64,000 nt of DNA from a virus, in IMG/VR virus record IMGVR_UViG_3300025070_000019, positions 1-64,000 of that record; one strand, written 5' to 3'. The position numbers and the translations under genes were made by a program. This document shows, piece by piece, positions 1 to 64,000 of the stretch. Under the pieces are notes generated by a model. The model did not search any database, had not been told where the DNA came from, and saw only the letters and a list, made by a program, of their open reading frames with translations. Positions within the stretch are counted from its first letter, which is position 1. Each line of letters opens with the position of its first letter.

Positions 1-1
1 T

Positions 2-55
2 ACCTTATTAAAACCCTATATTGAACCTTATTAAAACCCTATATACCTTATTAAA
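2..55. repeat. Three short direct repeats at the window edge
   Basis: Two exact copies of ACCTTATTAAAACCCTATAT (2-21 and 25-44) are followed by a truncated third copy (45-55, ACCTTATTAAA). More copies may lie upstream of the window. They lie in a 407-base stretch without a convincing gene. Iteron-like or regulatory roles are possible, but nothing proves either. Confidence 0.75.
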
Positions 56-146
56 GCACTAGTTAAGTTTATTTGAGTATTATGTTGTTTTATTAATTAT
101 TGGAGATAATCAATTGTATTTATTGAAGTTTTTAAATTGTGAATTA

Positions 147-175
147 AAATGCCATTCTTTAGGAGAATGGCATTT
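147..175. terminator. 12-bp perfect stem-loop, possible terminator
   Basis: AAATGCCATTCT (147-158) pairs perfectly with 164-175 across a 5-base loop. Only a weak T-rich tail follows, so it is either a factor-independent terminator of an upstream operon or a structured RNA element. The rest of 1-407 shows no gene. It also contains the GC-rich patch GGGGCGCGCG near 320-329, unusual in this AT-rich genome, and a small inverted repeat CATTCG/CGAATG at 355-373 just before the first gene. Confidence 0.5.
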
Positions 176-407
176 CATCTATGGTTTATTACAATTGCAA
201 GGCATTAATTATGAATCGTTTACAAGAGTGAGTGATTTTAGTTATTGCTTTAAGTTTAATTGTAATTATTAATTTTTCGTAAGTTATTGAAATCTAAGTG
301 GTTCTTATAAAAAGAAAAAGGGGCGCGCGATTTTAATACACATTAACTTTAGATCATTCGAATCAAACGAATGGTTTGTTCTATTTTTCGAAAGGATAGA
401 AAACATT

Positions 408-806
408 ATGAGATGTAACATTACATTAGAAGAGAATGGAAACAGTGTAAGCTTTCAAGGAGAGATTACATTTCCTAAATTGCTAGCTGCTTTGAATGCA
501 GCTAGCCAATTGTTTGACGAGGAGAAAACTGTTGTAGAAGTTATTCCTGAAGTTAAGGAGATTATTATTCCTGAGACATTAGAAGAAAGTATTAAATATG
601 CTAAGAAGTTAGGATATAAGAATATAGACAAAAATAATTTTAATTCTGCACATAAGGTAACTAATGAAATGCCTCGATTTGTAAAGAGTTTGGGGTTACC
701 AGGATTTATAACTTGGTATCGTAATATTGAGAAAGAAAAAAAACCCGCACGTCGAGTAAAAGACGTGAGTTTACATCGTTATTTTGATGCTGCGAAAAAT
801 GTCTAA
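408..806 (+). CDS. Hypothetical protein, 132 aa
   Basis: I do not recognise this protein. It is a soluble, charged protein with a Lys/Arg-rich C-terminal third and no signal peptide or membrane segment. The ATG at 408 follows an AAAGGA-like ribosome site about 12 bases upstream. Its stop overlaps the next start (TAATG), so it heads a translationally coupled run of small genes. A preceding inverted repeat (355-373) may regulate it. Confidence 0.7.
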   Translation: MRCNITLEENGNSVSFQGEITFPKLLAALNAASQLFDEEKTVVEVIPEVKEIIIPETLEESIKYAKKLGYKNIDKNNFNSAHKVTNEMPRFVKSLGLPGFITWYRNIEKEKKPARRVKDVSLHRYFDAAKNV

Positions 807-1006
807 TGTATTATTTATTAGCACAAGAATATTTAAATGGAATTTTGTTAGATAATTGGATGATTAAAAATCCAATTACTGGTAAGAATCACATATATGA
901 TAATTTTTCATTAGCTTTTAGTGATAGCAAAAAGTATTGTCATGAAACTCACAATAGGGAAGTAAGGGTAATTGTAGTACATTCTAAGACAAAAATAGAA
1001 AGCTAA
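806..1006 (+). CDS. Hypothetical protein, 66 aa
   Basis: Small soluble protein starting inside the upstream stop codon (TAATG). No motif is recognised. One base separates it from the following membrane protein gene, so the three are probably co-translated. Confidence 0.6.
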   Translation: MYYLLAQEYLNGILLDNWMIKNPITGKNHIYDNFSLAFSDSKKYCHETHNREVRVIVVHSKTKIES

Positions 1007-1007
1007 T

Positions 1008-1763
1008 ATGAGTTATTTTTTTGATTATTTAAAAGATTATAATAATTGGATTACAATTTGGATTATTATGATGTTTTTGATTTCAAGTTTACTTTTTTTA
1101 TTAAAAAAAACTAATGAAATAACACTTGAAAGAACATATTTATTTACTGTTTTCTTATACATTCTTTTTGATTTGTCTCAATCAGACTATTCTGAAATGT
1201 TATATAATGATTTTGAAGGTTATGTTTGGCTATTAAGTTTCATTTGGTCACTATTTGTTTTAACTTTTATTTTAGTAATTCCTCCTACTATTTTTTTAGG
1301 TTTAATTGCATTTATTATATCTATTTTTCATTGTATTATTATATTCTTAAAAGCAGCTGTACTGGGTGTTAGCGTAGATGATGTAGAAGTAATAGGTATG
1401 TCTAATATTTATTATGAAAAGAAAAGCAAAAAAGAAACATATAATAAATTTATAAGCTTGGTAGAAGATTTAATTAAACTTGAATTAAAACACTATCCAA
1501 ATAACTCAGAAAAGATAAATGAGTCTTATAGAGATATAAAAAGAAATTATTACAATAATCCTTCTTACTATTGGAATTATATTGAAGAACGAGCAAGTTA
1601 TTTAAAATCAATACAAACAGTTTCAGATAAAGAGGTTTTATTAAAAGCAAGAAATGAGCTTTATAGGTTAAGTAAATCAAGTAAACAATCTAAAGAGTTT
1701 ATACAAGGTGTTAATAGAGTTATTAATATAATTAATATCCTTGAAAAGAAGATAAAACAGTAA
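1008..1763 (+). CDS. Membrane protein with cytoplasmic tail, 251 aa
   Basis: The N-terminal half has hydrophobic segments around residues 14-33, 43-58 and a long 71-115 stretch that fits two passes. The C-terminal half (about 130-251) is charged, rich in Lys, Glu and Tyr, and probably helical. No family is recognised. The layout suggests an inner membrane protein with a cytoplasmic domain. It is part of the small-gene run at the left end. Confidence 0.65.
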   Translation: MSYFFDYLKDYNNWITIWIIMMFLISSLLFLLKKTNEITLERTYLFTVFLYILFDLSQSDYSEMLYNDFEGYVWLLSFIWSLFVLTFILVIPPTIFLGLIAFIISIFHCIIIFLKAAVLGVSVDDVEVIGMSNIYYEKKSKKETYNKFISLVEDLIKLELKHYPNNSEKINESYRDIKRNYYNNPSYYWNYIEERASYLKSIQTVSDKEVLLKARNELYRLSKSSKQSKEFIQGVNRVINIINILEKKIKQ

Positions 1764-1805
1764 TATATACTCAAAGTTATTTTAAATAAAGAGAATGTAT
1801 TTGTT

Positions 1806-2099
1806 ATGAAGTTAAAACATTTGTATATAATTCAGAGTAATTTAGAAGGAAAAATAAAGATAGGCCGCTCAATTCACCCTTATAAAAGGTTAAAACAATT
1901 GCAAACTGGTAATCCTAATAAATTGCGAATGATCCATGTTTTTGAGAACATGGGTCATCTTGAGAGTTATTTACATGATGCTTTGAGTTTATTTAGGTTA
2001 TGTGGCGAATGGTTTAGTTATAAGTGTATAGGTAGTATTCCTGTTAATTTATATGAACAAATTGAATTCGGTGCATTTGATGATTGGTGGAAAGAGTGA
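1806..2099 (+). CDS. GIY-YIG nuclease family protein (T5orf172/MUG113 type)
   Basis: The 97-residue protein matches the compact T5orf172/MUG113 branch of the GIY-YIG fold. It begins with a LYII strand (degenerate GIY), followed by KIGRS (YIG position) with the catalytic-type Arg, then a helix containing LKQLQTGNP, and the C-terminal GEWF signature. Proteins of this type are often annotated as phage endonucleases and may act on DNA, but many have no tested function. It is a freestanding gene, not within a visible intron. Its stop overlaps the GTG start of the next gene. Confidence 0.8.
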   Translation: MKLKHLYIIQSNLEGKIKIGRSIHPYKRLKQLQTGNPNKLRMIHVFENMGHLESYLHDALSLFRLCGEWFSYKCIGSIPVNLYEQIEFGAFDDWWKE

Positions 2100-2476
2100 A
2101 GTTTTTAATTTTATTAATATTTTTTTTAATTGGATGCGCAGATCAATCTGATTTGCAGGAAAAAAATGATTATACATTTTTATATTCTGTAACTAGTTGT
2201 TTTTATCCATTAAAACACTATGAAACATTTGATTATTTAATAAGTGAAGAAGACAATATTACTTACTTAAATAAATGTGAGTATGATTTAAACTATCGTG
2301 TAATTCGAGAAAATAAATATGATTTTCTTCAAGGCACTCCCAATGATGATCATTTAATAGGTTATAATAGATATGAATATAAAGATGAAAAAGTAATTGT
2401 TTCTTTTCATGATATGATTCAAGGTCATCCTAACAATGATTATTGGATTAGAGAAACAACTTATTATGTCGAATAA
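2096..2476 (+). CDS. Small predicted lipoprotein
   Basis: I choose the GTG at 2096 because it overlaps the upstream stop (GTGA) and gives a clean signal peptide. A Lys is followed by a hydrophobic run and a lipobox LIGC, with the lipidated Cys at residue 14. Asp is not at +2 (Ala is), so outer-membrane sorting is possible in a Gram-negative host. The remaining 112 residues are unrecognised. A role in superinfection exclusion or lysis is possible for a phage lipoprotein, but there is no direct evidence. Confidence 0.65.
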   Translation: MKFLILLIFFLIGCADQSDLQEKNDYTFLYSVTSCFYPLKHYETFDYLISEEDNITYLNKCEYDLNYRVIRENKYDFLQGTPNDDHLIGYNRYEYKDEKVIVSFHDMIQGHPNNDYWIRETTYYVE

Positions 2477-2681
2477 AGTAGATCATCCTAATCATTATCG
2501 TAGTGATAGTGGTATAGAAGCTATTGATGCAATTGAGGCCTGGGGCCTTAATTTTAATTTAGGCAATGTTATTAAGTATACATGTCGTGCAGGTTTGAAA
2601 GAAAATCATTTAGAAGATTTAAAAAAAGCCGCGTGGTATTTAGAAAGAGAAATAAATAATGTTGAAGGAAGTAAAAAGTAA
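2466..2681 (+). CDS. DUF3310 family protein
   Basis: The ATG at 2466 gives a 71-residue protein. It carries the DUF3310 pattern: VDHPNHY at residues 5-11, a conserved ID pair, a GNVIKYTCRAG segment and a closing EDLKKAAWYL helix. Such proteins are widespread in phages, sometimes fused to or near nucleotide kinases. Their function is not established. The gene overlaps the ends of both neighbours by a few bases. Confidence 0.85.
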   Translation: MSNKVDHPNHYRSDSGIEAIDAIEAWGLNFNLGNVIKYTCRAGLKENHLEDLKKAAWYLEREINNVEGSKK

Positions 2682-3066
2682 ACTATTTAAAAATTATATT
2701 TTAAAAAAACTTATATTTTTAAATCAAGAAATAAACTTAAAAACAAATGATTTGATTTTTCTTCATTACCTTGCAAAAGAAAAAAAAGAAAATAACAATT
2801 TTTTAATTGTTGAAAAATACGAAGAAGATTTAAATAATTTCTTAAATAATTATTTTAAACAATTACAATTAATAACTTTAGAAAAAAGTTCTATTTTATA
2901 TTCTTTAGTTGATCCTACTTTATTTTTAAAATTATTTAATGACTTATCTTTACCTTTTTCTAACGATTTAAAACAATTTTTAGATGAACAACTCCATCAA
3001 GCTAATTGTTGGCTTGAAGAAACGCATCAAGAACAATACCCATTTTATTGGGAGAAAGTTAATTAA
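2659..3066 (+). CDS. Hypothetical protein, 135 aa
   Basis: Lys-, Leu- and Asn-rich soluble protein that is probably all helical. No domain is recognised. Its start overlaps the DUF3310 gene by 23 bases, and two bases separate it from the following membrane protein. Confidence 0.6.
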   Translation: MLKEVKSKLFKNYILKKLIFLNQEINLKTNDLIFLHYLAKEKKENNNFLIVEKYEEDLNNFLNNYFKQLQLITLEKSSILYSLVDPTLFLKLFNDLSLPFSNDLKQFLDEQLHQANCWLEETHQEQYPFYWEKVN

Positions 3067-3068
3067 TC

Positions 3069-3353
3069 ATGGCTTTATTAGACTATATTATCTTTGTATT
3101 TGGTATTTATGGAATTGCGTGGACAATAACTCAATCAAAGTTATTGTCTAAACCAGTATCTTTTTTACAAGAAAAAAGTTCATTTTTAAACGAAATGTTA
3201 AGTTGTATAGTCTGTACAAGTTTTTGGGTTAGCATACCCTTTTGTTATCTGTATTTTGTTAGTGAGCTTTGGTTCACTAAAGTATTAATCTGTTTTTCAC
3301 AAGTATCATTTACATGGATGCTTGCATTATTTTTAGGAGACTTAGATGAATAA
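3069..3353 (+). CDS. DUF1360-like small membrane protein
   Basis: The protein has 94 residues with hydrophobic segments near 3-20 and 50-90. The LSCIVCTSFWVSI segment (CxxC followed by a FW helix) resembles the conserved SCxxCxxFWxS core of DUF1360 membrane proteins. The role of that family is unknown. The Cys pair could bind metal or form a disulfide. Confidence 0.6.
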   Translation: MALLDYIIFVFGIYGIAWTITQSKLLSKPVSFLQEKSSFLNEMLSCIVCTSFWVSIPFCYLYFVSELWFTKVLICFSQVSFTWMLALFLGDLDE

Positions 3354-3786
3354 TGAATCTGTAGTTTTAAGTAATATTCATAGTAATTTTGCAAATAATT
3401 TTATTAAAAAAAAATCTGGCCCTTATAAAGAACATTTACAAGTTGTTTATATTATTAGAGGCATTTACTGCATTATGTTTAAAAAAGGCGTTTTGCGAAA
3501 CGGAAAAGAATTAAATCATACTAACAACAAAACTAAGCTTGCTTATGAATTTACCAATGCATGTCATGAATTTGGTTTAAAACATTGTATTCGTTATCAA
3601 GTTGACGGATATAATGGAATTTATCTTTATTTAAATACTTGGGACTCAAATAGAGATATTAAACAAGCAAAAGAGTATGCTTCAAAAAAACAAGCAGCTG
3701 CTGCTGTTGGTTATCCAGAAGCTGATAGCTGGGAAGAAGTTCAAGGTATGATGGAACATGATGACTATTTTAATAATAAGGATTAA
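3346..3786 (+). CDS. Hypothetical protein, 146 aa
   Basis: Soluble protein with no recognised family. It has an aromatic-rich central segment and a C-terminal portion with an alanine-rich helix followed by an acidic tail. It overlaps the DUF1360-like gene by 8 bases and sits just upstream of purA, so it may be co-expressed with the purine genes. Confidence 0.6.
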   Translation: MNNESVVLSNIHSNFANNFIKKKSGPYKEHLQVVYIIRGIYCIMFKKGVLRNGKELNHTNNKTKLAYEFTNACHEFGLKHCIRYQVDGYNGIYLYLNTWDSNRDIKQAKEYASKKQAAAAVGYPEADSWEEVQGMMEHDDYFNNKD

Positions 3787-3788
3787 AA

Positions 3789-4856
3789 ATGTATATTAAC
3801 AATAATGTAGATGCTGTAATTGGTTTACAGTATGGTGATGAAGGTAAAGGTAAAATAACAGCTGGTGTTCTTAGTCAAGTAAATTATGATATAACAGCGC
3901 GATTTAATGGTGGACCAAATGCTGGTCATTCTATACATAAAGAGAATGGCGCACATTATGCATTACATCAATTACCATCCTCTGTCGTCTACGGACAAAG
4001 AGGACTTATTGGTCCAGGTTCTGCTGTTGACTTTCACAAACTAAATAAAGAAATTAAAGAAGTAAATGCTATAGAAGATTTAAATGTTAAAAATCTTTTG
4101 CATGTTGCTAGAAACATTTGCCCTATAAAAAATAGACATATTGAGGTTGACAGAAACTTTCATGCAGGAATGCAAGGCAGCACTTCATCTGGTATTGCTC
4201 CTGCTTATAGTGATTTTTACAACAGAACTAATGAAAGCAATAATCAGCAATACTTACCACCTCCATTAACAGTTGACAACATGTTACTTGAAGGTGCACA
4301 AGGTTTTTACCTTGATATTTATCATGGACAATACCCTTATGTAACAAGTAGTCACATATCTCCTGCATTTGCAGCAGCTAGTTTTGGATTTTCACCTAAG
4401 AAAATCCGCAACATTATTGGTGTTGCAAAATGCTATGAAACCAGATCAGGTAAAGATCCTTATTTTGATTACTTAATGGATGATATGGGGGTATTGAAAA
4501 AGCAAAAAGGTTTTAATTTTTCATTTGAAGACATTTATGAAGACATACAAAAAACAGGTCATGAATTTGGTGTAACTACAGGAAGAAAACGTCAGATACG
4601 TTTTCTTGATGTAAGTCGTTTGATTCACAGTATTAATGCTACTGGCACTACTCATGTAGTAATTAACAAATGGGACATTTTAGAAAAACTAGATGCTTGT
4701 TGTTACTTTTATAATACTAATTTATTTGTATGTGATAAAGAATCAATGTTTCCTGAAGTGGAAGCATTGATTTATGCTTATTGTAAAGATGTAAAAAAGG
4801 TATTTTATAGTGCATCTAAAACTAATGATATTGATTGGAAGTGGTTAAATGATTGA
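3789..4856 (+). CDS. purA: Adenylosuccinate synthetase (PurA)
   Basis: GTP-dependent joining of IMP and aspartate to give adenylosuccinate. The 355-residue protein is shorter than the usual ~430 residues of bacterial PurA and resembles the compact archaeal type. Visible motifs in order are YGDEGKGK (P-loop-like, with the catalytic Asp), GGPNAGH, GPGSAVD, the GSTSSGIAPAY loop, LLEGAQG with LDIYHGQYPYVTSS, YETRSG, TTGRKRQIR and NKWD (guanine recognition). PurZ enzymes that make 2-aminoadenine precursors are reported to replace the GDEGKGK Asp with Ser. Here the Asp is kept, so an ordinary IMP substrate is more likely. It overlaps purB by 8 bases. Confidence 0.93.
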   Translation: MYINNNVDAVIGLQYGDEGKGKITAGVLSQVNYDITARFNGGPNAGHSIHKENGAHYALHQLPSSVVYGQRGLIGPGSAVDFHKLNKEIKEVNAIEDLNVKNLLHVARNICPIKNRHIEVDRNFHAGMQGSTSSGIAPAYSDFYNRTNESNNQQYLPPPLTVDNMLLEGAQGFYLDIYHGQYPYVTSSHISPAFAAASFGFSPKKIRNIIGVAKCYETRSGKDPYFDYLMDDMGVLKKQKGFNFSFEDIYEDIQKTGHEFGVTTGRKRQIRFLDVSRLIHSINATGTTHVVINKWDILEKLDACCYFYNTNLFVCDKESMFPEVEALIYAYCKDVKKVFYSASKTNDIDWKWLND

Positions 4857-5949
4857 AAGATATTCTGATCCTCTAGTAAAGTGCTTATGGGGAGATAAAA
4901 TTAGATATAGTCTTTATATAAGTTACAGCTTGAGATATTTAGAATATTTTCTAGGAAAGCCTGTTGAAGTTGATATAGAAGCTTCAGTAAGTGAAATAAA
5001 ACAAATTGAAAAAGAAACTAAACACGAATTAGTTGCTGTACTCAAATATATTGATTTACATTTAGAAGATAATTATGAACTAGCAAAATATTTACATTAT
5101 GGATTAACATCTAGCGATGTATTAGATACTATTTCTAGTTATCAAATTAAATCGTGTTTAGATTGGGTCATTAAATTAATAGATAAAATACTTAATGAAA
5201 ATTATAAATGGCCTGGTCAAATTGCTGGTAGAACTCATGGTCAATATGCAGAGATAGTTCATCTACACAATAGATTGCTTTTATTTTTAAATGAACTAAA
5301 GACATGTAAGAAAGAATTAAAAAGAGCTGCCGACAGTTTACAAGGCAAAGCACATGGACCTACAGGTCAATATAAGTGGCCTGGTCAAACTAGATTTATA
5401 CAATCTTGGGATCTTAAAATCCCTAAGATTGTAACTCAAGTTATACCTCGTCATGAATATATAGACTTTATGGTTGCATTAACTAAAACTGCTTCAATTA
5501 TAGAAAGATTTGCTACACAAATTAGATTATCTGCTTTATCTGGTATTGATGAAATCTCAGAAATAAAAAGTCAATATCAATGCGGTTCATCTGCTATGCC
5601 TCACAAAAACAATCCTATATTAAGTGAAAATTTATGCGGACTAGCAAGATTAGTAAGAAGCAATCTTGCTGTATCTTTTGAAAATGTATCTTTATGGCAT
5701 GAAAGAGATATGAGTCATTCCTCTACAGAAAGAGTCATTTGGGAAGACTCTTTTCATTTGGTTTCTTTCATGTTGCAAAGAGTTAAAGTTATATTAGATA
5801 ATTTAAGTATAAATCATAAAAAGAATAATGAAGTAATTAATGAGAATTTAGATAAATTACAAAGTCATGAAAATATGTTAAAAAAGATAATAAATGGGCA
5901 AAGCACAAGAATGGAAATTTATACTAATGAGTTAAGTAAGTTTAGATAA
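4849..5949 (+). CDS. purB: Adenylosuccinate lyase (PurB)
   Basis: Cleaves adenylosuccinate to AMP and fumarate (and in cellular purine synthesis also SAICAR). The protein belongs to the fumarase/aspartase superfamily: LHYGLTSSDVLDT near residue 83, RTHGQ in the middle, and the signature SSAMPHKNNPI (about residues 245-255) with the mobile catalytic Ser loop. At 366 residues it is shorter than most cellular PurB proteins, mainly at the C-terminus. Its start overlaps the end of purA, so the two steps are translationally coupled. The 3' end overlaps a leftward gene. Confidence 0.92.
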   Translation: MIERYSDPLVKCLWGDKIRYSLYISYSLRYLEYFLGKPVEVDIEASVSEIKQIEKETKHELVAVLKYIDLHLEDNYELAKYLHYGLTSSDVLDTISSYQIKSCLDWVIKLIDKILNENYKWPGQIAGRTHGQYAEIVHLHNRLLLFLNELKTCKKELKRAADSLQGKAHGPTGQYKWPGQTRFIQSWDLKIPKIVTQVIPRHEYIDFMVALTKTASIIERFATQIRLSALSGIDEISEIKSQYQCGSSAMPHKNNPILSENLCGLARLVRSNLAVSFENVSLWHERDMSHSSTERVIWEDSFHLVSFMLQRVKVILDNLSINHKKNNEVINENLDKLQSHENMLKKIINGQSTRMEIYTNELSKFR

Positions 5950-6216
5950 AATATCGATAATACGTTCTTCAATATCATCTAATCTTTCTTTTAACTTTTC
6001 AGTTAATTTATCATAATCATTTATTTTGTTTTGCATTTCACTATAATCTTTTTCTCCTTGTGTAATACGTAATTTTTCTATTTCATTATCTTCGTCCAGC
6101 TTTTTCAATTTAAAACCAAAATATTGTTTAATAAATAATGTACCTACAACTGTAAAAGCAACTACCCAAGGACCTGCAGACTCTATCATTTTTAATGTTT
6201 CAGGTGAAAAATCCAT
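5932..6216 (-). CDS. Single-pass membrane protein with coiled coil (holin-like candidate)
   Basis: A 94-residue leftward gene, convergent with purB and overlapping its end by 18 bases. It has a hydrophobic segment near residues 15-32, a basic stretch and then a Lys/Glu heptad-rich coiled coil to the C-terminus. A good GGAG site precedes its start on the minus strand. Small one-pass phage proteins of this shape are sometimes holins or lysis accessory factors. The leftward endolysin at 13295-14200 would fit, but the assignment is only by topology. Confidence 0.6.
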   Translation of the reverse strand: MDFSPETLKMIESAGPWVVAFTVVGTLFIKQYFGFKLKKLDEDNEIEKLRITQGEKDYSEMQNKINDYDKLTEKLKERLDDIEERIIDILSKLT

Positions 6217-6288
6217 ATTATTACTCCTTTATATAGTGATTACTAATTATATTTGTTATAAACTTATAATTCAATTGAAAGGTAAAAT

Positions 6289-6465
6289 ATGAAAGATCTA
6301 GTAAGTAAAAAAAGATACAAAGAAAGAATAAAAATATGTCAAACTTGTGAATATTGGGATTCACAACTTAATCGTTGCAAAAAATGCGGTTGTTTCTTAT
6401 TATTAAAAGCTGCATTATCGATTACTAAATGCCCAGAAAACAAATGGCCTAAAGAAAATGTATAA
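6289..6465 (+). CDS. Small zinc-finger protein, 58 aa (DUF6171-like)
   Basis: ATG at 6289 follows a GAAAGG ribosome site. The 58-residue protein has the pattern CQTC, then CKKCGC, then a helix with LKA, then KCPENKW. This matches the short phage zinc-binding family seen in T4-like phages (CxxC...CxxCxC...CPxxKW). It is probably a zinc-stabilised DNA- or protein-binding adaptor, but its role is unknown. It overlaps the next gene by 8 bases. Confidence 0.7.
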   Translation: MKDLVSKKRYKERIKICQTCEYWDSQLNRCKKCGCFLLLKAALSITKCPENKWPKENV

Positions 6466-6676
6466 ACTTTACTTATTAGAAAAAGTAGATAATGAAATAA
6501 ACGAAACAGAAATACAATCTTTTGAAAATGAATCTTTAACATTTTATTCAAAGCAAGATGCTCAAAATTATTTTAATAATAATTTTGACATAACATTATC
6601 TGAATGGAACACAAACTACATGTATGAATCTGTACACTTAGAACATTACTTTAAAATAGTAATTAAAGAATGTTGA
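6458..6676 (+). CDS. Hypothetical protein, 72 aa
   Basis: Small acidic soluble protein that starts within the end of the zinc-finger gene. No family is recognised. The last codons run into the promoter-like sequence that precedes the tRNA. Confidence 0.55.
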   Translation: MYKLYLLEKVDNEINETEIQSFENESLTFYSKQDAQNYFNNNFDITLSEWNTNYMYESVHLEHYFKIVIKEC

Positions 6677-6700
6677 CATATAAACTATACATGTTAGATA
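6673..6700 (+). promoter_or_regulatory. Candidate sigma70-type promoter ahead of the tRNA
   Basis: A perfect TTGACA (6673-6678) is followed after 16-18 bases by AT-rich -10-like hexamers (TAGATA or GATATA). It sits just before the only tRNA gene. The exact -10 is ambiguous. Confidence 0.4.
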
Positions 6701-6726
6701 TAAAAAGTACCTCCTTATGTGCGAGT

Positions 6727-6770
6727 GTTGCAAGTTGAGTTACCCCTGCCTTTTCTACTTAACTTGTAAC
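6727..6770 (+). other. Stem-loop in the tRNA leader
   Basis: GTTGCAAGTT (6727-6736) can pair with AACTTGTAAC (6761-6770) with one G-U. CAAGTTGAGT (6731-6740) can alternatively pair with ACTTAACTTG (6756-6765). The mutually exclusive stems end 4 bases before the mature tRNA 5' end and may guide processing or transcription. Confidence 0.45.
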
Positions 6771-6774
6771 ATTT

Positions 6775-6848
6775 GGGCCTTTAGCTCAGTTGGTCAGAGC
6801 ACTCGTCTCATAAACGAGTCGTCCTGGGTTCAAGTCCCAGAAGGCCCA
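6775..6848 (+). tRNA. tRNA with anticodon CAT (Met or Ile2)
   Basis: A full cloverleaf is visible. The 7-bp acceptor stem GGGCCTT/AAGGCCC is followed by discriminator A. The D-arm is GCTC...GAGC, the anticodon stem CTCGT/ACGAG has loop CTCATAA (anticodon CAT), and the T-arm is CTGGG/CCCAG with loop TTCAAGT. No CCA is encoded. CAT could be elongator tRNA-Met or, with lysidine at the wobble base, tRNA-Ile reading ATA. ATA codons are common in this AT-rich genome, so the Ile2 option is attractive but unproven. Confidence 0.95.
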
Positions 6849-6867
6849 TTATTAAAAAGGATATACT

Positions 6868-7224
6868 ATGTCTCAATATTGCGATTTACCACCCACAAAT
6901 AACTATGCTAAATCAAGAAGATGGTTAGTATCAGATCTTTGGAAAGACTCTGATACTATGCAATCTTATGAAGAAGATGTAGATCGTTTATGGGAGTTGT
7001 ACAAAAATCGTTTTTGTTGGACATTATATGGTGAAGAAATAGATAATGAATTCTTTTTAGATCATATGAAAAGGATTCTTATGGCAGATTTAAATTATGC
7101 TATAATTTTAACTGAAGAAGATTATATTATGGATGGCGTACATAGACTATTAAAATGCAAATATTTAGGCAGAAAGAAAATTCTATGCGTCAAATTCAAA
7201 AAAGATCCTCCTTCAATAAAATAA
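6868..7224 (+). CDS. ParB/sulfiredoxin-like domain protein
   Basis: The 118-residue protein ends with DYIMDGVHRLLKCKYLGRKKI, close to the ParB/Srx nuclease-fold signature (I-DG-HR followed by an alpha helix and a G). In ParB-type proteins this box binds nucleotide phosphate. Here it could bind nucleotide or DNA. The N-terminal part is unrecognised. The gene overlaps the following DHOD-like gene by about 40 bases. Confidence 0.55.
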   Translation: MSQYCDLPPTNNYAKSRRWLVSDLWKDSDTMQSYEEDVDRLWELYKNRFCWTLYGEEIDNEFFLDHMKRILMADLNYAIILTEEDYIMDGVHRLLKCKYLGRKKILCVKFKKDPPSIK

Positions 7225-7907
7225 TTCTCTCTCCACCATATAGTAATATCCTATTTTATAAAAACACTACACCTATATTAGGTACATATACGAAGAATAG
7301 AAGACCAGGTAGACAAAGAGTATTTACAACTTTAAGAAAAGCTAAAGACGGCTGGTATAATAAAAGTGGTTTAAAAAACCCTGGCATTGAAAACTTGATC
7401 TATCGTAAAAATGCAATTTATAGCATTGCATTGCTTAAAAATAATGACTGGCATTTAATAAGAGATGTTTTAGTTGAAAAAAACATCTCATCTATTGAAT
7501 TCAATGTAAGTTGTCCTAATCATCAAGTGCAACTTTTAAATCCTAGTATTATTTGTCAAGCTAAGTATTGTTTTGAAAATGTAATAATAAAAATGCCTCA
7601 TCAAACTAATCTTAGATTTATAGAAGATTATATAGAAGAAGGTATTAATATTGTACATATATCAAATACAAAACCTACTGATAAAGGGGCTTTGTCAGGC
7701 AAACAATTAGTTTATAATAATTTAAAACTAATTGAAAAATTAAAAGAAAAATATCCTTACATAAGGGTCATAGGAGGTGGAGGTATCTATGATATAGATA
7801 CCCTAAAAAGCTATGAATCTGCAGGTGCTGATCATTTTTCTTTATCAACTGTATTACTTACTCCAATCAAAACTAAAAACCTTATAAAGGAATATTATAA
7901 TGAATAA
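7185..7907 (+). CDS. Dihydroorotate dehydrogenase-like FMN protein (PyrD family)
   Basis: Predicted FMN TIM-barrel enzyme of the dihydroorotate dehydrogenase family, the fourth step of pyrimidine synthesis. Visible motifs are FNVSCPN (with the class 1-type catalytic Cys), VIIKMP, a HISNTKPTDKGALSG segment (NT...GGLSG in the family), the FMN phosphate-binding IGGGGI and a following GADHFSLST strand. At 240 residues it is shorter than cellular PyrD (about 310-340), mainly at the N-terminus. I choose ATG 7185; an upstream ATG at 7155 is possible. It could act on another pyrimidine-like substrate. Confidence 0.75.
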   Translation: MRQIQKRSSFNKIILSPPYSNILFYKNTTPILGTYTKNRRPGRQRVFTTLRKAKDGWYNKSGLKNPGIENLIYRKNAIYSIALLKNNDWHLIRDVLVEKNISSIEFNVSCPNHQVQLLNPSIICQAKYCFENVIIKMPHQTNLRFIEDYIEEGINIVHISNTKPTDKGALSGKQLVYNNLKLIEKLKEKYPYIRVIGGGGIYDIDTLKSYESAGADHFSLSTVLLTPIKTKNLIKEYYNE

Positions 7908-7919
7908 ATTGCGTTTAGA

Positions 7920-7945
7920 CTTAGATAAGGCATAGCTTATTTATT
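7920..7945. terminator. Weak bidirectional hairpin between convergent genes
   Basis: ATAAG GCATAG CTTAT with AT-rich flanks lies between the rightward DHOD-like gene and a leftward gene. The stem is short, so this is only a candidate terminator. Confidence 0.3.
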
Positions 7946-8138
7946 TAAATATTAATTTTGTTGGCAAAATTTCTATATGTTTATAACATGGACATATATC
8001 TGCATCTAGACCACATAAATTACATTTATTGTCATTAAAAACAACTTTAGTGAAATCTCTTGTTTCTTGAATGAAACAAGAGTCAGGTATAATGTAATAT
8101 TGATTTGAAACACCTTTATCTATTTTATTGTTAAACAT
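7941..8138 (-). CDS. Small Cys-rich protein, 65 aa
   Basis: Leftward gene. I choose the ATG at 8138 because an AGGA ribosome site stands about 8 bases before it on the minus strand; the longer frame to 8195 would run into the divergent gene. CNLCG, then CPCYKH in the C-terminal part suggest a small metal-binding site. No family is recognised. Confidence 0.5.
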   Translation of the reverse strand: MFNNKIDKGVSNQYYIIPDSCFIQETRDFTKVVFNDNKCNLCGLDADICPCYKHIEILPTKLIFK

Positions 8139-8159
8139 AATGTTTTCCTGGTGAATGTA

Positions 8160-8624
8160 ATGAGAAAAGATCAAACTAATAAACAATCTATACAAGATAC
8201 TAAAGCAAAACGTGGTTGGTGGTTCTCTGTCATTTTTTTGCTAATAGTAGTAGGATTAATACTCTTTCTTACTTATGTAAAAATAGTAGATGAAAACAGA
8301 GATGTACTTGTAGGCATTTTAGGCATGATCACTGGATCTATTTCAAGTATGATGGCTATAGCTTCAGGTAGAGATCCTAGTGAGGTAGAAGAACTTAAGG
8401 ATAAACTTTCTGCTTCTGATGCAGATCGTGCTGCTTTAATTGCTAGATTACGTGACGCACAGATACAGTTGCAACTTAAAAACGAACAAGTTTTTGAGTT
8501 GCAAAATGCAGTAATCAACAAGCTTTCTGTTTTTCAAGGTCAACAACCTATAAAAACTTTAAATGAAAATCAAGTTGTTTTACATCCAGATGTAGCTACT
8601 TGGTTACCTGAAGAAAAAAAGTAA
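8160..8624 (+). CDS. Two-pass membrane protein with coiled coil, upstream of the cyclase
   Basis: I choose ATG 8160; a GTG at 8151 in frame is possible. The protein has a basic N-terminus, transmembrane helices near residues 20-41 and 49-70, then a long coiled coil (about 75-125) and a short tail. Two short transmembrane helices plus coiled coil also occur in some holins. Only two bases separate it from the nucleotide cyclase gene, which itself has C-terminal membrane segments, so the two products may form one membrane complex. Confidence 0.65.
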   Translation: MRKDQTNKQSIQDTKAKRGWWFSVIFLLIVVGLILFLTYVKIVDENRDVLVGILGMITGSISSMMAIASGRDPSEVEELKDKLSASDADRAALIARLRDAQIQLQLKNEQVFELQNAVINKLSVFQGQQPIKTLNENQVVLHPDVATWLPEEKK

Positions 8625-8626
8625 TA

Positions 8627-9466
8627 ATGTCTACTGTAGCTCAAATGACTATGCGAGAAAAACATCTTGCTATAGTTTTATTAGACTTGATAGGCAGTAC
8701 TGCTTTTGTTCAAAAAGTAGGTGCATTAAAAGCAGCTCAATGGTTACAATATCATGATAGATTAACTCGCAATCTTATTTACAGATTTAACGGTCGTGAA
8801 ATAGATCGTTCAGATGGTTTTATGCTTTCGTTTGATTCCGTAATAGATGCTGTTAATTTTGGACTTCATTATCAATCTCAAATACCTGCTAAAATTAAAC
8901 TTAATACTAGAATAGGTATACATTGGGGTAAAATTATTGAAGTACAACAAGATGATATATTTATTGATGCTGGTGCCAAACGAGTAGAACTCGAAGGTAT
9001 AGCTAAAAATATAGCTGCTAGAACAATGTCTTTATGTCAAGCAGGACAAGTCTTGCTTACGAAGGAAGCAATTAGTATAGTACGCAGAAGAACTAATATG
9101 TTTACACCTAAAGGAACGAGATATGCTTGTTTGGGTCTTTACAAGTTTAAAGGAGTAAAAGAGCCACAAGAAATATATGGAGTGGCAGTAGATATAAATT
9201 ATCTACAACCACCTCCTGGTTCCGAAAAGGTCAAACGTATTGGTGGTGCAAAAAAAATAAAAAGTAGAGCTAGAGATAGAAAACTTAAAGAATGGTTATC
9301 TTGGTTATACTATCGATTATTCTTAATATCTTTTGTATATATGAGTTATTGGTTTTTACCTTTTATTTTTAGTCCAACTGGTAGACAAATGTTTAATAAA
9401 CATTTGTTTATTATTTATTTTATTTACGATTTAATTAAAGGAGCATTTAAACATGTGTTTTTATGA
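8627..9466 (+). CDS. Class III nucleotide cyclase with C-terminal membrane region
   Basis: The N-terminal 180 residues form a class III adenylate/guanylate cyclase homology domain. Metal-binding Asp20 is in LLDLIGST, and the second metal Asp63 is in GREIDRSDGF. A GIHWG strand follows, and transition-state residues Asn128 and Arg132 lie in KNIAART. The usual substrate-specifying Lys of adenylate cyclases is not obvious before Asp63, so ATP, GTP or a pyrimidine nucleotide are all possible. Residues about 223-280 contain two hydrophobic segments. Class III enzymes work as dimers with the active site at the interface. A cyclase is rare in phages. Pycsar PycC cyclases share this fold, but no effector gene lies beside it. 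Confidence 0.85.
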   Translation: MSTVAQMTMREKHLAIVLLDLIGSTAFVQKVGALKAAQWLQYHDRLTRNLIYRFNGREIDRSDGFMLSFDSVIDAVNFGLHYQSQIPAKIKLNTRIGIHWGKIIEVQQDDIFIDAGAKRVELEGIAKNIAARTMSLCQAGQVLLTKEAISIVRRRTNMFTPKGTRYACLGLYKFKGVKEPQEIYGVAVDINYLQPPPGSEKVKRIGGAKKIKSRARDRKLKEWLSWLYYRLFLISFVYMSYWFLPFIFSPTGRQMFNKHLFIIYFIYDLIKGAFKHVFL

Positions 9467-9512
9467 TTACTTACAATTTATCTGTTATTGTGTTGAGGTT
9501 GCTATTGTCTAA
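9453..9512 (+). CDS. Possible 19-aa peptide
   Basis: Short frame with a strong ribosome site (AAAGGAG, 9 bases before the ATG), starting within the end of the cyclase gene. Its stop overlaps the AlkB-like start (TAATG). It may be a leader for translational coupling, or a small hydrophobic peptide. Confidence 0.4.
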   Translation: MCFYDYLQFICYCVEVAIV

Positions 9513-10132
9513 TGCATTATCAACATATACCAAAATTTTTGTACGAAAATGAAGCAAATAGATTAGAAAAATATTTAGAAGAAGAAATACCTTGGCAAGT
9601 AGTGCGTTATTACAAACCTGAAAGAGGTTATGTAGTAACGCCAAGAGAAACTTGGGTTGCAGGTTTCCATCAAAATGAACTTTACCCTTTATACAACAAT
9701 GATTATGACCCTAACCCAATACCTAAATTTCTTGTACCATTAAAAGAATTAGTAGAAGAAGAATTAAATACTACTTTTAATTTTATGTTATTTGCTAAGT
9801 ATCGCAATGAAAAAGACAGTATAACTTTTCATTCTGATGATGAAAAGTTTCTAGGTCTTAATCCTACTATTGCAAGTATTACAGTTGGATTCACTAGAGA
9901 TTTCTTACTTAAAGAAAAATCTACAGGGAATACACAATCATTTAATTTAAATCACGGTGATTTATTTGTAATGCAAAATAACTGTCAAGCTGATTATTTA
10001 CATGCAATAAAAAAACAAACAAAACGTTGCTATCCTCGCTATTCTATTACATTTAGGAAAGCATTAAATGAAGCAGGTAGTAAGAATTATTATAAATATA
10101 ATACTATGCCTCTAAGTAAATTGATTTTCTAA
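9512..10132 (+). CDS. AlkB-like 2-oxoglutarate/Fe(II) dioxygenase
   Basis: Predicted oxidative DNA/RNA dealkylation enzyme. The iron-binding triad is visible as FHSDDE (HxD) and the distal YLHAI His. The 2-oxoglutarate-binding Arg pattern is RYSITFR near the C-terminus. Strand segments IASITVGFTRDF and the HGDLFVM motif before the distal His fit the AlkB jelly roll. Length (206 aa) is normal. Phage AlkB proteins can protect the genome from methylation damage; a role in base modification is an alternative. Confidence 0.85.
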   Translation: MHYQHIPKFLYENEANRLEKYLEEEIPWQVVRYYKPERGYVVTPRETWVAGFHQNELYPLYNNDYDPNPIPKFLVPLKELVEEELNTTFNFMLFAKYRNEKDSITFHSDDEKFLGLNPTIASITVGFTRDFLLKEKSTGNTQSFNLNHGDLFVMQNNCQADYLHAIKKQTKRCYPRYSITFRKALNEAGSKNYYKYNTMPLSKLIF

Positions 10133-10174
10133 TATAAAATAGTCTATAAGCATTGCAAAACTAAGGAGTTTATT

Positions 10175-10261
10175 ATGCTTGTAGAAGAATGTTTATTTAC
10201 AGTTGCTTTAAGTAATTATATATTTTTAATGTATATTTGGATTAAAACATGGAAATCTTAA
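10175..10261 (+). CDS. Possible 28-aa membrane peptide
   Basis: Short frame with a near-ideal AAGGAG site 7-8 bases upstream. The product is mostly one hydrophobic helix. It overlaps the start of the next membrane protein gene by 13 bases. Confidence 0.45.
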   Translation: MLVEECLFTVALSNYIFLMYIWIKTWKS

Positions 10262-10491
10262 TAGTAGTTCTTTACTTTACATTATCTATTGTAAATTTAG
10301 GTTATAGTTTATATTACCTTACAATCCCTTATATTCAAGATTTTGATTTTATAGATAAAACATTTACTATTTTATTTATGGTAATTTTCTCTTTTATATT
10401 TGGACCATTCATAGTATTTAACTGGTCTGATGAAGAATGGATTAAAGATATTACTGAAAAATTTGAAAATGCTTATTATGGAGATGAATAA
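10249..10491 (+). CDS. Small two-pass membrane protein, 80 aa
   Basis: Hydrophobic segments near residues 3-26 and 37-57 are followed by an acidic tail. No family is recognised. The ATG lies within the upstream peptide frame, and the stop overlaps the next start. Its position just upstream of a transglycosylase would suit a lysis or holin-type role, but that is only context. Confidence 0.55.
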   Translation: MEILIVVLYFTLSIVNLGYSLYYLTIPYIQDFDFIDKTFTILFMVIFSFIFGPFIVFNWSDEEWIKDITEKFENAYYGDE

Positions 10492-10709
10492 TGAGTGGCT
10501 GTTACACTAGTAATGATTGCAAAAAACAAACTAAAAAGTTCTTAATTAAATTAAATGATTTATTAAGAAAATATAATATGAGACTAGTAGAAGATAATAT
10601 TATTACTTCTACTGAATATGGTTATGTAGGTCGCATTGAAGACGACCTTACAAATTTAACTTTAATAGATGATTATCAAAATGTAATAATGGAGACTGAA
10701 GATGATTAA
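10491..10709 (+). CDS. Hypothetical protein, 72 aa
   Basis: Small soluble protein with two Cys near its N-terminus and an acidic C-terminus. No family is recognised. It overlaps the transglycosylase gene by 8 bases. Confidence 0.55.
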   Translation: MSGCYTSNDCKKQTKKFLIKLNDLLRKYNMRLVEDNIITSTEYGYVGRIEDDLTNLTLIDDYQNVIMETEDD

Positions 10710-11334
10710 ATTTTTAATACTTGCTTCTCTTAACTTTAACTGTTTTCTAGATGCTATGTCGAATGCTTCAAGAAGTGAATTATATTCAGTAAAAGGTAAA
10801 AAAGAGATACTTGTTAAGTATTATAAACCTGCTAAGAAAAAACATTTAAAGTTTTTTCTTAAAACTATTCTTAAAAATGATAAAAAAATAGATGAGAGAA
10901 TATTAGCTTTGTCTTGGATGGAATCAAGAATGAGACCATTCGTACGCAGAGGTGATGGAGGAAAAGCTTGTGGAGCTTTTCAAATTCATGCTAGGCATTC
11001 ATACCCTATGTTTCGCAGAAAAAAAGGTTATGTAAATTGGGAGCCTAAAGCTCCTAGAAATGCTCACTATATAAATGGTGAATGCAGAAAATTAGAAAAA
11101 CTTTCATACAGTATATCTACTTTAAAAAAATATTTAAATATTTTTGATAAAAGAAATAAACATGCATGTCATCATAATAGTGGTGTGTATGGTAAATGTA
11201 ATACTTGGTATAAAAAAAGGGTTGACTACTGGTTAACTTATTTTAAACTATCAAAACTAATCTGTAACGGAGAAAATTATGAAGATACATGGAAAATTGT
11301 CTTTAACAGTTTCGGACTGGAGACTCATTTATAG
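10702..11334 (+). CDS. Lytic transglycosylase-like (SLT fold) protein
   Basis: Predicted peptidoglycan lytic transglycosylase. The catalytic Glu lies in ALSWMESRMRPF. The CGAFQIHARHSYP segment matches the GxxQI box of the SLT/lysozyme-like fold, and a C-terminal HNSGVYG segment follows (N-SG motif). A short hydrophobic N-terminus may act as a signal peptide or anchor. Four extra Cys residues suggest disulfides and an extracytoplasmic location. It may work with the leftward amidase in lysis, or in DNA entry as a virion enzyme. Confidence 0.75.
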   Translation: MIKFLILASLNFNCFLDAMSNASRSELYSVKGKKEILVKYYKPAKKKHLKFFLKTILKNDKKIDERILALSWMESRMRPFVRRGDGGKACGAFQIHARHSYPMFRRKKGYVNWEPKAPRNAHYINGECRKLEKLSYSISTLKKYLNIFDKRNKHACHHNSGVYGKCNTWYKKRVDYWLTYFKLSKLICNGENYEDTWKIVFNSFGLETHL

Positions 11335-11971
11335 TAGTATTATTAACTATTTAAATTTACGTATTCGTAAAGCAAATAAATATGCTAATGAAATCTATTT
11401 AAGTCATTCAAAAAAAAGTATTCAAGAAACAAGAGCAGAAATTGAACGTCTTTACAAAGAAACTTGTATTACTTCTGAAGAAAAACATTTAATTGAAAGC
11501 TCTTTGTTTGTAGGATCTTCTAGTAAAATTTATAAACCCAAACAAAAAAACTTTGAATTACTTAGTAATAGAACTGAGTATGTTAATTTTGGTTCTATTA
11601 TTGTCTTTTTTGAAAAAAGCACTAATTCTATTCGTATAGAAACAAGCCAATTTGATAACTTTGATGATTATGTCAGAGATGAACCTTTTATACAAGAGTT
11701 CATTACAATGGTTAATACGATTGATTGGCCTGAAAGAACTGGTCCTAGTATTACTATTAGAGGATGCACTCTCATTAAACTCTCTGATAATAAGTCTACA
11801 GTTTTCTATAAAGTAGGTTCTAATCCACCTAAACTTTTTTCAGACAATGACGAAACAACTGAAGAACCTCAAATTCTTCAGTCTAATGTATTCAAGGATA
11901 TCAGTTTAGTAAGTACTGAAGATGATTCTGAACAATTAGTTGCAGAAGATAAAGTTGATTACGACTTATGA
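11279..11971 (+). CDS. Hypothetical protein, 230 aa
   Basis: The start at 11279 is supported by a GGAG site just upstream, although it overlaps the end of the transglycosylase gene by 56 bases in another frame. The protein has a helical N-terminal half and a beta-rich, acidic C-terminal half. No family is recognised. Confidence 0.6.
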   Translation: MKIHGKLSLTVSDWRLIYSSIINYLNLRIRKANKYANEIYLSHSKKSIQETRAEIERLYKETCITSEEKHLIESSLFVGSSSKIYKPKQKNFELLSNRTEYVNFGSIIVFFEKSTNSIRIETSQFDNFDDYVRDEPFIQEFITMVNTIDWPERTGPSITIRGCTLIKLSDNKSTVFYKVGSNPPKLFSDNDETTEEPQILQSNVFKDISLVSTEDDSEQLVAEDKVDYDL

Positions 11972-12225
11972 AATATTTATTTTTTATTCTATTATTTATG
12001 TTTTTAAATATAGATGAAAAGAAAATAAATTATAAATGTGAAATAGATACTAGTTTATATTTTTTTAATAATGTTTCTAAGAAATATATGTATTTAGACA
12101 AATATAAATATAAAGTAGAAAAAATAGGAATTTTTAATTGTAAAAAAAGAAATTGTAAATTAAAAAAAGTTATAAATGAAAAAGAATTTCTTTCTAATAA
12201 AGACTTTTTTAAAAACTGTGGATAA
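11968..12225 (+). CDS. Small secreted or anchored protein, 85 aa
   Basis: An N-terminal Lys then a hydrophobic run (about residues 3-14) suggests a signal or anchor. The remainder is Lys-rich with five Cys. No family is recognised. It overlaps its upstream neighbour by 4 bases. Confidence 0.5.
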   Translation: MKYLFFILLFMFLNIDEKKINYKCEIDTSLYFFNNVSKKYMYLDKYKYKVEKIGIFNCKKRNCKLKKVINEKEFLSNKDFFKNCG

Positions 12226-12228
12226 AAA

Positions 12229-12942
12229 ATGATTATAAATTTATATGAAAACTCAGAATCACAAGGTTATGTAGAATTAATATCTCATATGGGCAAAGAC
12301 ATTGTTACGCCTGCTGGTGCTGCAAGAGCTTCTTTTGCTAAAGAAGTAACTGAAATTACTGAACGAGATATAAAACTTGTTAACTATTGTGCAAGAGAAA
12401 AACATTCATCTATATTTGAACATAATACTGTTACTTTTAAATTTAAAGTGCCTCTCTTTGTTGCACGTCAACATATGAGACATAGAACTTGGTCTTATAA
12501 TGAAGTTAGTCGCAGATACACTTCTATTGACATAAATTTCTATGAACCTAATTCTTTTCGTACTCAACATAAGAGTAACAGACAAGCTTCTAATGGAGAT
12601 GAAATAAACCCTATAGTCTCTCTTGTAAAGGGATCTACAGTATCATGGGATACAAAGGCATCAACAGCTATAGGAAATCACGTTAAAGACTCATTAAAGC
12701 TTTATAATCAATTATTAGACTCAGGTGTATGTAGAGAACAAGCTAGAATGATTTTACCCCAAAATATATATACAACATATTGGGGTACAGTTAATCTTAA
12801 TAATTTAGTTAAGTTCATACATTTAAGAGATCATGAAGGAGCACAACAAGAAATACAAGTTGTTGCTCAAGCATGTAAAGTTATTGTATATAACTTATGG
12901 CCTGAAACGGCTAAAGCATTATTTGAGGTGAATCATGGCTAA
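12229..12942 (+). CDS. thyX: Flavin-dependent thymidylate synthase (ThyX)
   Basis: Converts dUMP to dTMP using FAD, methylenetetrahydrofolate and NADPH. The ThyX motif RHRTWSYNEVSRRY (near residues 84-97) is complete, and FARQHMRHR before it and the C-terminal helix with LVKFIHLRDHEGAQQEIQ match the family. Length of 237 aa is typical. With the dCMP deaminase at 30593-31015 it gives a dCMP to dUMP to dTMP route, fitting a genome this rich in T. The stop overlaps the SSB start. Confidence 0.95.
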   Translation: MIINLYENSESQGYVELISHMGKDIVTPAGAARASFAKEVTEITERDIKLVNYCAREKHSSIFEHNTVTFKFKVPLFVARQHMRHRTWSYNEVSRRYTSIDINFYEPNSFRTQHKSNRQASNGDEINPIVSLVKGSTVSWDTKASTAIGNHVKDSLKLYNQLLDSGVCREQARMILPQNIYTTYWGTVNLNNLVKFIHLRDHEGAQQEIQVVAQACKVIVYNLWPETAKALFEVNHG

Positions 12943-13258
12943 TATGAATCTTTACATTGGTGAAGGTATTTTGTGTACTGATCCTAAAATCAGGTACACA
13001 AAAGATGATACTAAGGCTGTATGCAATTTTATTTTACTTGTAGAAAACAGCTATAAATCTAAAAAAAATAATGATATTCAATTTAAAAAAAGACAAGCTT
13101 ATATTCCAGTAGTTGCTTGGGATAATAAAGCAAAACTTATAGAAAAAGAATATCAAAAAGGTGACAAGATTAGAGTCATGGGTCGTATTACAACAGAAGT
13201 AAATTCTTTTGAAGTTGTTCTTGATGATATTTGCTTAATTAAAGGTTACTTAGCATAA
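12935..13258 (+). CDS. ssb: Single-stranded DNA-binding protein (OB fold)
   Basis: Predicted SSB of 107 residues. It opens with a beta strand typical of SSB (LYIGEGILCTDPKIRYTKD), has an aromatic-basic middle (IPVVAWDNKAKLIEKEYQKGDKIRVMGRI) and ends after the OB fold without the usual acidic C-terminal tail. It could be a divergent replication SSB or an accessory OB protein. It overlaps thyX by 8 bases. Confidence 0.75.
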   Translation: MANMNLYIGEGILCTDPKIRYTKDDTKAVCNFILLVENSYKSKKNNDIQFKKRQAYIPVVAWDNKAKLIEKEYQKGDKIRVMGRITTEVNSFEVVLDDICLIKGYLA

Positions 13259-13264
13259 ACTCGT

Positions 13265-13285
13265 CGTCCCTTTGGGACTCCTCGA
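13265..13285. terminator. Small hairpin between convergent genes
   Basis: GTCCC TTT GGGAC forms a 5-bp GC-rich stem between the rightward SSB gene and the leftward amidase gene. It has no long T tract, so its termination strength is doubtful. Confidence 0.4.
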
Positions 13286-13294
13286 ACTAAGTCT

Positions 13295-14200
13295 TTAGCA
13301 TAGTTCATCTAATCTTGCAGATGCTTTAGATAACATATCTTGCATATCTAAAGATGCACAATCAATCTTATTACGTGTTAAATTATAATGATTGATAAAC
13401 CCGTTGAATTGCCCCTTATCACATTTTTCACAGTAACCTTGAACATCACAAACATCCATATTGATACCTGTTGCATTAGAAATAGCAGCCCATAAAGCTG
13501 CTAAAGCTTCTAATTGTACAGGATAAAAGTCTAGATGTTCACCTAATGAACGACCATTTACATATGACTCTACTATAGGACGTTCTCCAAAACCTTTTTT
13601 AACATACCAATTCTGGTATTTAGTATAAAAAGCATTACTTATTTCAACACCAATAGAATTCATGTTCCAAAACTTAGATCCTGCTTGCCAAGCAATTTGT
13701 TGAATGTCTAACATCTGATAAATGGTACCGTCATTATCTATGAGAAAGTGCATTGACAAGCCTCTCTTTTTAATAATACGAGCACAAGCTTCAGATGATA
13801 GAGTTGCATCCCAATGATTAACAAATTGAATTGGTTCACGTTTGGGTTTATGCATAAATTCTGTGTATGTACCAGGTTCACAAACTAAAGCACCTCTTTG
13901 CCCAGGAATAATTACTTTATCCCATTTAATAGGAAATAGTTCGCCTTTATACAAGATACCTTTTTCCCCTCGTCTCTTATACCTTTTAGAAGGAGTAAAG
14001 TTTTCGTCTGCTAACAACTGCGTTTCAAGTCGTCGCAATGTTGAGGGACCACAAAGTCCATCAACTTGCATTCCATTATCTCTTTGAAAATCCATAATTG
14101 CATGGATTAAACTTTCATCAAATGTATCACAATCAAACCATTCTGGTGTCCATTTGTTTTTTTTAGAAGATTGAATGTTGTATTCTATTTTCTTAATCAT
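13295..14200 (-). CDS. N-acetylmuramoyl-L-alanine amidase endolysin
   Basis: Leftward endolysin of 301 aa. Residues about 20-60 form a peptidoglycan-binding domain (FQRDNGMQVDGLCGPSTLRRL). Residues about 120-260 form an Amidase_2 (PGRP-like) zinc amidase: NHWDAT gives the first His, NHYN and KIDC near 268-280 give the second His and the Cys ligand, and HFLIDNDGTIYQ with AWQAG are typical. It cuts the amide between muramic acid and L-Ala. No signal peptide is seen, so release needs a holin. It is isolated on the minus strand among rightward genes. Confidence 0.92.
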   Translation of the reverse strand: MIKKIEYNIQSSKKNKWTPEWFDCDTFDESLIHAIMDFQRDNGMQVDGLCGPSTLRRLETQLLADENFTPSKRYKRRGEKGILYKGELFPIKWDKVIIPGQRGALVCEPGTYTEFMHKPKREPIQFVNHWDATLSSEACARIIKKRGLSMHFLIDNDGTIYQMLDIQQIAWQAGSKFWNMNSIGVEISNAFYTKYQNWYVKKGFGERPIVESYVNGRSLGEHLDFYPVQLEALAALWAAISNATGINMDVCDVQGYCEKCDKGQFNGFINHYNLTRNKIDCASLDMQDMLSKASARLDELC

Positions 14201-14261
14201 AATGTTATCCTTGAAAAAAAAGAAAAATGTTTTTGTTTTTTATAACTTGAAAGGAGTAATA

Positions 14262-14345
14262 ATGTTAATTACAGTAACTAACATTGTGATAACAATTCGT
14301 TTAATTTTCAATCTTTTTAAACAACTGGCTACTATATGGATATAA
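14262..14345 (+). CDS. Possible 27-aa membrane peptide
   Basis: Short frame with a strong GAAAGGAG site. The product is almost wholly hydrophobic and overlaps the next start. It could be a small membrane peptide or a coupling leader. Confidence 0.45.
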   Translation: MLITVTNIVITIRLIFNLFKQLATIWI

Positions 14346-14593
14346 TCTGGTTAAAATTTCCTACTGGTTTTTACTACCTACTAACAATACTTGGTTGTTA
14401 TACATTGTTTTATGTTCTAAACTTCTTTTTCTTAAATGTTCAAAGTTATATGAAATACAAAAGGTTTCATAGGTCTTTGACTGAAGAGAAACTTTACTTT
14501 TTAATTGAAGAAAATAAAAAGTTAAAAGAAAAAATAGATGATTTAGAAGATGAAATTGATGAATTAACTAAACAAATAATTAATAAACTGTAA
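14336..14593 (+). CDS. Membrane-anchored coiled-coil protein, 85 aa
   Basis: A transmembrane helix near residues 10-34 is followed by a basic stretch and a long Lys/Glu heptad coiled coil (about 45-83). No family is recognised. It begins the operon that runs into the ubiquitin-like cassette. A topology match to i-spanin or membrane anchors is possible. Confidence 0.6.
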   Translation: MDIIWLKFPTGFYYLLTILGCYTLFYVLNFFFLNVQSYMKYKRFHRSLTEEKLYFLIEENKKLKEKIDDLEDEIDELTKQIINKL

Positions 14594-14604
14594 AGGAGGC
14601 TTAT

Positions 14605-14886
14605 ATGCCAACTTATAATTCTCAATCTTTTATAACTGTTGTTGTCGTTCAAGACAACTTACAAGCATCAGATGCAGAACAAGCTCACAATATCTCTAAT
14701 GATAGACTTGAAGAAGTTTACAATAAAGTAAATGAAGTCTTAAATGAAGAAAATGAATATATATCAAATTGTTATGTTAATGATGTTGATGAATTAGAAC
14801 AAACTTATACATCTTTAAGAAGCTTACAAAAAACTCAAACGTCACAAAATAGTTATACATCATTAACAGAACATTACAATAAGTGA
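14605..14886 (+). CDS. Hypothetical protein, 93 aa
   Basis: Soluble protein with a strand-rich N-terminus, helical middle and Ser/Thr/Gln-rich tail. A GGAGG ribosome site precedes the ATG. No family is recognised. It is in the same operon as the downstream Ubl-conjugation genes. Confidence 0.6.
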   Translation: MPTYNSQSFITVVVVQDNLQASDAEQAHNISNDRLEEVYNKVNEVLNEENEYISNCYVNDVDELEQTYTSLRSLQKTQTSQNSYTSLTEHYNK

Positions 14887-14890
14887 AACG

Positions 14891-15757
14891 ATGATAAAAA
14901 GTTACAATTTAGAAACTTCTGAATTGTCATTTCATAAAAAAATATATTCAAATTATCTTAAAATCTTAAATTCTATACACCCAGAATTAAAAGAATATAA
15001 ACCTATTCTTAGTGGTAGTGCAGCAGTAAAATTAGTTATTCACCCTAATGCTGATTTTAATGATTTGGATTTTTATTTCAATTCAGAAGAACATTACAAT
15101 AACACAAAAGAGTTTCTTTTAAAAAACTCTTTTGCATTCAAAACAGAAACAAAAAATTGTATTGTTTTCTCAAATAAAAAAGAAGAAAAAGATATACAAT
15201 TAATTAAAACATTTTATGGAGGTTACAAAAATGTAATTACTTATCACGATTTTCTAAACTGTTCTGTTGCTATTGAAGCCAATATGCTTTATTTAAATTT
15301 AAATGCTTTGAAAGCATGGAAAAATAAAGAACTTGTTTTGCAAAACATACAATGCAATCCTAGTTGTTACCTTAATAGCAAATATAATGATTTAGAAATT
15401 AGCAGTATTTTATCTTACATTGCTAATCTTATGTATCGTATACAAAAATATGAAGATAGGTATGGTCTTAAGTTTAATAATAAATCTATTGAGAGACTAG
15501 CACCATTTAAAACTTATTTAAGGTATTTATCTACAATGCAAACTTTTGATAAAAAAGATTTGCTTTTTTGTAAAGTGGTATATTATGGATCAGCTACTAA
15601 AGATATAGCTTATCAAAAATATATAAATGACTTTATAAAATTATTAAAACTCCCTATAAAATTACGTGTTACATCTGTAAGTGATAATAAACTAACTTAT
15701 AGATGCGAAATAAAAGAACACGATTGGGGTTTTACAAATGAAAATTTATTGTTTTAA
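14891..15757 (+). CDS. Nucleotidyltransferase-fold protein
   Basis: The segment LSGSAAVKLVIHPNADFNDLDFYF (residues about 41-64) matches the pol-beta-type nucleotidyltransferase core: G-S, a helix, then DLD with the two metal Asps. Later strands around ECNM and NCSVAIEANMLYLN could supply the third acid. The remaining 200 residues are helical and unrecognised. Such proteins can transfer NMP to proteins, RNA or sugars. It overlaps the downstream zinc-ribbon gene, which overlaps the E2-like gene, so it may be a component of that system. Confidence 0.6.
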   Translation: MIKSYNLETSELSFHKKIYSNYLKILNSIHPELKEYKPILSGSAAVKLVIHPNADFNDLDFYFNSEEHYNNTKEFLLKNSFAFKTETKNCIVFSNKKEEKDIQLIKTFYGGYKNVITYHDFLNCSVAIEANMLYLNLNALKAWKNKELVLQNIQCNPSCYLNSKYNDLEISSILSYIANLMYRIQKYEDRYGLKFNNKSIERLAPFKTYLRYLSTMQTFDKKDLLFCKVVYYGSATKDIAYQKYINDFIKLLKLPIKLRVTSVSDNKLTYRCEIKEHDWGFTNENLLF

Positions 15758-15959
15758 CAGAGATTCTTGTGCTCATACTAAATATTTACCTTTAGAAGAA
15801 TTGCAAGATTATAATCTCGAAGAACCATTCATTGCATGTCCTGAATGCAATGAATTAGCTGCAATTGTAAGTAATGACTTTATATTAGATGATTCAACTG
15901 AACAGTTATTCATTGCTTATTTAAAGCTATTACAAAAGGAAAAAGAAAAAAATGTTTAA
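15738..15959 (+). CDS. Small zinc-ribbon-like protein, 73 aa
   Basis: Cys pairs lie at CFNRDSC (residues 5-11) and CPEC (about 35-38), so a zinc ribbon or treble clef is likely. An acidic C-terminus with a helix follows. It overlaps the upstream gene by 20 bases and the E2-like gene by 8 bases, so it is translated with the Ubl machinery. It might be an adaptor or E3-like partner, but that is only context. Confidence 0.6.
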   Translation: MKIYCFNRDSCAHTKYLPLEELQDYNLEEPFIACPECNELAAIVSNDFILDDSTEQLFIAYLKLLQKEKEKNV

Positions 15960-18900
15960 ATTTATCCCTGAAGAATTTTTAAAAGATGATTATAGTGAGA
16001 ATATATCTCATTATAATTTTTACAATTTACTTAATAATTATGAAACGATACTAGATACCAATAACTTTAATTTAAAACATACCTGGTCAAAAGAAATATT
16101 AATTTCTTTAACATCAGGATTGAAAACAAGATTAAAAAATCTTAATGAGATTTTTAATAAAGAAAATAATACTTTAGAAAAAGATTTTCTTGGAAAGGAA
16201 ACAGATCTTCAAAGTTCAATTGAAGATTTCAAAGATTTCAATGAAGATAATTCTTTTTTTGAAACTCATTTCAACGATCTATTTTCTTATTTTACAGATG
16301 TTGAAAATAGAAATAATTTACTTTTACATTGTAAACCAGAAGATAAAGACACTCCCTTCTTAGCAAGAAGTAATGTCTCTATTGACGATGATTATTATGT
16401 TAATCTAAATACTGCAGCTAGAAAATCTTGCAGATACTCTCGTTTTTTTAATTTTAAATCAATTCTTAATTCTACAAAAAACTATAAACCTAAGAAGTTA
16501 TATGAAAAAGAACTTAAAAATTACATATTTCAACAATACATAAATAAAACTTTATTTTCAGTTTATGAAGATTCTCAGACAATTTTTAAAAGTTCACTAT
16601 TAGAAAATATAGCAAGAAGTCATTTAGTTGATGAAGAAACATTTGCTCAAAAATTAGATACTGAACATAATTTTTTAAATGCTATGTTTTTGAATTGGTT
16701 CAAACAAAGAGTTGTTAATACAGAATATGGTTATTTTGATTCACTTCAAGAGTATTTTGACTTCTTAGATAGTGATACTAATTGCAAAATATTTAATTAT
16801 GAAAAAAATGATCTCACTCTTACAGTGTACGCTTATCATGGAAAGCAAGAACGTATAAACAAACTTGCAAACTTATTTTCTAGATATGTTCGATTAGAGC
16901 AATATTTAATTTTGTCAAATTTATTAAGTTTTATTAGTTATTCTCAACTTACAACTTCGACTAATAAAACAGTACATTTAAATATGTATAATGAAAACTT
17001 AATTTTTTGTAAAAAAGAACATGATTGTTTAAGAAACAATCAATTGTTTTTCTCTAACTTTCATTCTAGTACTTCTTTTTCATTAAATCCAAATGCTGAT
17101 AGTCCAACTTTTCATTTTCTTCATGAAGATGAAAAGTTTAAAAGAATGAAAAAAACTAATCATTTAAATTCAGATTCTACATACAATAACTACTTAGTTG
17201 TTAAATTTAATTATCATCATATTGAAAATGATCAACATATTTACTCTAGATTTGATAAAAGTTTTTTAGATTTATTTGGCAACAAAATTATTAAAATAGA
17301 TGATGATGTTTTTTGTAATATGTCTTCTAAAGAATATTCATTTAAATTGCCAATTGATAACGATAAAGGAGGAGAAAATAAAGAATTTTTTTTAAATTCT
17401 AACACTTCTCATGTTGTAACGTCTGATACATTTAGCAATGAGCAAAAAACTTATCTTTTTAATTATTTAAAAGAAAACAGTAAAAAGAGAATAAAGGTTA
17501 TTTATTACCCTGGTTTAGATAATAAAAGTAAAAAGAAATATCCAGTCATACAAGGCACTACACTTAAAACTCTATTAACTAAAAAAGGTTTTCTTGTACC
17601 TGTTATGTTACCATTTGTTCATTTAAATGGTAACAATGAAGAACAAAAATCTTGGAATATTTGTTTATTAAACTTTAATGAAAATTCAACTTCTGGTAAA
17701 AACTTTTACAATTTTGCCTATCATATGAATTCTGATTATTTTAGATTAACTTCAAAAGATAGTGTTATCTTTATTATGAGTTTGTTTAAAAAACTTTTTA
17801 GTTATAACAATTTAATTCTCACTGACCCTAAAGAATATGAAAGATTAAAATATTCTAAATTTAATTCTATTTCACAATACAATCAAAATAATGCTGTTTT
17901 ATTTTACGATGCTTTTAAAAAAACATCTATAAGTAATCAAGATAAATTTTTGAAAGCATTTAATGATGCTAAAGGGTTGATAAATCCTACTTCTAAAAAG
18001 GGTGTTTTAGATATTTTCGCTAAAGTTAAATTAGATGAATCTATTAAAATAAATTATGATAAGGTTAAAAAAAGATACGACAAAATAAATTCAAAACTCA
18101 AAGACTTAAAAAAGAGAAAACTAAACTATAAAGAACACGTTGTTGCTTTAGAACATGATGTTGAAAGATATTTAAATGTTATAGAAGAAAAGAAACAGAA
18201 ACTTTTAAATACACAACAATCTTTAGAACAACAAGAACAAGAAATAGAAACTTTTCAAATTCAATATAATTCTATTTCTGAGTTAATGAATCAAAAATCA
18301 CAAGAATATAAAAAAAACTATGAATTAAACTTTAACAAAAAGAATTACGAACTTAATGCTTTCTTAAAAAACATTTCTAAAAACAACATTAATTTATCTT
18401 ACATTTTGTTTTCTATGAAAAATGAACCTAGGAGTTTATTCTTATATTATTCTCACCCTGATTATTTACAAGTCAAGAACTTCAATCTTGAGAGAGATTA
18501 TTATAGTTATTATGATAGTGAATATAATCATAATTATGATGACTTAATTACTGAAATGGATGTAGATAAACAATATAAGTTTGAAGGTGATAACATTTAT
18601 ATTTTGCAATCTTTATTACAAAATAATGATTATTCTATTAAAAAAGTTTGTTTTACTACTATAAAACCTTCTTTAATTAAAATTGATAATAAAGAAAAAT
18701 ATGTAGTTGGTGGTCCATACAGAATCACTGTGAGTACAGCTAAAGTACGTATTGGTCTTTTAAACTTTTCATCTGTTATGGGAGTTGATAATATTGATAC
18801 TCCTAAGAATATCAAAGCTCATCCTCATTCTAATAGTTATGGTTTACATGACATACTTTCTAGAGATGAAGCAACATTGTTAAAACCAACTAACGGTTGT

Positions 18901-19299
18901 TTAGGCGAAGCTAGTACAATGATATATCATGCTTTTAATCAAAATGATTTATCTAGAATTCTATTATCAACTATGATTTGGGTTAAATCTGCTAACTCAG
19001 CAGATGTTTGGGGTAAAACTTACAAATGGTTTCCAGAACCAAATGATGTTGATTTTGAGTTCGATGCTTTAGGTCAATTACCAACGAGTTCTGAAATCAA
19101 TTCTTTTATTGATTCAGAACTAAAAGAAATAGAAGTATCTGAAAATGAAGAACCTTCAGAAGAAGATATTTTTAGAATGGAAACTCAAGAATTAGAACAA
19201 CAAGAACAGGAGCAAATCCAAGAAACACAAAATAACAATCAACAAGATATTGAAACTTTCAATACTGATGACACTTATGTTCGTTATAGAAGAACGTAA
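15952..19299 (+). CDS. Large protein with C-terminal E2-like (ubiquitin-conjugating) domain
   Basis: 1115 residues. Residues 1-700 are Asn/Phe/Tyr-rich and unrecognised. Residues about 700-800 form a long coiled coil. Residues about 880-1060 look like a prokaryotic E2 fold: strands with GGPYRITV, then AHPHS (His957, Pro958, His959) as the E2 HPN-type motif, then the likely catalytic Cys983 in NGCLGEA. A helix and ILLSTMIWVKSANSAD resemble the closing helices after the E2 cysteine. The last 55 residues are acidic and Gln-rich. An E2 takes the Ubl from E1 as a thioester and passes it to a target. JAMM and E1 genes follow directly (12 bases, then overlap). Confidence 0.7.
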   Translation: MFKFIPEEFLKDDYSENISHYNFYNLLNNYETILDTNNFNLKHTWSKEILISLTSGLKTRLKNLNEIFNKENNTLEKDFLGKETDLQSSIEDFKDFNEDNSFFETHFNDLFSYFTDVENRNNLLLHCKPEDKDTPFLARSNVSIDDDYYVNLNTAARKSCRYSRFFNFKSILNSTKNYKPKKLYEKELKNYIFQQYINKTLFSVYEDSQTIFKSSLLENIARSHLVDEETFAQKLDTEHNFLNAMFLNWFKQRVVNTEYGYFDSLQEYFDFLDSDTNCKIFNYEKNDLTLTVYAYHGKQERINKLANLFSRYVRLEQYLILSNLLSFISYSQLTTSTNKTVHLNMYNENLIFCKKEHDCLRNNQLFFSNFHSSTSFSLNPNADSPTFHFLHEDEKFKRMKKTNHLNSDSTYNNYLVVKFNYHHIENDQHIYSRFDKSFLDLFGNKIIKIDDDVFCNMSSKEYSFKLPIDNDKGGENKEFFLNSNTSHVVTSDTFSNEQKTYLFNYLKENSKKRIKVIYYPGLDNKSKKKYPVIQGTTLKTLLTKKGFLVPVMLPFVHLNGNNEEQKSWNICLLNFNENSTSGKNFYNFAYHMNSDYFRLTSKDSVIFIMSLFKKLFSYNNLILTDPKEYERLKYSKFNSISQYNQNNAVLFYDAFKKTSISNQDKFLKAFNDAKGLINPTSKKGVLDIFAKVKLDESIKINYDKVKKRYDKINSKLKDLKKRKLNYKEHVVALEHDVERYLNVIEEKKQKLLNTQQSLEQQEQEIETFQIQYNSISELMNQKSQEYKKNYELNFNKKNYELNAFLKNISKNNINLSYILFSMKNEPRSLFLYYSHPDYLQVKNFNLERDYYSYYDSEYNHNYDDLITEMDVDKQYKFEGDNIYILQSLLQNNDYSIKKVCFTTIKPSLIKIDNKEKYVVGGPYRITVSTAKVRIGLLNFSSVMGVDNIDTPKNIKAHPHSNSYGLHDILSRDEATLLKPTNGCLGEASTMIYHAFNQNDLSRILLSTMIWVKSANSADVWGKTYKWFPEPNDVDFEFDALGQLPTSSEINSFIDSELKEIEVSENEEPSEEDIFRMETQELEQQEQEQIQETQNNNQQDIETFNTDDTYVRYRRT

Positions 19300-19311
19300 A
19301 AAAAGGAAAAA

Positions 19312-20403
19312 ATGCAATCTATTACAGAATTAAATATTTTAAACAAAAAACCTACCCTTTATATTTCATATGAAGGGTTAGAAGCAATTAAACACATTGT
19401 CTCTATTGCGCCACAAGAAGCACAATGGTTTCATACTATTGAAGTTGAAAACGAAAACACTTTAGTTTTATCAGATCGTATTTACATACCAGAACAAAAT
19501 ACATCTGCTGCTCAAGTTGATTCTACATCTGAAATGTTAATAAATTTTTATAAAGAATTATCTAAAGAATTTAAAACGGAAGAAGTAAATCACATATTAC
19601 AAAATATGGGATGTTGGTGTCATTCACATCATAACATGGGTGTAAGTCCATCAGGACAAGACGTAAAACAATTCACTGAATTTGTTAAAAGTTCTATTGA
19701 ACAAAATCAAAACACTTGGCAAATCATGTTGATCTTTAATAAAAAAGATCAATTTTATTGTCGAGCATATGATCCTAAAACAGGAATTATTTACGAAGGT
19801 TTAGATTTAGAAATTTATCATACTTATGATTTCGATTATATTGACAAAGCAGCTAAAACTAAATTTAAGAAACCTAAACCTAAATTTAATAGCTATGGAT
19901 TTAAATCTAAAAAGAATCAAACTAAAACTACTTACACTAGCCCTAATTGGTTATATCAATCTTCACAAGAATCATTGTTTCCAGCTACTGTTGATAGCAA
20001 TGGTTATGTGTATCCTTCGAAGATCAATGATTATGCAAATGAAGGTTATTATGATGAGTTAGCAGAACATATTTTAAGTGGGTTTAATCAAAAAACTATT
20101 AAGTTTAATCAAAACAATTTAGATGAATTAGTTTTTCAAATGCAAAATCATTTAGATGATAGAGAATTTTGTTTATTTAGCTATATGTTAGCTAATAATA
20201 AAAAAAGTCTAATTAGATCTTGGTCTTTAAATGAAGGTGATTTCAATATTTTACTTTTACAAGATGCTGAAGATAAATTAAGAACTTTTATGAAAAGCAA
20301 AACCAGAAGTAAAAGATCTCTTATCAGTAAAATGTCTACATTTTTAGACATTTTAGATTTAAAAAATGATGAAGCAATTAAAATAATAAAGGAGTTAAAT
20401 TAA
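19312..20403 (+). CDS. JAMM/MPN+ metallopeptidase (deubiquitinase-like)
   Basis: Residues about 15-150 form a JAB/MPN domain with an intact zinc motif: His104-Ser-His106, then Ser114 and Asp117 in exactly the HxH-x7-S-x2-D spacing. Glu36 in PQEAQWFH is the likely general base. This motif cleaves ubiquitin-like precursors or isopeptide bonds. Residues about 190-363 are an unrecognised Lys-rich helical extension. The stop overlaps the E1-like start (TAATG). It could process the tandem Ubl at 21732-22238 or remove it from targets. Lambda K-type tail JAMM proteins are the alternative, but those adjoin NlpC domains. Confidence 0.88.
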   Translation: MQSITELNILNKKPTLYISYEGLEAIKHIVSIAPQEAQWFHTIEVENENTLVLSDRIYIPEQNTSAAQVDSTSEMLINFYKELSKEFKTEEVNHILQNMGCWCHSHHNMGVSPSGQDVKQFTEFVKSSIEQNQNTWQIMLIFNKKDQFYCRAYDPKTGIIYEGLDLEIYHTYDFDYIDKAAKTKFKKPKPKFNSYGFKSKKNQTKTTYTSPNWLYQSSQESLFPATVDSNGYVYPSKINDYANEGYYDELAEHILSGFNQKTIKFNQNNLDELVFQMQNHLDDREFCLFSYMLANNKKSLIRSWSLNEGDFNILLLQDAEDKLRTFMKSKTRSKRSLISKMSTFLDILDLKNDEAIKIIKELN

Positions 20404-21092
20404 TGACAGTATCATTTTTACGACATAATTCGTTTTTCGGACCTGAAGATACTGATCAAGCTGTACTTAACATAATTGGTGTTGGTGCAACAGGTTCTTG
20501 GGTTGGTTTATTAGCAGCTAAAATGGGTTGGCACCATTTTAGAGTTTGGGATCTAGACATTGTAGAATCTCATAATTTACCTAATCAGATATATGATTCC
20601 AAACATATAGGAATGAAAAAAGTTGATGCGTTTAAAGAAGTATTATTACGTTTTAATCCTCATTGTATTATTGAAACTAATGATTGTTTTTACACCAGTA
20701 ATACTTTTGCTTCTTCTATGGAAGGTGCAGTTTTTATTGCAGTCGATTCACTCAAAGCAAGAAAAGACATCATGACTGGTTTGAAATCAAATCCTATGGT
20801 GGATTTGATTCTTGAAACTAAAATGGGTTTTACACATGCTGAGATGAATTTTATTGACCCATTAGATGTAAATTTTATTGACAACTACTTATCTATGCTT
20901 AAAAATGATGACGAAGTAGAAGAAAGTGCTTGTAATGCACGTATCATTACTACACTTACTAATATTGTTAGTAGCACACTTGTTCATGAACTTTGTAACT
21001 TCTACAAAAAGTACAATTCAGAAGAAGATACTAAAAAATCTTTTAAAACTATTTTTAACATTGAAAACTGTTTATCAGTTTATCATACATAA
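20403..21092 (+). CDS. E1/ThiF-like Ubl-activating enzyme
   Basis: Rossmann adenylation domain of the ThiF/E1 family, 229 aa. The nucleotide loop is IIGVGATGS (Gly26, Gly28, Gly31). The acidic pair DLD (Asp50, Asp52) is followed by ESHNLPNQ. The usual Arg of the E1 NLxRQ motif is replaced by Asn here. A likely catalytic cysteine is Cys177 in SACNAR, matching the Cys-N-x-R motif of PRTRC-type and other prokaryotic E1 proteins. It would adenylate the Ubl C-terminus and form an E1 thioester. The protein ends after the adenylation fold, as in compact bacterial E1s. Confidence 0.88.
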   Translation: MTVSFLRHNSFFGPEDTDQAVLNIIGVGATGSWVGLLAAKMGWHHFRVWDLDIVESHNLPNQIYDSKHIGMKKVDAFKEVLLRFNPHCIIETNDCFYTSNTFASSMEGAVFIAVDSLKARKDIMTGLKSNPMVDLILETKMGFTHAEMNFIDPLDVNFIDNYLSMLKNDDEVEESACNARIITTLTNIVSSTLVHELCNFYKKYNSEEDTKKSFKTIFNIENCLSVYHT

Positions 21093-21106
21093 ATCTAAGG
21101 ATTATT

Positions 21107-21295
21107 ATGTCAAAAGAAAAATTACAATCTATTATTAATTTACTAACTTCATCTCTAGAAGATGCAACAAAGTTTGATGCAGGAAATGATGCTGCAGGTA
21201 AACGTATTCGTAAGGATTGTCAAGATGCTAAAGCACTTTTACAAGAACTTAGAGTTGAAGTACAAGAAGAAAGAAATAATCGAAAAGCTAAGTAG
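21107..21295 (+). CDS. Small helical protein, 62 aa
   Basis: Charged helical protein with Lys/Glu-rich heptads and a CQDAK segment. An AAGGATTATT ribosome region precedes the ATG. It is the last gene before the terminator at 21322-21352, so it belongs to the transcription unit of E2-like, JAMM and E1. It is unrecognised; it may be an adaptor or a substrate. Confidence 0.55.
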   Translation: MSKEKLQSIINLLTSSLEDATKFDAGNDAAGKRIRKDCQDAKALLQELRVEVQEERNNRKAK

Positions 21296-21321
21296 ATTAT
21301 TTCTAAACAAAAAACATTTTA

Positions 21322-21352
21322 AAAAGGGAGGCATTTAGCCTCCTTTTTTATT
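21322..21352 (+). terminator. Rho-independent terminator
   Basis: GGGAGGC ATTTA GCCTCC forms a GC-rich stem preceded by an A tract and followed by TTTTTTATTTT. It closes the operon that contains the E2-like, JAMM and E1 genes and separates it from the tandem Ubl gene. Confidence 0.9.
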
Positions 21353-21365
21353 TTAAGGAGACTAA

Positions 21366-21656
21366 ATGTACATTTACCGTTTAATGCAAGGCGATACTAC
21401 TAAAGACGCTTTTTTAAAAATGTTAGCTAAAGAAAAAGAATGGTCAGAATATACTAATGAACCATCTTTATTTATTAAATATAAACGTTATCAAGTTTTA
21501 GATACTAATAAACATTTTGATAAAATGGAGGATGAAAATGTAATTCATAAATATTTAAAAGAAAAAAATTTATCTAAAAACTGCTGTGGAGTATTTGTAC
21601 TACATGGCAACCAATTTCAATTCCTATGTCCTGATGACATTGAATACGAATATTAA
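21366..21656 (+). CDS. Hypothetical protein, 96 aa
   Basis: Soluble protein, aromatic and acidic, with two adjacent Cys in its C-terminal half. An AAGGAG site precedes the ATG. No family is recognised. It lies between the terminator and the tandem Ubl gene. Confidence 0.55.
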   Translation: MYIYRLMQGDTTKDAFLKMLAKEKEWSEYTNEPSLFIKYKRYQVLDTNKHFDKMEDENVIHKYLKEKNLSKNCCGVFVLHGNQFQFLCPDDIEYEY

Positions 21657-21731
21657 CTTCGCTTAATTTTAAGCAAAATTTATTAAATAAACTGTATTTA
21701 CATACAAAAACAAAAAGAAGGAAAAAATCCT

Positions 21732-22238
21732 ATGGATATCACTCTTATCGTAATTCCTGGTCCTGGTGTTCGCACTGTAACTCTTAACGAAAATACAACT
21801 GTAGAGCAACTTGTTACGCAAGAAAATTTACATGGTCGTGACATCATTATTGATGGTGTTGGTGTTTCTCCTGCTAACTATCAAACAACTAACATTACTG
21901 CTAATAGCGAAGTATTTGCTACTGGTAGTGTGAAAGGGAATATGTCTAATTTAACTTTAATCGTAATTCCTGGTCCTGGTGTTCGCACTCTTAGTATCAC
22001 TAATAGTATGACTGTAGAACAACTTATTACGCAAGAAAATTTACATGGTCGTGATATTATTATTGACGGTGTTGGTATCTCACCAACTAATTATCAAACA
22101 ACTACATTAACTAGTGGTAGCGAAGTATTTGCTACTGGTAGTGTAAAAGGGAATGGTGATCGTCCTGCAAACGGTCCATCACAAACAGGTCGTCCTAGTG
22201 GTGGTGGACGCGGTAACAATCCACCTCGTGGAAAGTAA
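21732..22238 (+). CDS. Tandem ubiquitin-like (beta-grasp) protein
   Basis: 168 residues made of two near-identical repeats of about 70 residues with a 71-residue period. Each repeat runs: strand LIVIPGPGVRT, a short hairpin strand, helix TVEQLxTQENL, strand HGRDIIIDGVG, then a final strand ending SEVFATGSVKGN. This order fits the beta-grasp fold of ThiS/MoaD/Prok_Ub proteins, whose C-termini end in GG or (in Prok_Ub) a KG. Both repeats end at the same VKGN. A Gly/Pro/Arg/Asn-rich tail follows (143-168). The gene is outside the main operon but beside it, in the usual ubiquitin-precursor arrangement of head-to-tail units. Confidence 0.8.
   Translation: MDITLIVIPGPGVRTVTLNENTTVEQLVTQENLHGRDIIIDGVGVSPANYQTTNITANSEVFATGSVKGNMSNLTLIVIPGPGVRTLSITNSMTVEQLITQENLHGRDIIIDGVGISPTNYQTTTLTSGSEVFATGSVKGNGDRPANGPSQTGRPSGGGRGNNPPRGK
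21747..21989 (+). repeat. Direct repeat within the tandem Ubl gene
   Basis: A 30-base identical block begins at 21747 and again at 21960, 213 bases (71 codons) apart. Later blocks around 21811 and 22024, and at the repeat ends, are also nearly identical. This shows a recent internal duplication or active concerted change of the two Ubl units. Confidence 0.9.
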
Positions 22239-22330
22239 TTAATTTCAAGTTAAAATAAAAACTATGTATTAGTTATGTATTTGATTAAAAACATCGATTA
22301 ATACTTAAAAAAAACGAAAAAGAAATGAAC

Positions 22331-22360
22331 TTGTGACTAAATAAAAAACTTAAGTATAGT
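22331..22360 (+). promoter_or_regulatory. Candidate promoter upstream of phoH
   Basis: TTGTGA (22331-22336), an 18-base spacer and TATAGT (22355-22360). The same -35 and spacer recur at 25668-25697. AGTATAG (22353) and CTATACT (22377) form an inverted repeat around the likely start site. The 157-base gap 22239-22395 holds nothing else that I can identify. Confidence 0.5.
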
Positions 22361-22395
22361 TATAGTATCTTCTATTCTATACTAAAGGATTAGTT

Positions 22396-23298
22396 ATGAA
22401 AGATATATTCGAACCAGTAAAACTAACTGTTTCAGATTCATTTATTGATAACTTGTTTATTGAAAAAACAAACGAATTAAAAAGTATACATAAAAAGTTC
22501 CACTATGAAAGTGGGACTTTTTTAGTTTTACAAAGTGAAAAGAAAAAGAACAAGAAAGCATTAGCTTATGTAACTGTAGATGAATTAAAATTAATTGACC
22601 CTAAATTAGCATATGGTTCTATAAGTCCTAAAGACTCTAAACAACTTATGTTTGCCGCTGCTATGCAAGAAATAGATTTTAGTGTAATTGTTTGTTTTGG
22701 TGCTGCTGGAACAGGCAAAACTACATTAGCTATAGCAAAAGCAATACAAGATTATTTTACACATAAAAAGAAAATCTATTTAACAAAACCTACACATATG
22801 GTACAATCACATACGAATCAGGTGTTTGGACCTGTACCTGGCGATGTAGATGAAAAATATACACCATATATAAAGAGTTTTGAAATAGTATTGAAAAAGA
22901 TTTTAGGAAACGAAAGTAAACACTATTTAGATATGATGAAAAAACGAAAAGATCTTGAATTTGTACCTGTTGAATATACAAGAGGATGCACGTATGAAGA
23001 CTGTACTTTTATTATAGATGAAGTACAAAATATGACATGGCACGAATTAAAAACTACTATGAGTAGAATAGGTGAAAATAGTCAATTGTTACTATTAGGT
23101 GATTTAAATCAAATTGACGCAGATTTTGGTTTAAAAGATTCAGGAATATATCAATTAATAACTTCTCAAACTTTTGACGAATCAGATATTACTTCTACTA
23201 TAAAGCTTACTAAGCAATATAGAGGACCTATACCTGATTTAGTCTATCATGTAGATAAAGAACAGAAAGGAACTCATGAATTATCCAACGAGTTTTAA
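22396..23298 (+). CDS. phoH: PhoH-family ATPase
   Basis: P-loop ATPase of the PhoH family. Walker A is FGAAGTGKTT (about residues 100-109), with a following YLTKPTH segment and the PhoH-specific FGPVPGDVDEKYTPY. Walker B is FIIDEVQNM, followed by LLLGDLNQID and a KLTKQYRGP segment. Phage PhoH proteins are common, especially in marine phages; their role is not settled, and RNA or phosphate metabolism have been proposed. The start overlaps no other gene and follows the promoter at 22331-22360. Confidence 0.9.
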   Translation: MKDIFEPVKLTVSDSFIDNLFIEKTNELKSIHKKFHYESGTFLVLQSEKKKNKKALAYVTVDELKLIDPKLAYGSISPKDSKQLMFAAAMQEIDFSVIVCFGAAGTGKTTLAIAKAIQDYFTHKKKIYLTKPTHMVQSHTNQVFGPVPGDVDEKYTPYIKSFEIVLKKILGNESKHYLDMMKKRKDLEFVPVEYTRGCTYEDCTFIIDEVQNMTWHELKTTMSRIGENSQLLLLGDLNQIDADFGLKDSGIYQLITSQTFDESDITSTIKLTKQYRGPIPDLVYHVDKEQKGTHELSNEF

Positions 23299-23701
23299 TG
23301 TTTATAAAAAAACTGCAGCGGCTCAATTCACATTATTGATCCCACGCAGAGATGAAAATGGTCGTATACAAAAGCCAGGTGCCATTCTTTTAGAGATGGC
23401 ACCTTCTAAAGGTGACAAAGCATATGATTGGAATTCTAAAATTTATTTTGCGTTTGGTTTAAATGACTTAACGCAATTTTTTGACGACCCATACTCTGAT
23501 AAATGGGGTAGCTTTTTTCACAAAAATGGTGACACTAATAAAAAATTACAAATTAGTCATGGTGAAGGTCGTTATGAAGGAACATATACAATGAATCTTT
23601 ATTCTGGAGATCAACGTATTATGATTTCTTTAACAGGTGGTGAGTTTACTGTCTTAAGTAAATTATTTGCTAGTGCATTACCTAAGTTAATAGGTTGGTA
23701 A
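23276..23701 (+). CDS. Hypothetical protein, 141 aa (beta-rich, possibly ssDNA-binding)
   Basis: Strand-rich protein opening with SFNVYKKTAAAQFTLLIPRR and ending in two hydrophobic helices (LSKLFASALPKLIGW). It overlaps phoH by 23 bases. The pattern of beta strands plus C-terminal helix loosely recalls small ssDNA- or RNA-binding phage proteins, but no signature proves it. Confidence 0.55.
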   Translation: MNYPTSFNVYKKTAAAQFTLLIPRRDENGRIQKPGAILLEMAPSKGDKAYDWNSKIYFAFGLNDLTQFFDDPYSDKWGSFFHKNGDTNKKLQISHGEGRYEGTYTMNLYSGDQRIMISLTGGEFTVLSKLFASALPKLIGW

Positions 23702-23702
23702 T

Positions 23703-23975
23703 GTGTTTCAAATAAGAACAAAAGACAATAAACTTCTCACAGTTTCTAAGGAACAAGCATTTGAAGAGATATTAGAAGCAGCAATGAAACAAAACGAAAA
23801 TAAAAAACTTGAGTCTTTAGATGAATTTATTGAAATTGTTTTTGCTAAATTAAAATCTCATATGCTTGATGCGAATAATAAACAATTATATGGGATTTAT
23901 TTTTTAGCTGGTTATTATTATCGTATCTTTTTAGAGAAAAATAATGTCGAAATTAGTAAAGAAAAATCAAATTAA
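23703..23975 (+). CDS. Hypothetical protein, 90 aa
   Basis: The start is GTG-like at the ATG/GTG cluster around 23702. Soluble, mixed helix-strand protein without recognised motif. It overlaps the small gene that follows. Confidence 0.5.
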   Translation: MFQIRTKDNKLLTVSKEQAFEEILEAAMKQNENKKLESLDEFIEIVFAKLKSHMLDANNKQLYGIYFLAGYYYRIFLEKNNVEISKEKSN

Positions 23976-24093
23976 AAAACAAGATGAAATTGTTATCAAT
24001 TTCTTATCAGATATAATTGTATATTTATATTTTAAATTAAAAAAGAAATTAAACGAACCTAAAGTAAAACAAAGAAAGGAAAAAAATGTTTAA
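23944..24093 (+). CDS. Small basic protein, 49 aa
   Basis: Lys-rich short protein with a hydrophobic central segment (about 17-30). It overlaps the upstream gene by 32 bases and the downstream SpoVG-like start by 8 bases. Tight coupling on both sides supports translation. Confidence 0.5.
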   Translation: MSKLVKKNQIKKQDEIVINFLSDIIVYLYFKLKKKLNEPKVKQRKEKNV

Positions 24094-24520
24094 TTACTCA
24101 TTTAATATTCGTCGCTTAAATAGTGGATCAGCACTTAAAGCATTCGTTACACTCATCATTGATGATGTAATGTCTATTGAAGGATTTAAAATTGTCAATG
24201 GTAGAAATGGACTGTTTGTTTCTGTACCCTCTCATAAAGGCACTGTAACTGAAGAAGGACAACAAGTTGAAAAGTATTTTGATGATGTTCGTTTTCTAGG
24301 AGACAATGGCATTGAAGTTGGCAATGAAATTAAAAACGCTATGCTTGATGCTTATAATAATCAAAGCAGTTCTTCCTCCCAACAAGGTGGTCAAACTTGG
24401 GGTAGTAAAGCAAATAGCAGCCAGCAAAGAGCTGACTCTGCACAAGCTAATACTCAAGCTATGAGTAAACCTGCTAACAAGAACAAAGGTAAAAGACGTG
24501 CTCTTTGGGATGATACATGA
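24086..24520 (+). CDS. SpoVG-like nucleic-acid-binding protein
   Basis: Residues 1-85 match the SpoVG fold: FNIRR, then LKAFVTLIIDDVMSIEGFKIVNGRNGLFVSVPSHKG, with the conserved GLFVxxPS motif. SpoVG proteins bind DNA/RNA and regulate cell division or gene expression in Firmicutes and other bacteria. The C-terminal 60 residues are Ser/Gln/Asn-rich and disordered. A role as a regulator or as an accessory single-strand binding protein near the replication genes is plausible. Confidence 0.75.
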   Translation: MFNYSFNIRRLNSGSALKAFVTLIIDDVMSIEGFKIVNGRNGLFVSVPSHKGTVTEEGQQVEKYFDDVRFLGDNGIEVGNEIKNAMLDAYNNQSSSSSQQGGQTWGSKANSSQQRADSAQANTQAMSKPANKNKGKRRALWDDT

Positions 24521-25059
24521 AAGAAATTCATGTAGAAAAAGTTGCTGCAGATGACGTATTAGACCCTTTAAAAGAAGGTGCAGAACTCTATACTAACTTG
24601 ACTGAAAATTTTATTAGTGAATTTGTTTTTTATGATAAAACTTTATATGACTGGGCAACAGATTTAATGATCAAGATACCTTCTAATAGAGATCTTGATC
24701 TTGTGTCTTTTCGTGAATGTTTGTTAAAGTTAAGTAAAAATATACAGATTGCATCCAATTATTATTCATTAGCTAGCAGTATGGTAGATGCTATTGGTGG
24801 TGGCAACAGTATTAAAAAAAGTGATTTAATTAATATTATTGTCAATAATTATCAAGTTAAAGGTGCTAAACGTCCTGCTGCAAGTGTCATCGAATCAATG
24901 GCAGAATCTTATTTATCAAATACTACTAGTGCAGAAAAAGCAGCTAAAATTGTAAAATCTTTTTGGAAACAAAGACTTGATACACTTTTAGATCTACGTA
25001 AAGTGTTTGAGCAAATAGGTATGTCATTATCTGTAGAAATTAAATTTACTTCAACATAA
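24517..25059 (+). CDS. Hypothetical helical protein, 180 aa
   Basis: Soluble and all-helical with no recognised domain. It overlaps the SpoVG-like gene by 4 bases, so co-function with DNA/RNA metabolism is possible. Confidence 0.6.
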   Translation: MKEIHVEKVAADDVLDPLKEGAELYTNLTENFISEFVFYDKTLYDWATDLMIKIPSNRDLDLVSFRECLLKLSKNIQIASNYYSLASSMVDAIGGGNSIKKSDLINIIVNNYQVKGAKRPAASVIESMAESYLSNTTSAEKAAKIVKSFWKQRLDTLLDLRKVFEQIGMSLSVEIKFTST

Positions 25060-25070
25060 CAGGGAAGAAC

Positions 25071-25418
25071 ATGTCTTTAGATTGTGTCTGGGTTTTACCA
25101 GAAAATATAAAGCCTCCTGAAAATTTTAAATTTTTAAATATTAAAAGATCTTTTTATTATGCAACTAACATTCTAGCATTCAAAGGCGATACGTATTCTG
25201 AATGGCTAGAATTGAAGTTAGGCTACACATTGTACGAAGAACTTAAAAAAAAAGAAAAAATAATTGAAATTAATAATGAATTACAAAAATTATTAACTAA
25301 TGAATTTGAAATTTTCAAAGGAGAAATAGATGAATTGTCTATAAAAGAACAAAAAGATTTTATTTTTATGTGGAATGAAGTTTCTAAACAAAAAGCTTCA
25401 TTAGTTGGGTGGTGGTAA
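25071..25418 (+). CDS. Hypothetical protein, 115 aa
   Basis: Soluble, charged helical protein. A GGGAAGAAC site precedes the ATG. No family is recognised. Confidence 0.55.
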   Translation: MSLDCVWVLPENIKPPENFKFLNIKRSFYYATNILAFKGDTYSEWLELKLGYTLYEELKKKEKIIEINNELQKLLTNEFEIFKGEIDELSIKEQKDFIFMWNEVSKQKASLVGWW

Positions 25419-25664
25419 ATGATTGATGGAATTGTTTTAGGTGTATTTACTTGGATTAGTTTTGTTTTATCATTTATGCATTTTCCAACTTTAGTTAAAA
25501 GATTTTTACTTAAGAACTTTTTCTTGACAGATATTTCATCAGTTGTAATATCATTTATACTTTTAACAAATATCAGCAAGTCAATTACTTCTGTTATTGC
25601 TTCAATGCTGTGTGGATTGTTGGTTAACCTAACGTTAATCCTTCACAGAGAGTTTATTGCTTAA
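25419..25664 (+). CDS. Small membrane protein, 81 aa
   Basis: Very hydrophobic, with two to three membrane segments (about 3-22, 35-53, 56-75) and no soluble domain. Its start follows the upstream stop directly. No family is recognised; it is the last gene before the terminator. Confidence 0.55.
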   Translation: MIDGIVLGVFTWISFVLSFMHFPTLVKRFLLKNFFLTDISSVVISFILLTNISKSITSVIASMLCGLLVNLTLILHREFIA

Positions 25665-25667
25665 GAC

Positions 25668-25697
25668 TTGTGATTTAAAATGAAGTATATTTATGAT
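25668..25697 (+). promoter_or_regulatory. Candidate promoter upstream of nrdA
   Basis: TTGTGA (25668-25673), 18-base spacer, TATGAT (25692-25697). It lies just before the terminator hairpin, so initiation here would start within that hairpin and avoid terminating, separating nrdA expression from upstream readthrough. Confidence 0.5.
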
Positions 25698-25698
25698 T

Positions 25699-25728
25699 AA
25701 AGATCCCCCTAAAAGGGATCTTTTTTTA
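25699..25728 (+). terminator. Rho-independent terminator
   Basis: AAGATCCC CCTAAAA GGGATCTT, then a T run (TTTTTT). It closes the block from phoH to the small membrane protein. Confidence 0.9.
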
Positions 25729-25750
25729 TATTTAGTCATAGGAAATTGTT

Positions 25751-27436
25751 ATGGAATTTACAAAACATTCAAAAAAACTACTAGAAAACTACTATTTAAA
25801 TAAAGACGAAACCCCACAACAAGGATTTAAACGAGCTGCTTTTACTTATACTAACAACAAAGAATTAGCTCAACGTATATATGAATATGCATGTAAAGGT
25901 TGGTTTATGTTTTCATCACCAATACTTTCTAATGCAGGTAAAACAGGAATGCCTATATCATGCTTTCTTTCATATGTACCTGATACTGTAGATGGTCTCA
26001 TTAAACATTCAGAAGAATTGCGTTGGATGAGTGTTATGGGTGGTGGAGTTGGTGGACATTGGGATCATGTCAGAAGTGTATCTGACAAAGCTCCTGGCCC
26101 TATACCATTTCTTAAAACTGTAGATTCAGATATGGTTGCATATAGACAAGGTAAAACTCGTAAAGGTTCTTATGCAGCATATATAGATGTTTCCCATCCT
26201 GATATTATAGAATTTCTTAATATAAGAATGCCTACAGGTGGTGATACAAATAGAAAATGCTATAATCTTAATAATGCAATCAATATAACTAATAAATTTA
26301 TGAATGCTGTAGTTTCTAACAATCATTGGGAACTGATTGACCCATCAGATCAATCAGTTCGTACTGTTTTAAAAGCAAGAGAACTGTGGCAACGTATAAT
26401 TGAGGTTCGCTTTAGAACAGGCGAACCTTATTTAAATTTCATTGACGAAGCTAATAAACATTTACCTCAATCTCTGAAAAAGAAAGGATTAAGAATTCAT
26501 GGATCTAACTTATGCAATGAAATACACCTTCCCACATCAAATGATAGGTCTGCAGTTTGCTGCTTATCATCTTTAAATGTAGAGTATTTTGATGATTGGA
26601 AAGATACTAATATAGTTCAAGATCTAATAGAGTATTTAGACGATGTATTGCAATATTTTATAAACAATGCACCTAATCAACTTAATAAAGCTATTTATTC
26701 TGCTATACATGAAAGATCATTAGGCTTAGGCACTATGGGTTTTCATGCTTATTTACAAAGAAACAATTTACCTTTTGAATCAGTTTATGCTGTATCTGCT
26801 AATCGTAAAATATATTCTACTATTAAACAAAAAGCAGTAGAGTCTACTAAACGTTTAGGTATAGAAAAAGGTGAATACTTAGATGGTATTGGCTACGGAA
26901 GAAGGAATAGTCATTTATTAGCTATTGCTCCTAATGCTAATTCTGCAATAATACTTAATACAAGCCCTAGTATTGAACCTTGGAAATCCAATGCTTTTAC
27001 ATATAGAACAAGAGCAGGTAGCTTCTTACAAAAGAATAAATATTTATTTGAATTATTAGAAACTAAAATAAAAACTCCAGAAGAATTACAAGAAATAGAA
27101 CGTTCTATTATCCTTACTGAAGGTTCAGTAAAACACTTAGAATGTTTGACTGATTGGGAAAAAGATATATTTAAAACAGCGTTTGAAATTGACCAGAAAT
27201 GGATAATCGAACATGCTTCTGTAAGACAAGAATGGATCTGTCAAGGTCAATCTGTTAATCTCTTTTTTCCTGCTGGCACTAGTGCTGATTATGTAAATGC
27301 AATACATCTTTTAGCTTGGAAAAAAAATCTAAAAGGTTTGTATTATTTACGAACAAATGCAGGTGTAGTGGCAGAAAAAGTAAGTCAAAAAATTCCACAG
27401 TATAATCAGGAGGAATGTTTATCATGTCAGGGTTAA
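25751..27436 (+). CDS. nrdA: Class I ribonucleotide reductase, alpha (large) subunit
   Basis: Reduces NDPs to dNDPs. At 561 residues it is short, lacking the N-terminal ATP-cone, so dATP inhibition of the usual type is unlikely. Visible active-site residues are Cys71 in PISCFLSY, the radical-site trio Asn253-Cys255-Glu257 (NLCNE), and Cys270/Cys271 in AVCCLSS. The C-terminal CLSCQG carries the redox-relay cysteine pair. The Tyr pair of the radical path is plausibly the YY in the C-terminal part. Its end overlaps the start of nrdB. Confidence 0.95.
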   Translation: MEFTKHSKKLLENYYLNKDETPQQGFKRAAFTYTNNKELAQRIYEYACKGWFMFSSPILSNAGKTGMPISCFLSYVPDTVDGLIKHSEELRWMSVMGGGVGGHWDHVRSVSDKAPGPIPFLKTVDSDMVAYRQGKTRKGSYAAYIDVSHPDIIEFLNIRMPTGGDTNRKCYNLNNAINITNKFMNAVVSNNHWELIDPSDQSVRTVLKARELWQRIIEVRFRTGEPYLNFIDEANKHLPQSLKKKGLRIHGSNLCNEIHLPTSNDRSAVCCLSSLNVEYFDDWKDTNIVQDLIEYLDDVLQYFINNAPNQLNKAIYSAIHERSLGLGTMGFHAYLQRNNLPFESVYAVSANRKIYSTIKQKAVESTKRLGIEKGEYLDGIGYGRRNSHLLAIAPNANSAIILNTSPSIEPWKSNAFTYRTRAGSFLQKNKYLFELLETKIKTPEELQEIERSIILTEGSVKHLECLTDWEKDIFKTAFEIDQKWIIEHASVRQEWICQGQSVNLFFPAGTSADYVNAIHLLAWKKNLKGLYYLRTNAGVVAEKVSQKIPQYNQEECLSCQG

Positions 27437-28416
27437 CATCTTATAGTCTTACATATAAACCATTTAAATATCCTTGGGCTATGCAAATAGCAGAAGAACA
27501 TGAACAAATCCATTGGGGTACATGGGAAGCAAAGCTTCAAGAAGATGTAAACCAATGGAAGAATAATCAAATATCTGAATTAGAAAAACAACACATTACA
27601 CAAATTTTACGTATTTTTACTCAATCAGATGTAGCAGTAGGTGGCAACTATTGTGATATCTTTATTAAAGAGTTTAAAAATAATGAAATAAGAAATATGC
27701 TTTTGTCATTTGCTAATCGTGAAGGTACTCATCAAAGAGCTTATGCTTTGTTAAATGACACTTTAGGTTTACCTGAAAGAGAATACTCTTCATTTCTTGA
27801 CTATAAAGAAATGAAAGAGAAAATCGAATTCATGATAGAGTCTACAGTTGTTATCAAAAATAAAAAACAAAAGCTTTTGTTTGAGTTAGCTAGATCTGTC
27901 TGTAATGAAGGTATGTCTTTGTTTTCAGCATTTGTAATGCTTTTAAATTACCAACGTTTTGGTAAGATGAAAGGTATGTGCGAAATTGTTGAATGGAGCA
28001 TAAGGGATGAAAGTACACATGTAAATGGTATGACAAAACTATTTCATGAATATTTAAAAGAAAATCCTGAGTTACTAGATGACAATCTAAAAGCATATAT
28101 CTATAGTAATTATGCAATGGCTGTTACTTTAGAAGATGCTTTAGTTAATTTAGTATATAGGGGTGAGAAGCTAAATGAATTAGATCCTGCATTAATTAAA
28201 AGATATGTTAGATATCTTGCTGACAGAAGGTTATTGCAATTAGGATTTAAACCACTATTTGAAGAAAAAACTAATCCATTACCTTGGTTGGATTGGGTTG
28301 TATCTGGAGATTCATTTAAAAACTTTTTTGAAGGTACAGTTACAGATTACAATGCATCAGGTATGATTGGTGATTTTGATGATAATTTATATTTACAATT
28401 TTTAGAAAGGAATTGA
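27424..28416 (+). CDS. nrdB: Class I ribonucleotide reductase, beta (small) subunit
   Basis: Houses the di-metal/tyrosyl cofactor. I choose ATG 27424 (330 aa) because the AGGAGG site at 27408-27413 is 10 bases upstream; an ATG at 27415 would be too close. Ligand motifs include NREGTHQRAY, with the Glu, the His and the radical Tyr four residues after the His, then NEGMSLFSAF and RDESTHVNG. The Tyr favours a class Ia/Ib-type tyrosyl radical. It overlaps nrdA by 13 bases. Confidence 0.93.
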   Translation: MSGLTSYSLTYKPFKYPWAMQIAEEHEQIHWGTWEAKLQEDVNQWKNNQISELEKQHITQILRIFTQSDVAVGGNYCDIFIKEFKNNEIRNMLLSFANREGTHQRAYALLNDTLGLPEREYSSFLDYKEMKEKIEFMIESTVVIKNKKQKLLFELARSVCNEGMSLFSAFVMLLNYQRFGKMKGMCEIVEWSIRDESTHVNGMTKLFHEYLKENPELLDDNLKAYIYSNYAMAVTLEDALVNLVYRGEKLNELDPALIKRYVRYLADRRLLQLGFKPLFEEKTNPLPWLDWVVSGDSFKNFFEGTVTDYNASGMIGDFDDNLYLQFLERN

Positions 28417-28417
28417 T

Positions 28418-28753
28418 ATGCATATTAATGATTGCGTTAAAGAGGCTTACGAAAATGCAAAAGAAAAAGGATGGCATGACAAACCCAGATCTATTGGAGA
28501 TCTGATTTGTCTTATGCATTCTGAGTTAAGTGAAGCTTTAGAAGAGCATCGTAATGGTTATTCCCCGACGGAAGTTTATTATAATGAAACTAAACCTAAT
28601 AAACCGGAAGGCATTGGAGTTGAATTAGCAGATTGTGTAATTCGCATATTTGATTTTTGTGGTAAACATGATATTGATTTAGAAGAACTTATTAAAATCA
28701 AAATGCAATACAACGCTACTAGACCTCAACGTCATGGTGGTAAAACCATATAG
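28418..28753 (+). CDS. MazG-like nucleotide pyrophosphohydrolase
   Basis: 111 residues with the MazG metal motifs: SELSEALEEHR (EExxE type, with Glu ligands) and GVELADCVIRIFDFCG. A closing HGGK tail resembles other phage MazG proteins. Such enzymes hydrolyse dNTP or NTP to NMP plus pyrophosphate. It could shape the dNTP pool, for example as part of G-to-A and C-to-T conversion. Confidence 0.85.
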   Translation: MHINDCVKEAYENAKEKGWHDKPRSIGDLICLMHSELSEALEEHRNGYSPTEVYYNETKPNKPEGIGVELADCVIRIFDFCGKHDIDLEELIKIKMQYNATRPQRHGGKTI

Positions 28754-28762
28754 GTATTCAAT

Positions 28763-29353
28763 ATGTTAACAGATGAAGAACTAAATCATGATCCTGATTA
28801 TATTCGATTAATTAGAGCTGTTGTTGAAAATGCAATGACAGATTATTGCAAATTGCAACATCCTAAGAATCGAAATAAGAAGTATCTTGAAGAAGGTTTT
28901 TTATCTGCTATAGCAATGTTTTTTGATGATGATTTTGAGTTCTTAGCTTTTACTTCATTTGATGACGATAACAAACCTTTAAAAACTAAAGATTTGTTAT
29001 CTATACTTCTTAAAACCAAAAAGGTAAGTATGGATAAAGCACGACAACATATAATAGATAACTCTATTGATTACTGGTTTAATAAAAATTTTAATGATAT
29101 TAAGATACCATCTAAAATAACTATTGCTGGTAAAGTTTACTTTATACATAACTATACAAAAGAAGCATTTATCGATTATCAAAGCAATAGAATTTATTTA
29201 AATATTAAAAAAATAGGAATGGATAGAGTTTTTTTAAAATTATGTTTAGAAATAGTTTTAAAAGAATCTTTTATTGAATTGGAAAACGATAAGTTAGAAT
29301 TATTATTTAAATACTTTTATTTATTTTTAAAAATTAACGATGCTTTTAAATAA
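28763..29353 (+). CDS. Hypothetical protein, 196 aa
   Basis: The N-terminal half is mixed and acidic; the C-terminal half is helical and Lys/Leu-rich. No family is recognised. The 3' end overlaps a leftward gene by 8 bases. Confidence 0.55.
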   Translation: MLTDEELNHDPDYIRLIRAVVENAMTDYCKLQHPKNRNKKYLEEGFLSAIAMFFDDDFEFLAFTSFDDDNKPLKTKDLLSILLKTKKVSMDKARQHIIDNSIDYWFNKNFNDIKIPSKITIAGKVYFIHNYTKEAFIDYQSNRIYLNIKKIGMDRVFLKLCLEIVLKESFIELENDKLELLFKYFYLFLKINDAFK

Positions 29354-29753
29354 TTTTTGAAGTAGATAAAATTTTAGCATCTTTCATCACTATATATTCT
29401 ATATTAAAATTTTTACATATATCTTTTTCAGGTATATTTACATTTAAATAATCTGGTCCTTTAATATAAAAATCAGGTTTAATTTTGTAAAGAAGAGAAC
29501 AAGAGTCTTCTTCATCAAAAGATATTATATGTGAAACATATTTAATACTTTCAATGACACTAATTCTATCTTTAAGTGTTATTGCTTTAGATCCATACTT
29601 TTCAACTAAGTATGGATCATTATTAACTGCAACTATTAAGTTGCCTAAACTTGATGCATATTTAAATAATTCAATATGACCAGCATGAATTATATTGAAT
29701 GTGCCATTAACTAAAACATTTGGAGTCTTAAATGTATTTTGATTTAGTAGCAT
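29346..29753 (-). CDS. Cytidylyltransferase-like nucleotidyltransferase (HldE/RfaE2 type)
   Basis: Adenylyl/cytidylyltransferase of the HIGH superfamily, 135 aa, leftward. The core motif is NGTFNIIHAGH (HxGH, residues about 17-27), then IVAVNNDPY, LKDRISVIESIKYVSHI and the C-terminal ILSTSKII (STT-like). It resembles the sugar-phosphate adenylyl/cytidylyltransferase domain of HldE (RfaE2), or a glycerol-phosphate cytidylyltransferase. It may work with the PfkB-like kinase at 55372-56085 on a heptose-type sugar. It is divergent from 29732-30406, sharing its start region. Confidence 0.75.
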   Translation of the reverse strand: MLLNQNTFKTPNVLVNGTFNIIHAGHIELFKYASSLGNLIVAVNNDPYLVEKYGSKAITLKDRISVIESIKYVSHIISFDEEDSCSLLYKIKPDFYIKGPDYLNVNIPEKDICKNFNIEYIVMKDAKILSTSKII

Positions 29754-30406
29754 TAGGTGTCTCTTTAACTATAGTATGGTTAATATACAGCACTTATAAA
29801 CTATATGAAAAAATAAAGATATTAGAAAATGTAAATACATCATTACTCAAAGCCAACCAGACTTTATCTGAAAATATAAAAGAAAGATCTGAAAACTTTG
29901 ATAAGCTAAGTAATGCTTATGAAATGTTAATAAGTGATTTTGAAAAAGAGAATATAAAAGCAGGAATTTTAGAAACTCAAATAGACAATATAAAAGAAAA
30001 CAATGATTTAATTTTAAAAGAAATGAAATCTAAACATAAACTTGATTTAAAAGAAGCTAGAAAAGACGCTTTAGACAAATCAAGAGCTGTAATACGTGGT
30101 CAAGCTACAGAACATTTAGCACCATACGTTATGGATGGAGTCAATCCAAAGGATTGTCGTTTTATGGGCAATCCTATTGATTATGTAATATTTGACGGTT
30201 TATCAGATGTAACTGACAAAGTAGCTAAAGAAGTTAAAGAAGTCATCTTTGTAGATGTTAAAACTGGTAAGTCAAATCTAACAACTGTTCAACGAAGAAT
30301 AAGAGATGCAATTAAAGATAATCGTGTTTCTTTTCAAGTTGTAAACCCTGATAAAAAGGAAAAAGAAAATGCCAATAAGAGTATCGTACAAGAAACCAAA
30401 CTATAA
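29732..30406 (+). CDS. Holliday junction resolvase-related endonuclease (PF10107 type)
   Basis: An N-terminal membrane helix (residues about 4-20) and coiled coil (30-115) precede the endonuclease domain. That domain reads SRAVIRGQATEHLAPYV, then PKDCRFMGNPIDYVIFDGL and IFVDVKTGKSNLTTVQRRI, the pattern of PF10107 (predicted Holliday-junction-resolvase-related nucleases; Asp and Glu/Lys of a PD-(D/E)XK core). It probably acts on branched or damaged DNA at the membrane. The gene opens opposite the leftward cytidylyltransferase. Confidence 0.85.
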   Translation: MYFDLVALGVSLTIVWLIYSTYKLYEKIKILENVNTSLLKANQTLSENIKERSENFDKLSNAYEMLISDFEKENIKAGILETQIDNIKENNDLILKEMKSKHKLDLKEARKDALDKSRAVIRGQATEHLAPYVMDGVNPKDCRFMGNPIDYVIFDGLSDVTDKVAKEVKEVIFVDVKTGKSNLTTVQRRIRDAIKDNRVSFQVVNPDKKEKENANKSIVQETKL

Positions 30407-30602
30407 TACTTATATGGAATTAGTAGGTATCAACAATTGGAGAAGTGTTAAGTATCCAAATGGATATGCAACTAAAGTTATTGACGCAAAAGATGAAGTT
30501 GATCTTCGTAAAAAAATAAGTCATTTATCTTTCTATGAAACACACGATCATAAAGCAAGACCTTTAACTTTAAATGATTTACAAATAGTAGAATGGACTT
30601 AG
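30369..30602 (+). CDS. Hypothetical protein, 77 aa
   Basis: Soluble, basic then acidic. An AAGGA site 9 bases upstream supports the start inside the upstream gene. It overlaps the dCMP deaminase gene by 10 bases. No family is recognised. Confidence 0.55.
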   Translation: MPIRVSYKKPNYNTYMELVGINNWRSVKYPNGYATKVIDAKDEVDLRKKISHLSFYETHDHKARPLTLNDLQIVEWT

Positions 30603-31015
30603 TTCGTCAAAATTGGAATAGTTACTTTATGTCTATTGCAGAACAAGTAGCTACTAGAGCTACTTGTTCTCGCAGACAAGTTGGTTGTGTAATTGTATTT
30701 AATAAAAACATTTTAGCTACAGGTTATAATGGTTCACTCCCTGGAGATGATCATTGTTTTGATGTAGGTTGTTTAATTAAAAACAATCATTGTATTCGTA
30801 CAATACATGCAGAAACAAACGCAATTAATCAAGCTGCAAAAAACGGCATTGCATTACAAGGTTCAATACTTTATTGTACTTCAAAACCATGTTGGAATTG
30901 TTTAAAAAACACAATCTCAGCAGGTATAAAAACTATTTATTATAAGGATGATTATCATACAGATAATAAAGCTTATGATAAAGCTGAAAAAACAATAAAC
31001 GTATATAAAATTTAG
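30593..31015 (+). CDS. dCMP deaminase
   Basis: Zinc deaminase (140 aa) of the dCMP deaminase type. The zinc/catalytic motif TIHAETNAINQA (His, catalytic Glu) is followed by SKPCWNCLK (Cys pair). The CSRRQVGCVIV and GYNGSLPGDDHCFDVGC segments match dCMP deaminases. It converts dCMP to dUMP for ThyX (12229-12942), so it completes a C-to-T nucleotide route. Confidence 0.9.
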   Translation: MDLVRQNWNSYFMSIAEQVATRATCSRRQVGCVIVFNKNILATGYNGSLPGDDHCFDVGCLIKNNHCIRTIHAETNAINQAAKNGIALQGSILYCTSKPCWNCLKNTISAGIKTIYYKDDYHTDNKAYDKAEKTINVYKI

Positions 31016-31024
31016 GAGAAAGAT

Positions 31025-31876
31025 ATGTTTGATACGCAAGGTTTTCACTTAACACTAGTTAAAGCAAGAGAGTTTCTTTTAACTAAGGGACTTGTAGAAG
31101 TTCCAGTTCAATCAAGATTATCTATTCTTGCAGCTTGTGAAGATCCTAAAACTGTTTCTACATTTAATTATGATGGAATTATTTGGCCTTTACCTCAAAC
31201 AGGTCAAATGTGGTTAGAACATGAATTATTGAAGAATCCTAATCAAAAAGGATTCTTTTGTGTATCAACAAGTTACAGAAATGAACCAAATCCAATACCT
31301 GGTCGTCATGAAAAAATCTTTCCTATGTTAGAGTTTGAAATGAAAGGTGATCAAAATGCTCTTGTACAATTTGAACATGAGTTTGTTGAATACCTTTTAG
31401 GAGAAAAATCAGTAGAAGTTGATTATGAAGAAATGGCTACTAAATATGATGTATCTATTTTAGAAAATGAGCATGAAGAACTTATCTGCAAGGATTATGC
31501 AGCTTCTACTATTTTAAAAGACTTTCCTAGACGCACTAGTCCTTTTTGGAATATGCGTCGTCATAATGGATCCACTGAATTGTATAAAAAAGTAGATGTA
31601 CTAATTGATGGTATTGAAACTATTGGTTCTGCTGAACGTGCTGTATCAGTAGAAGAAATGAAAGAAGATTTCTACACTATTTCAAATGGTGAATATGCTG
31701 AATTGCTATTTAATAAATTTGGAAAAGATCGTGTGGAAAAAGAATTGAATGAATATTTATCAAATGATTTCTTTGAAAGATTTGGCGGTGGTATTGGAAT
31801 GACACGTTTAGCTTCTGCTTATATGCGTCGTCATGATAATTTAACTCGTTTAATGATGGAAAGAAATCATATGTAA
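31025..31876 (+). CDS. Class II aminoacyl-tRNA-synthetase-like enzyme (AsnRS/AspRS core, no anticodon domain)
   Basis: 283 residues. All three class II motifs are visible: motif 1 helix and strand near residues 10-25, motif 2 as YRNEPNPIPGRHEKIFPMLEFEM (FRxE type), and motif 3 as GGGIGMTRLASA. The overall pattern resembles AspRS/AsnRS catalytic cores. No N-terminal OB anticodon-binding domain is present, so tRNA charging in the normal way is unlikely. Stand-alone AsnRS-like cores can synthesise asparagine or charge non-tRNA substrates. The target is unknown here. Confidence 0.75.
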   Translation: MFDTQGFHLTLVKAREFLLTKGLVEVPVQSRLSILAACEDPKTVSTFNYDGIIWPLPQTGQMWLEHELLKNPNQKGFFCVSTSYRNEPNPIPGRHEKIFPMLEFEMKGDQNALVQFEHEFVEYLLGEKSVEVDYEEMATKYDVSILENEHEELICKDYAASTILKDFPRRTSPFWNMRRHNGSTELYKKVDVLIDGIETIGSAERAVSVEEMKEDFYTISNGEYAELLFNKFGKDRVEKELNEYLSNDFFERFGGGIGMTRLASAYMRRHDNLTRLMMERNHM

Positions 31877-31883
31877 GGAACAT

Positions 31884-32129
31884 ATGATTATAAAAAGAAA
31901 ATGTATTATTACAGGTAAATCCAATCAACTTGATTTACCTGTAACTCAAACTCAATTAGATCGCTGGAAAGCAGGTTTACCAATTCAAGATGCAATGCCT
32001 CATTTAAATAATGATGAAAGAGAATTCATTATTACAGGCATTACGAAAGAAACTTGGGATCAGTATCTAAAAACAGAAAAAACAAAAGAAATTGTTAATG
32101 GGATTTTAAATCCAGAAAGAAATGATTGA
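31884..32129 (+). CDS. Hypothetical protein, 81 aa
   Basis: Soluble protein with a single CxxT-type cysteine near the start. An AAGGAAC site precedes the ATG. The stop overlaps the recA-like start (TGATG). No family is recognised. Confidence 0.55.
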   Translation: MIIKRKCIITGKSNQLDLPVTQTQLDRWKAGLPIQDAMPHLNNDEREFIITGITKETWDQYLKTEKTKEIVNGILNPERND

Positions 32130-33136
32130 TGCCAGCTAAAAAAATCACAGGCATTGCTGAAATTGATTTAGTAATGAATGCCTTTTCCAAAAAATTTGGC
32201 AAAGAAAATATGATTTCAATGGGACCAAAGTATGAAAAAGTGGAACCAGTTTCTACCGGTTCTATTAGTTTGGATTCAACACTTGGTGTAGGCGGATTAC
32301 CTAACGATAGAGTTATTGAAATTTATGGACCTCCTAGTGCAGGTAAAACTAGCCTTTGTCTACAAATTGTAAGGCAATATGTAAATAAATATGGTTATGA
32401 AAGACCACCCGTCTATATAGACCTAGAACGTACAACTGGTTTAGATCTTGTTACATCGATGGGTCTAGATGCCAATCAAATGATTTTCTGTTACCCTGAT
32501 ACTGCAGAAGAAGCATTACAACTTTGCCAAGATCTTGGAAAGACTGGCAAAGTAGGAGTTGTTATCTTCGATAGTATTGATGCTGCTCAAAGTGAAAAAG
32601 ATACTAAACGCCTTATGAATGAAACAGGTGTTGGTGATTTACCTAGACTACTATCAAAAGCTTTACGAGCTATTAGTAAAATTAGTGTAGATAATCAATG
32701 TATGTATTTATTTATTAATCAAGTACGTATAAACATTGGTGTCATGTATGGAAATCCAGAGACAACTTCTGGTGGTAATGCTATACCGTTTTATTCTTCT
32801 GTAAGATTACGTGTCAGTAGTAAACCAAGTTCAGACCAACCTAACAGCATTAACATGAAAGTTAAAATTGTTAAAAATAAAGTAGCTCCTGCTCTTAATA
32901 AAGTAGCTGAGTTTACATTTTTATGTGGTCAAGGTACTGATAAATACCTTGACCTTATCGGTTGTGCTAAAGACATGGGGTTACTTCGTTTTGCTGGTTC
33001 TACTGTTAAATGTTTTAATGGAGATACAGGAGAAGAAGAAAGTATTTGCACAGGTGGCAAACTTGGTGCTAAACAATACTTTATGGAAAATCAAGATGCA
33101 TATGAAAGTCTTAAACAACTTTGTTTAACAAATTAG
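32129..33136 (+). CDS. RecA/UvsX recombinase
   Basis: Strand-exchange ATPase of the RecA family. Walker A is YGPPSAGKTS (about residues 66-75), Walker B is VVIFDSIDAA, and a loop follows with FINQVRINIGVMYGNPETTSGG, as in RecA/UvsX. ATG at 32129 overlaps the upstream stop. Phage recombinases support recombination-dependent replication and repair. At 335 residues it lacks much of the C-terminal domain of bacterial RecA. Confidence 0.93.
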   Translation: MPAKKITGIAEIDLVMNAFSKKFGKENMISMGPKYEKVEPVSTGSISLDSTLGVGGLPNDRVIEIYGPPSAGKTSLCLQIVRQYVNKYGYERPPVYIDLERTTGLDLVTSMGLDANQMIFCYPDTAEEALQLCQDLGKTGKVGVVIFDSIDAAQSEKDTKRLMNETGVGDLPRLLSKALRAISKISVDNQCMYLFINQVRINIGVMYGNPETTSGGNAIPFYSSVRLRVSSKPSSDQPNSINMKVKIVKNKVAPALNKVAEFTFLCGQGTDKYLDLIGCAKDMGLLRFAGSTVKCFNGDTGEEESICTGGKLGAKQYFMENQDAYESLKQLCLTN

Positions 33137-33143
33137 GAGTAAT

Positions 33144-33410
33144 ATGAAAGCTTTAATAGTTGATACACCATATACAGAATCATTTAAAGGCAAATTCGAT
33201 AAAATACAAGATAAAGTTTATGATATTTTGCATTTGCTACCATATAATCAAGATGATGTAGAATTTTTATCTTATTTGGCTGATAACTTCTTAGAAGGTT
33301 TAGAAGATTATTATAAAGAGAATGTTTTTAAGTGTAAATGTTGTGAAAGGTTAGCTGTTAAAGGTAACATATGTTCTGACAACTATGAAAAGGATTGTAA
33401 AAGACAATGA
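33144..33410 (+). CDS. Small Cys-rich protein, 88 aa
   Basis: The C-terminal half carries KCKCCERL and two further Cys, so a zinc site is likely. No family is recognised. The stop overlaps the DnaE N-terminal gene start by 4 bases. Confidence 0.5.
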   Translation: MKALIVDTPYTESFKGKFDKIQDKVYDILHLLPYNQDDVEFLSYLADNFLEGLEDYYKENVFKCKCCERLAVKGNICSDNYEKDCKRQ

Positions 33411-34675
33411 GTGGAGAGTATGTACACTTACATGTACATACCGAGTATAGTTTATTAGATGGTATAAATAAGGTTAATAGATTACCACATATTATAAAAG
33501 AGATGAATCAACCTGCATTAGCTATGACAGATCATGGCAATGTATCTGGTTCATTTAAGTTTTATAAAGAGTGTAATAAAGCAGGCGTTAAACCTATTAT
33601 AGGTATGGAAGCTTATTATACTGTAAATGATAGAACTGCTAGAGAAAAAGATGAATTAGAAAAATCCTATTATCATCTTATTTTGCTGGCTCAAAATAAT
33701 ATTGGTCTAAAAAATCTTATAAAACTATCTTCTTACGCTTATACAGAAGGTATGTACAGGAAACCACGTATTGATGATGCATTAATTGCTCAATACTCTG
33801 ATGGTATAATTGCAACGACTACTTGTTTAGGTGGTCGTGCATCTCAATTAATTATTAATGGCCGAGAAAAAGAAGCTGAAAATTTAATACATCATCATAA
33901 AGCAATGTTTAAAAATAGATTTTTAGTTGAATTACAATTACATAAAGACAAAGATCAACAACTAGTTAATAATGTATTACAAAGAATTGCATTAGATAAT
34001 GACTTACCTATGGTTCTTACAAATGACTGCCACTACACGCATGAGCATGATAAGTGTCATCATGAGGCAGCTTTATGTTTGCAAACAAAAACAACTCTTA
34101 GTAATGAGAAACGTTTTACTTTTGGTGAAATAGATGTACATGTAGCACATCATGACTGGATGTGGAAACATGCAGAAGCTCAAGGAATGCCTTATGATGT
34201 TATTAGTAATAGTGTTGCTGTTGCTGATTTAATTGATAGCGATTCATATTTTATGGATAGAATGAATCGTTATCCTAAGTATCAAGAGCTACCTGAAGAT
34301 ATGACTTCTATTGATTATCTGAATGTAGAAGCTCAACATGGATTGTATAGGAGGTTTAAAGAGTTGCCTCCAGAAGATTATAGAAAACGTTTAGCCTATG
34401 AGCTGAAAGTAATTAAAAGAATGGGTTTTGCTGATTATCTTTTGATTGTTGCACAATTTATGAATGGCGCAAAAGAAAGAGGTGTTTTGCATGGCCCCGG
34501 TCGTGGCTCTGCTGCAGGTTCTCTTATTGCTTGGGCACTTGGTATTACTGAAGTGGATCCAATTAAATATGGATTAGTTTTCGAACGTTTTTTAAATGAA
34601 GGTCGTGGTGCTACACCACTTATATTCAATAAACAAATGGCTTTAATAGCTGATCAAAATGGTTTACCATTTTAA
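33407..34675 (+). CDS. dnaE: DNA polymerase III alpha, fragment A (PHP and N-part of palm)
   Basis: First of three genes that together make a DnaE replicase. It opens with a PHP domain (HLHVHTEYS, MTDHGNVSG, residues about 6-45), runs through the N-part of the palm (HGPGRGSAAGSLIAWALGITEVDPIKYGLVFERFLNEGRG, to residue 401) and then stops. In ordinary DnaE the catalytic PDFDVDF follows at once. Here ATP (402-404) is followed by an unrelated 18-residue tail and a stop. The catalytic Asp pair lies in fragment B (35499-37091). Confidence 0.92.
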   Translation: MSGEYVHLHVHTEYSLLDGINKVNRLPHIIKEMNQPALAMTDHGNVSGSFKFYKECNKAGVKPIIGMEAYYTVNDRTAREKDELEKSYYHLILLAQNNIGLKNLIKLSSYAYTEGMYRKPRIDDALIAQYSDGIIATTTCLGGRASQLIINGREKEAENLIHHHKAMFKNRFLVELQLHKDKDQQLVNNVLQRIALDNDLPMVLTNDCHYTHEHDKCHHEAALCLQTKTTLSNEKRFTFGEIDVHVAHHDWMWKHAEAQGMPYDVISNSVAVADLIDSDSYFMDRMNRYPKYQELPEDMTSIDYLNVEAQHGLYRRFKELPPEDYRKRLAYELKVIKRMGFADYLLIVAQFMNGAKERGVLHGPGRGSAAGSLIAWALGITEVDPIKYGLVFERFLNEGRGATPLIFNKQMALIADQNGLPF

Positions 34676-34688
34676 GAAAGAAAAAATA

Positions 34689-35117
34689 ATGCAAATTAAA
34701 ACTCCTTTTATTGTATACTACGAAGATTACAAAAAAGATAACAATATTTTAAATGAAAATATTTATAAAAATTTGAATAAAAGTAATTTAAATTCTTATA
34801 AAAGAATTATAAATAGAATCAACAGAAACCTTCACGAAGGTAACGAGCATGTAGCTCATTATACCAAAAAAGCTATCATTTCATTTGAAAAGAGCGAAAT
34901 ATGTTTTACTAATTTAAGATCTTTTTTAACTTTAAAAGATCAATTTGTAAATGAACAGTCATTCAATTTAGCAAAGATTAAAACTGCTAGTGAATTTGAA
35001 GATTGGGTTAGAAATCAAAATGAAGACAAACCTTTAGAATTACTTAATTTAAAAATTCAAGAAATTCAACATAATTTAAATGGTTTAAAAGAGTTATTAA
35101 AAAGTTTTGATTTATGA
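34689..35117 (+). CDS. Hypothetical protein, 142 aa
   Basis: Helical, Lys/Asn-rich soluble protein lying between DnaE fragments A and B. AAGAAAG precedes the ATG. No HNH, GIY-YIG or LAGLIDADG motif is visible, so it is not an obvious homing endonuclease. Confidence 0.55.
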   Translation: MQIKTPFIVYYEDYKKDNNILNENIYKNLNKSNLNSYKRIINRINRNLHEGNEHVAHYTKKAIISFEKSEICFTNLRSFLTLKDQFVNEQSFNLAKIKTASEFEDWVRNQNEDKPLELLNLKIQEIQHNLNGLKELLKSFDL

Positions 35118-35359
35118 AAATTAAAGAAGTACCTATTTTATGGAGGATGAATCGTAAAGCTAAAACTGCTACAAACAGTTTTAGTACAGATGGAAGTAAC
35201 ATTTATAGTTATCGTCTTAAAATTGGTTATACAAATGAATATGGTCAAAAAGTTTTACTTAGATATACAAAAGAATATAACAATTTCAAAAGTCACACTA
35301 CTAGTAGACACGTCAATCTAGCAGCTTATCATGCTGACATATTTGAAATACCTAGCTAA
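35114..35359 (+). CDS. Hypothetical protein, 81 aa
   Basis: Basic, strand-rich soluble protein with no recognised family. It overlaps the upstream gene by 4 bases. It lies in the same inserted block between DnaE fragments A and B. Confidence 0.5.
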   Translation: MKIKEVPILWRMNRKAKTATNSFSTDGSNIYSYRLKIGYTNEYGQKVLLRYTKEYNNFKSHTTSRHVNLAAYHADIFEIPS

Positions 35360-35422
35360 CATCCACCTTTACATCTACGTACGGGTTGTAACATCCAACG
35401 TTTAAACATAGAAAGACCCTTT

Positions 35423-35506
35423 ATGCAAAAAATTTGTATTGAACTTTTTTTAATTCCAGCAATAATTGCTTTTTTTAAAAAAATGAAAAAGAAAAAAAAT
35501 GTATGA
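35423..35506 (+). CDS. Possible 27-aa peptide
   Basis: Short frame overlapping the start of DnaE fragment B by 8 bases, with one hydrophobic run and a Lys-rich end. It may couple translation of the fragment B gene. The preceding 35360-35422 holds a patch with repeated ACATCCA and no gene. Confidence 0.35.
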   Translation: MQKICIELFLIPAIIAFFKKMKKKKNV

Positions 35507-37091
35507 CAGTAGAAAAAATAATTTAAAACTCTTAGATGAGAATATAATAGATGAAAGATACGATCAAGTCGATCCCGATTATTTAGCTTTTGAAGTTAAA
35601 ATGGTATCAGATGAAGATTTAGAAAGAATTTTCTGGTTGTTAACTGAAAAAGTTAAATTTGAATCGAATCCATACAATTCTATCTTGCTTTATATTACAG
35701 GGATTACAGATGACTTTAATTTTGATAAAGCTAGATCTGAAATGGTTGGTGGTGCTCCACCTGACATTGACATTGACCATGATGCTTTAGACAGAGAAGA
35801 AGCGATTCAATGGTGTGTTGATTACTGGGGTAGAGAAAATGTAGCTAATATTATTACTCATGGTACTTTTAAACCTAAAAGTTTAGCGCGGTCTTTTTAT
35901 CGTATTACTGAAGGCAATAATGAAGACCTTAACGAGTTACTTAAAAAGATACCTATGCCTGTATATGGTAAAGAAGCTACATTAGATGAAATACTTGAAG
36001 TTGCACCTGAAATAAAAGAAGAAATACGATATGCAAACTTTTTGGAGTTTGCAGATCGTATTGAAGGTATGGTTTCTACATTTGGTATTCATGCTGCTGG
36101 TATTATTATATCTGACACTGAAGTTAATGATACTGTTCCTGTATGGAAAAATAGCAAGGCAGATCGTATTACTCAATATGATAAAGATGAATGTGAAGAA
36201 CTTGGTTTGATTAAGTTTGACTTCTTAGGTATAGACACATTGTCTATTATTAAAGAATGCCGTCATTTAATTAAACATCATACTTTATTAGATATAGAAC
36301 CATATGCAATTGAAGATGGAGATGAAAGAACTTATCAGACACTTTGTAGTGGCTTGCTTACTGGCGTCTTTCAAATGGAAACATCTGGTACTGCTAAAAA
36401 ACTAATACTTAGTATTCGTCCTAAATCAATAGAAGATTTATCTGCTATATCAGCTTTGAATCGTCCAGGTCCGTTACAAGCAGGACTAGATAAACAATAT
36501 ATAGAGAACAAATATAAGGGCTCTCCTCCAAAAGATTTACCTAGTAATGTTGCTGAAGTATTACAAGCTAGTTACTGGACTTTAGTTTATCAAGAACAAG
36601 TAATGGATATATGTTCTAAAATTGCAGGATTCACTCCTAAACAAGCTGATGATATTCGTCGTGCTATGGGTAAAAAGAAACATGAAGTATTAGAAAAATA
36701 TAAAGAACAATTCATTGAAGGTTGTCAATCAATTGGTGGTCTTGCCAAAGATTATTCAAGTAATCTTTGGGATGATCTTGTCGGTTTTGCAGACTATTGT
36801 TTATTAGGTAATACTAAGATTCAAACTGTAGATGGTACTTTCACAATAAAAGACATAGTTGATAACTTTATTTCAGCAGAAGTATTTAGTTATAGTTTTA
36901 AAGATAAAAATTTTATTAAACAAAAAGTATCTCAATGGTATAATCGTGGTGTCAAGCCAGTATATCGTTACACGTTAGAAGATGGTACTTATGTCGATTG
37001 TACAGAAGATCATAAGTTTTTAACAATAAATGATGATATGCTTGAAATTGATGCTATATTTGATAAAAATATAAAATTAAAGACTAAATAA
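35499..37091 (+). CDS. dnaE: DNA polymerase III alpha, fragment B (catalytic palm, fingers) plus N-half of a split intein
   Basis: The first 83 residues are an extension not found in ordinary DnaE. From GGAPPDIDID (84-93) the sequence is DnaE, with catalytic-type Asp89 and Asp91, and later KFDFLGID carrying the third acid and LNRPGPLQAGL, VYQEQVMDI, RRAMGKKK and DDLVGFADY of the fingers. At Cys434 the sequence becomes an intein N-half (CLLGNTKIQTVDG; the TEDH motif in TYVDCTEDHKFLT) of 97 residues and stops. The C-half is at 50641-50754. The insertion point (after FADY) is the same as in the cyanobacterial DnaE split intein. Confidence 0.92.
   Translation: MYDSRKNNLKLLDENIIDERYDQVDPDYLAFEVKMVSDEDLERIFWLLTEKVKFESNPYNSILLYITGITDDFNFDKARSEMVGGAPPDIDIDHDALDREEAIQWCVDYWGRENVANIITHGTFKPKSLARSFYRITEGNNEDLNELLKKIPMPVYGKEATLDEILEVAPEIKEEIRYANFLEFADRIEGMVSTFGIHAAGIIISDTEVNDTVPVWKNSKADRITQYDKDECEELGLIKFDFLGIDTLSIIKECRHLIKHHTLLDIEPYAIEDGDERTYQTLCSGLLTGVFQMETSGTAKKLILSIRPKSIEDLSAISALNRPGPLQAGLDKQYIENKYKGSPPKDLPSNVAEVLQASYWTLVYQEQVMDICSKIAGFTPKQADDIRRAMGKKKHEVLEKYKEQFIEGCQSIGGLAKDYSSNLWDDLVGFADYCLLGNTKIQTVDGTFTIKDIVDNFISAEVFSYSFKDKNFIKQKVSQWYNRGVKPVYRYTLEDGTYVDCTEDHKFLTINDDMLEIDAIFDKNIKLKTK
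36798..37088 (+). other. Split intein N-half in DnaE
   Basis: Residues 434-530 of the fragment B protein. Cys1, block A (CLLGNTKIQT), and block B with Thr and His (TEDHKFLT) are present. Length 97 residues compares with about 102-123 in cyanobacterial DnaE N-inteins. No endonuclease domain. It should ligate its extein to the C-extein at 50755 by protein trans-splicing. Confidence 0.9.
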
Positions 37092-37102
37092 AAAGGTATC
37101 TT

Positions 37103-37474
37103 ATGGCTACTCATGCAGAATCTAAAAATCAAGGTACTATAATTGTAGATAGTACACTTAATATAGAAAATATCAACAATAGTGATCAAGGTTTATCAGT
37201 AGGACAAGTAATGACTATTCTACCTAAATCTCATGACCTTTCATCTCAGTGTGATGGTAGCTTAAAAGATTTTGTTTTAAGTCCAGCAGTAGTTCAAAAT
37301 ACTTTAAACTTTTTTAGTTTATATTTAGACGGTGTATTGCTTACAAGATCAGCAGATTTAACAATTTCAGACTATGTAGTATCTTCTCATAGTCAAATTA
37401 ATTTACATCAATCAATACCTGCACCTCCTGCAGGTTCTAGTTTAATTGCTATTTATATAGGAGTAGTAGGATAA
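37103..37474 (+). CDS. Small structural-type protein (beta-sandwich repeat family)
   Basis: 123 residues with the pattern SHDLSSQ...FVLSPAVV...LDGVLL...YVVSS...AIYIG. It resembles the paralogous proteins at 44840-45145 and 45148-45483 (HDLSSQ, SPPAV, FVNG/VDG). It probably is a small virion or tail-tip protein. ATG follows an AAAGGT site. The stop overlaps the next start. Confidence 0.7.
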   Translation: MATHAESKNQGTIIVDSTLNIENINNSDQGLSVGQVMTILPKSHDLSSQCDGSLKDFVLSPAVVQNTLNFFSLYLDGVLLTRSADLTISDYVVSSHSQINLHQSIPAPPAGSSLIAIYIGVVG

Positions 37475-40400
37475 TGGCTATTGATAGAAAATCAAGATTA
37501 AAACCAGGATCAATACATCCTACATTAGTAGATGAAACTAGTGGTTTACAAGTAAATCCTGATACAGGAATTTTAAATGCTACAAGTCTAAAAAATGAAA
37601 TCAATACCTTTGATCAAAGATTTAACAACTTGCCTTGGAAACAAGTTATTAATGTTCAAGAAGTATTTGACGATGTAGATATCACAGATGAAGCTACTCA
37701 AGTTTTAGAATTAAATCACATCCTTGTACCTGGCAATACATATTACAGTCGTACAGATAAAGCTTTTTATATATACATAAAAGATGTAACTAATATAGAT
37801 TCTGCATGGCAACCTACAAACTGGATTGCAGCTAATAGAATAGAAGGTTTTTTAAAAATACCTTTAACTTTAGATTATGCTGATAAAGAATATGTAAATA
37901 CTCAAGTTTCACAGCTTGTAGGTGTAGATCAGCAAACTTTACAAAGCATACAAGACTTATTAGATTACATTGCTAACAATCCAACAGCAAATATTATTGG
38001 CAGAATAACAGCTTTAGAAACTAACAAAGCCAATCGAAGTGAAATTTACACTCAAGATATTATTGATAATAAGCTTCAAACTATTAATACAAATATTGAT
38101 TTACTATCTGATTCTATAATGACCCCTGCAAATTATTCTTGCGGCAATGACCCTCTAGACTCTGATAATAATATAAATGATTTATATAATAATACTAAAG
38201 TAAGAATAGTAGACGACTTTACCTTGAATTATTTAATTAAACAAGGCGTAGAAATTTCAGAAACCCCACTAATAATAGATCAAGCACCAGTTCTTTTTAC
38301 AGGTTTGCAACCTCAAAAGAACTACATGTTTAGCAGGCTTAATAAAGTTGAAATAAATCGCAATTTATCTTTACAACAAGGCAATTCAGATCAAATAACA
38401 TTCAATAATATTTGGTTTGCTTATGGATTTGAAGTTAAATCTACTTCTGCTTATGTAAAATTAACTTTTAATAATTGTTTGTTTGAAAATACATCCCTTG
38501 CAGGAGGGAGTGTATTTTCTTCTTTAGTTGAAGATGCAAATGTAAATCGTATTGATTTAGAATTTTACAATTGTACATTTAACTTAACTAACAATTTATT
38601 AATAAAACGAGCAAATGTATCATTTGATAATTGTTTCTTTTTAGATTCTGCTAATAAGGATCAAATAAACTTATATAATAATTGCGACGCAAAAGTTATT
38701 AATTCTCATTCAGAATCTTGTATCAACATATACGACAATTCTTTACTTGAGTTACAAGGATGTAGTTTTAAGAAAACTACAGGATCTGAGTCTTACCTTG
38801 ATATAAGAAATTTAGATGTCAACTTAAGTCCTTCATTAGTTAAATTAAAAGATATTACCTTTGACACTTATGAAACATTTACTAGTGATTATATATCTGG
38901 TACAGGTGAGTTATATTTAGATTATAATATAATAGAGCAAAATTTAAGATCTGCTTTAGTAGATGGAACTAAGATTATAGTACCAAGAATATCCTCTATG
39001 TTAAATGCAGGCTCTGGTATTGAGTTAAATAAGTTTTTTCAACCTTATGGTAGTGAAAACTTTTTCTATAATGATGAGTTCGCAAGAGATGCTATTGGAG
39101 CTATGATTACCTCAAGTACTCATAGCTCAGGTATTGTTTGGACTTACAATGATAACAATAATAAACTTAGTCTTTCATTAGAAACATTATCATCTATAGA
39201 TTTAGCAGATACCAATAACATTGCTTATAAAGATGAAGAAAATGTATTTTCAGGAACTTTAAATGCTTTTCAAAACATAAGTACAAATATAATAACAAAT
39301 TCTGCTACTTTATCTACAGGCAGTGTAAAATCAACAACAGGTAATATAGACACATTAGAAAGCGCAAACCTTACTACTACTACACAGTTGTCTACTGACA
39401 ACTCTACAAAAGCAGCTACAACTGCTTTTGTACAAGAACGTTTTAGTAACTTAGTTGCACAATTCAATAGCACTGAACTTACTGAACTTTCAGATGTAAC
39501 AATCACAAGTGCAACTTTATCTAGCAGTCAAGTTTTAAAATATGATTCTAATACTACTCAATGGATTAATGCTCAATTAGATTTTGATGACTTACTTGAT
39601 ACAGATAAAGTTGTTACAGAAAATGATTCTGTATTTAAATTAGGACAAATAGATCCTCCTACAGATCAAAGAGATAATGGTGCTATACCAGAAACAACTA
39701 GATATTTATCTACTAATCAAGTTTTAGCTTGGAATGGTATTGACAGAATTGATGAAGGTACAGGAGATGAAGATCCTAATGCTAAATATATACCTGTACT
39801 TATAAATGAAATAATTTTATATGCACAAGAAGCTAACAGTCAGCAAGGTGAAACAGTAGCAGGAGCTGGTATAATTACTATTGCTTCTACAGAAGGAGTA
39901 AGAGATGGCACAGATCTTAATAAAGCTGTTATACCTCCTTACCTATATAAACATTATTTAAGAAGAGATGCATCTAATATTGATCCATCTGAAACTCAAA
40001 GTGCAAGAGATAACCTTGATATAGACTCTGAATTTGTAAAGATTGATTTAAGCAATGCCACAACTGCTGCTAATTATAGAAGTCATATAGGCTTACCTGC
40101 TCTTGAAGCAGGTAAATATCTAGTTGGAACTGCTAGTAATTGGACAAATACAGATAGAACATTAGGTTATTTACAACCAGAAGGTTTAGATTTTACTTCC
40201 TCACCTAGTAGTAAATGGGATCTTTCACCTTCTTATTTTTATAATGTTAAAACACCTGCTAATGAAACTAAATATGTTGTATTACCTGATATAAATTCTA
40301 TGAATCCTCAAGGTGGTACAATCAGAATTAAAAAAGAAAATGGTTCTACACATGCAACTGCTGGAACAGTTTCTATACGTGCTAATGACTCAGATGATGT

Positions 40401-41499
40401 TATTATAACTGCTGATAATGAAGTCATTACTTCTTCAGGAAGTAATGAAGCACAAATAGACATACTTGTTGCAGGTCATACTGTTGATTTATATGTAGGT
40501 TATAGCATTGCTTTGAATAAAAGAGTTTGGTATGCATTCGGTTATTACTATAATAGTGCAGATCAAACACAACCTGTACCAGTTATTGATTTAACTCAAG
40601 AAGCTACAGAAGATGCTATTATATCATTATTCAATCATAATGATCATTCACCAGCACTATCTGTTAATTATGATGACCCGAATCATCAAGTAGAACTTAA
40701 TTTAGCTTTTGCTTCTCAAGCTGAAGTTACAGCAGGCACTATAGATAATTTACCTATTGCTCCTAATACCTTAAAATCAATCACAAATGATATAGATACT
40801 TCTATTACAGATTTAGAAACTTTAGCTAGCAATACATATTTAGCTAAAGATAGTAATTTAGATGATTTACAAGATGTACCTACAGCAAGAACTAATTTAG
40901 GTTTAGGTACTGCAGCTACATATAATGTTGGTATAAATTCTGGTGAGTTATTATTAAATGGAACATTACTACCTAATAAATTTACTTATTTTAACGGTAC
41001 TAATTTAGTTACAAATGATTTACCTATAGCTACTTCAACAATAAATGGTTTAATTCAAACAACAACTATCACAGATGTAATTACTACAAATGCTTTATCT
41101 GATACTAAAGCATTGACCCCTTATGATTTAAATGAAGCCATAACTACTAATGTAGGTACTTCTACTATACGTGATAACATTTTAAGTTTAACCAATACTT
41201 TAAAATATGAATATACCAACAATGCTACTGTAAATGCTACAGTTACTAAGCATTATTCATTAAGAGCAGACCCTAATAGTATCGTTGTAAATTTACCAGA
41301 TATTACAACTGTTGCTACTGGTGCAAGAATTAGTATTAAATTAAAAAGATTAGTTAATAACAATACTGTTACAATAAACCCATATAGTAATCAAACAATA
41401 GATGACGACACATCTAGCTTTGTACTAGATGTTGTCGGTCAAGCAATTACTTTAGTAGCAGGTAATGATAATAATGAAACTGATTGGGAGATTGTATAA
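37474..41499 (+). CDS. Large tail fibre-like protein, 1341 aa
   Basis: Ser/Thr/Asn-rich, low in Cys, typical of fibrous virion proteins. Residues about 280-480 have right-handed beta-helix-like repeats (FNNIWFAYGFEVKS, LTFNNCLFENTS, LEFYNCTFNLT). A STKAATTAFVQERF tail-fibre motif lies near residue 644-657, and LDDLQDVPTARTNLGLGTAAT, a T4-type fibre motif, near 1130-1150. The C-terminal 45 residues (IDDDTSSFVLDVVGQAITLVA...DWEIV) match the end of the protein at 45494-47281. The stop overlaps the next ATG. Confidence 0.85.
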   Translation: MAIDRKSRLKPGSIHPTLVDETSGLQVNPDTGILNATSLKNEINTFDQRFNNLPWKQVINVQEVFDDVDITDEATQVLELNHILVPGNTYYSRTDKAFYIYIKDVTNIDSAWQPTNWIAANRIEGFLKIPLTLDYADKEYVNTQVSQLVGVDQQTLQSIQDLLDYIANNPTANIIGRITALETNKANRSEIYTQDIIDNKLQTINTNIDLLSDSIMTPANYSCGNDPLDSDNNINDLYNNTKVRIVDDFTLNYLIKQGVEISETPLIIDQAPVLFTGLQPQKNYMFSRLNKVEINRNLSLQQGNSDQITFNNIWFAYGFEVKSTSAYVKLTFNNCLFENTSLAGGSVFSSLVEDANVNRIDLEFYNCTFNLTNNLLIKRANVSFDNCFFLDSANKDQINLYNNCDAKVINSHSESCINIYDNSLLELQGCSFKKTTGSESYLDIRNLDVNLSPSLVKLKDITFDTYETFTSDYISGTGELYLDYNIIEQNLRSALVDGTKIIVPRISSMLNAGSGIELNKFFQPYGSENFFYNDEFARDAIGAMITSSTHSSGIVWTYNDNNNKLSLSLETLSSIDLADTNNIAYKDEENVFSGTLNAFQNISTNIITNSATLSTGSVKSTTGNIDTLESANLTTTTQLSTDNSTKAATTAFVQERFSNLVAQFNSTELTELSDVTITSATLSSSQVLKYDSNTTQWINAQLDFDDLLDTDKVVTENDSVFKLGQIDPPTDQRDNGAIPETTRYLSTNQVLAWNGIDRIDEGTGDEDPNAKYIPVLINEIILYAQEANSQQGETVAGAGIITIASTEGVRDGTDLNKAVIPPYLYKHYLRRDASNIDPSETQSARDNLDIDSEFVKIDLSNATTAANYRSHIGLPALEAGKYLVGTASNWTNTDRTLGYLQPEGLDFTSSPSSKWDLSPSYFYNVKTPANETKYVVLPDINSMNPQGGTIRIKKENGSTHATAGTVSIRANDSDDVIITADNEVITSSGSNEAQIDILVAGHTVDLYVGYSIALNKRVWYAFGYYYNSADQTQPVPVIDLTQEATEDAIISLFNHNDHSPALSVNYDDPNHQVELNLAFASQAEVTAGTIDNLPIAPNTLKSITNDIDTSITDLETLASNTYLAKDSNLDDLQDVPTARTNLGLGTAATYNVGINSGELLLNGTLLPNKFTYFNGTNLVTNDLPIATSTINGLIQTTTITDVITTNALSDTKALTPYDLNEAITTNVGTSTIRDNILSLTNTLKYEYTNNATVNATVTKHYSLRADPNSIVVNLPDITTVATGARISIKLKRLVNNNTVTINPYSNQTIDDDTSSFVLDVVGQAITLVAGNDNNETDWEIV

Positions 41500-42008
41500 T
41501 GAGTCATAATTTAACAAAAGTTTTAAATCAACCTGGTTTAAAAGAAATTGATAATTCGAATCAATTTATAAATGTAACATTAGATACAGATAATGTAGAT
41601 GAAGGTGTTACCAATCTTTATTATACAGATGCTCGTGGATTAGCTACTATGCGAGCTAATCCTATTATACAAGATCGGCATTTTTATACTGTTGATGAAC
41701 TTGCAGTTAAACAAGGCGATTTATATTGGCGAATCATATCGCCAATAAAACTTTTGCAAGCTAAAGCTTATGTTGGTACACCATCAGTAGGTGCAGATAT
41801 TTCTTTACATGTAATAAAGAATGATTCTACAGCACCTGAAGATTTACTATATGATTTAGACATTACATCTACAACCAATGAAGTTTATATTGATGATGAA
41901 TATACTTTAGCTGTAGGTGATTATTTACGTGTCGATGTAGTACAAATTGGTACTACTACAAAAGGTTCAGACCTTATTGTATCTTTTAAATATCATTCAA
42001 TACTTTAA
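41499..42008 (+). CDS. Small virion-type protein, 169 aa (MSHN family)
   Basis: Starts MSHNLTKVLNQPGL, within the stop of the large fibre gene (TAATG). The same start pattern (ATGAGTCATAAT) recurs at 47281, also after a fibre gene ending in the same C-terminal domain. The rest is strand-rich with TNLYYTDARG fibre-type motif. Probably part of a fibre tip or a chaperone. Confidence 0.65.
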   Translation: MSHNLTKVLNQPGLKEIDNSNQFINVTLDTDNVDEGVTNLYYTDARGLATMRANPIIQDRHFYTVDELAVKQGDLYWRIISPIKLLQAKAYVGTPSVGADISLHVIKNDSTAPEDLLYDLDITSTTNEVYIDDEYTLAVGDYLRVDVVQIGTTTKGSDLIVSFKYHSIL

Positions 42009-42024
42009 TTAAGGATTATATATT

Positions 42025-44241
42025 ATGGCTGTTGTTAAAGAAATTACAGGAAAACTTTTAATTGCTGATCGTGATAATGGAACAACAAGTAGTGGTCAAA
42101 TTGCACTACCTGAAGTTTCAATTATAAATGACAACAATACTGTACTTATAGAAAATGAATCTCAACAAACTCTTTACTTGAATAACGAAGCTCATGATTC
42201 TGTTACATTAACACCATATTTTGATAAAAAAGCAACAGGTATAAAAAGAAATGCTAAAAATGTTTTTAATCAATTTTCTAATAACATGCTTTTAACTTCA
42301 AAACCTCAATGTAGAACTAATTGGAATGATGATACATATACTGCTAGCACATATTGGGACAATTGTAGTTTAGATGCTATAAAATATAGCAATGAAACAT
42401 TTCATAAAAACTTAACATCAGAAGCCTATGATTTTAATCCTAATTTTTATAAGTTTACAGCTAACAATCAAGAATATACTCTTTTGTTATCTTATGCATT
42501 TGAAGACATTGGAAATGTAGCTCAAGCAATTGAAAACACAACTCATTTTACTATAATAAAAGGTGATGACTATTCTAATCCAATTGCTACTTTAGAGTTA
42601 GACTATAGTAATAACGGTTTATATCCAGACAATATTCATTATAGCACAAAATTACCTTTATATTTTGAAATATTAACTATAGATACAACAAATCTTTCTA
42701 GTTGTTTTGCAGTTTTACATTTTACTGCTTATCGTGAGTATCAATATGAATATATTAAAGGTCAAGGTTTAATTACACTTAATTTTGATTTAAATACTTT
42801 TGCATGGAAATCTTCACCTATAAATTTAATATTTCCCAATCCAGTTTTCCCTGCAAATCAAGATTCGATTTTAGCTGATCTTGATTTGCAGACTGCACCA
42901 CCAAGTAAAACTAATAAATTATCACATAACTTATTTTATTGTGGAAAAGATACATCTTCTAATCATATTTTTATGGATATAAATTTAGACCATGATTATG
43001 CTTCTGATGGTGGAGCAATAGCTGATGGAGAAATTTCATTTACATTATATGAATTAGATGAAGTAAATATGATTTTAGATGCAACAACTAGATTTGTTGC
43101 ATCAGATAATAATATTGCAAACGTAAAAACAATAACAGATAATTATGTAAATGGAGATTTAATAAATATATATTGTTCTAAGTTTCAAGCTTTAGATAGT
43201 AACAAATCTAATACAATGTATTCTTACATTGCAGCTTTTGATAATTCTGGCAATTTCAAACCAATAAGAATAATATGGAATAAAAATATAGTTATTAGCA
43301 ATTACGCAGGCACTGGTACTGCACCATTATATGTAGATGAATGTACAGTTACTTTTCCTAATTCTAATCCATCTACTAATTATATTAAGAATTGGGCTTC
43401 TAACTATGCAGATGCTGCAGATACTTTAGATTCTGTAGCATCTAGCAATTATAGAAGTTTACCAAACATACCTTTATTTATGAAAAGTTTATCATTATTG
43501 AGTCCAACAGATAATACTATAAACTTTACTTACCTTTTTAAGAAAAATGAATTAGCTAATCATTTTCATGCTGCTGACGCTCTGCATTCAGATTTAACTT
43601 CTTTTTCAATTGATGTATCAGATTTTGCAACTAATTCTGATTTAAATTTAACTTATCAGTCTTCATATACTTTAAAAGCTTTAGATTTAATCTACAATTC
43701 TGCAGTTAATAAAATTAAAGCAATTACTCCTACAGGTATAAAAATGCTTTCATATTCAGCAAATGCATGGGTTTTATCTTCAGAACATACAGGCATTTAC
43801 AATGTATTAGCAGAGGATAGTTATGGGCGCAATTGGGCTTTAAATATGCCTGTAGCAGATTTAAGCTCTTTAAGTGATTCTGCTTTGCAGTACATTTATT
43901 TAAATGTAAAAAATGTAGATATGAAGTTAGAATTATTATCAGATACGCTTCCACACGTAACATCTTTATCATTAGAAACACCAAATCAGACCTATGCTGG
44001 GTCTGATTTAAACAATCGTTTAATTGTAAATGCATATGATGAAACAAATGTTAGAATTGCAAAAGATGTACGTTTAACTATTGAAGGCAACAACTGTACA
44101 TTTGATGCAGATTTTGCACAAGGTATTACTGCAGGTGCTACTACAGCAGTAGTTACTACATCTACTAGTGCAGATACATTTGTTGATATAACAATTACTA
44201 ATTCTGGCTTAATTAATGTATCAGCATCATTTGATCTATAA
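42025..44241 (+). CDS. Large virion or tail protein, 738 aa
   Basis: Strand-rich, Asn/Ser/Thr/Tyr-rich, without Cys clustering, as in phage fibres or baseplate adhesins. Residues about 620-738 (VTSLSLETPNQTYAG... VTTSTSADTFVDITITNSGLINVSASFDL) look like an immunoglobulin-like (Big) domain. An AAGGAT site precedes the ATG. No enzymatic motif is visible. Confidence 0.7.
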   Translation: MAVVKEITGKLLIADRDNGTTSSGQIALPEVSIINDNNTVLIENESQQTLYLNNEAHDSVTLTPYFDKKATGIKRNAKNVFNQFSNNMLLTSKPQCRTNWNDDTYTASTYWDNCSLDAIKYSNETFHKNLTSEAYDFNPNFYKFTANNQEYTLLLSYAFEDIGNVAQAIENTTHFTIIKGDDYSNPIATLELDYSNNGLYPDNIHYSTKLPLYFEILTIDTTNLSSCFAVLHFTAYREYQYEYIKGQGLITLNFDLNTFAWKSSPINLIFPNPVFPANQDSILADLDLQTAPPSKTNKLSHNLFYCGKDTSSNHIFMDINLDHDYASDGGAIADGEISFTLYELDEVNMILDATTRFVASDNNIANVKTITDNYVNGDLINIYCSKFQALDSNKSNTMYSYIAAFDNSGNFKPIRIIWNKNIVISNYAGTGTAPLYVDECTVTFPNSNPSTNYIKNWASNYADAADTLDSVASSNYRSLPNIPLFMKSLSLLSPTDNTINFTYLFKKNELANHFHAADALHSDLTSFSIDVSDFATNSDLNLTYQSSYTLKALDLIYNSAVNKIKAITPTGIKMLSYSANAWVLSSEHTGIYNVLAEDSYGRNWALNMPVADLSSLSDSALQYIYLNVKNVDMKLELLSDTLPHVTSLSLETPNQTYAGSDLNNRLIVNAYDETNVRIAKDVRLTIEGNNCTFDADFAQGITAGATTAVVTTSTSADTFVDITITNSGLINVSASFDL

Positions 44242-44252
44242 GGATAAAGCTC

Positions 44253-44831
44253 ATGGCATTACATGGATTTGTAGATAGCGTAAAAGAAACATTATCTTTT
44301 CAAGTAAAAGATAATTATTTTGTAGTTAATAATCAAACTAGAGAGAAAAAACTTTTATCATTTGATTTAAAAGTATTTCTGTTTGATGAATTTTTATCTT
44401 CTCAAAACCACACTAATGTTAATTTTAATTCTTATAATTCATTTGAACTATTTGAGAATGTAGAAGAAGAATCTTACTCTAACCAACCTACATATAATGG
44501 TTCTACTGGAGTAGTATCTAAGCTTATGCATTATGTAAATAAAGCATATTCTTATAGAAATAATACTTTAAGTTATACTACATCTATAGTATCTACAAAT
44601 ATAGATTTTCTTAAATCAACACAACCAACTTACACTTATGATGAAAATGACATAAATTATTTTAGTAAAAACTTAATAACTTATATTTCAGGTGCTGATG
44701 TTGATATAAATATAGAGTATAACAAATCACAAGATTACGTTAACCAATACTTCGAAGAAGAACCTTCATCTAATGGAGGAGGTTCTGAAGAACCTCCAGA
44801 AGTTACTGGTTTAAAAGAATTTTGGGCATAG
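44253..44831 (+). CDS. Hypothetical structural-type protein, 192 aa
   Basis: Mixed strand and helix, Asn/Ser-rich, ending in a Gly/Glu/Pro-rich linker (GGGSEEPPEVTG). It lies inside the tail block. No family is recognised. Confidence 0.55.
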   Translation: MALHGFVDSVKETLSFQVKDNYFVVNNQTREKKLLSFDLKVFLFDEFLSSQNHTNVNFNSYNSFELFENVEEESYSNQPTYNGSTGVVSKLMHYVNKAYSYRNNTLSYTTSIVSTNIDFLKSTQPTYTYDENDINYFSKNLITYISGADVDINIEYNKSQDYVNQYFEEEPSSNGGGSEEPPEVTGLKEFWA

Positions 44832-44839
44832 GAGATATT

Positions 44840-45145
44840 ATGACTGTTGTTACTATATATAATTCTACAGTTACTACTACAAATTTAACTAACATTACAA
44901 ATAGAGCGCGTTTAGTTACGCATGACTTAAGTAGTCAACTAACTAATAACTCGTTGATATTTATTTTATCACCACCAGCAGTGATTGAAAGTGTTCAAGT
45001 AGTTGTAGATGGTCTTACTTTAAAGCCATCTACAGCTAATGTCGTTGGTGATTACAGTTTGAATAATGCGACTCAACTAGAGCTTCTATTTAATTCACCC
45101 TTATCTACTAGCTCTACTATATTAGCAATTTACGAAGAGGCATAA
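44840..45145 (+). CDS. Small structural-type protein, paralogue of 37103-37474
   Basis: ATG 44840 has a GGAG site 6-9 bases upstream; an earlier in-frame start at 44822 is less likely. It has HDLSSQLTNN...FILSPPAVIESVQVVVDGL...AIYEEA, the same architecture as the 37103 product. Probably a virion protein. Confidence 0.65.
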   Translation: MTVVTIYNSTVTTTNLTNITNRARLVTHDLSSQLTNNSLIFILSPPAVIESVQVVVDGLTLKPSTANVVGDYSLNNATQLELLFNSPLSTSSTILAIYEEA

Positions 45146-45147
45146 AA

Positions 45148-45483
45148 ATGGCACGTATCACTAAAATAAAAAGAGATAGTTTAGATTTACCTGAAATATT
45201 TGCATCTGGTTATCAAACAGATGCAAATGGCAAAGTTATAACTGGTTACAAATGGAAAACACATGTTCCATCTTTAAGTCAAGGTATTCATACACAGTTC
45301 CAACTACCAGACCCAGTATTAGTTGTTAATAACGTTGAATTAATATTTTTATTTGTAAATGGTGTTCAAATAACTGCAGATAAAATTTCGTTGCAAAGCC
45401 AAAATAGCTTAGTAATATACAGCAATACTGAATTCAGTATTGATCAAGATGATGTAGTTGAAATAAAATACGTAGCAGCTTAA
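45148..45483 (+). CDS. Small structural-type protein, 111 aa
   Basis: Strand-rich, with LPDPVLVVNNVELIFLFVNGVQI and closing DDVVEIKYVAA. It resembles the neighbour at 44840 and the C-terminal end of the fibre at 49158. Probably a tail or baseplate component. Confidence 0.6.
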   Translation: MARITKIKRDSLDLPEIFASGYQTDANGKVITGYKWKTHVPSLSQGIHTQFQLPDPVLVVNNVELIFLFVNGVQITADKISLQSQNSLVIYSNTEFSIDQDDVVEIKYVAA

Positions 45484-45493
45484 GAGGTTTACA

Positions 45494-47281
45494 ATGAAAA
45501 TTAAATCTAAACAACTAGAAGAAAATTTAGGTTCTCAATCTTCTCCATTTACATCTGTGCATTCTTCAGATTTTACTGGTAGCTTAACAGGACCTATTCG
45601 GTTTAAAGCTAAAAACGAAACAGGCGTTGCAGTAGCTAAGGGTGTTCCAGTTTATATAAATGGAGTTAGTGGTGATGTCCCAACCATTGCTCTTGCAGAT
45701 TCCGATACAATAAATATGCCTTGTGTTGGTTTAACAGAATCTGCAGCTAATAATAATGCTGAAGTTTATATTGTAAGTTTCGGTAATCTTACAGGTTTAA
45801 ATACAGCCGCTTTAGGTACAGATATTGTTGGAGATACTGTATATATAAGTACAACAGCAGGTGCTTTAACTTTAACGCCTCCAGCAGGCAGTTCAAGTAA
45901 GTTACAAAATATAGGTCAAGTAATAAGAGAGCATGCAACAGATGGCATTATTAAAGTTGGTGGTGCAGGCCGTACAGCTGCAACACCAAACTTAGATCAA
46001 GGTAAAATATTTATTGGCAATGCTTCTAATCAATCATCTTCAAGTGTTTATACATTACCCATTGCAGATGGTAGTAGTGGGCAAGTACTTACTACTGATG
46101 GTTCTGGAGCAGTTACATTTCAAGATGCTAGTGGAGGTGGTGGTAGTTCTGCTGCTGATGATATTACTGCTGGTGATGCAGCAGTTAATATCACTACAAC
46201 ATCTGGTAATATTACTATTGATGCTCAAGCAAATGATTCTGATATCATATTTAAAGGTACAGATAATAATTCTGATATAACTATGTTAACTTTAGATGGT
46301 TCAGACTCTGGTACAGCTATATTTAATAATAATTTAAAACTTAAAAGTGATTACAGCGTTTTATATTTTGGTTCAGATGACGATGTACTTGTACAACATG
46401 ACCCAGATGATGGTTTAAAGTTTCAAGTAAGTTATAGCAATGAAAGTATTCGAGACCCAAGGTTTACATTTCAAACAACTTCTGGAAACAATTCTGTAGG
46501 CCCTTATCTAACTTTTATGCATAGTGGTAGTGACTCTAATAATGATACTATTGGTAATCTTGAATTTAGAGCTGCTACTACTACTAGTAATATACTTTCT
46601 GGAACAACAGATTACGCTTTAATCAAAGCTAAAATTTTAGATAGAACTAATGCAACTAGATCTGCAGAAGTTTCTATTGCTACTCAAAGTAATGGAACCT
46701 CTACTACTGCATTACAAGTTTACGGTAATTCATCTAATACAAATGTAATAACCAAAATAAATAAAATAGTTAATGTAGCTGATCATGATGGTACTACAGG
46801 TTTACAATTAGCAGGTACTTTAGTTACTACTACTGCTGCAGAACTTAACATTATGGATGGTGATACTTCAGCAACTTCTACTACTTTAGTAGATGCTGAC
46901 CGTATTATAATTAATGATGCTGGAACAATGAAGCAAGTTGCATTAACAGATGTTATGACATATGTTAATGCAAATGTATCTGGTGGTGGTGGATTTACAT
47001 ACACAGCAATCACATCAGCATCTTCACCCGTTGCAGGAGCAGCCTCAACTCATTATTCAGCAGATACATCAGGCGGAGCGATCACAATCAATCTTCCTGC
47101 TTTGAGTGGTGTGACGGCAGGCACTGAGATTCGAGTAAAACTTAAAACAGCAGGAAATACATTGACTCTTGATGGTAATCTATCAGAGACAATCGACGGC
47201 TCAACCACATACACTCTCACAGTACAAAACCAAGCTGTCACTCTTGTGAGTGATGGATCATCAAATTGGGAGGTCATCTAA
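45494..47281 (+). CDS. Tail fibre-like protein, 595 aa
   Basis: Ser/Thr/Gly-rich fibrous protein. Early residues resemble a phage tail collar/needle region (LTGPIRFKAKNETGVAVAKGVPVYINGVSG). A GGGGSSAADDITAGDAAVNITTTSG linker and NAELNIMDGDTS fibre motif follow. The C-terminal 90 residues (from about GGGGFTYTAITS) end with QNQAVTLVSDGSSNWEVI, as in the large fibre at 37474-41499. From about 47020 the base composition becomes distinctly less AT-rich, suggesting a recent exchange. Confidence 0.8.
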   Translation: MKIKSKQLEENLGSQSSPFTSVHSSDFTGSLTGPIRFKAKNETGVAVAKGVPVYINGVSGDVPTIALADSDTINMPCVGLTESAANNNAEVYIVSFGNLTGLNTAALGTDIVGDTVYISTTAGALTLTPPAGSSSKLQNIGQVIREHATDGIIKVGGAGRTAATPNLDQGKIFIGNASNQSSSSVYTLPIADGSSGQVLTTDGSGAVTFQDASGGGGSSAADDITAGDAAVNITTTSGNITIDAQANDSDIIFKGTDNNSDITMLTLDGSDSGTAIFNNNLKLKSDYSVLYFGSDDDVLVQHDPDDGLKFQVSYSNESIRDPRFTFQTTSGNNSVGPYLTFMHSGSDSNNDTIGNLEFRAATTTSNILSGTTDYALIKAKILDRTNATRSAEVSIATQSNGTSTTALQVYGNSSNTNVITKINKIVNVADHDGTTGLQLAGTLVTTTAAELNIMDGDTSATSTTLVDADRIIINDAGTMKQVALTDVMTYVNANVSGGGGFTYTAITSASSPVAGAASTHYSADTSGGAITINLPALSGVTAGTEIRVKLKTAGNTLTLDGNLSETIDGSTTYTLTVQNQAVTLVSDGSSNWEVI

Positions 47282-47916
47282 TGAGTCATAATAAAATAAC
47301 AGTAGCAAGTCAAAGCCCTGATTCAAATGGTGATGTTTCGATTGATGTTGCCAATATGTCAGATGTAAATATTAGTACACCATCCGACAATCAAGTATTG
47401 CAATATTCGACAGCATCAAGCCAATGGCAAAATCAAACTCTTTCAGTCGGGTCAGGCTTGCTTGTTCTAGGTCAAGGGGATTCGGACGCATACAGTAATA
47501 GCGGTGCTAGTTCAATGAGTGGAGACGTTTATTTATATGCTCCCTCAGCTTCTATTGTAAATACTCTCGGTGCAACAATCACTAAATATCTTGCCACAGA
47601 TTGGGTCACATCCATCACATTGCCTCCTGGTAATTATCAAGCTATGATCACTTATAGAGTTGAGTTTTCAGCAAGTGGATATTTCAATTACGGATTAACA
47701 GACACAAGCGGAACAACAGAGTATACATCAAGAGCATATATCGGGGAAGATAGGACAAACATTGATAATGCGGCTAGTACTGCTCTGGGCTATTTTGAAT
47801 TAGCCTCATCAACTACAGTTATTTTGCATAATAACGCTTCCTCTGGCGTTGCTTCAGTAGCAAGCCAAGGAAACACCCCTGCCGAATTTAGTACTTTAAT
47901 GATTCGGAGCGTGTAA
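47281..47916 (+). CDS. Small virion-type protein, 211 aa (MSHN family)
   Basis: Starts MSHNKITVASQSPDSNGDVSID in the stop codon of the fibre gene. A fibre-type linker (MSDVNISTPSDNQVLQYSTASSQW) is followed by a strand-rich C-terminal region (about 90-211) that could be a receptor-binding head. Its codon use and GC are higher than the rest of the window. Confidence 0.7.
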   Translation: MSHNKITVASQSPDSNGDVSIDVANMSDVNISTPSDNQVLQYSTASSQWQNQTLSVGSGLLVLGQGDSDAYSNSGASSMSGDVYLYAPSASIVNTLGATITKYLATDWVTSITLPPGNYQAMITYRVEFSASGYFNYGLTDTSGTTEYTSRAYIGEDRTNIDNAASTALGYFELASSTTVILHNNASSGVASVASQGNTPAEFSTLMIRSV

Positions 47917-47917
47917 A

Positions 47918-48523
47918 ATGTCTCATTTATTAAACTCTGTAAATAATGTTAAAAGCTCAAGTGATGGAAATATAAATCTAGGTTTATCTAGTTTAATGAG
48001 TTCACCCTCTGATACTGATGTAGTGGGTATTGATGGCGGTGGAAGTTCTAAGAAATTGGCAATAGGAACTAATGTTGGGGATCTTGCTATGTCTTATGTA
48101 GTCCAGTCGGCAGGCTGGGCAGGTTCAGGTACGATCACAGAGGGATATAATACTTATTTAAGAGGGAGTAGTTGTACAGTAGAGGAAAACACATCAATTA
48201 TTACAAGACATGCCGCAGGAGGGGCTTCTTGGTTGCAGGGCTGGACTTTAGTAGCGGGCAATTATTTAATGTTAGCAAGCTGGGGGTTTAGTTTGTCAAG
48301 CGGTGGGAATTGTAATGTACAGTTTTATAATGCGACCACTGCGGCATATGTGGGGCCTAAAATGCACTTTATAACAGGCAATTTTAGCAATCGATTGATT
48401 TATCATGCTAACATCTCTAGTAGTACTCGATTCGAGTTGAGAGCGCGTGATGTTGTTAATAATGTAAATTTATTTGATGCGTCAAGTATGTTCGCATGTA
48501 CAATACAAATATTTAAAGTTTAA
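47918..48523 (+). CDS. Small virion-type protein, 201 aa
   Basis: Starts MSHLLNSVNNVKSSSDGN, related in layout to the preceding gene (fibre-type linker, then a strand-rich C-terminal head). One base separates them. GC is again higher. Probably a paralogous receptor-binding or tip protein. Confidence 0.65.
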   Translation: MSHLLNSVNNVKSSSDGNINLGLSSLMSSPSDTDVVGIDGGGSSKKLAIGTNVGDLAMSYVVQSAGWAGSGTITEGYNTYLRGSSCTVEENTSIITRHAAGGASWLQGWTLVAGNYLMLASWGFSLSSGGNCNVQFYNATTAAYVGPKMHFITGNFSNRLIYHANISSSTRFELRARDVVNNVNLFDASSMFACTIQIFKV

Positions 48524-48540
48524 AAAATTAGGAGTTTATT

Positions 48541-48903
48541 ATGTATGTCACTGTAAAATGTAATCAATCTTTAACTGTTGGTCAAGTCGTATCTTATAGT
48601 TTATCGAGTAATCAATGGGAGGTTGCAAACTCAATCTCTGAAGAGATCTCAGTAGTCAAAGATATGCCCTACAACAACGGAACAGATGAGAATCCTGAAT
48701 ATGTTTGTAAAATTCTTGTCTCTGGTCCTGTTCGTTGTTTCGCTTCAAGAGATATACCAGTGCAAGGAGGTCAATTGAATATTGAGAACGGAAAAGTATT
48801 TGTTGATAATTCGCTCACAGAATCAACAGGATTCATCGTGCCCAAAGACATCAATGAAGCTGATCGAGTTGTTGACTCTTCTGTTGTTATTGTTTTGAGG
48901 TAA
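48541..48903 (+). CDS. Hypothetical protein, 120 aa (DUF2190/tail type)
   Basis: Strand-rich: TVKCNQSLTVGQVVSYSLSSNQWEVANS followed by KILVSGPVRCFASRDIPVQGGQLNIENG. This resembles the small capsid-fibre or head-decoration type (DUF2190) proteins by its KxLVxGPV and GQL...ENG pattern. An AGGAG site precedes the ATG. Confidence 0.5.
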   Translation: MYVTVKCNQSLTVGQVVSYSLSSNQWEVANSISEEISVVKDMPYNNGTDENPEYVCKILVSGPVRCFASRDIPVQGGQLNIENGKVFVDNSLTESTGFIVPKDINEADRVVDSSVVIVLR

Positions 48904-48905
48904 TC

Positions 48906-48974
48906 ATGACAATTTATGTAAATGTGATATTTCAAATTCTTGGCCTGTTTAGCACTGTAATCGATGTGATTTAG
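48906..48974 (+). CDS. Possible 22-aa hydrophobic peptide
   Basis: Short frame close to the stop of the preceding gene, ending at TAG 48972. Mostly hydrophobic. No clear ribosome site of its own except coupling. Confidence 0.25.
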   Translation: MTIYVNVIFQILGLFSTVIDVI

Positions 48975-49022
48975 TATGTATCAAACATGATCAACAGTTT
49001 ACGGAATGGATCTTCTGCTACA

Positions 49023-49131
49023 GATAAATTTTATAATATTAATTTATCAACATACTCAATTTAATATATTATAAATAGTAAATTGAAATTATCTTTTACA
49101 ATAAATTATTATATTTTTGGTTAACCAAAAA
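49023..49131 (+). promoter_or_regulatory. Intergenic control region before the collar/fibre gene
   Basis: GATAAATT...AATTTATC (49023-49048) and CAATTTA...TAAATTG (49057-49085) are inverted repeats. TTGAAA (49083-49088), 18 bases and TATTAT (49107-49112) form a promoter candidate. An 18-base perfect palindrome TTTTTGGTTAACCAAAAA (49114-49131) follows immediately, where an operator would be expected. The 254-base gap 48904-49157 otherwise holds only a possible 22-aa peptide. Confidence 0.5.
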
Positions 49132-49157
49132 ACAAAACCCTAATTAGGAGACACCTC

Positions 49158-50537
49158 ATGGCGTTAATTAAAGGTAAACAATTAAGTAATAATACTCTTG
49201 CACTTACAAAAGTTGCACTTCAATCAGAAGCTGAAATTCTTGTTGCAGATTCTAATGGTCAATTACAAGCAGTAAGTCTTGGAACTGATGCTACTATTAC
49301 AGCAGCAGGTGCTTTAACAATTGCTAATGATGCAATTAACAGCGCAAAAATTGCTAACGGTTCTGTTACATTTGCTAAACTCAATAGCGGCTCTTATTCA
49401 ACAGATTTAAGTTCATCTGCTACTGCGTCTGAACTTGCTCGTGCTGATGCAGCTAAAGCTTATGCTGATTCAATTTTAACTTCAGCTCAAACTTATGCTG
49501 ATAATGTTGCTAATGGTCTTGATATCAAAGCTTCTGTTAGATTAGCTTCTACTGCAGCTTTAACGTTAGCAACAGACGTTGAAAATGGAGACAGCTTAGA
49601 TGGTATAGCATTAGTTACAGGTGATCGTATTCTTTTAAAAGATCAAGCTGATGCAACTGAAAATGGCATCTATGTAGTTGCTGCATCAGGTGCTCCTTCA
49701 AGAGCAGCTGATGCAGATCAAGGTGATCTAACAGGTGGTGCATTCTTTTTTGTAGAAGAAGGTACTGCTAATGCTGACAATGGTTTTGTTTGTACAACTA
49801 ATGGTACTCCAACATTAGGTACAGATAATATTGTTTTTGCTCAATTTAGTGGTGCAGGTAGTGTTAGTGCAGGTGCAGCTTTAACTAAAACTGGTAATCA
49901 ACTAGATGTAAATGTAGATGATTCAACTATTGAAATAAACAATGATACTTTACGGATAAAAGATGCAGGTATTACATCTCTTAAATTAGGTAATCTTTCT
50001 ATTACACCTGCTAAGATTTCTCCTACTGTTGCCGGTGATGGTATTGCAGGTGGTAATGGTGTTGCACTTTCAGTAAGTTTAAATGAGTTAACTGCTGCAG
50101 TTTTGGATGTATCTGCTGATAGTATTGCATTCATTGATGCTACTGACAGCTCAACAAAGAAAGAAAGTGTTGCAGATTTTGCTACTGCTCTAGCAGGTTC
50201 TGGTCTTACAGCTTCTTCAGGTGCTTTAGCTGCTGCCCGTCTTTCATCTAATGATCAATTTGAAACAGCTAGTGCTACTAGTTCGAATGGAGATAGTGCT
50301 GGTGTAACTATTGCAGCAACTCCTGAAGGTATGGTTCAAATTTTTGTAAATGGATTACAACAAGAATTAGGTCAAGGCGTAAAAACTAAAGATTGTTACT
50401 TCAGTGCTGATGGTGGAAGTACAGCAAGAGCAATTACTGCAATTGCTAGTGGTGACACATTGTACTGGAATGGAAGTGTTGCAGGCTATCAACTTGATAC
50501 TAATGATAAAATTAGCATGGTATATGAAACTGCATAA
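49158..50537 (+). CDS. Tail fibre-like protein, 459 aa
   Basis: Ala/Ser/Thr/Asp-rich, with typical fibre repeats: ELARADAAKAYADSILTSAQTYADN (helical), TGDRILLKDQADATENGIYVV near residues 150-172, ALTKTGNQLDVNVDDSTIEI, and a C-terminal FVNGLQQEL...ISMVYETA domain like the small proteins of this block. A GGAG site precedes the ATG. It lacks close partner genes and has its own promoter region, so it may be made at a different time from the rest. Confidence 0.8.
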   Translation: MALIKGKQLSNNTLALTKVALQSEAEILVADSNGQLQAVSLGTDATITAAGALTIANDAINSAKIANGSVTFAKLNSGSYSTDLSSSATASELARADAAKAYADSILTSAQTYADNVANGLDIKASVRLASTAALTLATDVENGDSLDGIALVTGDRILLKDQADATENGIYVVAASGAPSRAADADQGDLTGGAFFFVEEGTANADNGFVCTTNGTPTLGTDNIVFAQFSGAGSVSAGAALTKTGNQLDVNVDDSTIEINNDTLRIKDAGITSLKLGNLSITPAKISPTVAGDGIAGGNGVALSVSLNELTAAVLDVSADSIAFIDATDSSTKKESVADFATALAGSGLTASSGALAAARLSSNDQFETASATSSNGDSAGVTIAATPEGMVQIFVNGLQQELGQGVKTKDCYFSADGGSTARAITAIASGDTLYWNGSVAGYQLDTNDKISMVYETA

Positions 50538-50560
50538 TCATTTATTTCATAAATGATTAA
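50537..50560 (+). terminator. Hairpin after the fibre gene
   Basis: AATCATTTA TTTCA TAAATGATT is a perfect 9-bp inverted repeat directly after the stop codon, followed by AAAAAA rather than T. It is weak as a terminator on the plus strand. Confidence 0.4.
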
Positions 50561-50597
50561 AAAACACTTGGCTGTTTTTAAATAAACTGTATTTAAT

Positions 50598-50627
50598 AAA
50601 GCGTCTTAATTGACGCTTTTGTTTTTT
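50598..50627 (+). terminator. Rho-independent terminator
   Basis: AAAGCGTC TTAATT GACGCTTTT then GTTTTTT. It closes the tail block and isolates the third DnaE gene from it. Confidence 0.85.
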
Positions 50628-50640
50628 GAGGTATGTAAAA

Positions 50641-50754
50641 ATGAAAATTGTAAAAAAAGAATTTCTTGGTAACCAAGAAGTTTACGATATCGGTGTGTCT
50701 TCTAACGAAGATGCACATAACTTTTTGCTAGATAATAACTTGATAGCAAGTAAT
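50641..50754 (+). other. Split intein C-half in DnaE
   Basis: 38 residues, compared with about 35 in cyanobacterial DnaE C-inteins. Block F is VYDIGVSSNEDAHNFLLDN, containing a four-residue insertion relative to the DRDHNF type; block G is LIASN with +1 Cys (Cys39). The partner N-half is at 36798-37088, 13.5 kb upstream on the same strand. Confidence 0.9.
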
Positions 50755-51894
50755 TGTTTTAACAAAGCGCATTCAGTTAGCTATTCTATGTTAACTTATA
50801 TTAGTGCTTATCTAAAAACTCACTACCCTGTTTACTTTTTTACTGCTTTGATGTCTACTCGATCTAAAACTTTACAACCTAAATCATGGGCTGTTAAAGC
50901 TCCTGAATATGTATTGGAAGCAAAAAAATTTAATATAGATATAAATACTCCTAGTGTTAATAAATCAGGTTATGAATTTACTATCTTTAATAATGAAGTA
51001 TACTTTGGGTTAAATGCTATAAGAGACGTAGGTAAAACAGCAGCTAAAAGTATTATCAAAGCGAGAAAGAATGTCCCATTTAAAGACATTCTTGATTTTG
51101 TCGAACGTGTTAACTTGCAAAAAGTAAATACTAAAACTTTTGAAGCATTAGCCTATGCAGGTGCTTTTGATAGAATGGGTTACTCTCGTAAAGAGCTTAT
51201 AGAAAAAACTTCTGAAATATATTCCTATATAAGAGATTTAGAAGATTATCGACAACGTAAAATAGATGCAGCTGCTAGACGAGAAAAAAATGCTCGCAAT
51301 ACACCTTTAATAGAAAGACGTAACTTTTTACGTAAAGAAATAAAAAAAATAAACAATCGTATCAATAAGGATAAAGCTAAAGAAGAAGACTTTGAGAATT
51401 TGACTGTGTATGAAAATGAACTAGAACCTTTAGAAGACTTAGGACTTAAGAAACTAGTTGATCTTAAAGAAAAAGAAAGACCTGTTTTTCCTGAGTTAAA
51501 ACGCAATAGTTCTGTTGAGTTAGATCTTCAGGATATAACTCAACAAGCACACTACATTGGCTGTTACTTAGGTGGACACCCTTTGCAATTTGTACAAGTA
51601 AGTGGTGTTTCTCAAATTATTTCATTAGATATCGGTGAAATTGATACAATAGCTGGTGTAATATTAGGCATTCGTGAGATTACTACTCGTAAAGGCAAAA
51701 AAATGGCTGTTATAGATGTAAACGACTCAACGAATACTACTGAAATAGTTTGTTTTCCTTCAACATGGTCTAAGATAAATAATATGAATTTAAAAACTGG
51801 TGATATAGTTAAAGCTAAAATCAAAGTAGAAGAGACAGATCCAGACTATAAAATGATATTATTCAGCTTAACTACTGTTGATCAAAATCAATAA
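50641..51894 (+). CDS. dnaE: Split intein C-half plus DNA polymerase III alpha, fragment C
   Basis: ATG 50641 has a GAGGT ribosome site 8 bases upstream. Residues 1-38 are an intein C-half (MKIVKKEFLGNQEVYDIGV ... LIASN) ending in Asn38, the cyclising residue. Cys39 starts the C-extein (CFNKAHSVSYSMLTYISAYLK), the exact continuation of DnaE. It contains the little finger, HhH (LNAIRDVGKTAAKSIIKARK), a helical Lys-rich insert, and an OB domain (IAGVILGIREITTRKGKKMAVIDVND). The beta-clamp binding motif is not obvious. Confidence 0.93.
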   Translation: MKIVKKEFLGNQEVYDIGVSSNEDAHNFLLDNNLIASNCFNKAHSVSYSMLTYISAYLKTHYPVYFFTALMSTRSKTLQPKSWAVKAPEYVLEAKKFNIDINTPSVNKSGYEFTIFNNEVYFGLNAIRDVGKTAAKSIIKARKNVPFKDILDFVERVNLQKVNTKTFEALAYAGAFDRMGYSRKELIEKTSEIYSYIRDLEDYRQRKIDAAARREKNARNTPLIERRNFLRKEIKKINNRINKDKAKEEDFENLTVYENELEPLEDLGLKKLVDLKEKERPVFPELKRNSSVELDLQDITQQAHYIGCYLGGHPLQFVQVSGVSQIISLDIGEIDTIAGVILGIREITTRKGKKMAVIDVNDSTNTTEIVCFPSTWSKINNMNLKTGDIVKAKIKVEETDPDYKMILFSLTTVDQNQ

Positions 51895-51904
51895 GGATCA
51901 ATTT

Positions 51905-52966
51905 ATGAGATGGACTCCTGAAGAAGAATATTTACTTAGAACTAATTTAAATTTAAATAATCAAGAAATAGCTTCTTTAATACAAGAAAAATATAATTCT
52001 AAAGTTGCTGGTTTTCCAATAATCAGAACTCCTCATGCTGTAAGAACTAAGATATATAGAGAAAGTTTAACTAAAGACTCTAAAAACACTTACAATGATG
52101 CATGGGATTATATAGTTAAGGTAGCAAAAGAATACAGAGCTAATTCTGTTAAACATGATGCTGGCTTAACTCGAAACAAAGAATGTAAAATAGTTTCCTT
52201 TAGTGATTTACATATACCATTCTTCAATTGGGAAGATATGAAAACTGCTTTAAATGATCACAAAGATGCTAACATAATTGTTTTAAATGGTGATATATTA
52301 GACGCTTATATTTTTAGTACTTTTAGTAAAAGTAAGAATATAGCTGCATTAAAAGAATATAAAGTAGCTTTTGATTTAGTTCACTTTCTAAGTGATAGTT
52401 TTGAAAAAGTAGTTTTAGTATCCGGTAATCATGATTACCGAACAACCAGAGCACTTAAAACCTCTGGTTTTTCAGACGAAGCTTCTAAAGTGTATCGTCC
52501 TGATTTATTATTTAGAATTGCAAATGGCGAAAAATTAGATAATTATGGAAATTTAGAAGAAAAATTAAATTTCAATAATGTACATTATGATGTATACGAT
52601 TCTTGGTATAGCATTATTGGCAAAACAATATTCTGCCATCCATCTGGTTTTGGTTCTAAATATCCTGGAGCTACAGTAGTAAAACTTTTAGATCACTTTA
52701 TACATAGAATGGAACCAAGTAGTTTTGATTCTATTGTTGTAGGACATACACATAAAGTGTATAAAGGTATAGTCTCCAATAAGATGCTTATTGAGCAAGG
52801 TGCTATGTGCCATAAATTACCTTATCAGTTTCGTGCTGATTTAAAATTTAAAAATGCAATGAATGGTTACGCTGTTGTCTACCAAGATGCAGATGGTAAC
52901 ACTAACTTTAATGATAGTGGATCTATTTATTTAGGTTCACATTTACCTGTTAAGAAGGGAATATAA
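51905..52966 (+). CDS. Metallophosphoesterase with N-terminal HTH-like domain
   Basis: ATG 51905 is chosen because an AGGA site lies 8 bases upstream; 51878 is too close to the end of the DnaE gene. The N-terminal 55 residues (RWTPEEEYLLRTNLNLNNQEIASL) resemble a Myb/SANT or HTH DNA-binding domain. The phosphoesterase motifs are FSDLHIP (D-x-H), NGDILDAY (GD), VSGNHDYR (GNH), FCHPSG and VGHTHK (GHxH). The substrate is not evident; DNA, RNA or nucleotides are all possible. Confidence 0.85.
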   Translation: MRWTPEEEYLLRTNLNLNNQEIASLIQEKYNSKVAGFPIIRTPHAVRTKIYRESLTKDSKNTYNDAWDYIVKVAKEYRANSVKHDAGLTRNKECKIVSFSDLHIPFFNWEDMKTALNDHKDANIIVLNGDILDAYIFSTFSKSKNIAALKEYKVAFDLVHFLSDSFEKVVLVSGNHDYRTTRALKTSGFSDEASKVYRPDLLFRIANGEKLDNYGNLEEKLNFNNVHYDVYDSWYSIIGKTIFCHPSGFGSKYPGATVVKLLDHFIHRMEPSSFDSIVVGHTHKVYKGIVSNKMLIEQGAMCHKLPYQFRADLKFKNAMNGYAVVYQDADGNTNFNDSGSIYLGSHLPVKKGI

Positions 52967-52967
52967 A

Positions 52968-53300
52968 ATGTCTGAAGAAATAAAAGATATTGAACTTGAT
53001 GAAGAAGTAGCAAAACAAAATGTACCTTTGGGCTTTTTGCTTTCACTGACAAAAGCTTTAGAAAGTAGAGTTGATTATAACTTTAATAATCTAATTCAAC
53101 TTTCTCTTTTAATTGAATTCTTATATGAATCTTTAGAAAAACAAGGAATTAAAATTCCTTTAGATAAAGACTTTGAAAATTTTCAAGAAAAACGTTTAAA
53201 AGAAATTAAAGAAGAATTTGATAAACATGTCAAAGAAGAAGTTCAAAGCTTTGAAGAAAAAGTTGAACAAGAATCTAGCATTGACCTTAAGGATGACTGA
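52968..53300 (+). CDS. Hypothetical acidic coiled-coil protein, 110 aa
   Basis: Rich in Glu and Lys and helical, with a long C-terminal coiled coil (about 70-110). The stop overlaps the next start. No family is recognised. It may be a partner of the phosphoesterase or of the Cas4-like nuclease. Confidence 0.55.
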   Translation: MSEEIKDIELDEEVAKQNVPLGFLLSLTKALESRVDYNFNNLIQLSLLIEFLYESLEKQGIKIPLDKDFENFQEKRLKEIKEEFDKHVKEEVQSFEEKVEQESSIDLKDD

Positions 53301-54331
53301 TGTCTTGGTCTTTTATAAAACATGTAACTAATCACTTAGCTAGACCTGGCTTAAGTGAACAAAAAGCACCAACTTTATGGCCTAGTTCTGCTACAGCTAT
53401 TAAAGATGGTAAAGTAATAGGAAAATGTCGTAGACAGGCTTACTTTAGGTATTTAAAAGATTCATATTATTTTTATAATAAATATGATCATTTAGAAAAT
53501 CTAGTAAAATATATTGAAGAAAAAGAATCACCAATTGCTTTGTACACTAGATGGATATGGCAACAAGGTGAACTTTATGAAGATTACTGCACTAATTTAG
53601 CTAAAGAATCTGGTGTATTTGTAGCAACTCAAACTTCTGTATATGTTCCTGGTTACAATATTTCAGGTAAAATTGACTTAATTGTTGTCAATCCTGAAAC
53701 AACTAAACTGCATATCGTTGAAGTTAAATCCGTTTATGGATTTAACGCTAACTCAGTGTTGGGTACAGAAGCTCAACAACGCAAAGGAAATTTAGGCCAA
53801 CCTAGAGATTCACATCTTATGCAACTAGGTTTATATCAATGGTGGTATGGCAACAATGACGATCGTTTTGCTGAAGGCCTACTAGTATATGGTGCTAGAG
53901 ATACAGGCAGATTTGCTGAATACAAACTAACTGTAGAGAAAGTAGATGATAAAGATTATATTTTTTATCAAGGTCATACACCAATAACTACATCTAAAGT
54001 TAATTCTGGAATTAGCATTCAAAGTATTTTAGACAATTACAAATATTTAAATTCTGTAAGAGATACTAATGAAATTCCGCCTAAAGACTATGAGTTGTTT
54101 TATAGTGAAGATAAAATAGAACAACTTTATAATGATGGTTTGTTATCTAAAGCTGATACTGCTCAATTTGAAAAACGTAAACAACAGTTAGCTGAAGGTA
54201 AAAAACGAGTTGTTAAAGCTGTTGAAAAAGGCGATTGGCAATGTCGTTTTTGTCAGTATAAAACAATTTGTTACAATGAAGACAATAATCCTTTTGATAT
54301 TGAAAGTATGATTGATGAATCCAACATATAA
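53300..54331 (+). CDS. Cas4/RecB-like PD-(D/E)XK nuclease with Fe-S cysteines
   Basis: 343 residues. The nuclease core has Asp in ISGKIDLIVV, Glu-x-Lys in HIVEVKSVYG and a Gln-containing helix HLMQLGLYQWWY (RecB Q motif). Cys in GKCRRQ near residue 38 and CRFC plus C in the C-terminal WQCRFCQYKTICYN form the four-Cys Fe-S cluster of Cas4/AddB. Such enzymes process DNA ends. There is no CRISPR array or other cas gene here, so it is probably a phage recombination nuclease. Confidence 0.88.
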   Translation: MSWSFIKHVTNHLARPGLSEQKAPTLWPSSATAIKDGKVIGKCRRQAYFRYLKDSYYFYNKYDHLENLVKYIEEKESPIALYTRWIWQQGELYEDYCTNLAKESGVFVATQTSVYVPGYNISGKIDLIVVNPETTKLHIVEVKSVYGFNANSVLGTEAQQRKGNLGQPRDSHLMQLGLYQWWYGNNDDRFAEGLLVYGARDTGRFAEYKLTVEKVDDKDYIFYQGHTPITTSKVNSGISIQSILDNYKYLNSVRDTNEIPPKDYELFYSEDKIEQLYNDGLLSKADTAQFEKRKQQLAEGKKRVVKAVEKGDWQCRFCQYKTICYNEDNNPFDIESMIDESNI

Positions 54332-55409
54332 TAGAAATCATAAGCTTTTTACTAGAGAAAACTTATCTACTAATGATGTTTTATTAAAGCCTAAAACAGG
54401 CATTTTAGATACTCGCAGTAAAGCTATAATTGATACTTCTTATATATATAGTAGTCCTATGGATACTGTCACAGATATTGAATTAACCCATGAGTTTGTC
54501 AGTAATAAACAAAATGCTGTATTCTGTCGTTTTCTTTCGATAGAAAAACGACAGAAAGCTCTTGATTTGTTTAGTAGTAATCCTTGGTTTTGGTATTCTG
54601 TAGGTTCTTCAGAAGAAGATTTTGAATTCTTAAAACATTATTTTTCTAAAGAAAAAACTGCAAGAGAATCAGTTAACATATGTATTGATGTTGCACATGG
54701 AGATACAGTGCATCTTGTAGAAGTATATAAGAAATATGCTTCTGAATCATGGTGTTCTAACCTTATGTCAGGAACTATTGCTAATGAAGAATCTGCAATT
54801 CCACTTGTACAAGCTGGGTGCACTCATTTACGTATTGGTATTGGACCTGGTAGTGCTTGCAGCACTAGGATTGTTACAGGTTGTGGTATACCTAATTTAA
54901 CTGCTGTATTTAAAATACATGATATTTTAACTGTATGTAATCTTAGAAATAATGTTACATTAATTGCAGATGGTGGCATTAAAGAAACTGGCGATATAGT
55001 TAAATATTTATGCGCTGGTGCTGATGCTGTTATGCTAGGTAGTATGCTTTCTACATTAAAAGAAAGCGCAGGTTGGATGCCAACTAAGCTTTATAAAATT
55101 TTTAAATACATTTGGTATTTCGATTACAATAAAAGATATTATAAATATTACAGAGGTCAAGCTTCTTATGAATTTCAGATTGAACGTCGCGGTTTAGTCA
55201 ATGGAGTTCCAGAAGGAGTACAATCTCAGAAAAGATTGTATCCTTCTATTGACGCAAAAACCTTTTTAAGTAATTGTAATTCAGCTATAGCATCTGCTAT
55301 TTCATATCTAGGTACAAATCAAATAACTGATTTGAATCCTAATAATGTTGAATTTTTAAAGATTACGCAAAATGGATTTATTGAAAGTAAACCCCATATC
55401 TTATTATAA
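54315..55409 (+). CDS. guaC: GMP reductase/IMP dehydrogenase-family enzyme (GMP reductase type)
   Basis: 364 residues with no CBS domains, as in GMP reductase. The catalytic loop is GIGPGSACSTRIVTGCGIPN (Cys and Thr/Arg of the family), preceded by NLMSGTIANEESA. The nucleotide-binding LIADGGIKETGDIVKYL and YRGQAS segment follow, as in GuaC (YRGMAS). GuaC makes IMP from GMP with NADPH. It overlaps the Cas4-like gene by 17 bases. With PurA/PurB (3789-5949) it completes a GMP-to-AMP route. An IMP dehydrogenase role is a lesser alternative. Confidence 0.85.
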   Translation: MNPTYNRNHKLFTRENLSTNDVLLKPKTGILDTRSKAIIDTSYIYSSPMDTVTDIELTHEFVSNKQNAVFCRFLSIEKRQKALDLFSSNPWFWYSVGSSEEDFEFLKHYFSKEKTARESVNICIDVAHGDTVHLVEVYKKYASESWCSNLMSGTIANEESAIPLVQAGCTHLRIGIGPGSACSTRIVTGCGIPNLTAVFKIHDILTVCNLRNNVTLIADGGIKETGDIVKYLCAGADAVMLGSMLSTLKESAGWMPTKLYKIFKYIWYFDYNKRYYKYYRGQASYEFQIERRGLVNGVPEGVQSQKRLYPSIDAKTFLSNCNSAIASAISYLGTNQITDLNPNNVEFLKITQNGFIESKPHILL

Positions 55410-56085
55410 ATATCTTTTAATTGGAGACTCTTTTTTAGATTTTTATTTTGATGATAAAATAAAAGTTTTTTATGGAGGAGTTTTAAATGTTAAAAAAAAT
55501 ATTGAAATAATAAGTTCAAATAAATTTGAATTAAAAACATCTCAAAAACCAAAGTGTTTAAATTTTTTTAAAAAAAATAAAAAAATATTTTCTAAAATAA
55601 ATTCAAAAGAAATAATTAATAACGAAACAATTTTTACTAAAGTAACTACAATAAGCGATTACAACAAAGGTTTTTTACATAATAATGTAAAAGTTCATGC
55701 TCGTATATTAATCGTAGACTCAAAGTATTGTTCTTTATTAAGAGACTATATCGTACATGCTAAAGTTAAAATTCTTAAACTCGCATCTACAGATGTTTTT
55801 AATACTGAGTTTATAGAACTATTTGATTATCTTATAGTGACTTACTCAACACATGTTAATTTATTTCACAAAGGTAATTTAATTTATTCTTGCAAAGTTA
55901 AAAATAATTTACCTATATGCACTATAGGTGCTGGAGATGTGTTTATCGGATCTCTCACTTCTTATTTATATAATTGTTTTAAACAGTTTCAACTGTCAGA
56001 TTTAATTTCCGCTATAGATTTTGCAACATATTATGCTTCTGAATCTGTAGCTACCTCTTTCACTTGTCGAATAAAGGAAATTTAA
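55372..56085 (+). CDS. PfkB-family sugar kinase, reduced (HldE/RfaE1-like)
   Basis: 237 residues with LLIGDSFLDFY at the start (VVGDxxLDxY of ribokinase-type HldE), then GGVLNVKKN, a TTISDYNKGFL segment, and the catalytic GAGDVF with GSLTSYL near residue 190. The sugar-lid region is shortened relative to HldE (about 310 aa). The GAGDxF Asp base is present, so it may be active. The matching nucleotidyltransferase half is the leftward gene at 29346-29753. Start overlaps guaC by 38 bases. Confidence 0.7.
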   Translation: MDLLKVNPISYYKYLLIGDSFLDFYFDDKIKVFYGGVLNVKKNIEIISSNKFELKTSQKPKCLNFFKKNKKIFSKINSKEIINNETIFTKVTTISDYNKGFLHNNVKVHARILIVDSKYCSLLRDYIVHAKVKILKLASTDVFNTEFIELFDYLIVTYSTHVNLFHKGNLIYSCKVKNNLPICTIGAGDVFIGSLTSYLYNCFKQFQLSDLISAIDFATYYASESVATSFTCRIKEI

Positions 56086-56087
56086 AA

Positions 56088-58577
56088 ATGTATATAACAG
56101 ATATTGACGAGGTAGTTTCTTTACTAAGAGAGAAACTACCTGAGTATCTACAAATTAAACTTGGTAAGGATTTTGATCCTTACAAAAAATTTGTTTGTTT
56201 TGCTCATGATGATACTAATCCTAGTATGTCATTGAATCCTAAAACAGATAATCAAACAGTTAAATGTTTTAGTTGCGGTTATTACGGTGATATCTTTTCT
56301 GTAGCCAATCACTTTGACAACTTACCTACTAATGGTGCTGAATGGCTCACTGTTACCATTCCATCTCTTTGCGACACCTTGGATATACCTTACTCTCCAG
56401 GTGCCCTCACACCGCAACAGAAAGAACGTATTTCTTTATATAAATTAGCTGAAGATATTAGTAATATATTGGCTTCTCAAAAGATGAGTGAAAACAGCTA
56501 TATTAAGGATCGCAATTGGATTCAACCTTATTTAGGTTTAGGTTCTATCGATCAAGAAGTTATTTTAGAGCAACTTCTTGATCTTGGCTGGTCTTCTTCA
56601 TTTATTAATGATAGTTCGTTTATTAAAACTAAGTATCAATCTTTTTTTGGTAAAGATAAAATTACTTTCCCTATTAGAGATCATCTTAAAAGAACTATTG
56701 GTTTTATCTGTCGTAATGAATTATCAGAACAAGATAATACTATACCTAAATACGTTAATACTCCAGAAAGCGATTTGTATAAAAAATCAAAAGCTCTTAT
56801 GGGTATTGACGTGGCATACAGAGATGCAAAGAAGTATGGTCTATACATCGTAGAAGGCCCTGGTGACCTCATGCAGCTCTACCGTTTAGGTATTAAAAAT
56901 GCTGTAGCTGTTTGTGGTACTGCATTTACTGAATCTCATTTATTGTATTTAAAACAAATAGGTATTAAAAAGATTTACCTTTGTTTTGATTGGGACCAAG
57001 CAGGATTTGCTGCTACCCATCGTGTATTAGAAAATATACTTAAAGTTACTTCTGGTATCAATGCTTTTGTAGTAGAAGGTCCTGAAGGCTTTAAAGATCC
57101 TGATGAGTATTTATTTGACAAAGACGACGCTAGTCATTTTCATAACTTAACACGTTTAACTGCCTTTCAATGGCAGTTAAACTCATTTGGTCAAAATGAA
57201 ACGCCTGACTACATCTGTCAAAAAATGATACCTATTATTGCTTCTGAAGAAACAGCAGTCAAAAGAGATTTACTTGTAAAGGAGTTAGCTCAACATACTT
57301 CTGTATCTACGTCTTCTATTCATTCAGACGTTAACTCTATTAGAAATAATAGATTCTCAGAGCGTTTAGATAGAATTAAAACTGTATCTGAATCACATCT
57401 TAGATCTGTAATGGATGACCCTGATAATGTTAGGACTCATATTGCTTCTTATGAACAGTCTTTAGATTACATTGAAAAAGAATTTAAAACAGATACTATT
57501 GGTATTAATTACCAAGTGTCACGTTTCGATGCTATGCAAGAACTTAGAACACTTGCAGCAGATGATGAAAATTCAACATCTTTTAAAATGGACTATTTTA
57601 AAGATTTTTCTAATAATATGAATGGGGGTATGTCTTGGGCTAGTGGTGCACTTATGTATGTAGGTGGTCGTGCCAACTCAGGTAAGACTGCTACTTGTCT
57701 TATGATTGCTACTGATATTGCTATGAGTGATGAAAACGCTACTGTTATTATTCACAGTACAGACGACTCATATGAACAAATCGAGCCACGTATTAAAACC
57801 AACATTTACAGAATGGCTTATCCTGATGGAGTTGCATTAACTATTGGTATGGTAGTCCAACCTAATTTACACTTATCTGATATGCCTTATGAGTATACTA
57901 ACGCTCATGAAGAAGCTAATCGTATATTTAAAGAGCTTATTGAAAAAGAACGTCTTGTTATTATCGATTCAGAAGATGGTGCTACATTATCTACACTAGA
58001 AAGAAATCTCAAACATTATCGTATGAGATTTCCTAATCGTAAAATTATGATGGTTTGTGACAATACTCACAATTATCTTGATTTTATGAATCTAGAACAA
58101 TCTAGTAGAATGACAGCTATTTCTAATCAACAAAAGAATCTAACTGTTAAATATCATGCAGCTATGATTGCTACTGCTGAGTATCGTAAGAATATGCCAA
58201 AAGACAACTCTAAGTTGTCTTTACCTGTTGATGATGATCTAGCAGACGCAAGAGCTTTGATGTATAGACCTAACGTTATTTGGCATGTATACAATGATAT
58301 GCATGATAGGAAACAACATGCCGAAATCTTTTGGCGTGATGAGGAAAATAATATGCGTCCTCGTTTATTATTACATTTTACAAAAAACAAAATTAGCGGA
58401 TTTAAAGATAAACTTATTGTAGATCTTGATCCTTCTACTGTTTCTTTAAAACCTGTATCTGTTGATGATGCAACAAATGAAATACATCAATTTCAAGATT
58501 TAAAAGACTCTGGTCAAGTTAGATCTGATGGACGTAAAGTAATATTTGTAGATAGTGAAGAATATAATGAAGAGTAA
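56088..58577 (+). CDS. Primase-helicase (T7 gp4/DnaG-DnaB type)
   Basis: Opens with a CHC2-type zinc motif (CFAHDDTNPSMSLN...CFSCGYYGD), then a TOPRIM domain (LYIVEGPGDLMQLYRLG, LCFDWDQAG), a linker, and a RecA-fold helicase with Walker A GGRANSGKTAT, VTVIIHSTDDS, VIIDSEDGAT and a MMVCDNTHNYL Walker B. It should prime and unwind DNA at the fork with the DnaE replicase. ATG 56088 follows AAGGAAA. Length 829 aa is larger than T7 gp4 (566), mainly at the TOPRIM linker. Confidence 0.92.
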   Translation: MYITDIDEVVSLLREKLPEYLQIKLGKDFDPYKKFVCFAHDDTNPSMSLNPKTDNQTVKCFSCGYYGDIFSVANHFDNLPTNGAEWLTVTIPSLCDTLDIPYSPGALTPQQKERISLYKLAEDISNILASQKMSENSYIKDRNWIQPYLGLGSIDQEVILEQLLDLGWSSSFINDSSFIKTKYQSFFGKDKITFPIRDHLKRTIGFICRNELSEQDNTIPKYVNTPESDLYKKSKALMGIDVAYRDAKKYGLYIVEGPGDLMQLYRLGIKNAVAVCGTAFTESHLLYLKQIGIKKIYLCFDWDQAGFAATHRVLENILKVTSGINAFVVEGPEGFKDPDEYLFDKDDASHFHNLTRLTAFQWQLNSFGQNETPDYICQKMIPIIASEETAVKRDLLVKELAQHTSVSTSSIHSDVNSIRNNRFSERLDRIKTVSESHLRSVMDDPDNVRTHIASYEQSLDYIEKEFKTDTIGINYQVSRFDAMQELRTLAADDENSTSFKMDYFKDFSNNMNGGMSWASGALMYVGGRANSGKTATCLMIATDIAMSDENATVIIHSTDDSYEQIEPRIKTNIYRMAYPDGVALTIGMVVQPNLHLSDMPYEYTNAHEEANRIFKELIEKERLVIIDSEDGATLSTLERNLKHYRMRFPNRKIMMVCDNTHNYLDFMNLEQSSRMTAISNQQKNLTVKYHAAMIATAEYRKNMPKDNSKLSLPVDDDLADARALMYRPNVIWHVYNDMHDRKQHAEIFWRDEENNMRPRLLLHFTKNKISGFKDKLIVDLDPSTVSLKPVSVDDATNEIHQFQDLKDSGQVRSDGRKVIFVDSEEYNEE

Positions 58578-58947
58578 AGATTACACAGGTTATTTACAAA
58601 ACTTTGATATTATTAATAAGTCTTGGGGATTTGAAAAAATCTTTATAAATACCGATTTATACTGTACAAAAGAATTAAATATTTATGAAGGTTGTTCTAC
58701 TTCTAAACATTATCATAAAGTGAAGCATGAAACATTTTATGTAGTACAAGGTGTTGCAAATATATCTTTGTATAAAAAAGATGGAAGTTTAAAAGAAACT
58801 TGCACTTTAAATGAAAAAGAAAGTTTTTGTATACAACCTGATACATTACATTCAATTGAAAATGTTAGTTTCGGTAAAACATTAATTTTGTTAGAATCTT
58901 CTACGCAAGATAAACAATCAGATAATATAAGGTTAAAAAATGTCTAG
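58567..58947 (+). CDS. Cupin-domain protein (sugar isomerase-like)
   Basis: ATG 58567 overlaps the primase-helicase stop. The cupin motifs are STSKHYHKVKHETFYVVQG (metal-binding His-x-His ... Glu) and SFCIQPDTLHSIEN (second His). It resembles small mannose-6-phosphate isomerase or D-lyxose isomerase-type cupins, which act on sugar or sugar phosphate. It could pair with the PfkB-like kinase and the cytidylyltransferase in a phage sugar pathway. Confidence 0.8.
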   Translation: MKSKDYTGYLQNFDIINKSWGFEKIFINTDLYCTKELNIYEGCSTSKHYHKVKHETFYVVQGVANISLYKKDGSLKETCTLNEKESFCIQPDTLHSIENVSFGKTLILLESSTQDKQSDNIRLKNV

Positions 58948-59227
58948 TGATAAAGATTTAGGTGTCTACCTACACAGTAAAAAAGTTTTCTATTACCTTG
59001 AAGCAGGCAATAGCTATATTGGTAATACAGTTGAAAGAGTAAGGAAAACTTTGATTCAAAGAGGCTATATTACTCCTGAAGTTGGAAATATTACTTCTGT
59101 AAATTATACTATATGTAGTATCAAAGAAGCTAAAATGAAAGATTATGAAATGAAACCCATTTATCTTTCAAAACATATTCGTAAGCTTTACGAACAAACA
59201 CAAGAATCTAAATCATCATTTAAATGA
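58940..59227 (+). CDS. Hypothetical protein, 95 aa
   Basis: Soluble mixed protein, no recognised family, overlapping the cupin gene by 8 bases. The 17-base gap after it holds a GGAG site for the next gene. Confidence 0.55.
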   Translation: MSSDKDLGVYLHSKKVFYYLEAGNSYIGNTVERVRKTLIQRGYITPEVGNITSVNYTICSIKEAKMKDYEMKPIYLSKHIRKLYEQTQESKSSFK

Positions 59228-59244
59228 TTTAAATAGGAGATATT

Positions 59245-59580
59245 ATGATTGAGCAAGTTTTAAAATTTTTAATTGCTTATAAAAAAGAACTTATTTATTT
59301 AGCTATTTTTTTAATAGGCTTTATTGCTGGAATTTCAATATCTCCTACATGTGATAGAGATAGTATTTGTGAAGACGACATTAACGCTAAGAAAGCTGCT
59401 ATCAAACAGCTAAATAAAAGACAAGCAGAACATATAGAAGATCTTCGTAACAAAGAAGATTCTATGAAAAAAAAATGTGACAAAACTGTTGCTAAAGCAT
59501 TAAAAGACAATAATATAAATTCTAGTGAGCTAGATTGTTTAATTTGTGGAGGTATATTACAACAATGTATAAAAAAATAA
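59245..59580 (+). CDS. Membrane-anchored periplasmic protein (possible i-spanin)
   Basis: N-terminal Lys then a transmembrane segment (residues about 14-34), then a periplasmic helical region (about 45-95) with five Cys. The layout resembles an inner-membrane spanin subunit. The next gene overlaps its end by 16 bases in another frame, as spanin pairs often do. No sequence proof. Confidence 0.5.
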   Translation: MIEQVLKFLIAYKKELIYLAIFLIGFIAGISISPTCDRDSICEDDINAKKAAIKQLNKRQAEHIEDLRNKEDSMKKKCDKTVAKALKDNNINSSELDCLICGGILQQCIKK

Positions 59581-60050
59581 TATTTTTATTATTATCTTTA
59601 TTTAGTTTATCTGTTAGTGCTGAAGGATTTAATTTAGGATTAAATCCTTCTACTTGGCAACCTCATTTTTTTGAATATGAATTAACTTCTACTTTTAAAA
59701 TTGATAAGGTCGTTTATTTAAAACAAACAGTTCCTGCTCCATTTGAAGGAATACTGTTGTATAAAGCTGATTTAGAAGACATTAAAACAGAAATGAATCG
59801 TATATCTAATAATGAAACAGATTGCATAGATGAACAACGTTTAATTTGCGATAAATTAATAGACACAATAAATGACGATTGTTTATCTTATAATGATCAA
59901 CTTATAAAAGATAAAAAAGAACTTATAAAGAAGCTTAATTTAAAAACTAGTCAATATAAAAAACTACAATTTAAAACTACAGTTGCACTTGTAATCAGTG
60001 GCGTAATTGTAACAGCTTTAACAACATCGTTAGTTTATGGAACGTTATAA
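59565..60050 (+). CDS. Secreted coiled-coil protein with C-terminal membrane helix
   Basis: ATG 59565 gives a signal peptide with cleavage near SVSA-EG, a strand-rich region, a coiled coil (about 95-135) and a C-terminal hydrophobic helix (about 140-158). There is no lipobox. It is the second of an overlapping pair, so a spanin-type or envelope-fusion role is possible. The stop overlaps the next start region by 14 bases. Confidence 0.55.
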   Translation: MYKKIIFLLLSLFSLSVSAEGFNLGLNPSTWQPHFFEYELTSTFKIDKVVYLKQTVPAPFEGILLYKADLEDIKTEMNRISNNETDCIDEQRLICDKLIDTINDDCLSYNDQLIKDKKELIKKLNLKTSQYKKLQFKTTVALVISGVIVTALTTSLVYGTL

Positions 60051-60798
60051 CGAAGATGAAGTAATTACAATCTCTTATTGCAATTACTTACATTATTTAG
60101 GCGGTAATATTAACAAGCTTTCTATAGCTCAATGTTTATTTAAAGATTTAATTTTAAAGTTAAATTATTTAATTTTAAAAAAAGAATTAAAAGATATAGA
60201 TTTATTTTTAAATAACTATTTAAAAACTTTAATTAAAAAATACTACTCAGATATAAACACAATTGATGATTTAGGTTATTTACACTCTTTTTATAGTCAA
60301 TTGTTTTTTAAGTATATTGACTTATTTCCAACAGAAAAATATATGCCTGGTTTTGTAGATTACAAACCTGTAGTAAAAATGGATGATATTGAATTAAAAT
60401 TAAATTTAGATCTTATTTTAATACAACAAAATAAAGACGCATACTATCATCTTATATGTTTTGCAAAAGATTTAGATGAATTTAATATAAAAAATAACCC
60501 ATTGAATTACTTTAAATTAAAGATATTAAGAAAAATACATACTAAACAAAAACGTAGAAGAGAACCAGTTAAGATGCATTTCTTATATATTCCTACTCCT
60601 ACATTTAGAAATCGCAATCAACGCGACTATAGATTAAAACATATAACAATAGACCTAGAAGATTACAAAGAAGTAAATACGGATAATTTTAAATCTTTAT
60701 TTAAAGATTACAAAAAAAGAAAACCTAAACCTAGATTTTACTGTAATGAAAAAAACTGTATAAAAAGAAAGGAGTGCTTAAATGCCAACTTACGGTGA
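60037..60798 (+). CDS. Possible degenerate PD-(D/E)XK nuclease-like protein, 253 aa
   Basis: Helical N-terminal half. Middle strands KMDDIELKLNLDLILIQQNK and YYHLICFAKD look like a weakened D...ExK nuclease core, and the C-terminus has CNEKNCIKRKECL, Cas4-like Cys spacing. Key catalytic residues are not clear. It may be an inactive Cas4/RecB-type paralogue. Confidence 0.5.
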   Translation: MERYNEDEVITISYCNYLHYLGGNINKLSIAQCLFKDLILKLNYLILKKELKDIDLFLNNYLKTLIKKYYSDINTIDDLGYLHSFYSQLFFKYIDLFPTEKYMPGFVDYKPVVKMDDIELKLNLDLILIQQNKDAYYHLICFAKDLDEFNIKNNPLNYFKLKILRKIHTKQKRRREPVKMHFLYIPTPTFRNRNQRDYRLKHITIDLEDYKEVNTDNFKSLFKDYKKRKPKPRFYCNEKNCIKRKECLNANLR

Positions 60799-61081
60799 TT
60801 TTGTACTAGCATCTAAGATAAGAATAAATCTTCCATCAGACTTATTCTATGGTGGACCTTGGACTCATTTAGCAACTGTAAAAAGAAGTTTATGTGAATA
60901 TGTAGCTTTATTACATGAACCGAGCCAAAAGATATATATAGAACAAATAAGTGCTACTGGTCATTTTCATCACATAGAAGACGATTCTTTATGGACTGCA
61001 CTTGTGCAATTTCTTGTATCGAAAGGTGTATTAGGTTTCAATAAAGATGAAGAGATTGTTGTAGGTAATTTTGAAAAGTAG
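60782..61081 (+). CDS. Hypothetical protein, 99 aa
   Basis: Soluble protein containing ATGHFHHIEDD. A GGAGTG site precedes the ATG. It overlaps the previous gene by 17 bases. No family is recognised. Confidence 0.55.
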   Translation: MPTYGDFVLASKIRINLPSDLFYGGPWTHLATVKRSLCEYVALLHEPSQKIYIEQISATGHFHHIEDDSLWTALVQFLVSKGVLGFNKDEEIVVGNFEK

Positions 61082-61490
61082 AAGTGTACTTAAGAATCAA
61101 TTCTTTTATTATGAAAATGCTTCTAATTTCCATAATAAAGTACGTGACATATTTGCAAACGATTCTTTCTTTAGGCAATTTGGTTGCTATCAAGAAGTAC
61201 CTTTATCATTTCTTGTAGATGATTATCCTAATAATAAAGATGCTGTTGATTGGTGGATAGATGAGTTTGGAGTAATTATAGAATTACATGGCAGACAACA
61301 TTATCACTCTACATCTTTTACAAAAGATATAAGCTATGAAGAAAAACAGAAAAACTTTTTTAACATTAAGTATAGAGATAATCGAAAGAAAACATTTTTA
61401 TTAGATGCAGATTACAAATACATAGAAATTTCTTATAAAGAAATTGGTAAAATAACTTCTGAATATTTAAAACAATTAATATTAAATTGA
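61071..61490 (+). CDS. Vsr/DUF559-like endonuclease
   Basis: Translation starts at TTG 61071 inside the end of the upstream gene, as there is no ATG earlier in the frame. The core AVDWWIDEFGVIIELHGRQHY (Asp, Glu and Gln-x-His) then YRDNRKKTFLLDADYKYIEISYKEI matches the PD-(D/E)XK fold of Vsr-like/DUF559 nucleases. It could be a repair or homing nuclease; no intron or intein is nearby. Confidence 0.8.
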   Translation: MKSRSVLKNQFFYYENASNFHNKVRDIFANDSFFRQFGCYQEVPLSFLVDDYPNNKDAVDWWIDEFGVIIELHGRQHYHSTSFTKDISYEEKQKNFFNIKYRDNRKKTFLLDADYKYIEISYKEIGKITSEYLKQLILN

Positions 61491-61497
61491 GGTTATC

Positions 61498-62133
61498 ATG
61501 AATAAAGAAGAACTAATTCAAATGTTATTTGCACTTGAGGAACAAGAAAAGATCAACACTGTATGGGAACCAAACTCAATATTGTTTTATGGACCTGATA
61601 GCCGCGTTATCAGTTTCAATCAAGACGTAAATGCTCAATCAGCTACTTCTTTAATATCACAGCTTTATCATTTAAACCATTTAGATACAGAAGATACAAT
61701 TGGTATACATTTAAATACACCTGGTGGAAACTTAACAGACGCTTTAGCTATATATGATTGTATAACTCAATTACCTAACCCTGTTATTATTCAAGCTACA
61801 GGTTTATGTGCTTCTGCTGGTTTGATTATATTAAGTGCTGCTGATTATAGAATAGCTACACCTAATTGTAGTTTCTTTTACCATGAGCCTGTAGTAGATG
61901 GTTCAGCTATTACTTCTTCTAGCGAGATGAATGAGTTTGCATCTCACTATGCAAACTCAAAAGTAATTGCAGATAGACTTATACAAAGAAAAGCTAAAAT
62001 TAAAAAAAGCATTTGGAACAAATATTTTGAAGGTAAAACTTCTTATTGGTTTGACACTCAAAAAGCATTAGAATATAACATAATAGATAAAATTAGTGAA
62101 TCAGATAAAATTGATTTTAAAATAAAAACATAA
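61498..62133 (+). CDS. ClpP-like serine protease
   Basis: Serine protease of the ClpP/crotonase fold, 211 aa. Catalytic Ser106 lies in GLCASAG and His129 in FFYHEP; the acid lies further on. HLNTPGGNLTDALAIYD is the ClpP substrate-strand segment. ClpP-type proteases in phages usually process the prohead scaffold, but no head genes adjoin here. It may instead be a free cytoplasmic or Clp-assisted protease. Confidence 0.9.
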   Translation: MNKEELIQMLFALEEQEKINTVWEPNSILFYGPDSRVISFNQDVNAQSATSLISQLYHLNHLDTEDTIGIHLNTPGGNLTDALAIYDCITQLPNPVIIQATGLCASAGLIILSAADYRIATPNCSFFYHEPVVDGSAITSSSEMNEFASHYANSKVIADRLIQRKAKIKKSIWNKYFEGKTSYWFDTQKALEYNIIDKISESDKIDFKIKT

Positions 62134-62149
62134 TTGTAAAGGATTTATT

Positions 62150-62500
62150 ATGGCTTCAAGAGGTCGAGGAGCAAGAACAAAAGGTGCTGCTTTTGAAAGA
62201 GAGTTAGCTAAGTATTTTACAGAAAATACTAAACTAACAGCCAAACGAGGGATTGGTCAAACTAGATCAGGTGGTTCTGAAGTATCCGATGTTGATATGC
62301 CTATACTTCATATAGAAGCTAAAAGACATAAAAGATGCAATATAAAAGCTGCACTTAGACAAGCTATTGATGATGCTAATGTAAATGGCAAAATACCAGT
62401 TGCTATAACTAGAGACGATAGAGCTGATATTTTAGTAACTATGCGTTTAGATGATTGGATAGATCTATTCAATGCTTATCTTGTCAAAAAGAAAAAATGA
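62150..62500 (+). CDS. Small PD-(D/E)XK nuclease, Holliday-resolvase-like
   Basis: 116 residues. Motifs: GAAFERELAKYF (Glu), then DVDMPILHIEAKRHKR (Asp, Glu-x-Lys), then a Gln-containing helix (ALRQAIDDAN). This is the compact phage resolvase-like fold (DUF/VRR-type). It may resolve branched DNA formed during recombination. It overlaps the next gene by 4 bases. Confidence 0.8.
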   Translation: MASRGRGARTKGAAFERELAKYFTENTKLTAKRGIGQTRSGGSEVSDVDMPILHIEAKRHKRCNIKAALRQAIDDANVNGKIPVAITRDDRADILVTMRLDDWIDLFNAYLVKKKK

Positions 62501-63231
62501 TAATAAAACCAAAAAAGAAATCATTATATATAACTGTTGACTATAATGATTTTGTTTTGCATTATCATAATATCTTTACTTTAAATTCTCAGAGTAAAGT
62601 CAAGTCGAGTTACATTTCAAAAAAGGAGTCTATTGCTTTTATCCTTATAGCAGTGGATTCCTTTTTTGATTTTATAACTAACTTATTTAATGCAAAACAA
62701 TATAACAAAAATATAACTTTATATACTTTATTAAAATTATTAGAAAAAGATGATCGTCCAATTGCAACTTTAAATTGGAAGTTAAAGAAGTACAAAAACT
62801 ACCTTTTGCAAAATGATCTTTCTTTCAAAGATCATTTAGTTGAAGCATTTTTAATGCATTTAAATAAAGTACATAAAAGAAAACCTAAGTATAAAAAAAA
62901 TTACAGATTGTTTTATTTTATTACTTGTGAAATTAAAACTTTTTTATTTAAAATAATTAGAAAAATCATTTATAAATCTAAAAGAGATTTTTTAACTAAT
63001 CAATCCTATTATTATTATAATAATAAATGCTTTGACATATTTATAGATAGTGGTTATTTATCTATTATAGAAAAAGAAAATCCTTTTTTATTTTATCTGT
63101 ATATTAAATACACAGAAGATTACTATGATAAAAAAGATTTTTATAAATTTCTAAATAATATTAGTAATAACTCTAATTATCATAAAGAGGACTTATGTCA
63201 ATTGATAAAAAAACTGCCATACAGCAATTAG
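62497..63231 (+). CDS. Hypothetical Lys-rich helical protein, 244 aa (sigma-factor-like?)
   Basis: ATG 62497 overlaps the upstream stop. The protein is basic and helical. The middle segment (LVEAFLMHLNKVHKRKPKYKKNYRLFYFITCEIKTFLFKIIRKIIY) faintly recalls region 2 of sigma factors or of T4 gp55-like late sigma. I cannot prove it. No zinc or catalytic motif is seen. Confidence 0.5.
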   Translation: MIIKPKKKSLYITVDYNDFVLHYHNIFTLNSQSKVKSSYISKKESIAFILIAVDSFFDFITNLFNAKQYNKNITLYTLLKLLEKDDRPIATLNWKLKKYKNYLLQNDLSFKDHLVEAFLMHLNKVHKRKPKYKKNYRLFYFITCEIKTFLFKIIRKIIYKSKRDFLTNQSYYYYNNKCFDIFIDSGYLSIIEKENPFLFYLYIKYTEDYYDKKDFYKFLNNISNNSNYHKEDLCQLIKKLPYSN

Positions 63232-63692
63232 GCACAAATAGTAATGTATCTAATCAATACAGTTTAGTTAAAAAACTATCTGGACCTAAAATAAATAAAA
63301 CAGTAAAAATGGTTATACCTGCTGGTAGAAATTTAACAGAATTAATTAGTAGAGAAAAATTGCCTCAAGCAATCTTTACTTGGTTAAGAAGAGTTCGCCA
63401 TTTTAAAAATGTAACAATTAGTTTTGTTGATGATATCTCCAATAGAGATTATCACGAAACTACAGTTGTAGATTTTAATACTAATAATAGACTTCCTGAA
63501 TGGGAACTCCAAGGCAAAAAATGGTTAGCAGAAAGAACTGCAGAAGTACTTGCAATGGAGAACATACTTGCTGTTAGAATAGATAAACAAGGTATCCACG
63601 CGATTTTAGATATGAAACAATCTTTTAATTCTGAAAGTGAAAATTGGGAACCACATTTATTATTTACACCTCACAAACCTACAGGATTTTAA
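63195..63692 (+). CDS. Hypothetical protein, 165 aa
   Basis: Soluble mixed protein with strands in the middle. The ATG follows AAAGAGGAC. It overlaps the upstream gene by 37 bases. No family is recognised. Confidence 0.55.
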   Translation: MSIDKKTAIQQLGTNSNVSNQYSLVKKLSGPKINKTVKMVIPAGRNLTELISREKLPQAIFTWLRRVRHFKNVTISFVDDISNRDYHETTVVDFNTNNRLPEWELQGKKWLAERTAEVLAMENILAVRIDKQGIHAILDMKQSFNSESENWEPHLLFTPHKPTGF

Positions 63693-63694
63693 TT

Positions 63695-63961
63695 ATGAGT
63701 TTATTTAAAGAAAGACAACAAACTAGTAAAAGAATTATTGCATTAGAAAATCAAATTCTTGCTCTTAAACAAGAATTAGCTAATCAATCTTCACAACCAG
63801 TTGCTTCATGTGATAAATGTGAAAGTGAAAAGTTATTATTAGACTCTCAGCTTAAAGATCTTAAAGCTGAACTTAAGAAAGTTAAATCTGATTTAACTCG
63901 CAGTAAAAATAAAATCACTAAATTGCAAGATCAACTTTCTTCATCGCAAAGTGAAGAATAA
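63695..63961 (+). CDS. Small coiled-coil protein, 88 aa
   Basis: ATG 63695 begins a long heptad coiled coil interrupted by CDKCES. An earlier in-frame ATG at 63644 lies inside the upstream gene and is less likely. The stop overlaps the next start (TAATG). Confidence 0.5.
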   Translation: MSLFKERQQTSKRIIALENQILALKQELANQSSQPVASCDKCESEKLLLDSQLKDLKAELKKVKSDLTRSKNKITKLQDQLSSSQSEE

Positions 63962-64000
63962 TGTGTAATTGTAAAAAAGATAAAAAATCTGATTTACAAA
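63961..64000 (+). CDS. Start of a small Cys/Lys-rich protein, cut by the window edge
   Basis: Begins MCNCKKDKKSD in the stop of the previous gene and runs out of the window, so it is partial. CxC at the start suggests metal binding, but little can be said. Confidence 0.4.
   Translation, partial: MCNCKKDKKSDLQ

Follow-up and report, generated by a model that had tools for sequence, protein, structure and literature searches.

A phage gene cassette that probably encodes a reversible ubiquitin-like conjugation cascade

Ubiquitin-like (Ubl) conjugation in bacteria is known mainly as an anti-phage weapon (CBASS Cap2, Bil) or from plasmid-borne PRTRC cassettes. The locus described here raises the question of whether a phage can carry such a system of its own. 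The window, that is, the whole 64,000-nucleotide stretch analysed, comes from IMGVR_UViG_3300025070_000019, a phage record with baseplate, amidase and replication genes, and an earlier note had read four of its genes as a complete Ubl conjugation system. The cassette and its surroundings are laid out as follows.

14891-15757, plus strand: nucleotidyltransferase (NTase)-like protein, usually directly upstream of the cassette (phrog_4400, 2.4e-10, function unknown)
15738-15959, plus strand: small protein resembling a zinc ribbon, its ORF overlapping the start of the E2-like gene (weak match to Pfam Zn_ribbon_8, 0.018)
15952-19299, plus strand: E2-like protein, 1115 aa
18475-19143, plus strand: E2-like domain, with HPH at 18820-18828 and the Cys983 codon at 18898-18900
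19312-20403, plus strand: JAMM metallopeptidase, 363 aa, with E36, H104, H106, S114 and D117 (motif at 19621-19662)
20403-21092, plus strand: minimal ThiF/E1 enzyme, 229 aa, with the nucleotide-binding loop at 20472-20498 and the Cys177 codon at 20931-20933
21107-21295, plus strand: Hc1-like protein, 62 aa, after E1 (PF07432, 8.4e-15), in the same position in 9 relatives
21327-21349, plus strand: intrinsic-terminator-like hairpin GGAGGC-ATTTA-GCCTCC-TTTTTT, read directly in the sequence
21366-21656, plus strand: function-unknown protein, 96 aa, interleaved with Ubl genes
21732-22238, plus strand: tandem ubiquitin-like protein, 168 aa (unit 1, 21732-21941; unit 2, 21942-22154)
22155-22235, plus strand: Gly/Arg-rich tail of the tandem Ubl

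Four separate ORFs follow one another in the order E2-like, JAMM, ThiF/E1 and two-unit Ubl; from the coordinates, a 12-base gap separates the E2-like and JAMM ORFs, and the JAMM and E1 ORFs share 1 base in a TAATG-type overlap, as the earlier note described. That note also had a terminator closing the first three genes as a unit. The hairpin does exist (our scan listed it on the minus strand only, and the same palindrome followed by T6 stands on the plus strand), but the terminated unit is longer than three genes, because the hairpin lies after the further small Hc1-like ORF. Homologues of the 96-aa protein adjoin Ubl genes in six relatives (L002, L003, L006, L014, L015 and L027); an hhalign hint that this domain is fused to a tetra-Ubl in L036 was weak and is not claimed. 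The NTase-like protein upstream carries a G[SG]... and D-x-D[LI]YF motif, of which the GS/GG and DxD-YF elements are kept in 10 relatives together with a downstream Q and D. We read a putative NTase fold from this motif, and no CD-NTase match was returned among the PADLOC and Pfam models. In the zinc-ribbon-like protein, the Cys pairs CxxxxxC...CxxC are kept in 8 relatives at the same location. The wider neighbourhood consists of replication and nucleotide genes, including DNA polymerase, recombinase, PhoH and ribonucleotide reductase, and a Whirly gene adjoins the cassette.

Profile comparison confirmed the E1 and JAMM assignments. The predicted ThiF/E1-like enzyme with GxGxxG and Cys177 was borne out by the IIGVGATGS loop, a PF00899 (ThiF) match at 3.3e-19 and profile matches in the PDB to 9egb (2.4e-12) and UBA5 (4e-9), the E1 part of BubCD following at 1e-4 only. 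The catalytic Cys is invariant in all 18 E1s compared, PRTRC included. Among PADLOC and NCBIfam models, the enzyme gave generic E1-E2/ThiF matches only. The JAMM motif HSHHNMGVSPSGQD starts at residue 104, and the exact zinc motif claimed for this protein is confirmed by its residues and by a profile match to archaeal JAMM1 (1.5e-7), with RPN11 and BRCC36 also matched; among solved structures, deubiquitinases are its nearest relatives. A Pfam scan found no NlpC/P60 domain in the JAMM protein. All catalytic residues of the E2-like, JAMM and E1 proteins are invariant across the relatives.

The two-unit β-grasp Ubl proposed earlier likewise stands: AlphaFold modeled the tandem protein with a pLDDT of 91.6, and the best solved Foldseek matches were MoaD (7.5e-4, TM 0.84), SAMP1, ThiS, NEDD8 and ubiquitin. 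Each contig carries 1 to 5 modifier copies, often in tandem; the Ubl genes of relatives range from single to tetrameric tandem units, some with a conserved tail. Eukaryotic polyubiquitin and ubiquitin-tail fusions likewise combine tandem units and C-terminal extensions that need a peptidase cut, whereas ubiquitin ends in LRGG and the phage modifier in VKGN, with Asn sitting where ubiquitin has Gly76. VKGN is invariant in 28 aligned units, and the Gly of [VIS][KR]G is conserved across the relatives read, distant ones included. The end in GN rather than GG is a point against a conjugation cascade. The nearest precedent for such an end is MccB, an E1-like enzyme whose substrate has a C-terminal Asn, and E1 chemistry on a C-terminal asparagine is not known to occur outside the MccB peptide pathway. 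The earlier note expected VKG remnants on lysines; trypsin would not leave these, because Lys precedes Gly, and what stays on the target after digestion would be Gly (+57.021, the mass of carbamidomethyl) or Gly-Asn (+171.064, the mass of three glycines).

These features could also suit a sulfur-carrier or small-molecule/peptide pathway, in which a ThiS/CysO/QbsE-like Ubl, activated by the E1 and trimmed by the JAMM, would help to build cofactors or peptides and would not tag proteins. The nearest Ubl folds are MoaD and ThiS, ThiF/MoeB models match the E1 (though far below their cut-offs), and sulfur transfer is known to use ThiF-JAMM-Ubl trios without an E2 (PMC1779556). However, an E2-like protein accompanies the cassette in nearly all relatives, no rhodanese occurs among the annotated genes of the neighbourhood, the C-terminal GG is absent, and tandem polyproteins in multiple copies would be unusual for carriers. 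A carrier role seems improbable.

The fourth part required closer scrutiny. The 1115-aa protein consists of a variable N-terminal part, a coiled coil at about residues 700 to 808 and an E2-like domain near the C terminus, with HPH at residues 957 to 959 and Cys at 983; the HPH...CxG...N..D pattern is invariant in relatives. The domain was modeled by AlphaFold with a pLDDT of 81 and a pTM of 0.78, in the order alpha-beta4-HPH-Cys-alpha-alpha. When a profile was built through intermediate relatives, all 10 of its PDB matches below E 0.1 were E2 enzymes (E 0.02 to 0.085), including UBE2L3 and UBE2N, with Cys placed over the catalytic Cys of UbcH7. On the other hand, Foldseek returned no E2 from the PDB despite good model confidence (and one phage homologue from BFVD), and the widest E2 profile lost the signal, with no PDB match. 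Comparisons with Prok-E2_A, _B and _D by hhalign and by HMM with decoys were not significant, decoys ranking above. Scanned directly against Pfam, PHROG, PADLOC and NCBIfam, this protein gave nothing, and the cassette as a whole gave generic ThiF/JAB matches only.

The Cys domain might therefore be considered some other thiol enzyme, with conjugation proceeding directly from E1 to target or not at all, since structural comparison yields no E2 and the profile similarity is marginal and alignment dependent. We give this reading little credence, as HPHV-x5-CxG and YxxGxFxIEI are present in the intermediate relatives, whose alignment with UbcH7 runs from end to end, and the domain stays together with E1 and JAMM. 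For the E2-like domain named in the earlier note, HPH and Cys983, the order of secondary structure, the gene context and a marginal profile match speak in favour, while Foldseek and the widest profile did not confirm it. By these comparisons, the C-terminal domain is probably an E2, short of proof.

A lack of neighbourhood conservation had been named in the earlier note as a refutation; conservation was in fact strong in the related contigs. The order E2-JAMM-E1-Ubl recurs in every non-truncated related contig examined, more often than chance would give. With the adjacent Whirly gene as a blind query, 20 contigs were recovered, of which the 19 reaching the cassette all carry E1 and Ubl (the 20th, L094, ends before the cassette and was left out of the count). 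In the two most divergent new Whirly contigs, the four parts are complete and their order is unchanged; in one relative (L025) the E2-like protein was not recognised. JAMM and E1 gene distances are correlated (Spearman 0.63, 0 of 2000 permutations), a result that plain vertical descent would also give. Judged from these contigs, the cassette is a core gene module of its phage clade.

Relatives of E1 and E2 were found with alignment queries; viral scans with a single E1 or E2 sequence gave none. Searching GenBank phages with the JAMM gave no match, nor did megablast of the block. Beyond the clade, crAss-like phages, which include gut phages, and Flavobacterium phages carry JAMM and E1 together with a candidate E2 and a candidate Ubl, and an E1-E2-Ubl set occurs in a Xanthomonas jumbo phage, all annotated as hypothetical or "thiamine biosynthesis". 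For the E2-like and Ubl-like proteins of the crAss-like phages, PDB profiles gave nothing convincing, so that these stay candidates, and no JAMM was recognised among six ORFs read near the Xanthomonas phage E1.

Could the cascade instead disarm host Ubl defences (Bil, CBASS Cap2/Cap3) by hitting host enzymes or stripping host tags? In Bil defence, hosts tag phage proteins (Hor et al. 2024, as cited in PMC13373217), and a JAMM could strip such tags, as proposed for Borgs (PMC12660748). But an own E1, E2 and Ubl would be unnecessary for this purpose, and counter-defence genes tend to be patchy, whereas in the phages studied this cassette is a core element inherited along with replication genes. 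We consider counter-defence improbable.

According to the above-described analysis, the parts, three folds (Ubl, JAMM and E1), intact active sites, conserved order and co-inheritance are directly established. The reading as a complete conjugation system is supported, since all fold assignments except that of the E2 pass independent tests, and the cassette is probably a self-contained, reversible, phage-encoded Ubl conjugation cascade. In such a cascade, the JAMM would cut Ubl precursors (tandem units and C-terminal tails) at the VKG/N boundary; the minimal E1 would adenylate the Ubl C terminus, Cys177 would then receive the Ubl, and the Ubl would move on to Cys983 of the E2-like protein. The large N-terminal region of the latter, together with the co-encoded zinc ribbon, may choose targets, and the Ubl would end on lysines of phage or host proteins, removable by the JAMM. 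We infer that its targets lie within the replication or takeover programme of the phage; the replication-gene context makes a part in DNA metabolism or takeover by the phage seem likelier than virion marking. A bolder and rather unlikely proposal is that several large tailed phage lineages, crAss-like included, apply a Ubl code of their own to the replication machinery or the chromosome of the host, and that the modifier of this clade is activated and attached via its C-terminal Asn (VKGN).

Here, the whole likely cascade belongs to the phage, as a core module beside replication genes, and we found no description of such a phage cassette in the open-access literature. It would allow polyubiquitin-like processing and reversible tagging to be studied in a simple viral model, and many phage "thiamine biosynthesis proteins" would receive a new annotation; through the candidate relatives in crAss-like phages, of which some, such as DAC15, are in culture, it can already be tested.

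Among known systems, Bil comprises BilA (Ubl, also in tandem form), BilB (E2), BilC (JAB) and BilD (E1). By description, the phage cassette resembles it in its four separate parts, its tandem Ubl and its predicted reversible Ubl conjugation; Bil, however, is bacterial and directed against phages, whereas this cassette is encoded by the phage itself. CBASS Cap2/Cap3 and Bub share the E1 and JAB chemistry and probably that of the E2, and the phage has an NTase-like gene upstream, but those systems use E1-E2 or E1-JAB fusions (BubCD is fused, a single E1-containing chain of 458 aa in the PDB), whereas the phage ORFs are separate, so there is no Cap2-type fusion. There is also no CD-NTase partner, the NTase-like protein matching no CD-NTase model. 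The TAPI/TAPK pair of lambda/T1 tail assembly is likewise a phage-borne Ubl/JAB pair (Iyer et al. 2006, PMC1779556), but it is a tail module without E1 or E2, with its JAB fused to NlpC/P60. Membership in the lambda tail TAPI/TAPK group was rejected, as the JAMM lacks NlpC/P60 and the neighbours are replication and nucleotide genes; membership in the sulfur carriers (ThiS/MoaD/CysO) was rejected on the VKGN end and the rhodanese-free annotated neighbourhood. PRTRC cassettes, type 6d of Iyer et al. 2006, combine Prok-E2_D, JAB, ThiF and a small Ubl (PMC1779556). The phage cassette differs from them in being carried on phages with tandem Ubls, in an E2-like protein that gives no PF14460 match and falls outside the Prok-E2_D/PRTRC_B family, in a His (HPH) upstream of the Cys where the conserved PRTRC His lies downstream, and in a ThiF that scores 17.4 bits against the PRTRC_ThiF (TIGR03736) cut-off of 144.75. 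The two nevertheless share E2-like, JAB and ThiF proteins as separate genes in the same order (L064-L066), and the small PRTRC Ubl also has a conserved Gly near its C terminus (PMC1779556).

The four open reading frames that the earlier note had assembled into a Ubl conjugation system all exist in the window, and the observation of a four-part system proved correct. Together with adjacent ORFs, they are as follows.

Upstream of the E2-like ORF: nucleotidyltransferase-like ORF
Overlapping the start of the E2-like ORF: zinc-ribbon-like ORF
15952-19299, + strand: E2-like protein
19312-20403, + strand: JAMM protein
20403-21092, + strand: ThiF/E1
3' of E1 and 5' of the terminator: Hc1-like ORF, 62 aa
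21732-22238, + strand: tandem Ubl

The E1 (229 aa) matches ThiF in Pfam (PF00899, 3.3e-19), and its profile retrieved the solved structures 9egb (2.4e-12) and UBA5 (4e-9), as well as MoeB and Cap2. Its Cys177 is invariant in 18/18 compared E1s, a set that includes crAss-like, Flavobacterium, Xanthomonas and PRTRC members. The single JAMM sequence (363 aa) scored 0.015 in Pfam, under the cut-off; a profile of 14 relatives matched archaeal JAMM1 at 1.5e-7, plus RPN11 and BRCC36, with H104, H106, S114 and D117 invariant among the relatives and E36 nearly so.

For the modifier, an AlphaFold model of a single unit, built from 28 aligned units, reached a pLDDT of 91.6, and Foldseek placed it closest to MoaD (7.5e-4, TM 0.84), then SAMP1, ThiS, NEDD8 and ubiquitin. 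Ubl copies vary by contig, from single genes to dimers, trimers and one tetramer, with a maximum of five units per contig. All close units end in FATG[SA]VKGN (FAVTSVKGN in the variant of L060, a MAG contig). Many of the genes stop immediately past the Asn, and the remaining close ones add 1-3 residues or a conserved Gly/Arg-rich tail, TGRPSGGGRGNN, which follows the last unit in the window (22155-22235); several relatives also have this tail on a single Ubl gene. The units of divergent relatives end in SKGN-A, VVKG-ALHYCTKF, IRG-A, VRGG-IR or SGG, so what stays constant is the Gly of KG, and the Asn of VKGN occupies the position of ubiquitin Gly76. We favor a reading in which the JAMM protein would trim the Ubl to a Gly terminus, as indicated by the variable tails past KG, while the invariant Asn in the close group leaves room for an Asn-terminated Ubl. 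Separately, a 68-aa Ubl-like paralogue in contig L027 (10532-10738; E 4.5e-4 against the Ubl profile) lies between two normal Ubl genes, lacks any KGN tail and is possibly a non-conjugatable copy.

The E2 fold is the weakest link in the conjugation-system interpretation, which is otherwise supported. Relatives retain the domain's HPH and its invariant Cys, as well as N..D.WG downstream of the helices, and its AlphaFold model (18 sequences; pLDDT 81, pTM 0.78) runs alpha1-beta-meander-HPH-Cys-alpha-alpha; Foldseek of this model against the PDB matched no E2. With a profile that took in intermediate relatives bearing HPHV-x5-CxG (from contigs L061-L063, L023, L024 and L026), the ten best PDB matches were UBE2L3 and UBE2N (E 0.021-0.085), and the alignment spans the domain, placing HPH over HPN and the Cys over the catalytic Cys of UbcH7. 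This signal was gone with a wider profile, and comparison with bacterial Prok-E2 families was not significant. It seems probable that this domain of the 1115-aa protein is a very divergent E2; the protein belongs to an unclassified E2-like family.

Searches of IMG/VR by JAMM, E1, Ubl or E2 each reach the same contigs, which share the order E2-JAMM-E1-(Hc1)-Ubl-PhoH-Whirly. As an unbiased test of co-occurrence, we queried with the adjoining Whirly gene (23276-23701; Whirly fold, PF08536 3.4e-12; beside PhoH throughout the clade) rather than a cassette gene. E1 and Ubl were present in 19 of the 20 contigs retrieved, bearing out the neighborhood conservation that the earlier note had proposed checking; the exception, L094, stops about 1 kb upstream of Whirly, so the cassette region falls outside it. 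The gene order is unchanged in the two new, most divergent contigs (39% and 32% Whirly identity), which encode the E2-like protein, JAMM, E1 and a Ubl that has diverged. The module is therefore core to the clade. A close cassette relative lies on L060, and the MAG contigs L061, L062 and L063 (possibly prophage or plasmid) carry E2-like and E1 genes, with JAMM also on L061 and L062 and a more canonical E2 motif in all three.

More distant relatives came from tblastn of E1 against GenBank phages, which matched 81 phages, comprising crAss-like (Steigviridae), Flavobacterium psychrophilum and Xanthomonas/Erwinia jumbo phages, where E1 is labeled 'thiamine biosynthesis protein' or hypothetical. Gene context was examined in five regions among them. 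FpV4 and three crAss-like genomes encode a JAMM-motif protein immediately 5' of E1, preceded by an MHSH...CxG protein and a protein with a beta-grasp-like N-terminus; by motif and position, these are candidate E2 and Ubl proteins. The crAss E2-like protein is present in 45 records. Xanthomonas phage PhiXhv-15 has E2-like and E1 genes flanked by DNA ligase and topoisomerase, and a Ubl-like protein with a C-terminal GG. The crAss-like cassettes neighbor primase, uracil-DNA glycosylase and resolvase. Because cassettes repeatedly sit in replication/repair blocks, we infer that they act in DNA metabolism or in takeover. The E2-like protein of a Xanthomonas jumbo phage (L055, 3259-5937) has Cys-rich N- and C-terminal stretches, possibly zinc-binding or E3-like.

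The full record (96,641 bases, of which the window covers bases 1-64000) is a phage, carrying amidase, UvsX, thymidylate synthase, ribonucleotide reductase, DNA polymerase and primase genes, and outside the window a baseplate wedge gene; its tail is probably contractile. Three ORFs make up its split DNA polymerase III alpha. The one at 33407-34675 encodes the N-terminal portion and has no clear intein; the other two, 13.5 kb apart, carry a terminal N-intein (35499-37091; ADY-CLLGNTKIQTVDG...; PF14890 5.8e-7, under the cut-off) and an opening C-intein (50626-51894; ...VYDIGVSSNEDAHNFLLDNNLIASN-CFNKAHS), similar to the cyanobacterial DnaE split intein and at an identical insertion site. At 3789-5949, a PurZ-like adenylosuccinate synthetase (phrog_1211, PF00709 2.3e-66) precedes an adenylosuccinate-lyase-like protein (PF00206 2.4e-22), a pair that may serve 2-aminoadenine (Z-genome) synthesis. 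A protein that matches the class III adenylate/guanylate cyclase domain (8627-9466; PF00211 3.4e-5, over the Pfam cut-off) is unusual for a phage.

No description of a complete phage E1-E2-JAMM-Ubl cassette was found in open-access PMC, to which the searches were confined. The cassettes of Iyer et al. 2006 (PMC1779556) are bacterial, and the lambda/T1 tail Ubl-JAB pair is the sole phage example given there. In Iyer et al. 2021 (PMC7824862), an overview of jumbo phages, JAB, E1-like, E2-like and Ubl proteins go unmentioned. Compared with known Ubl conjugation systems, the one described here is distinctive in being phage-owned and encoded by separate genes, with tandem modifiers ending in VKGN and an unclassified E2-like family.
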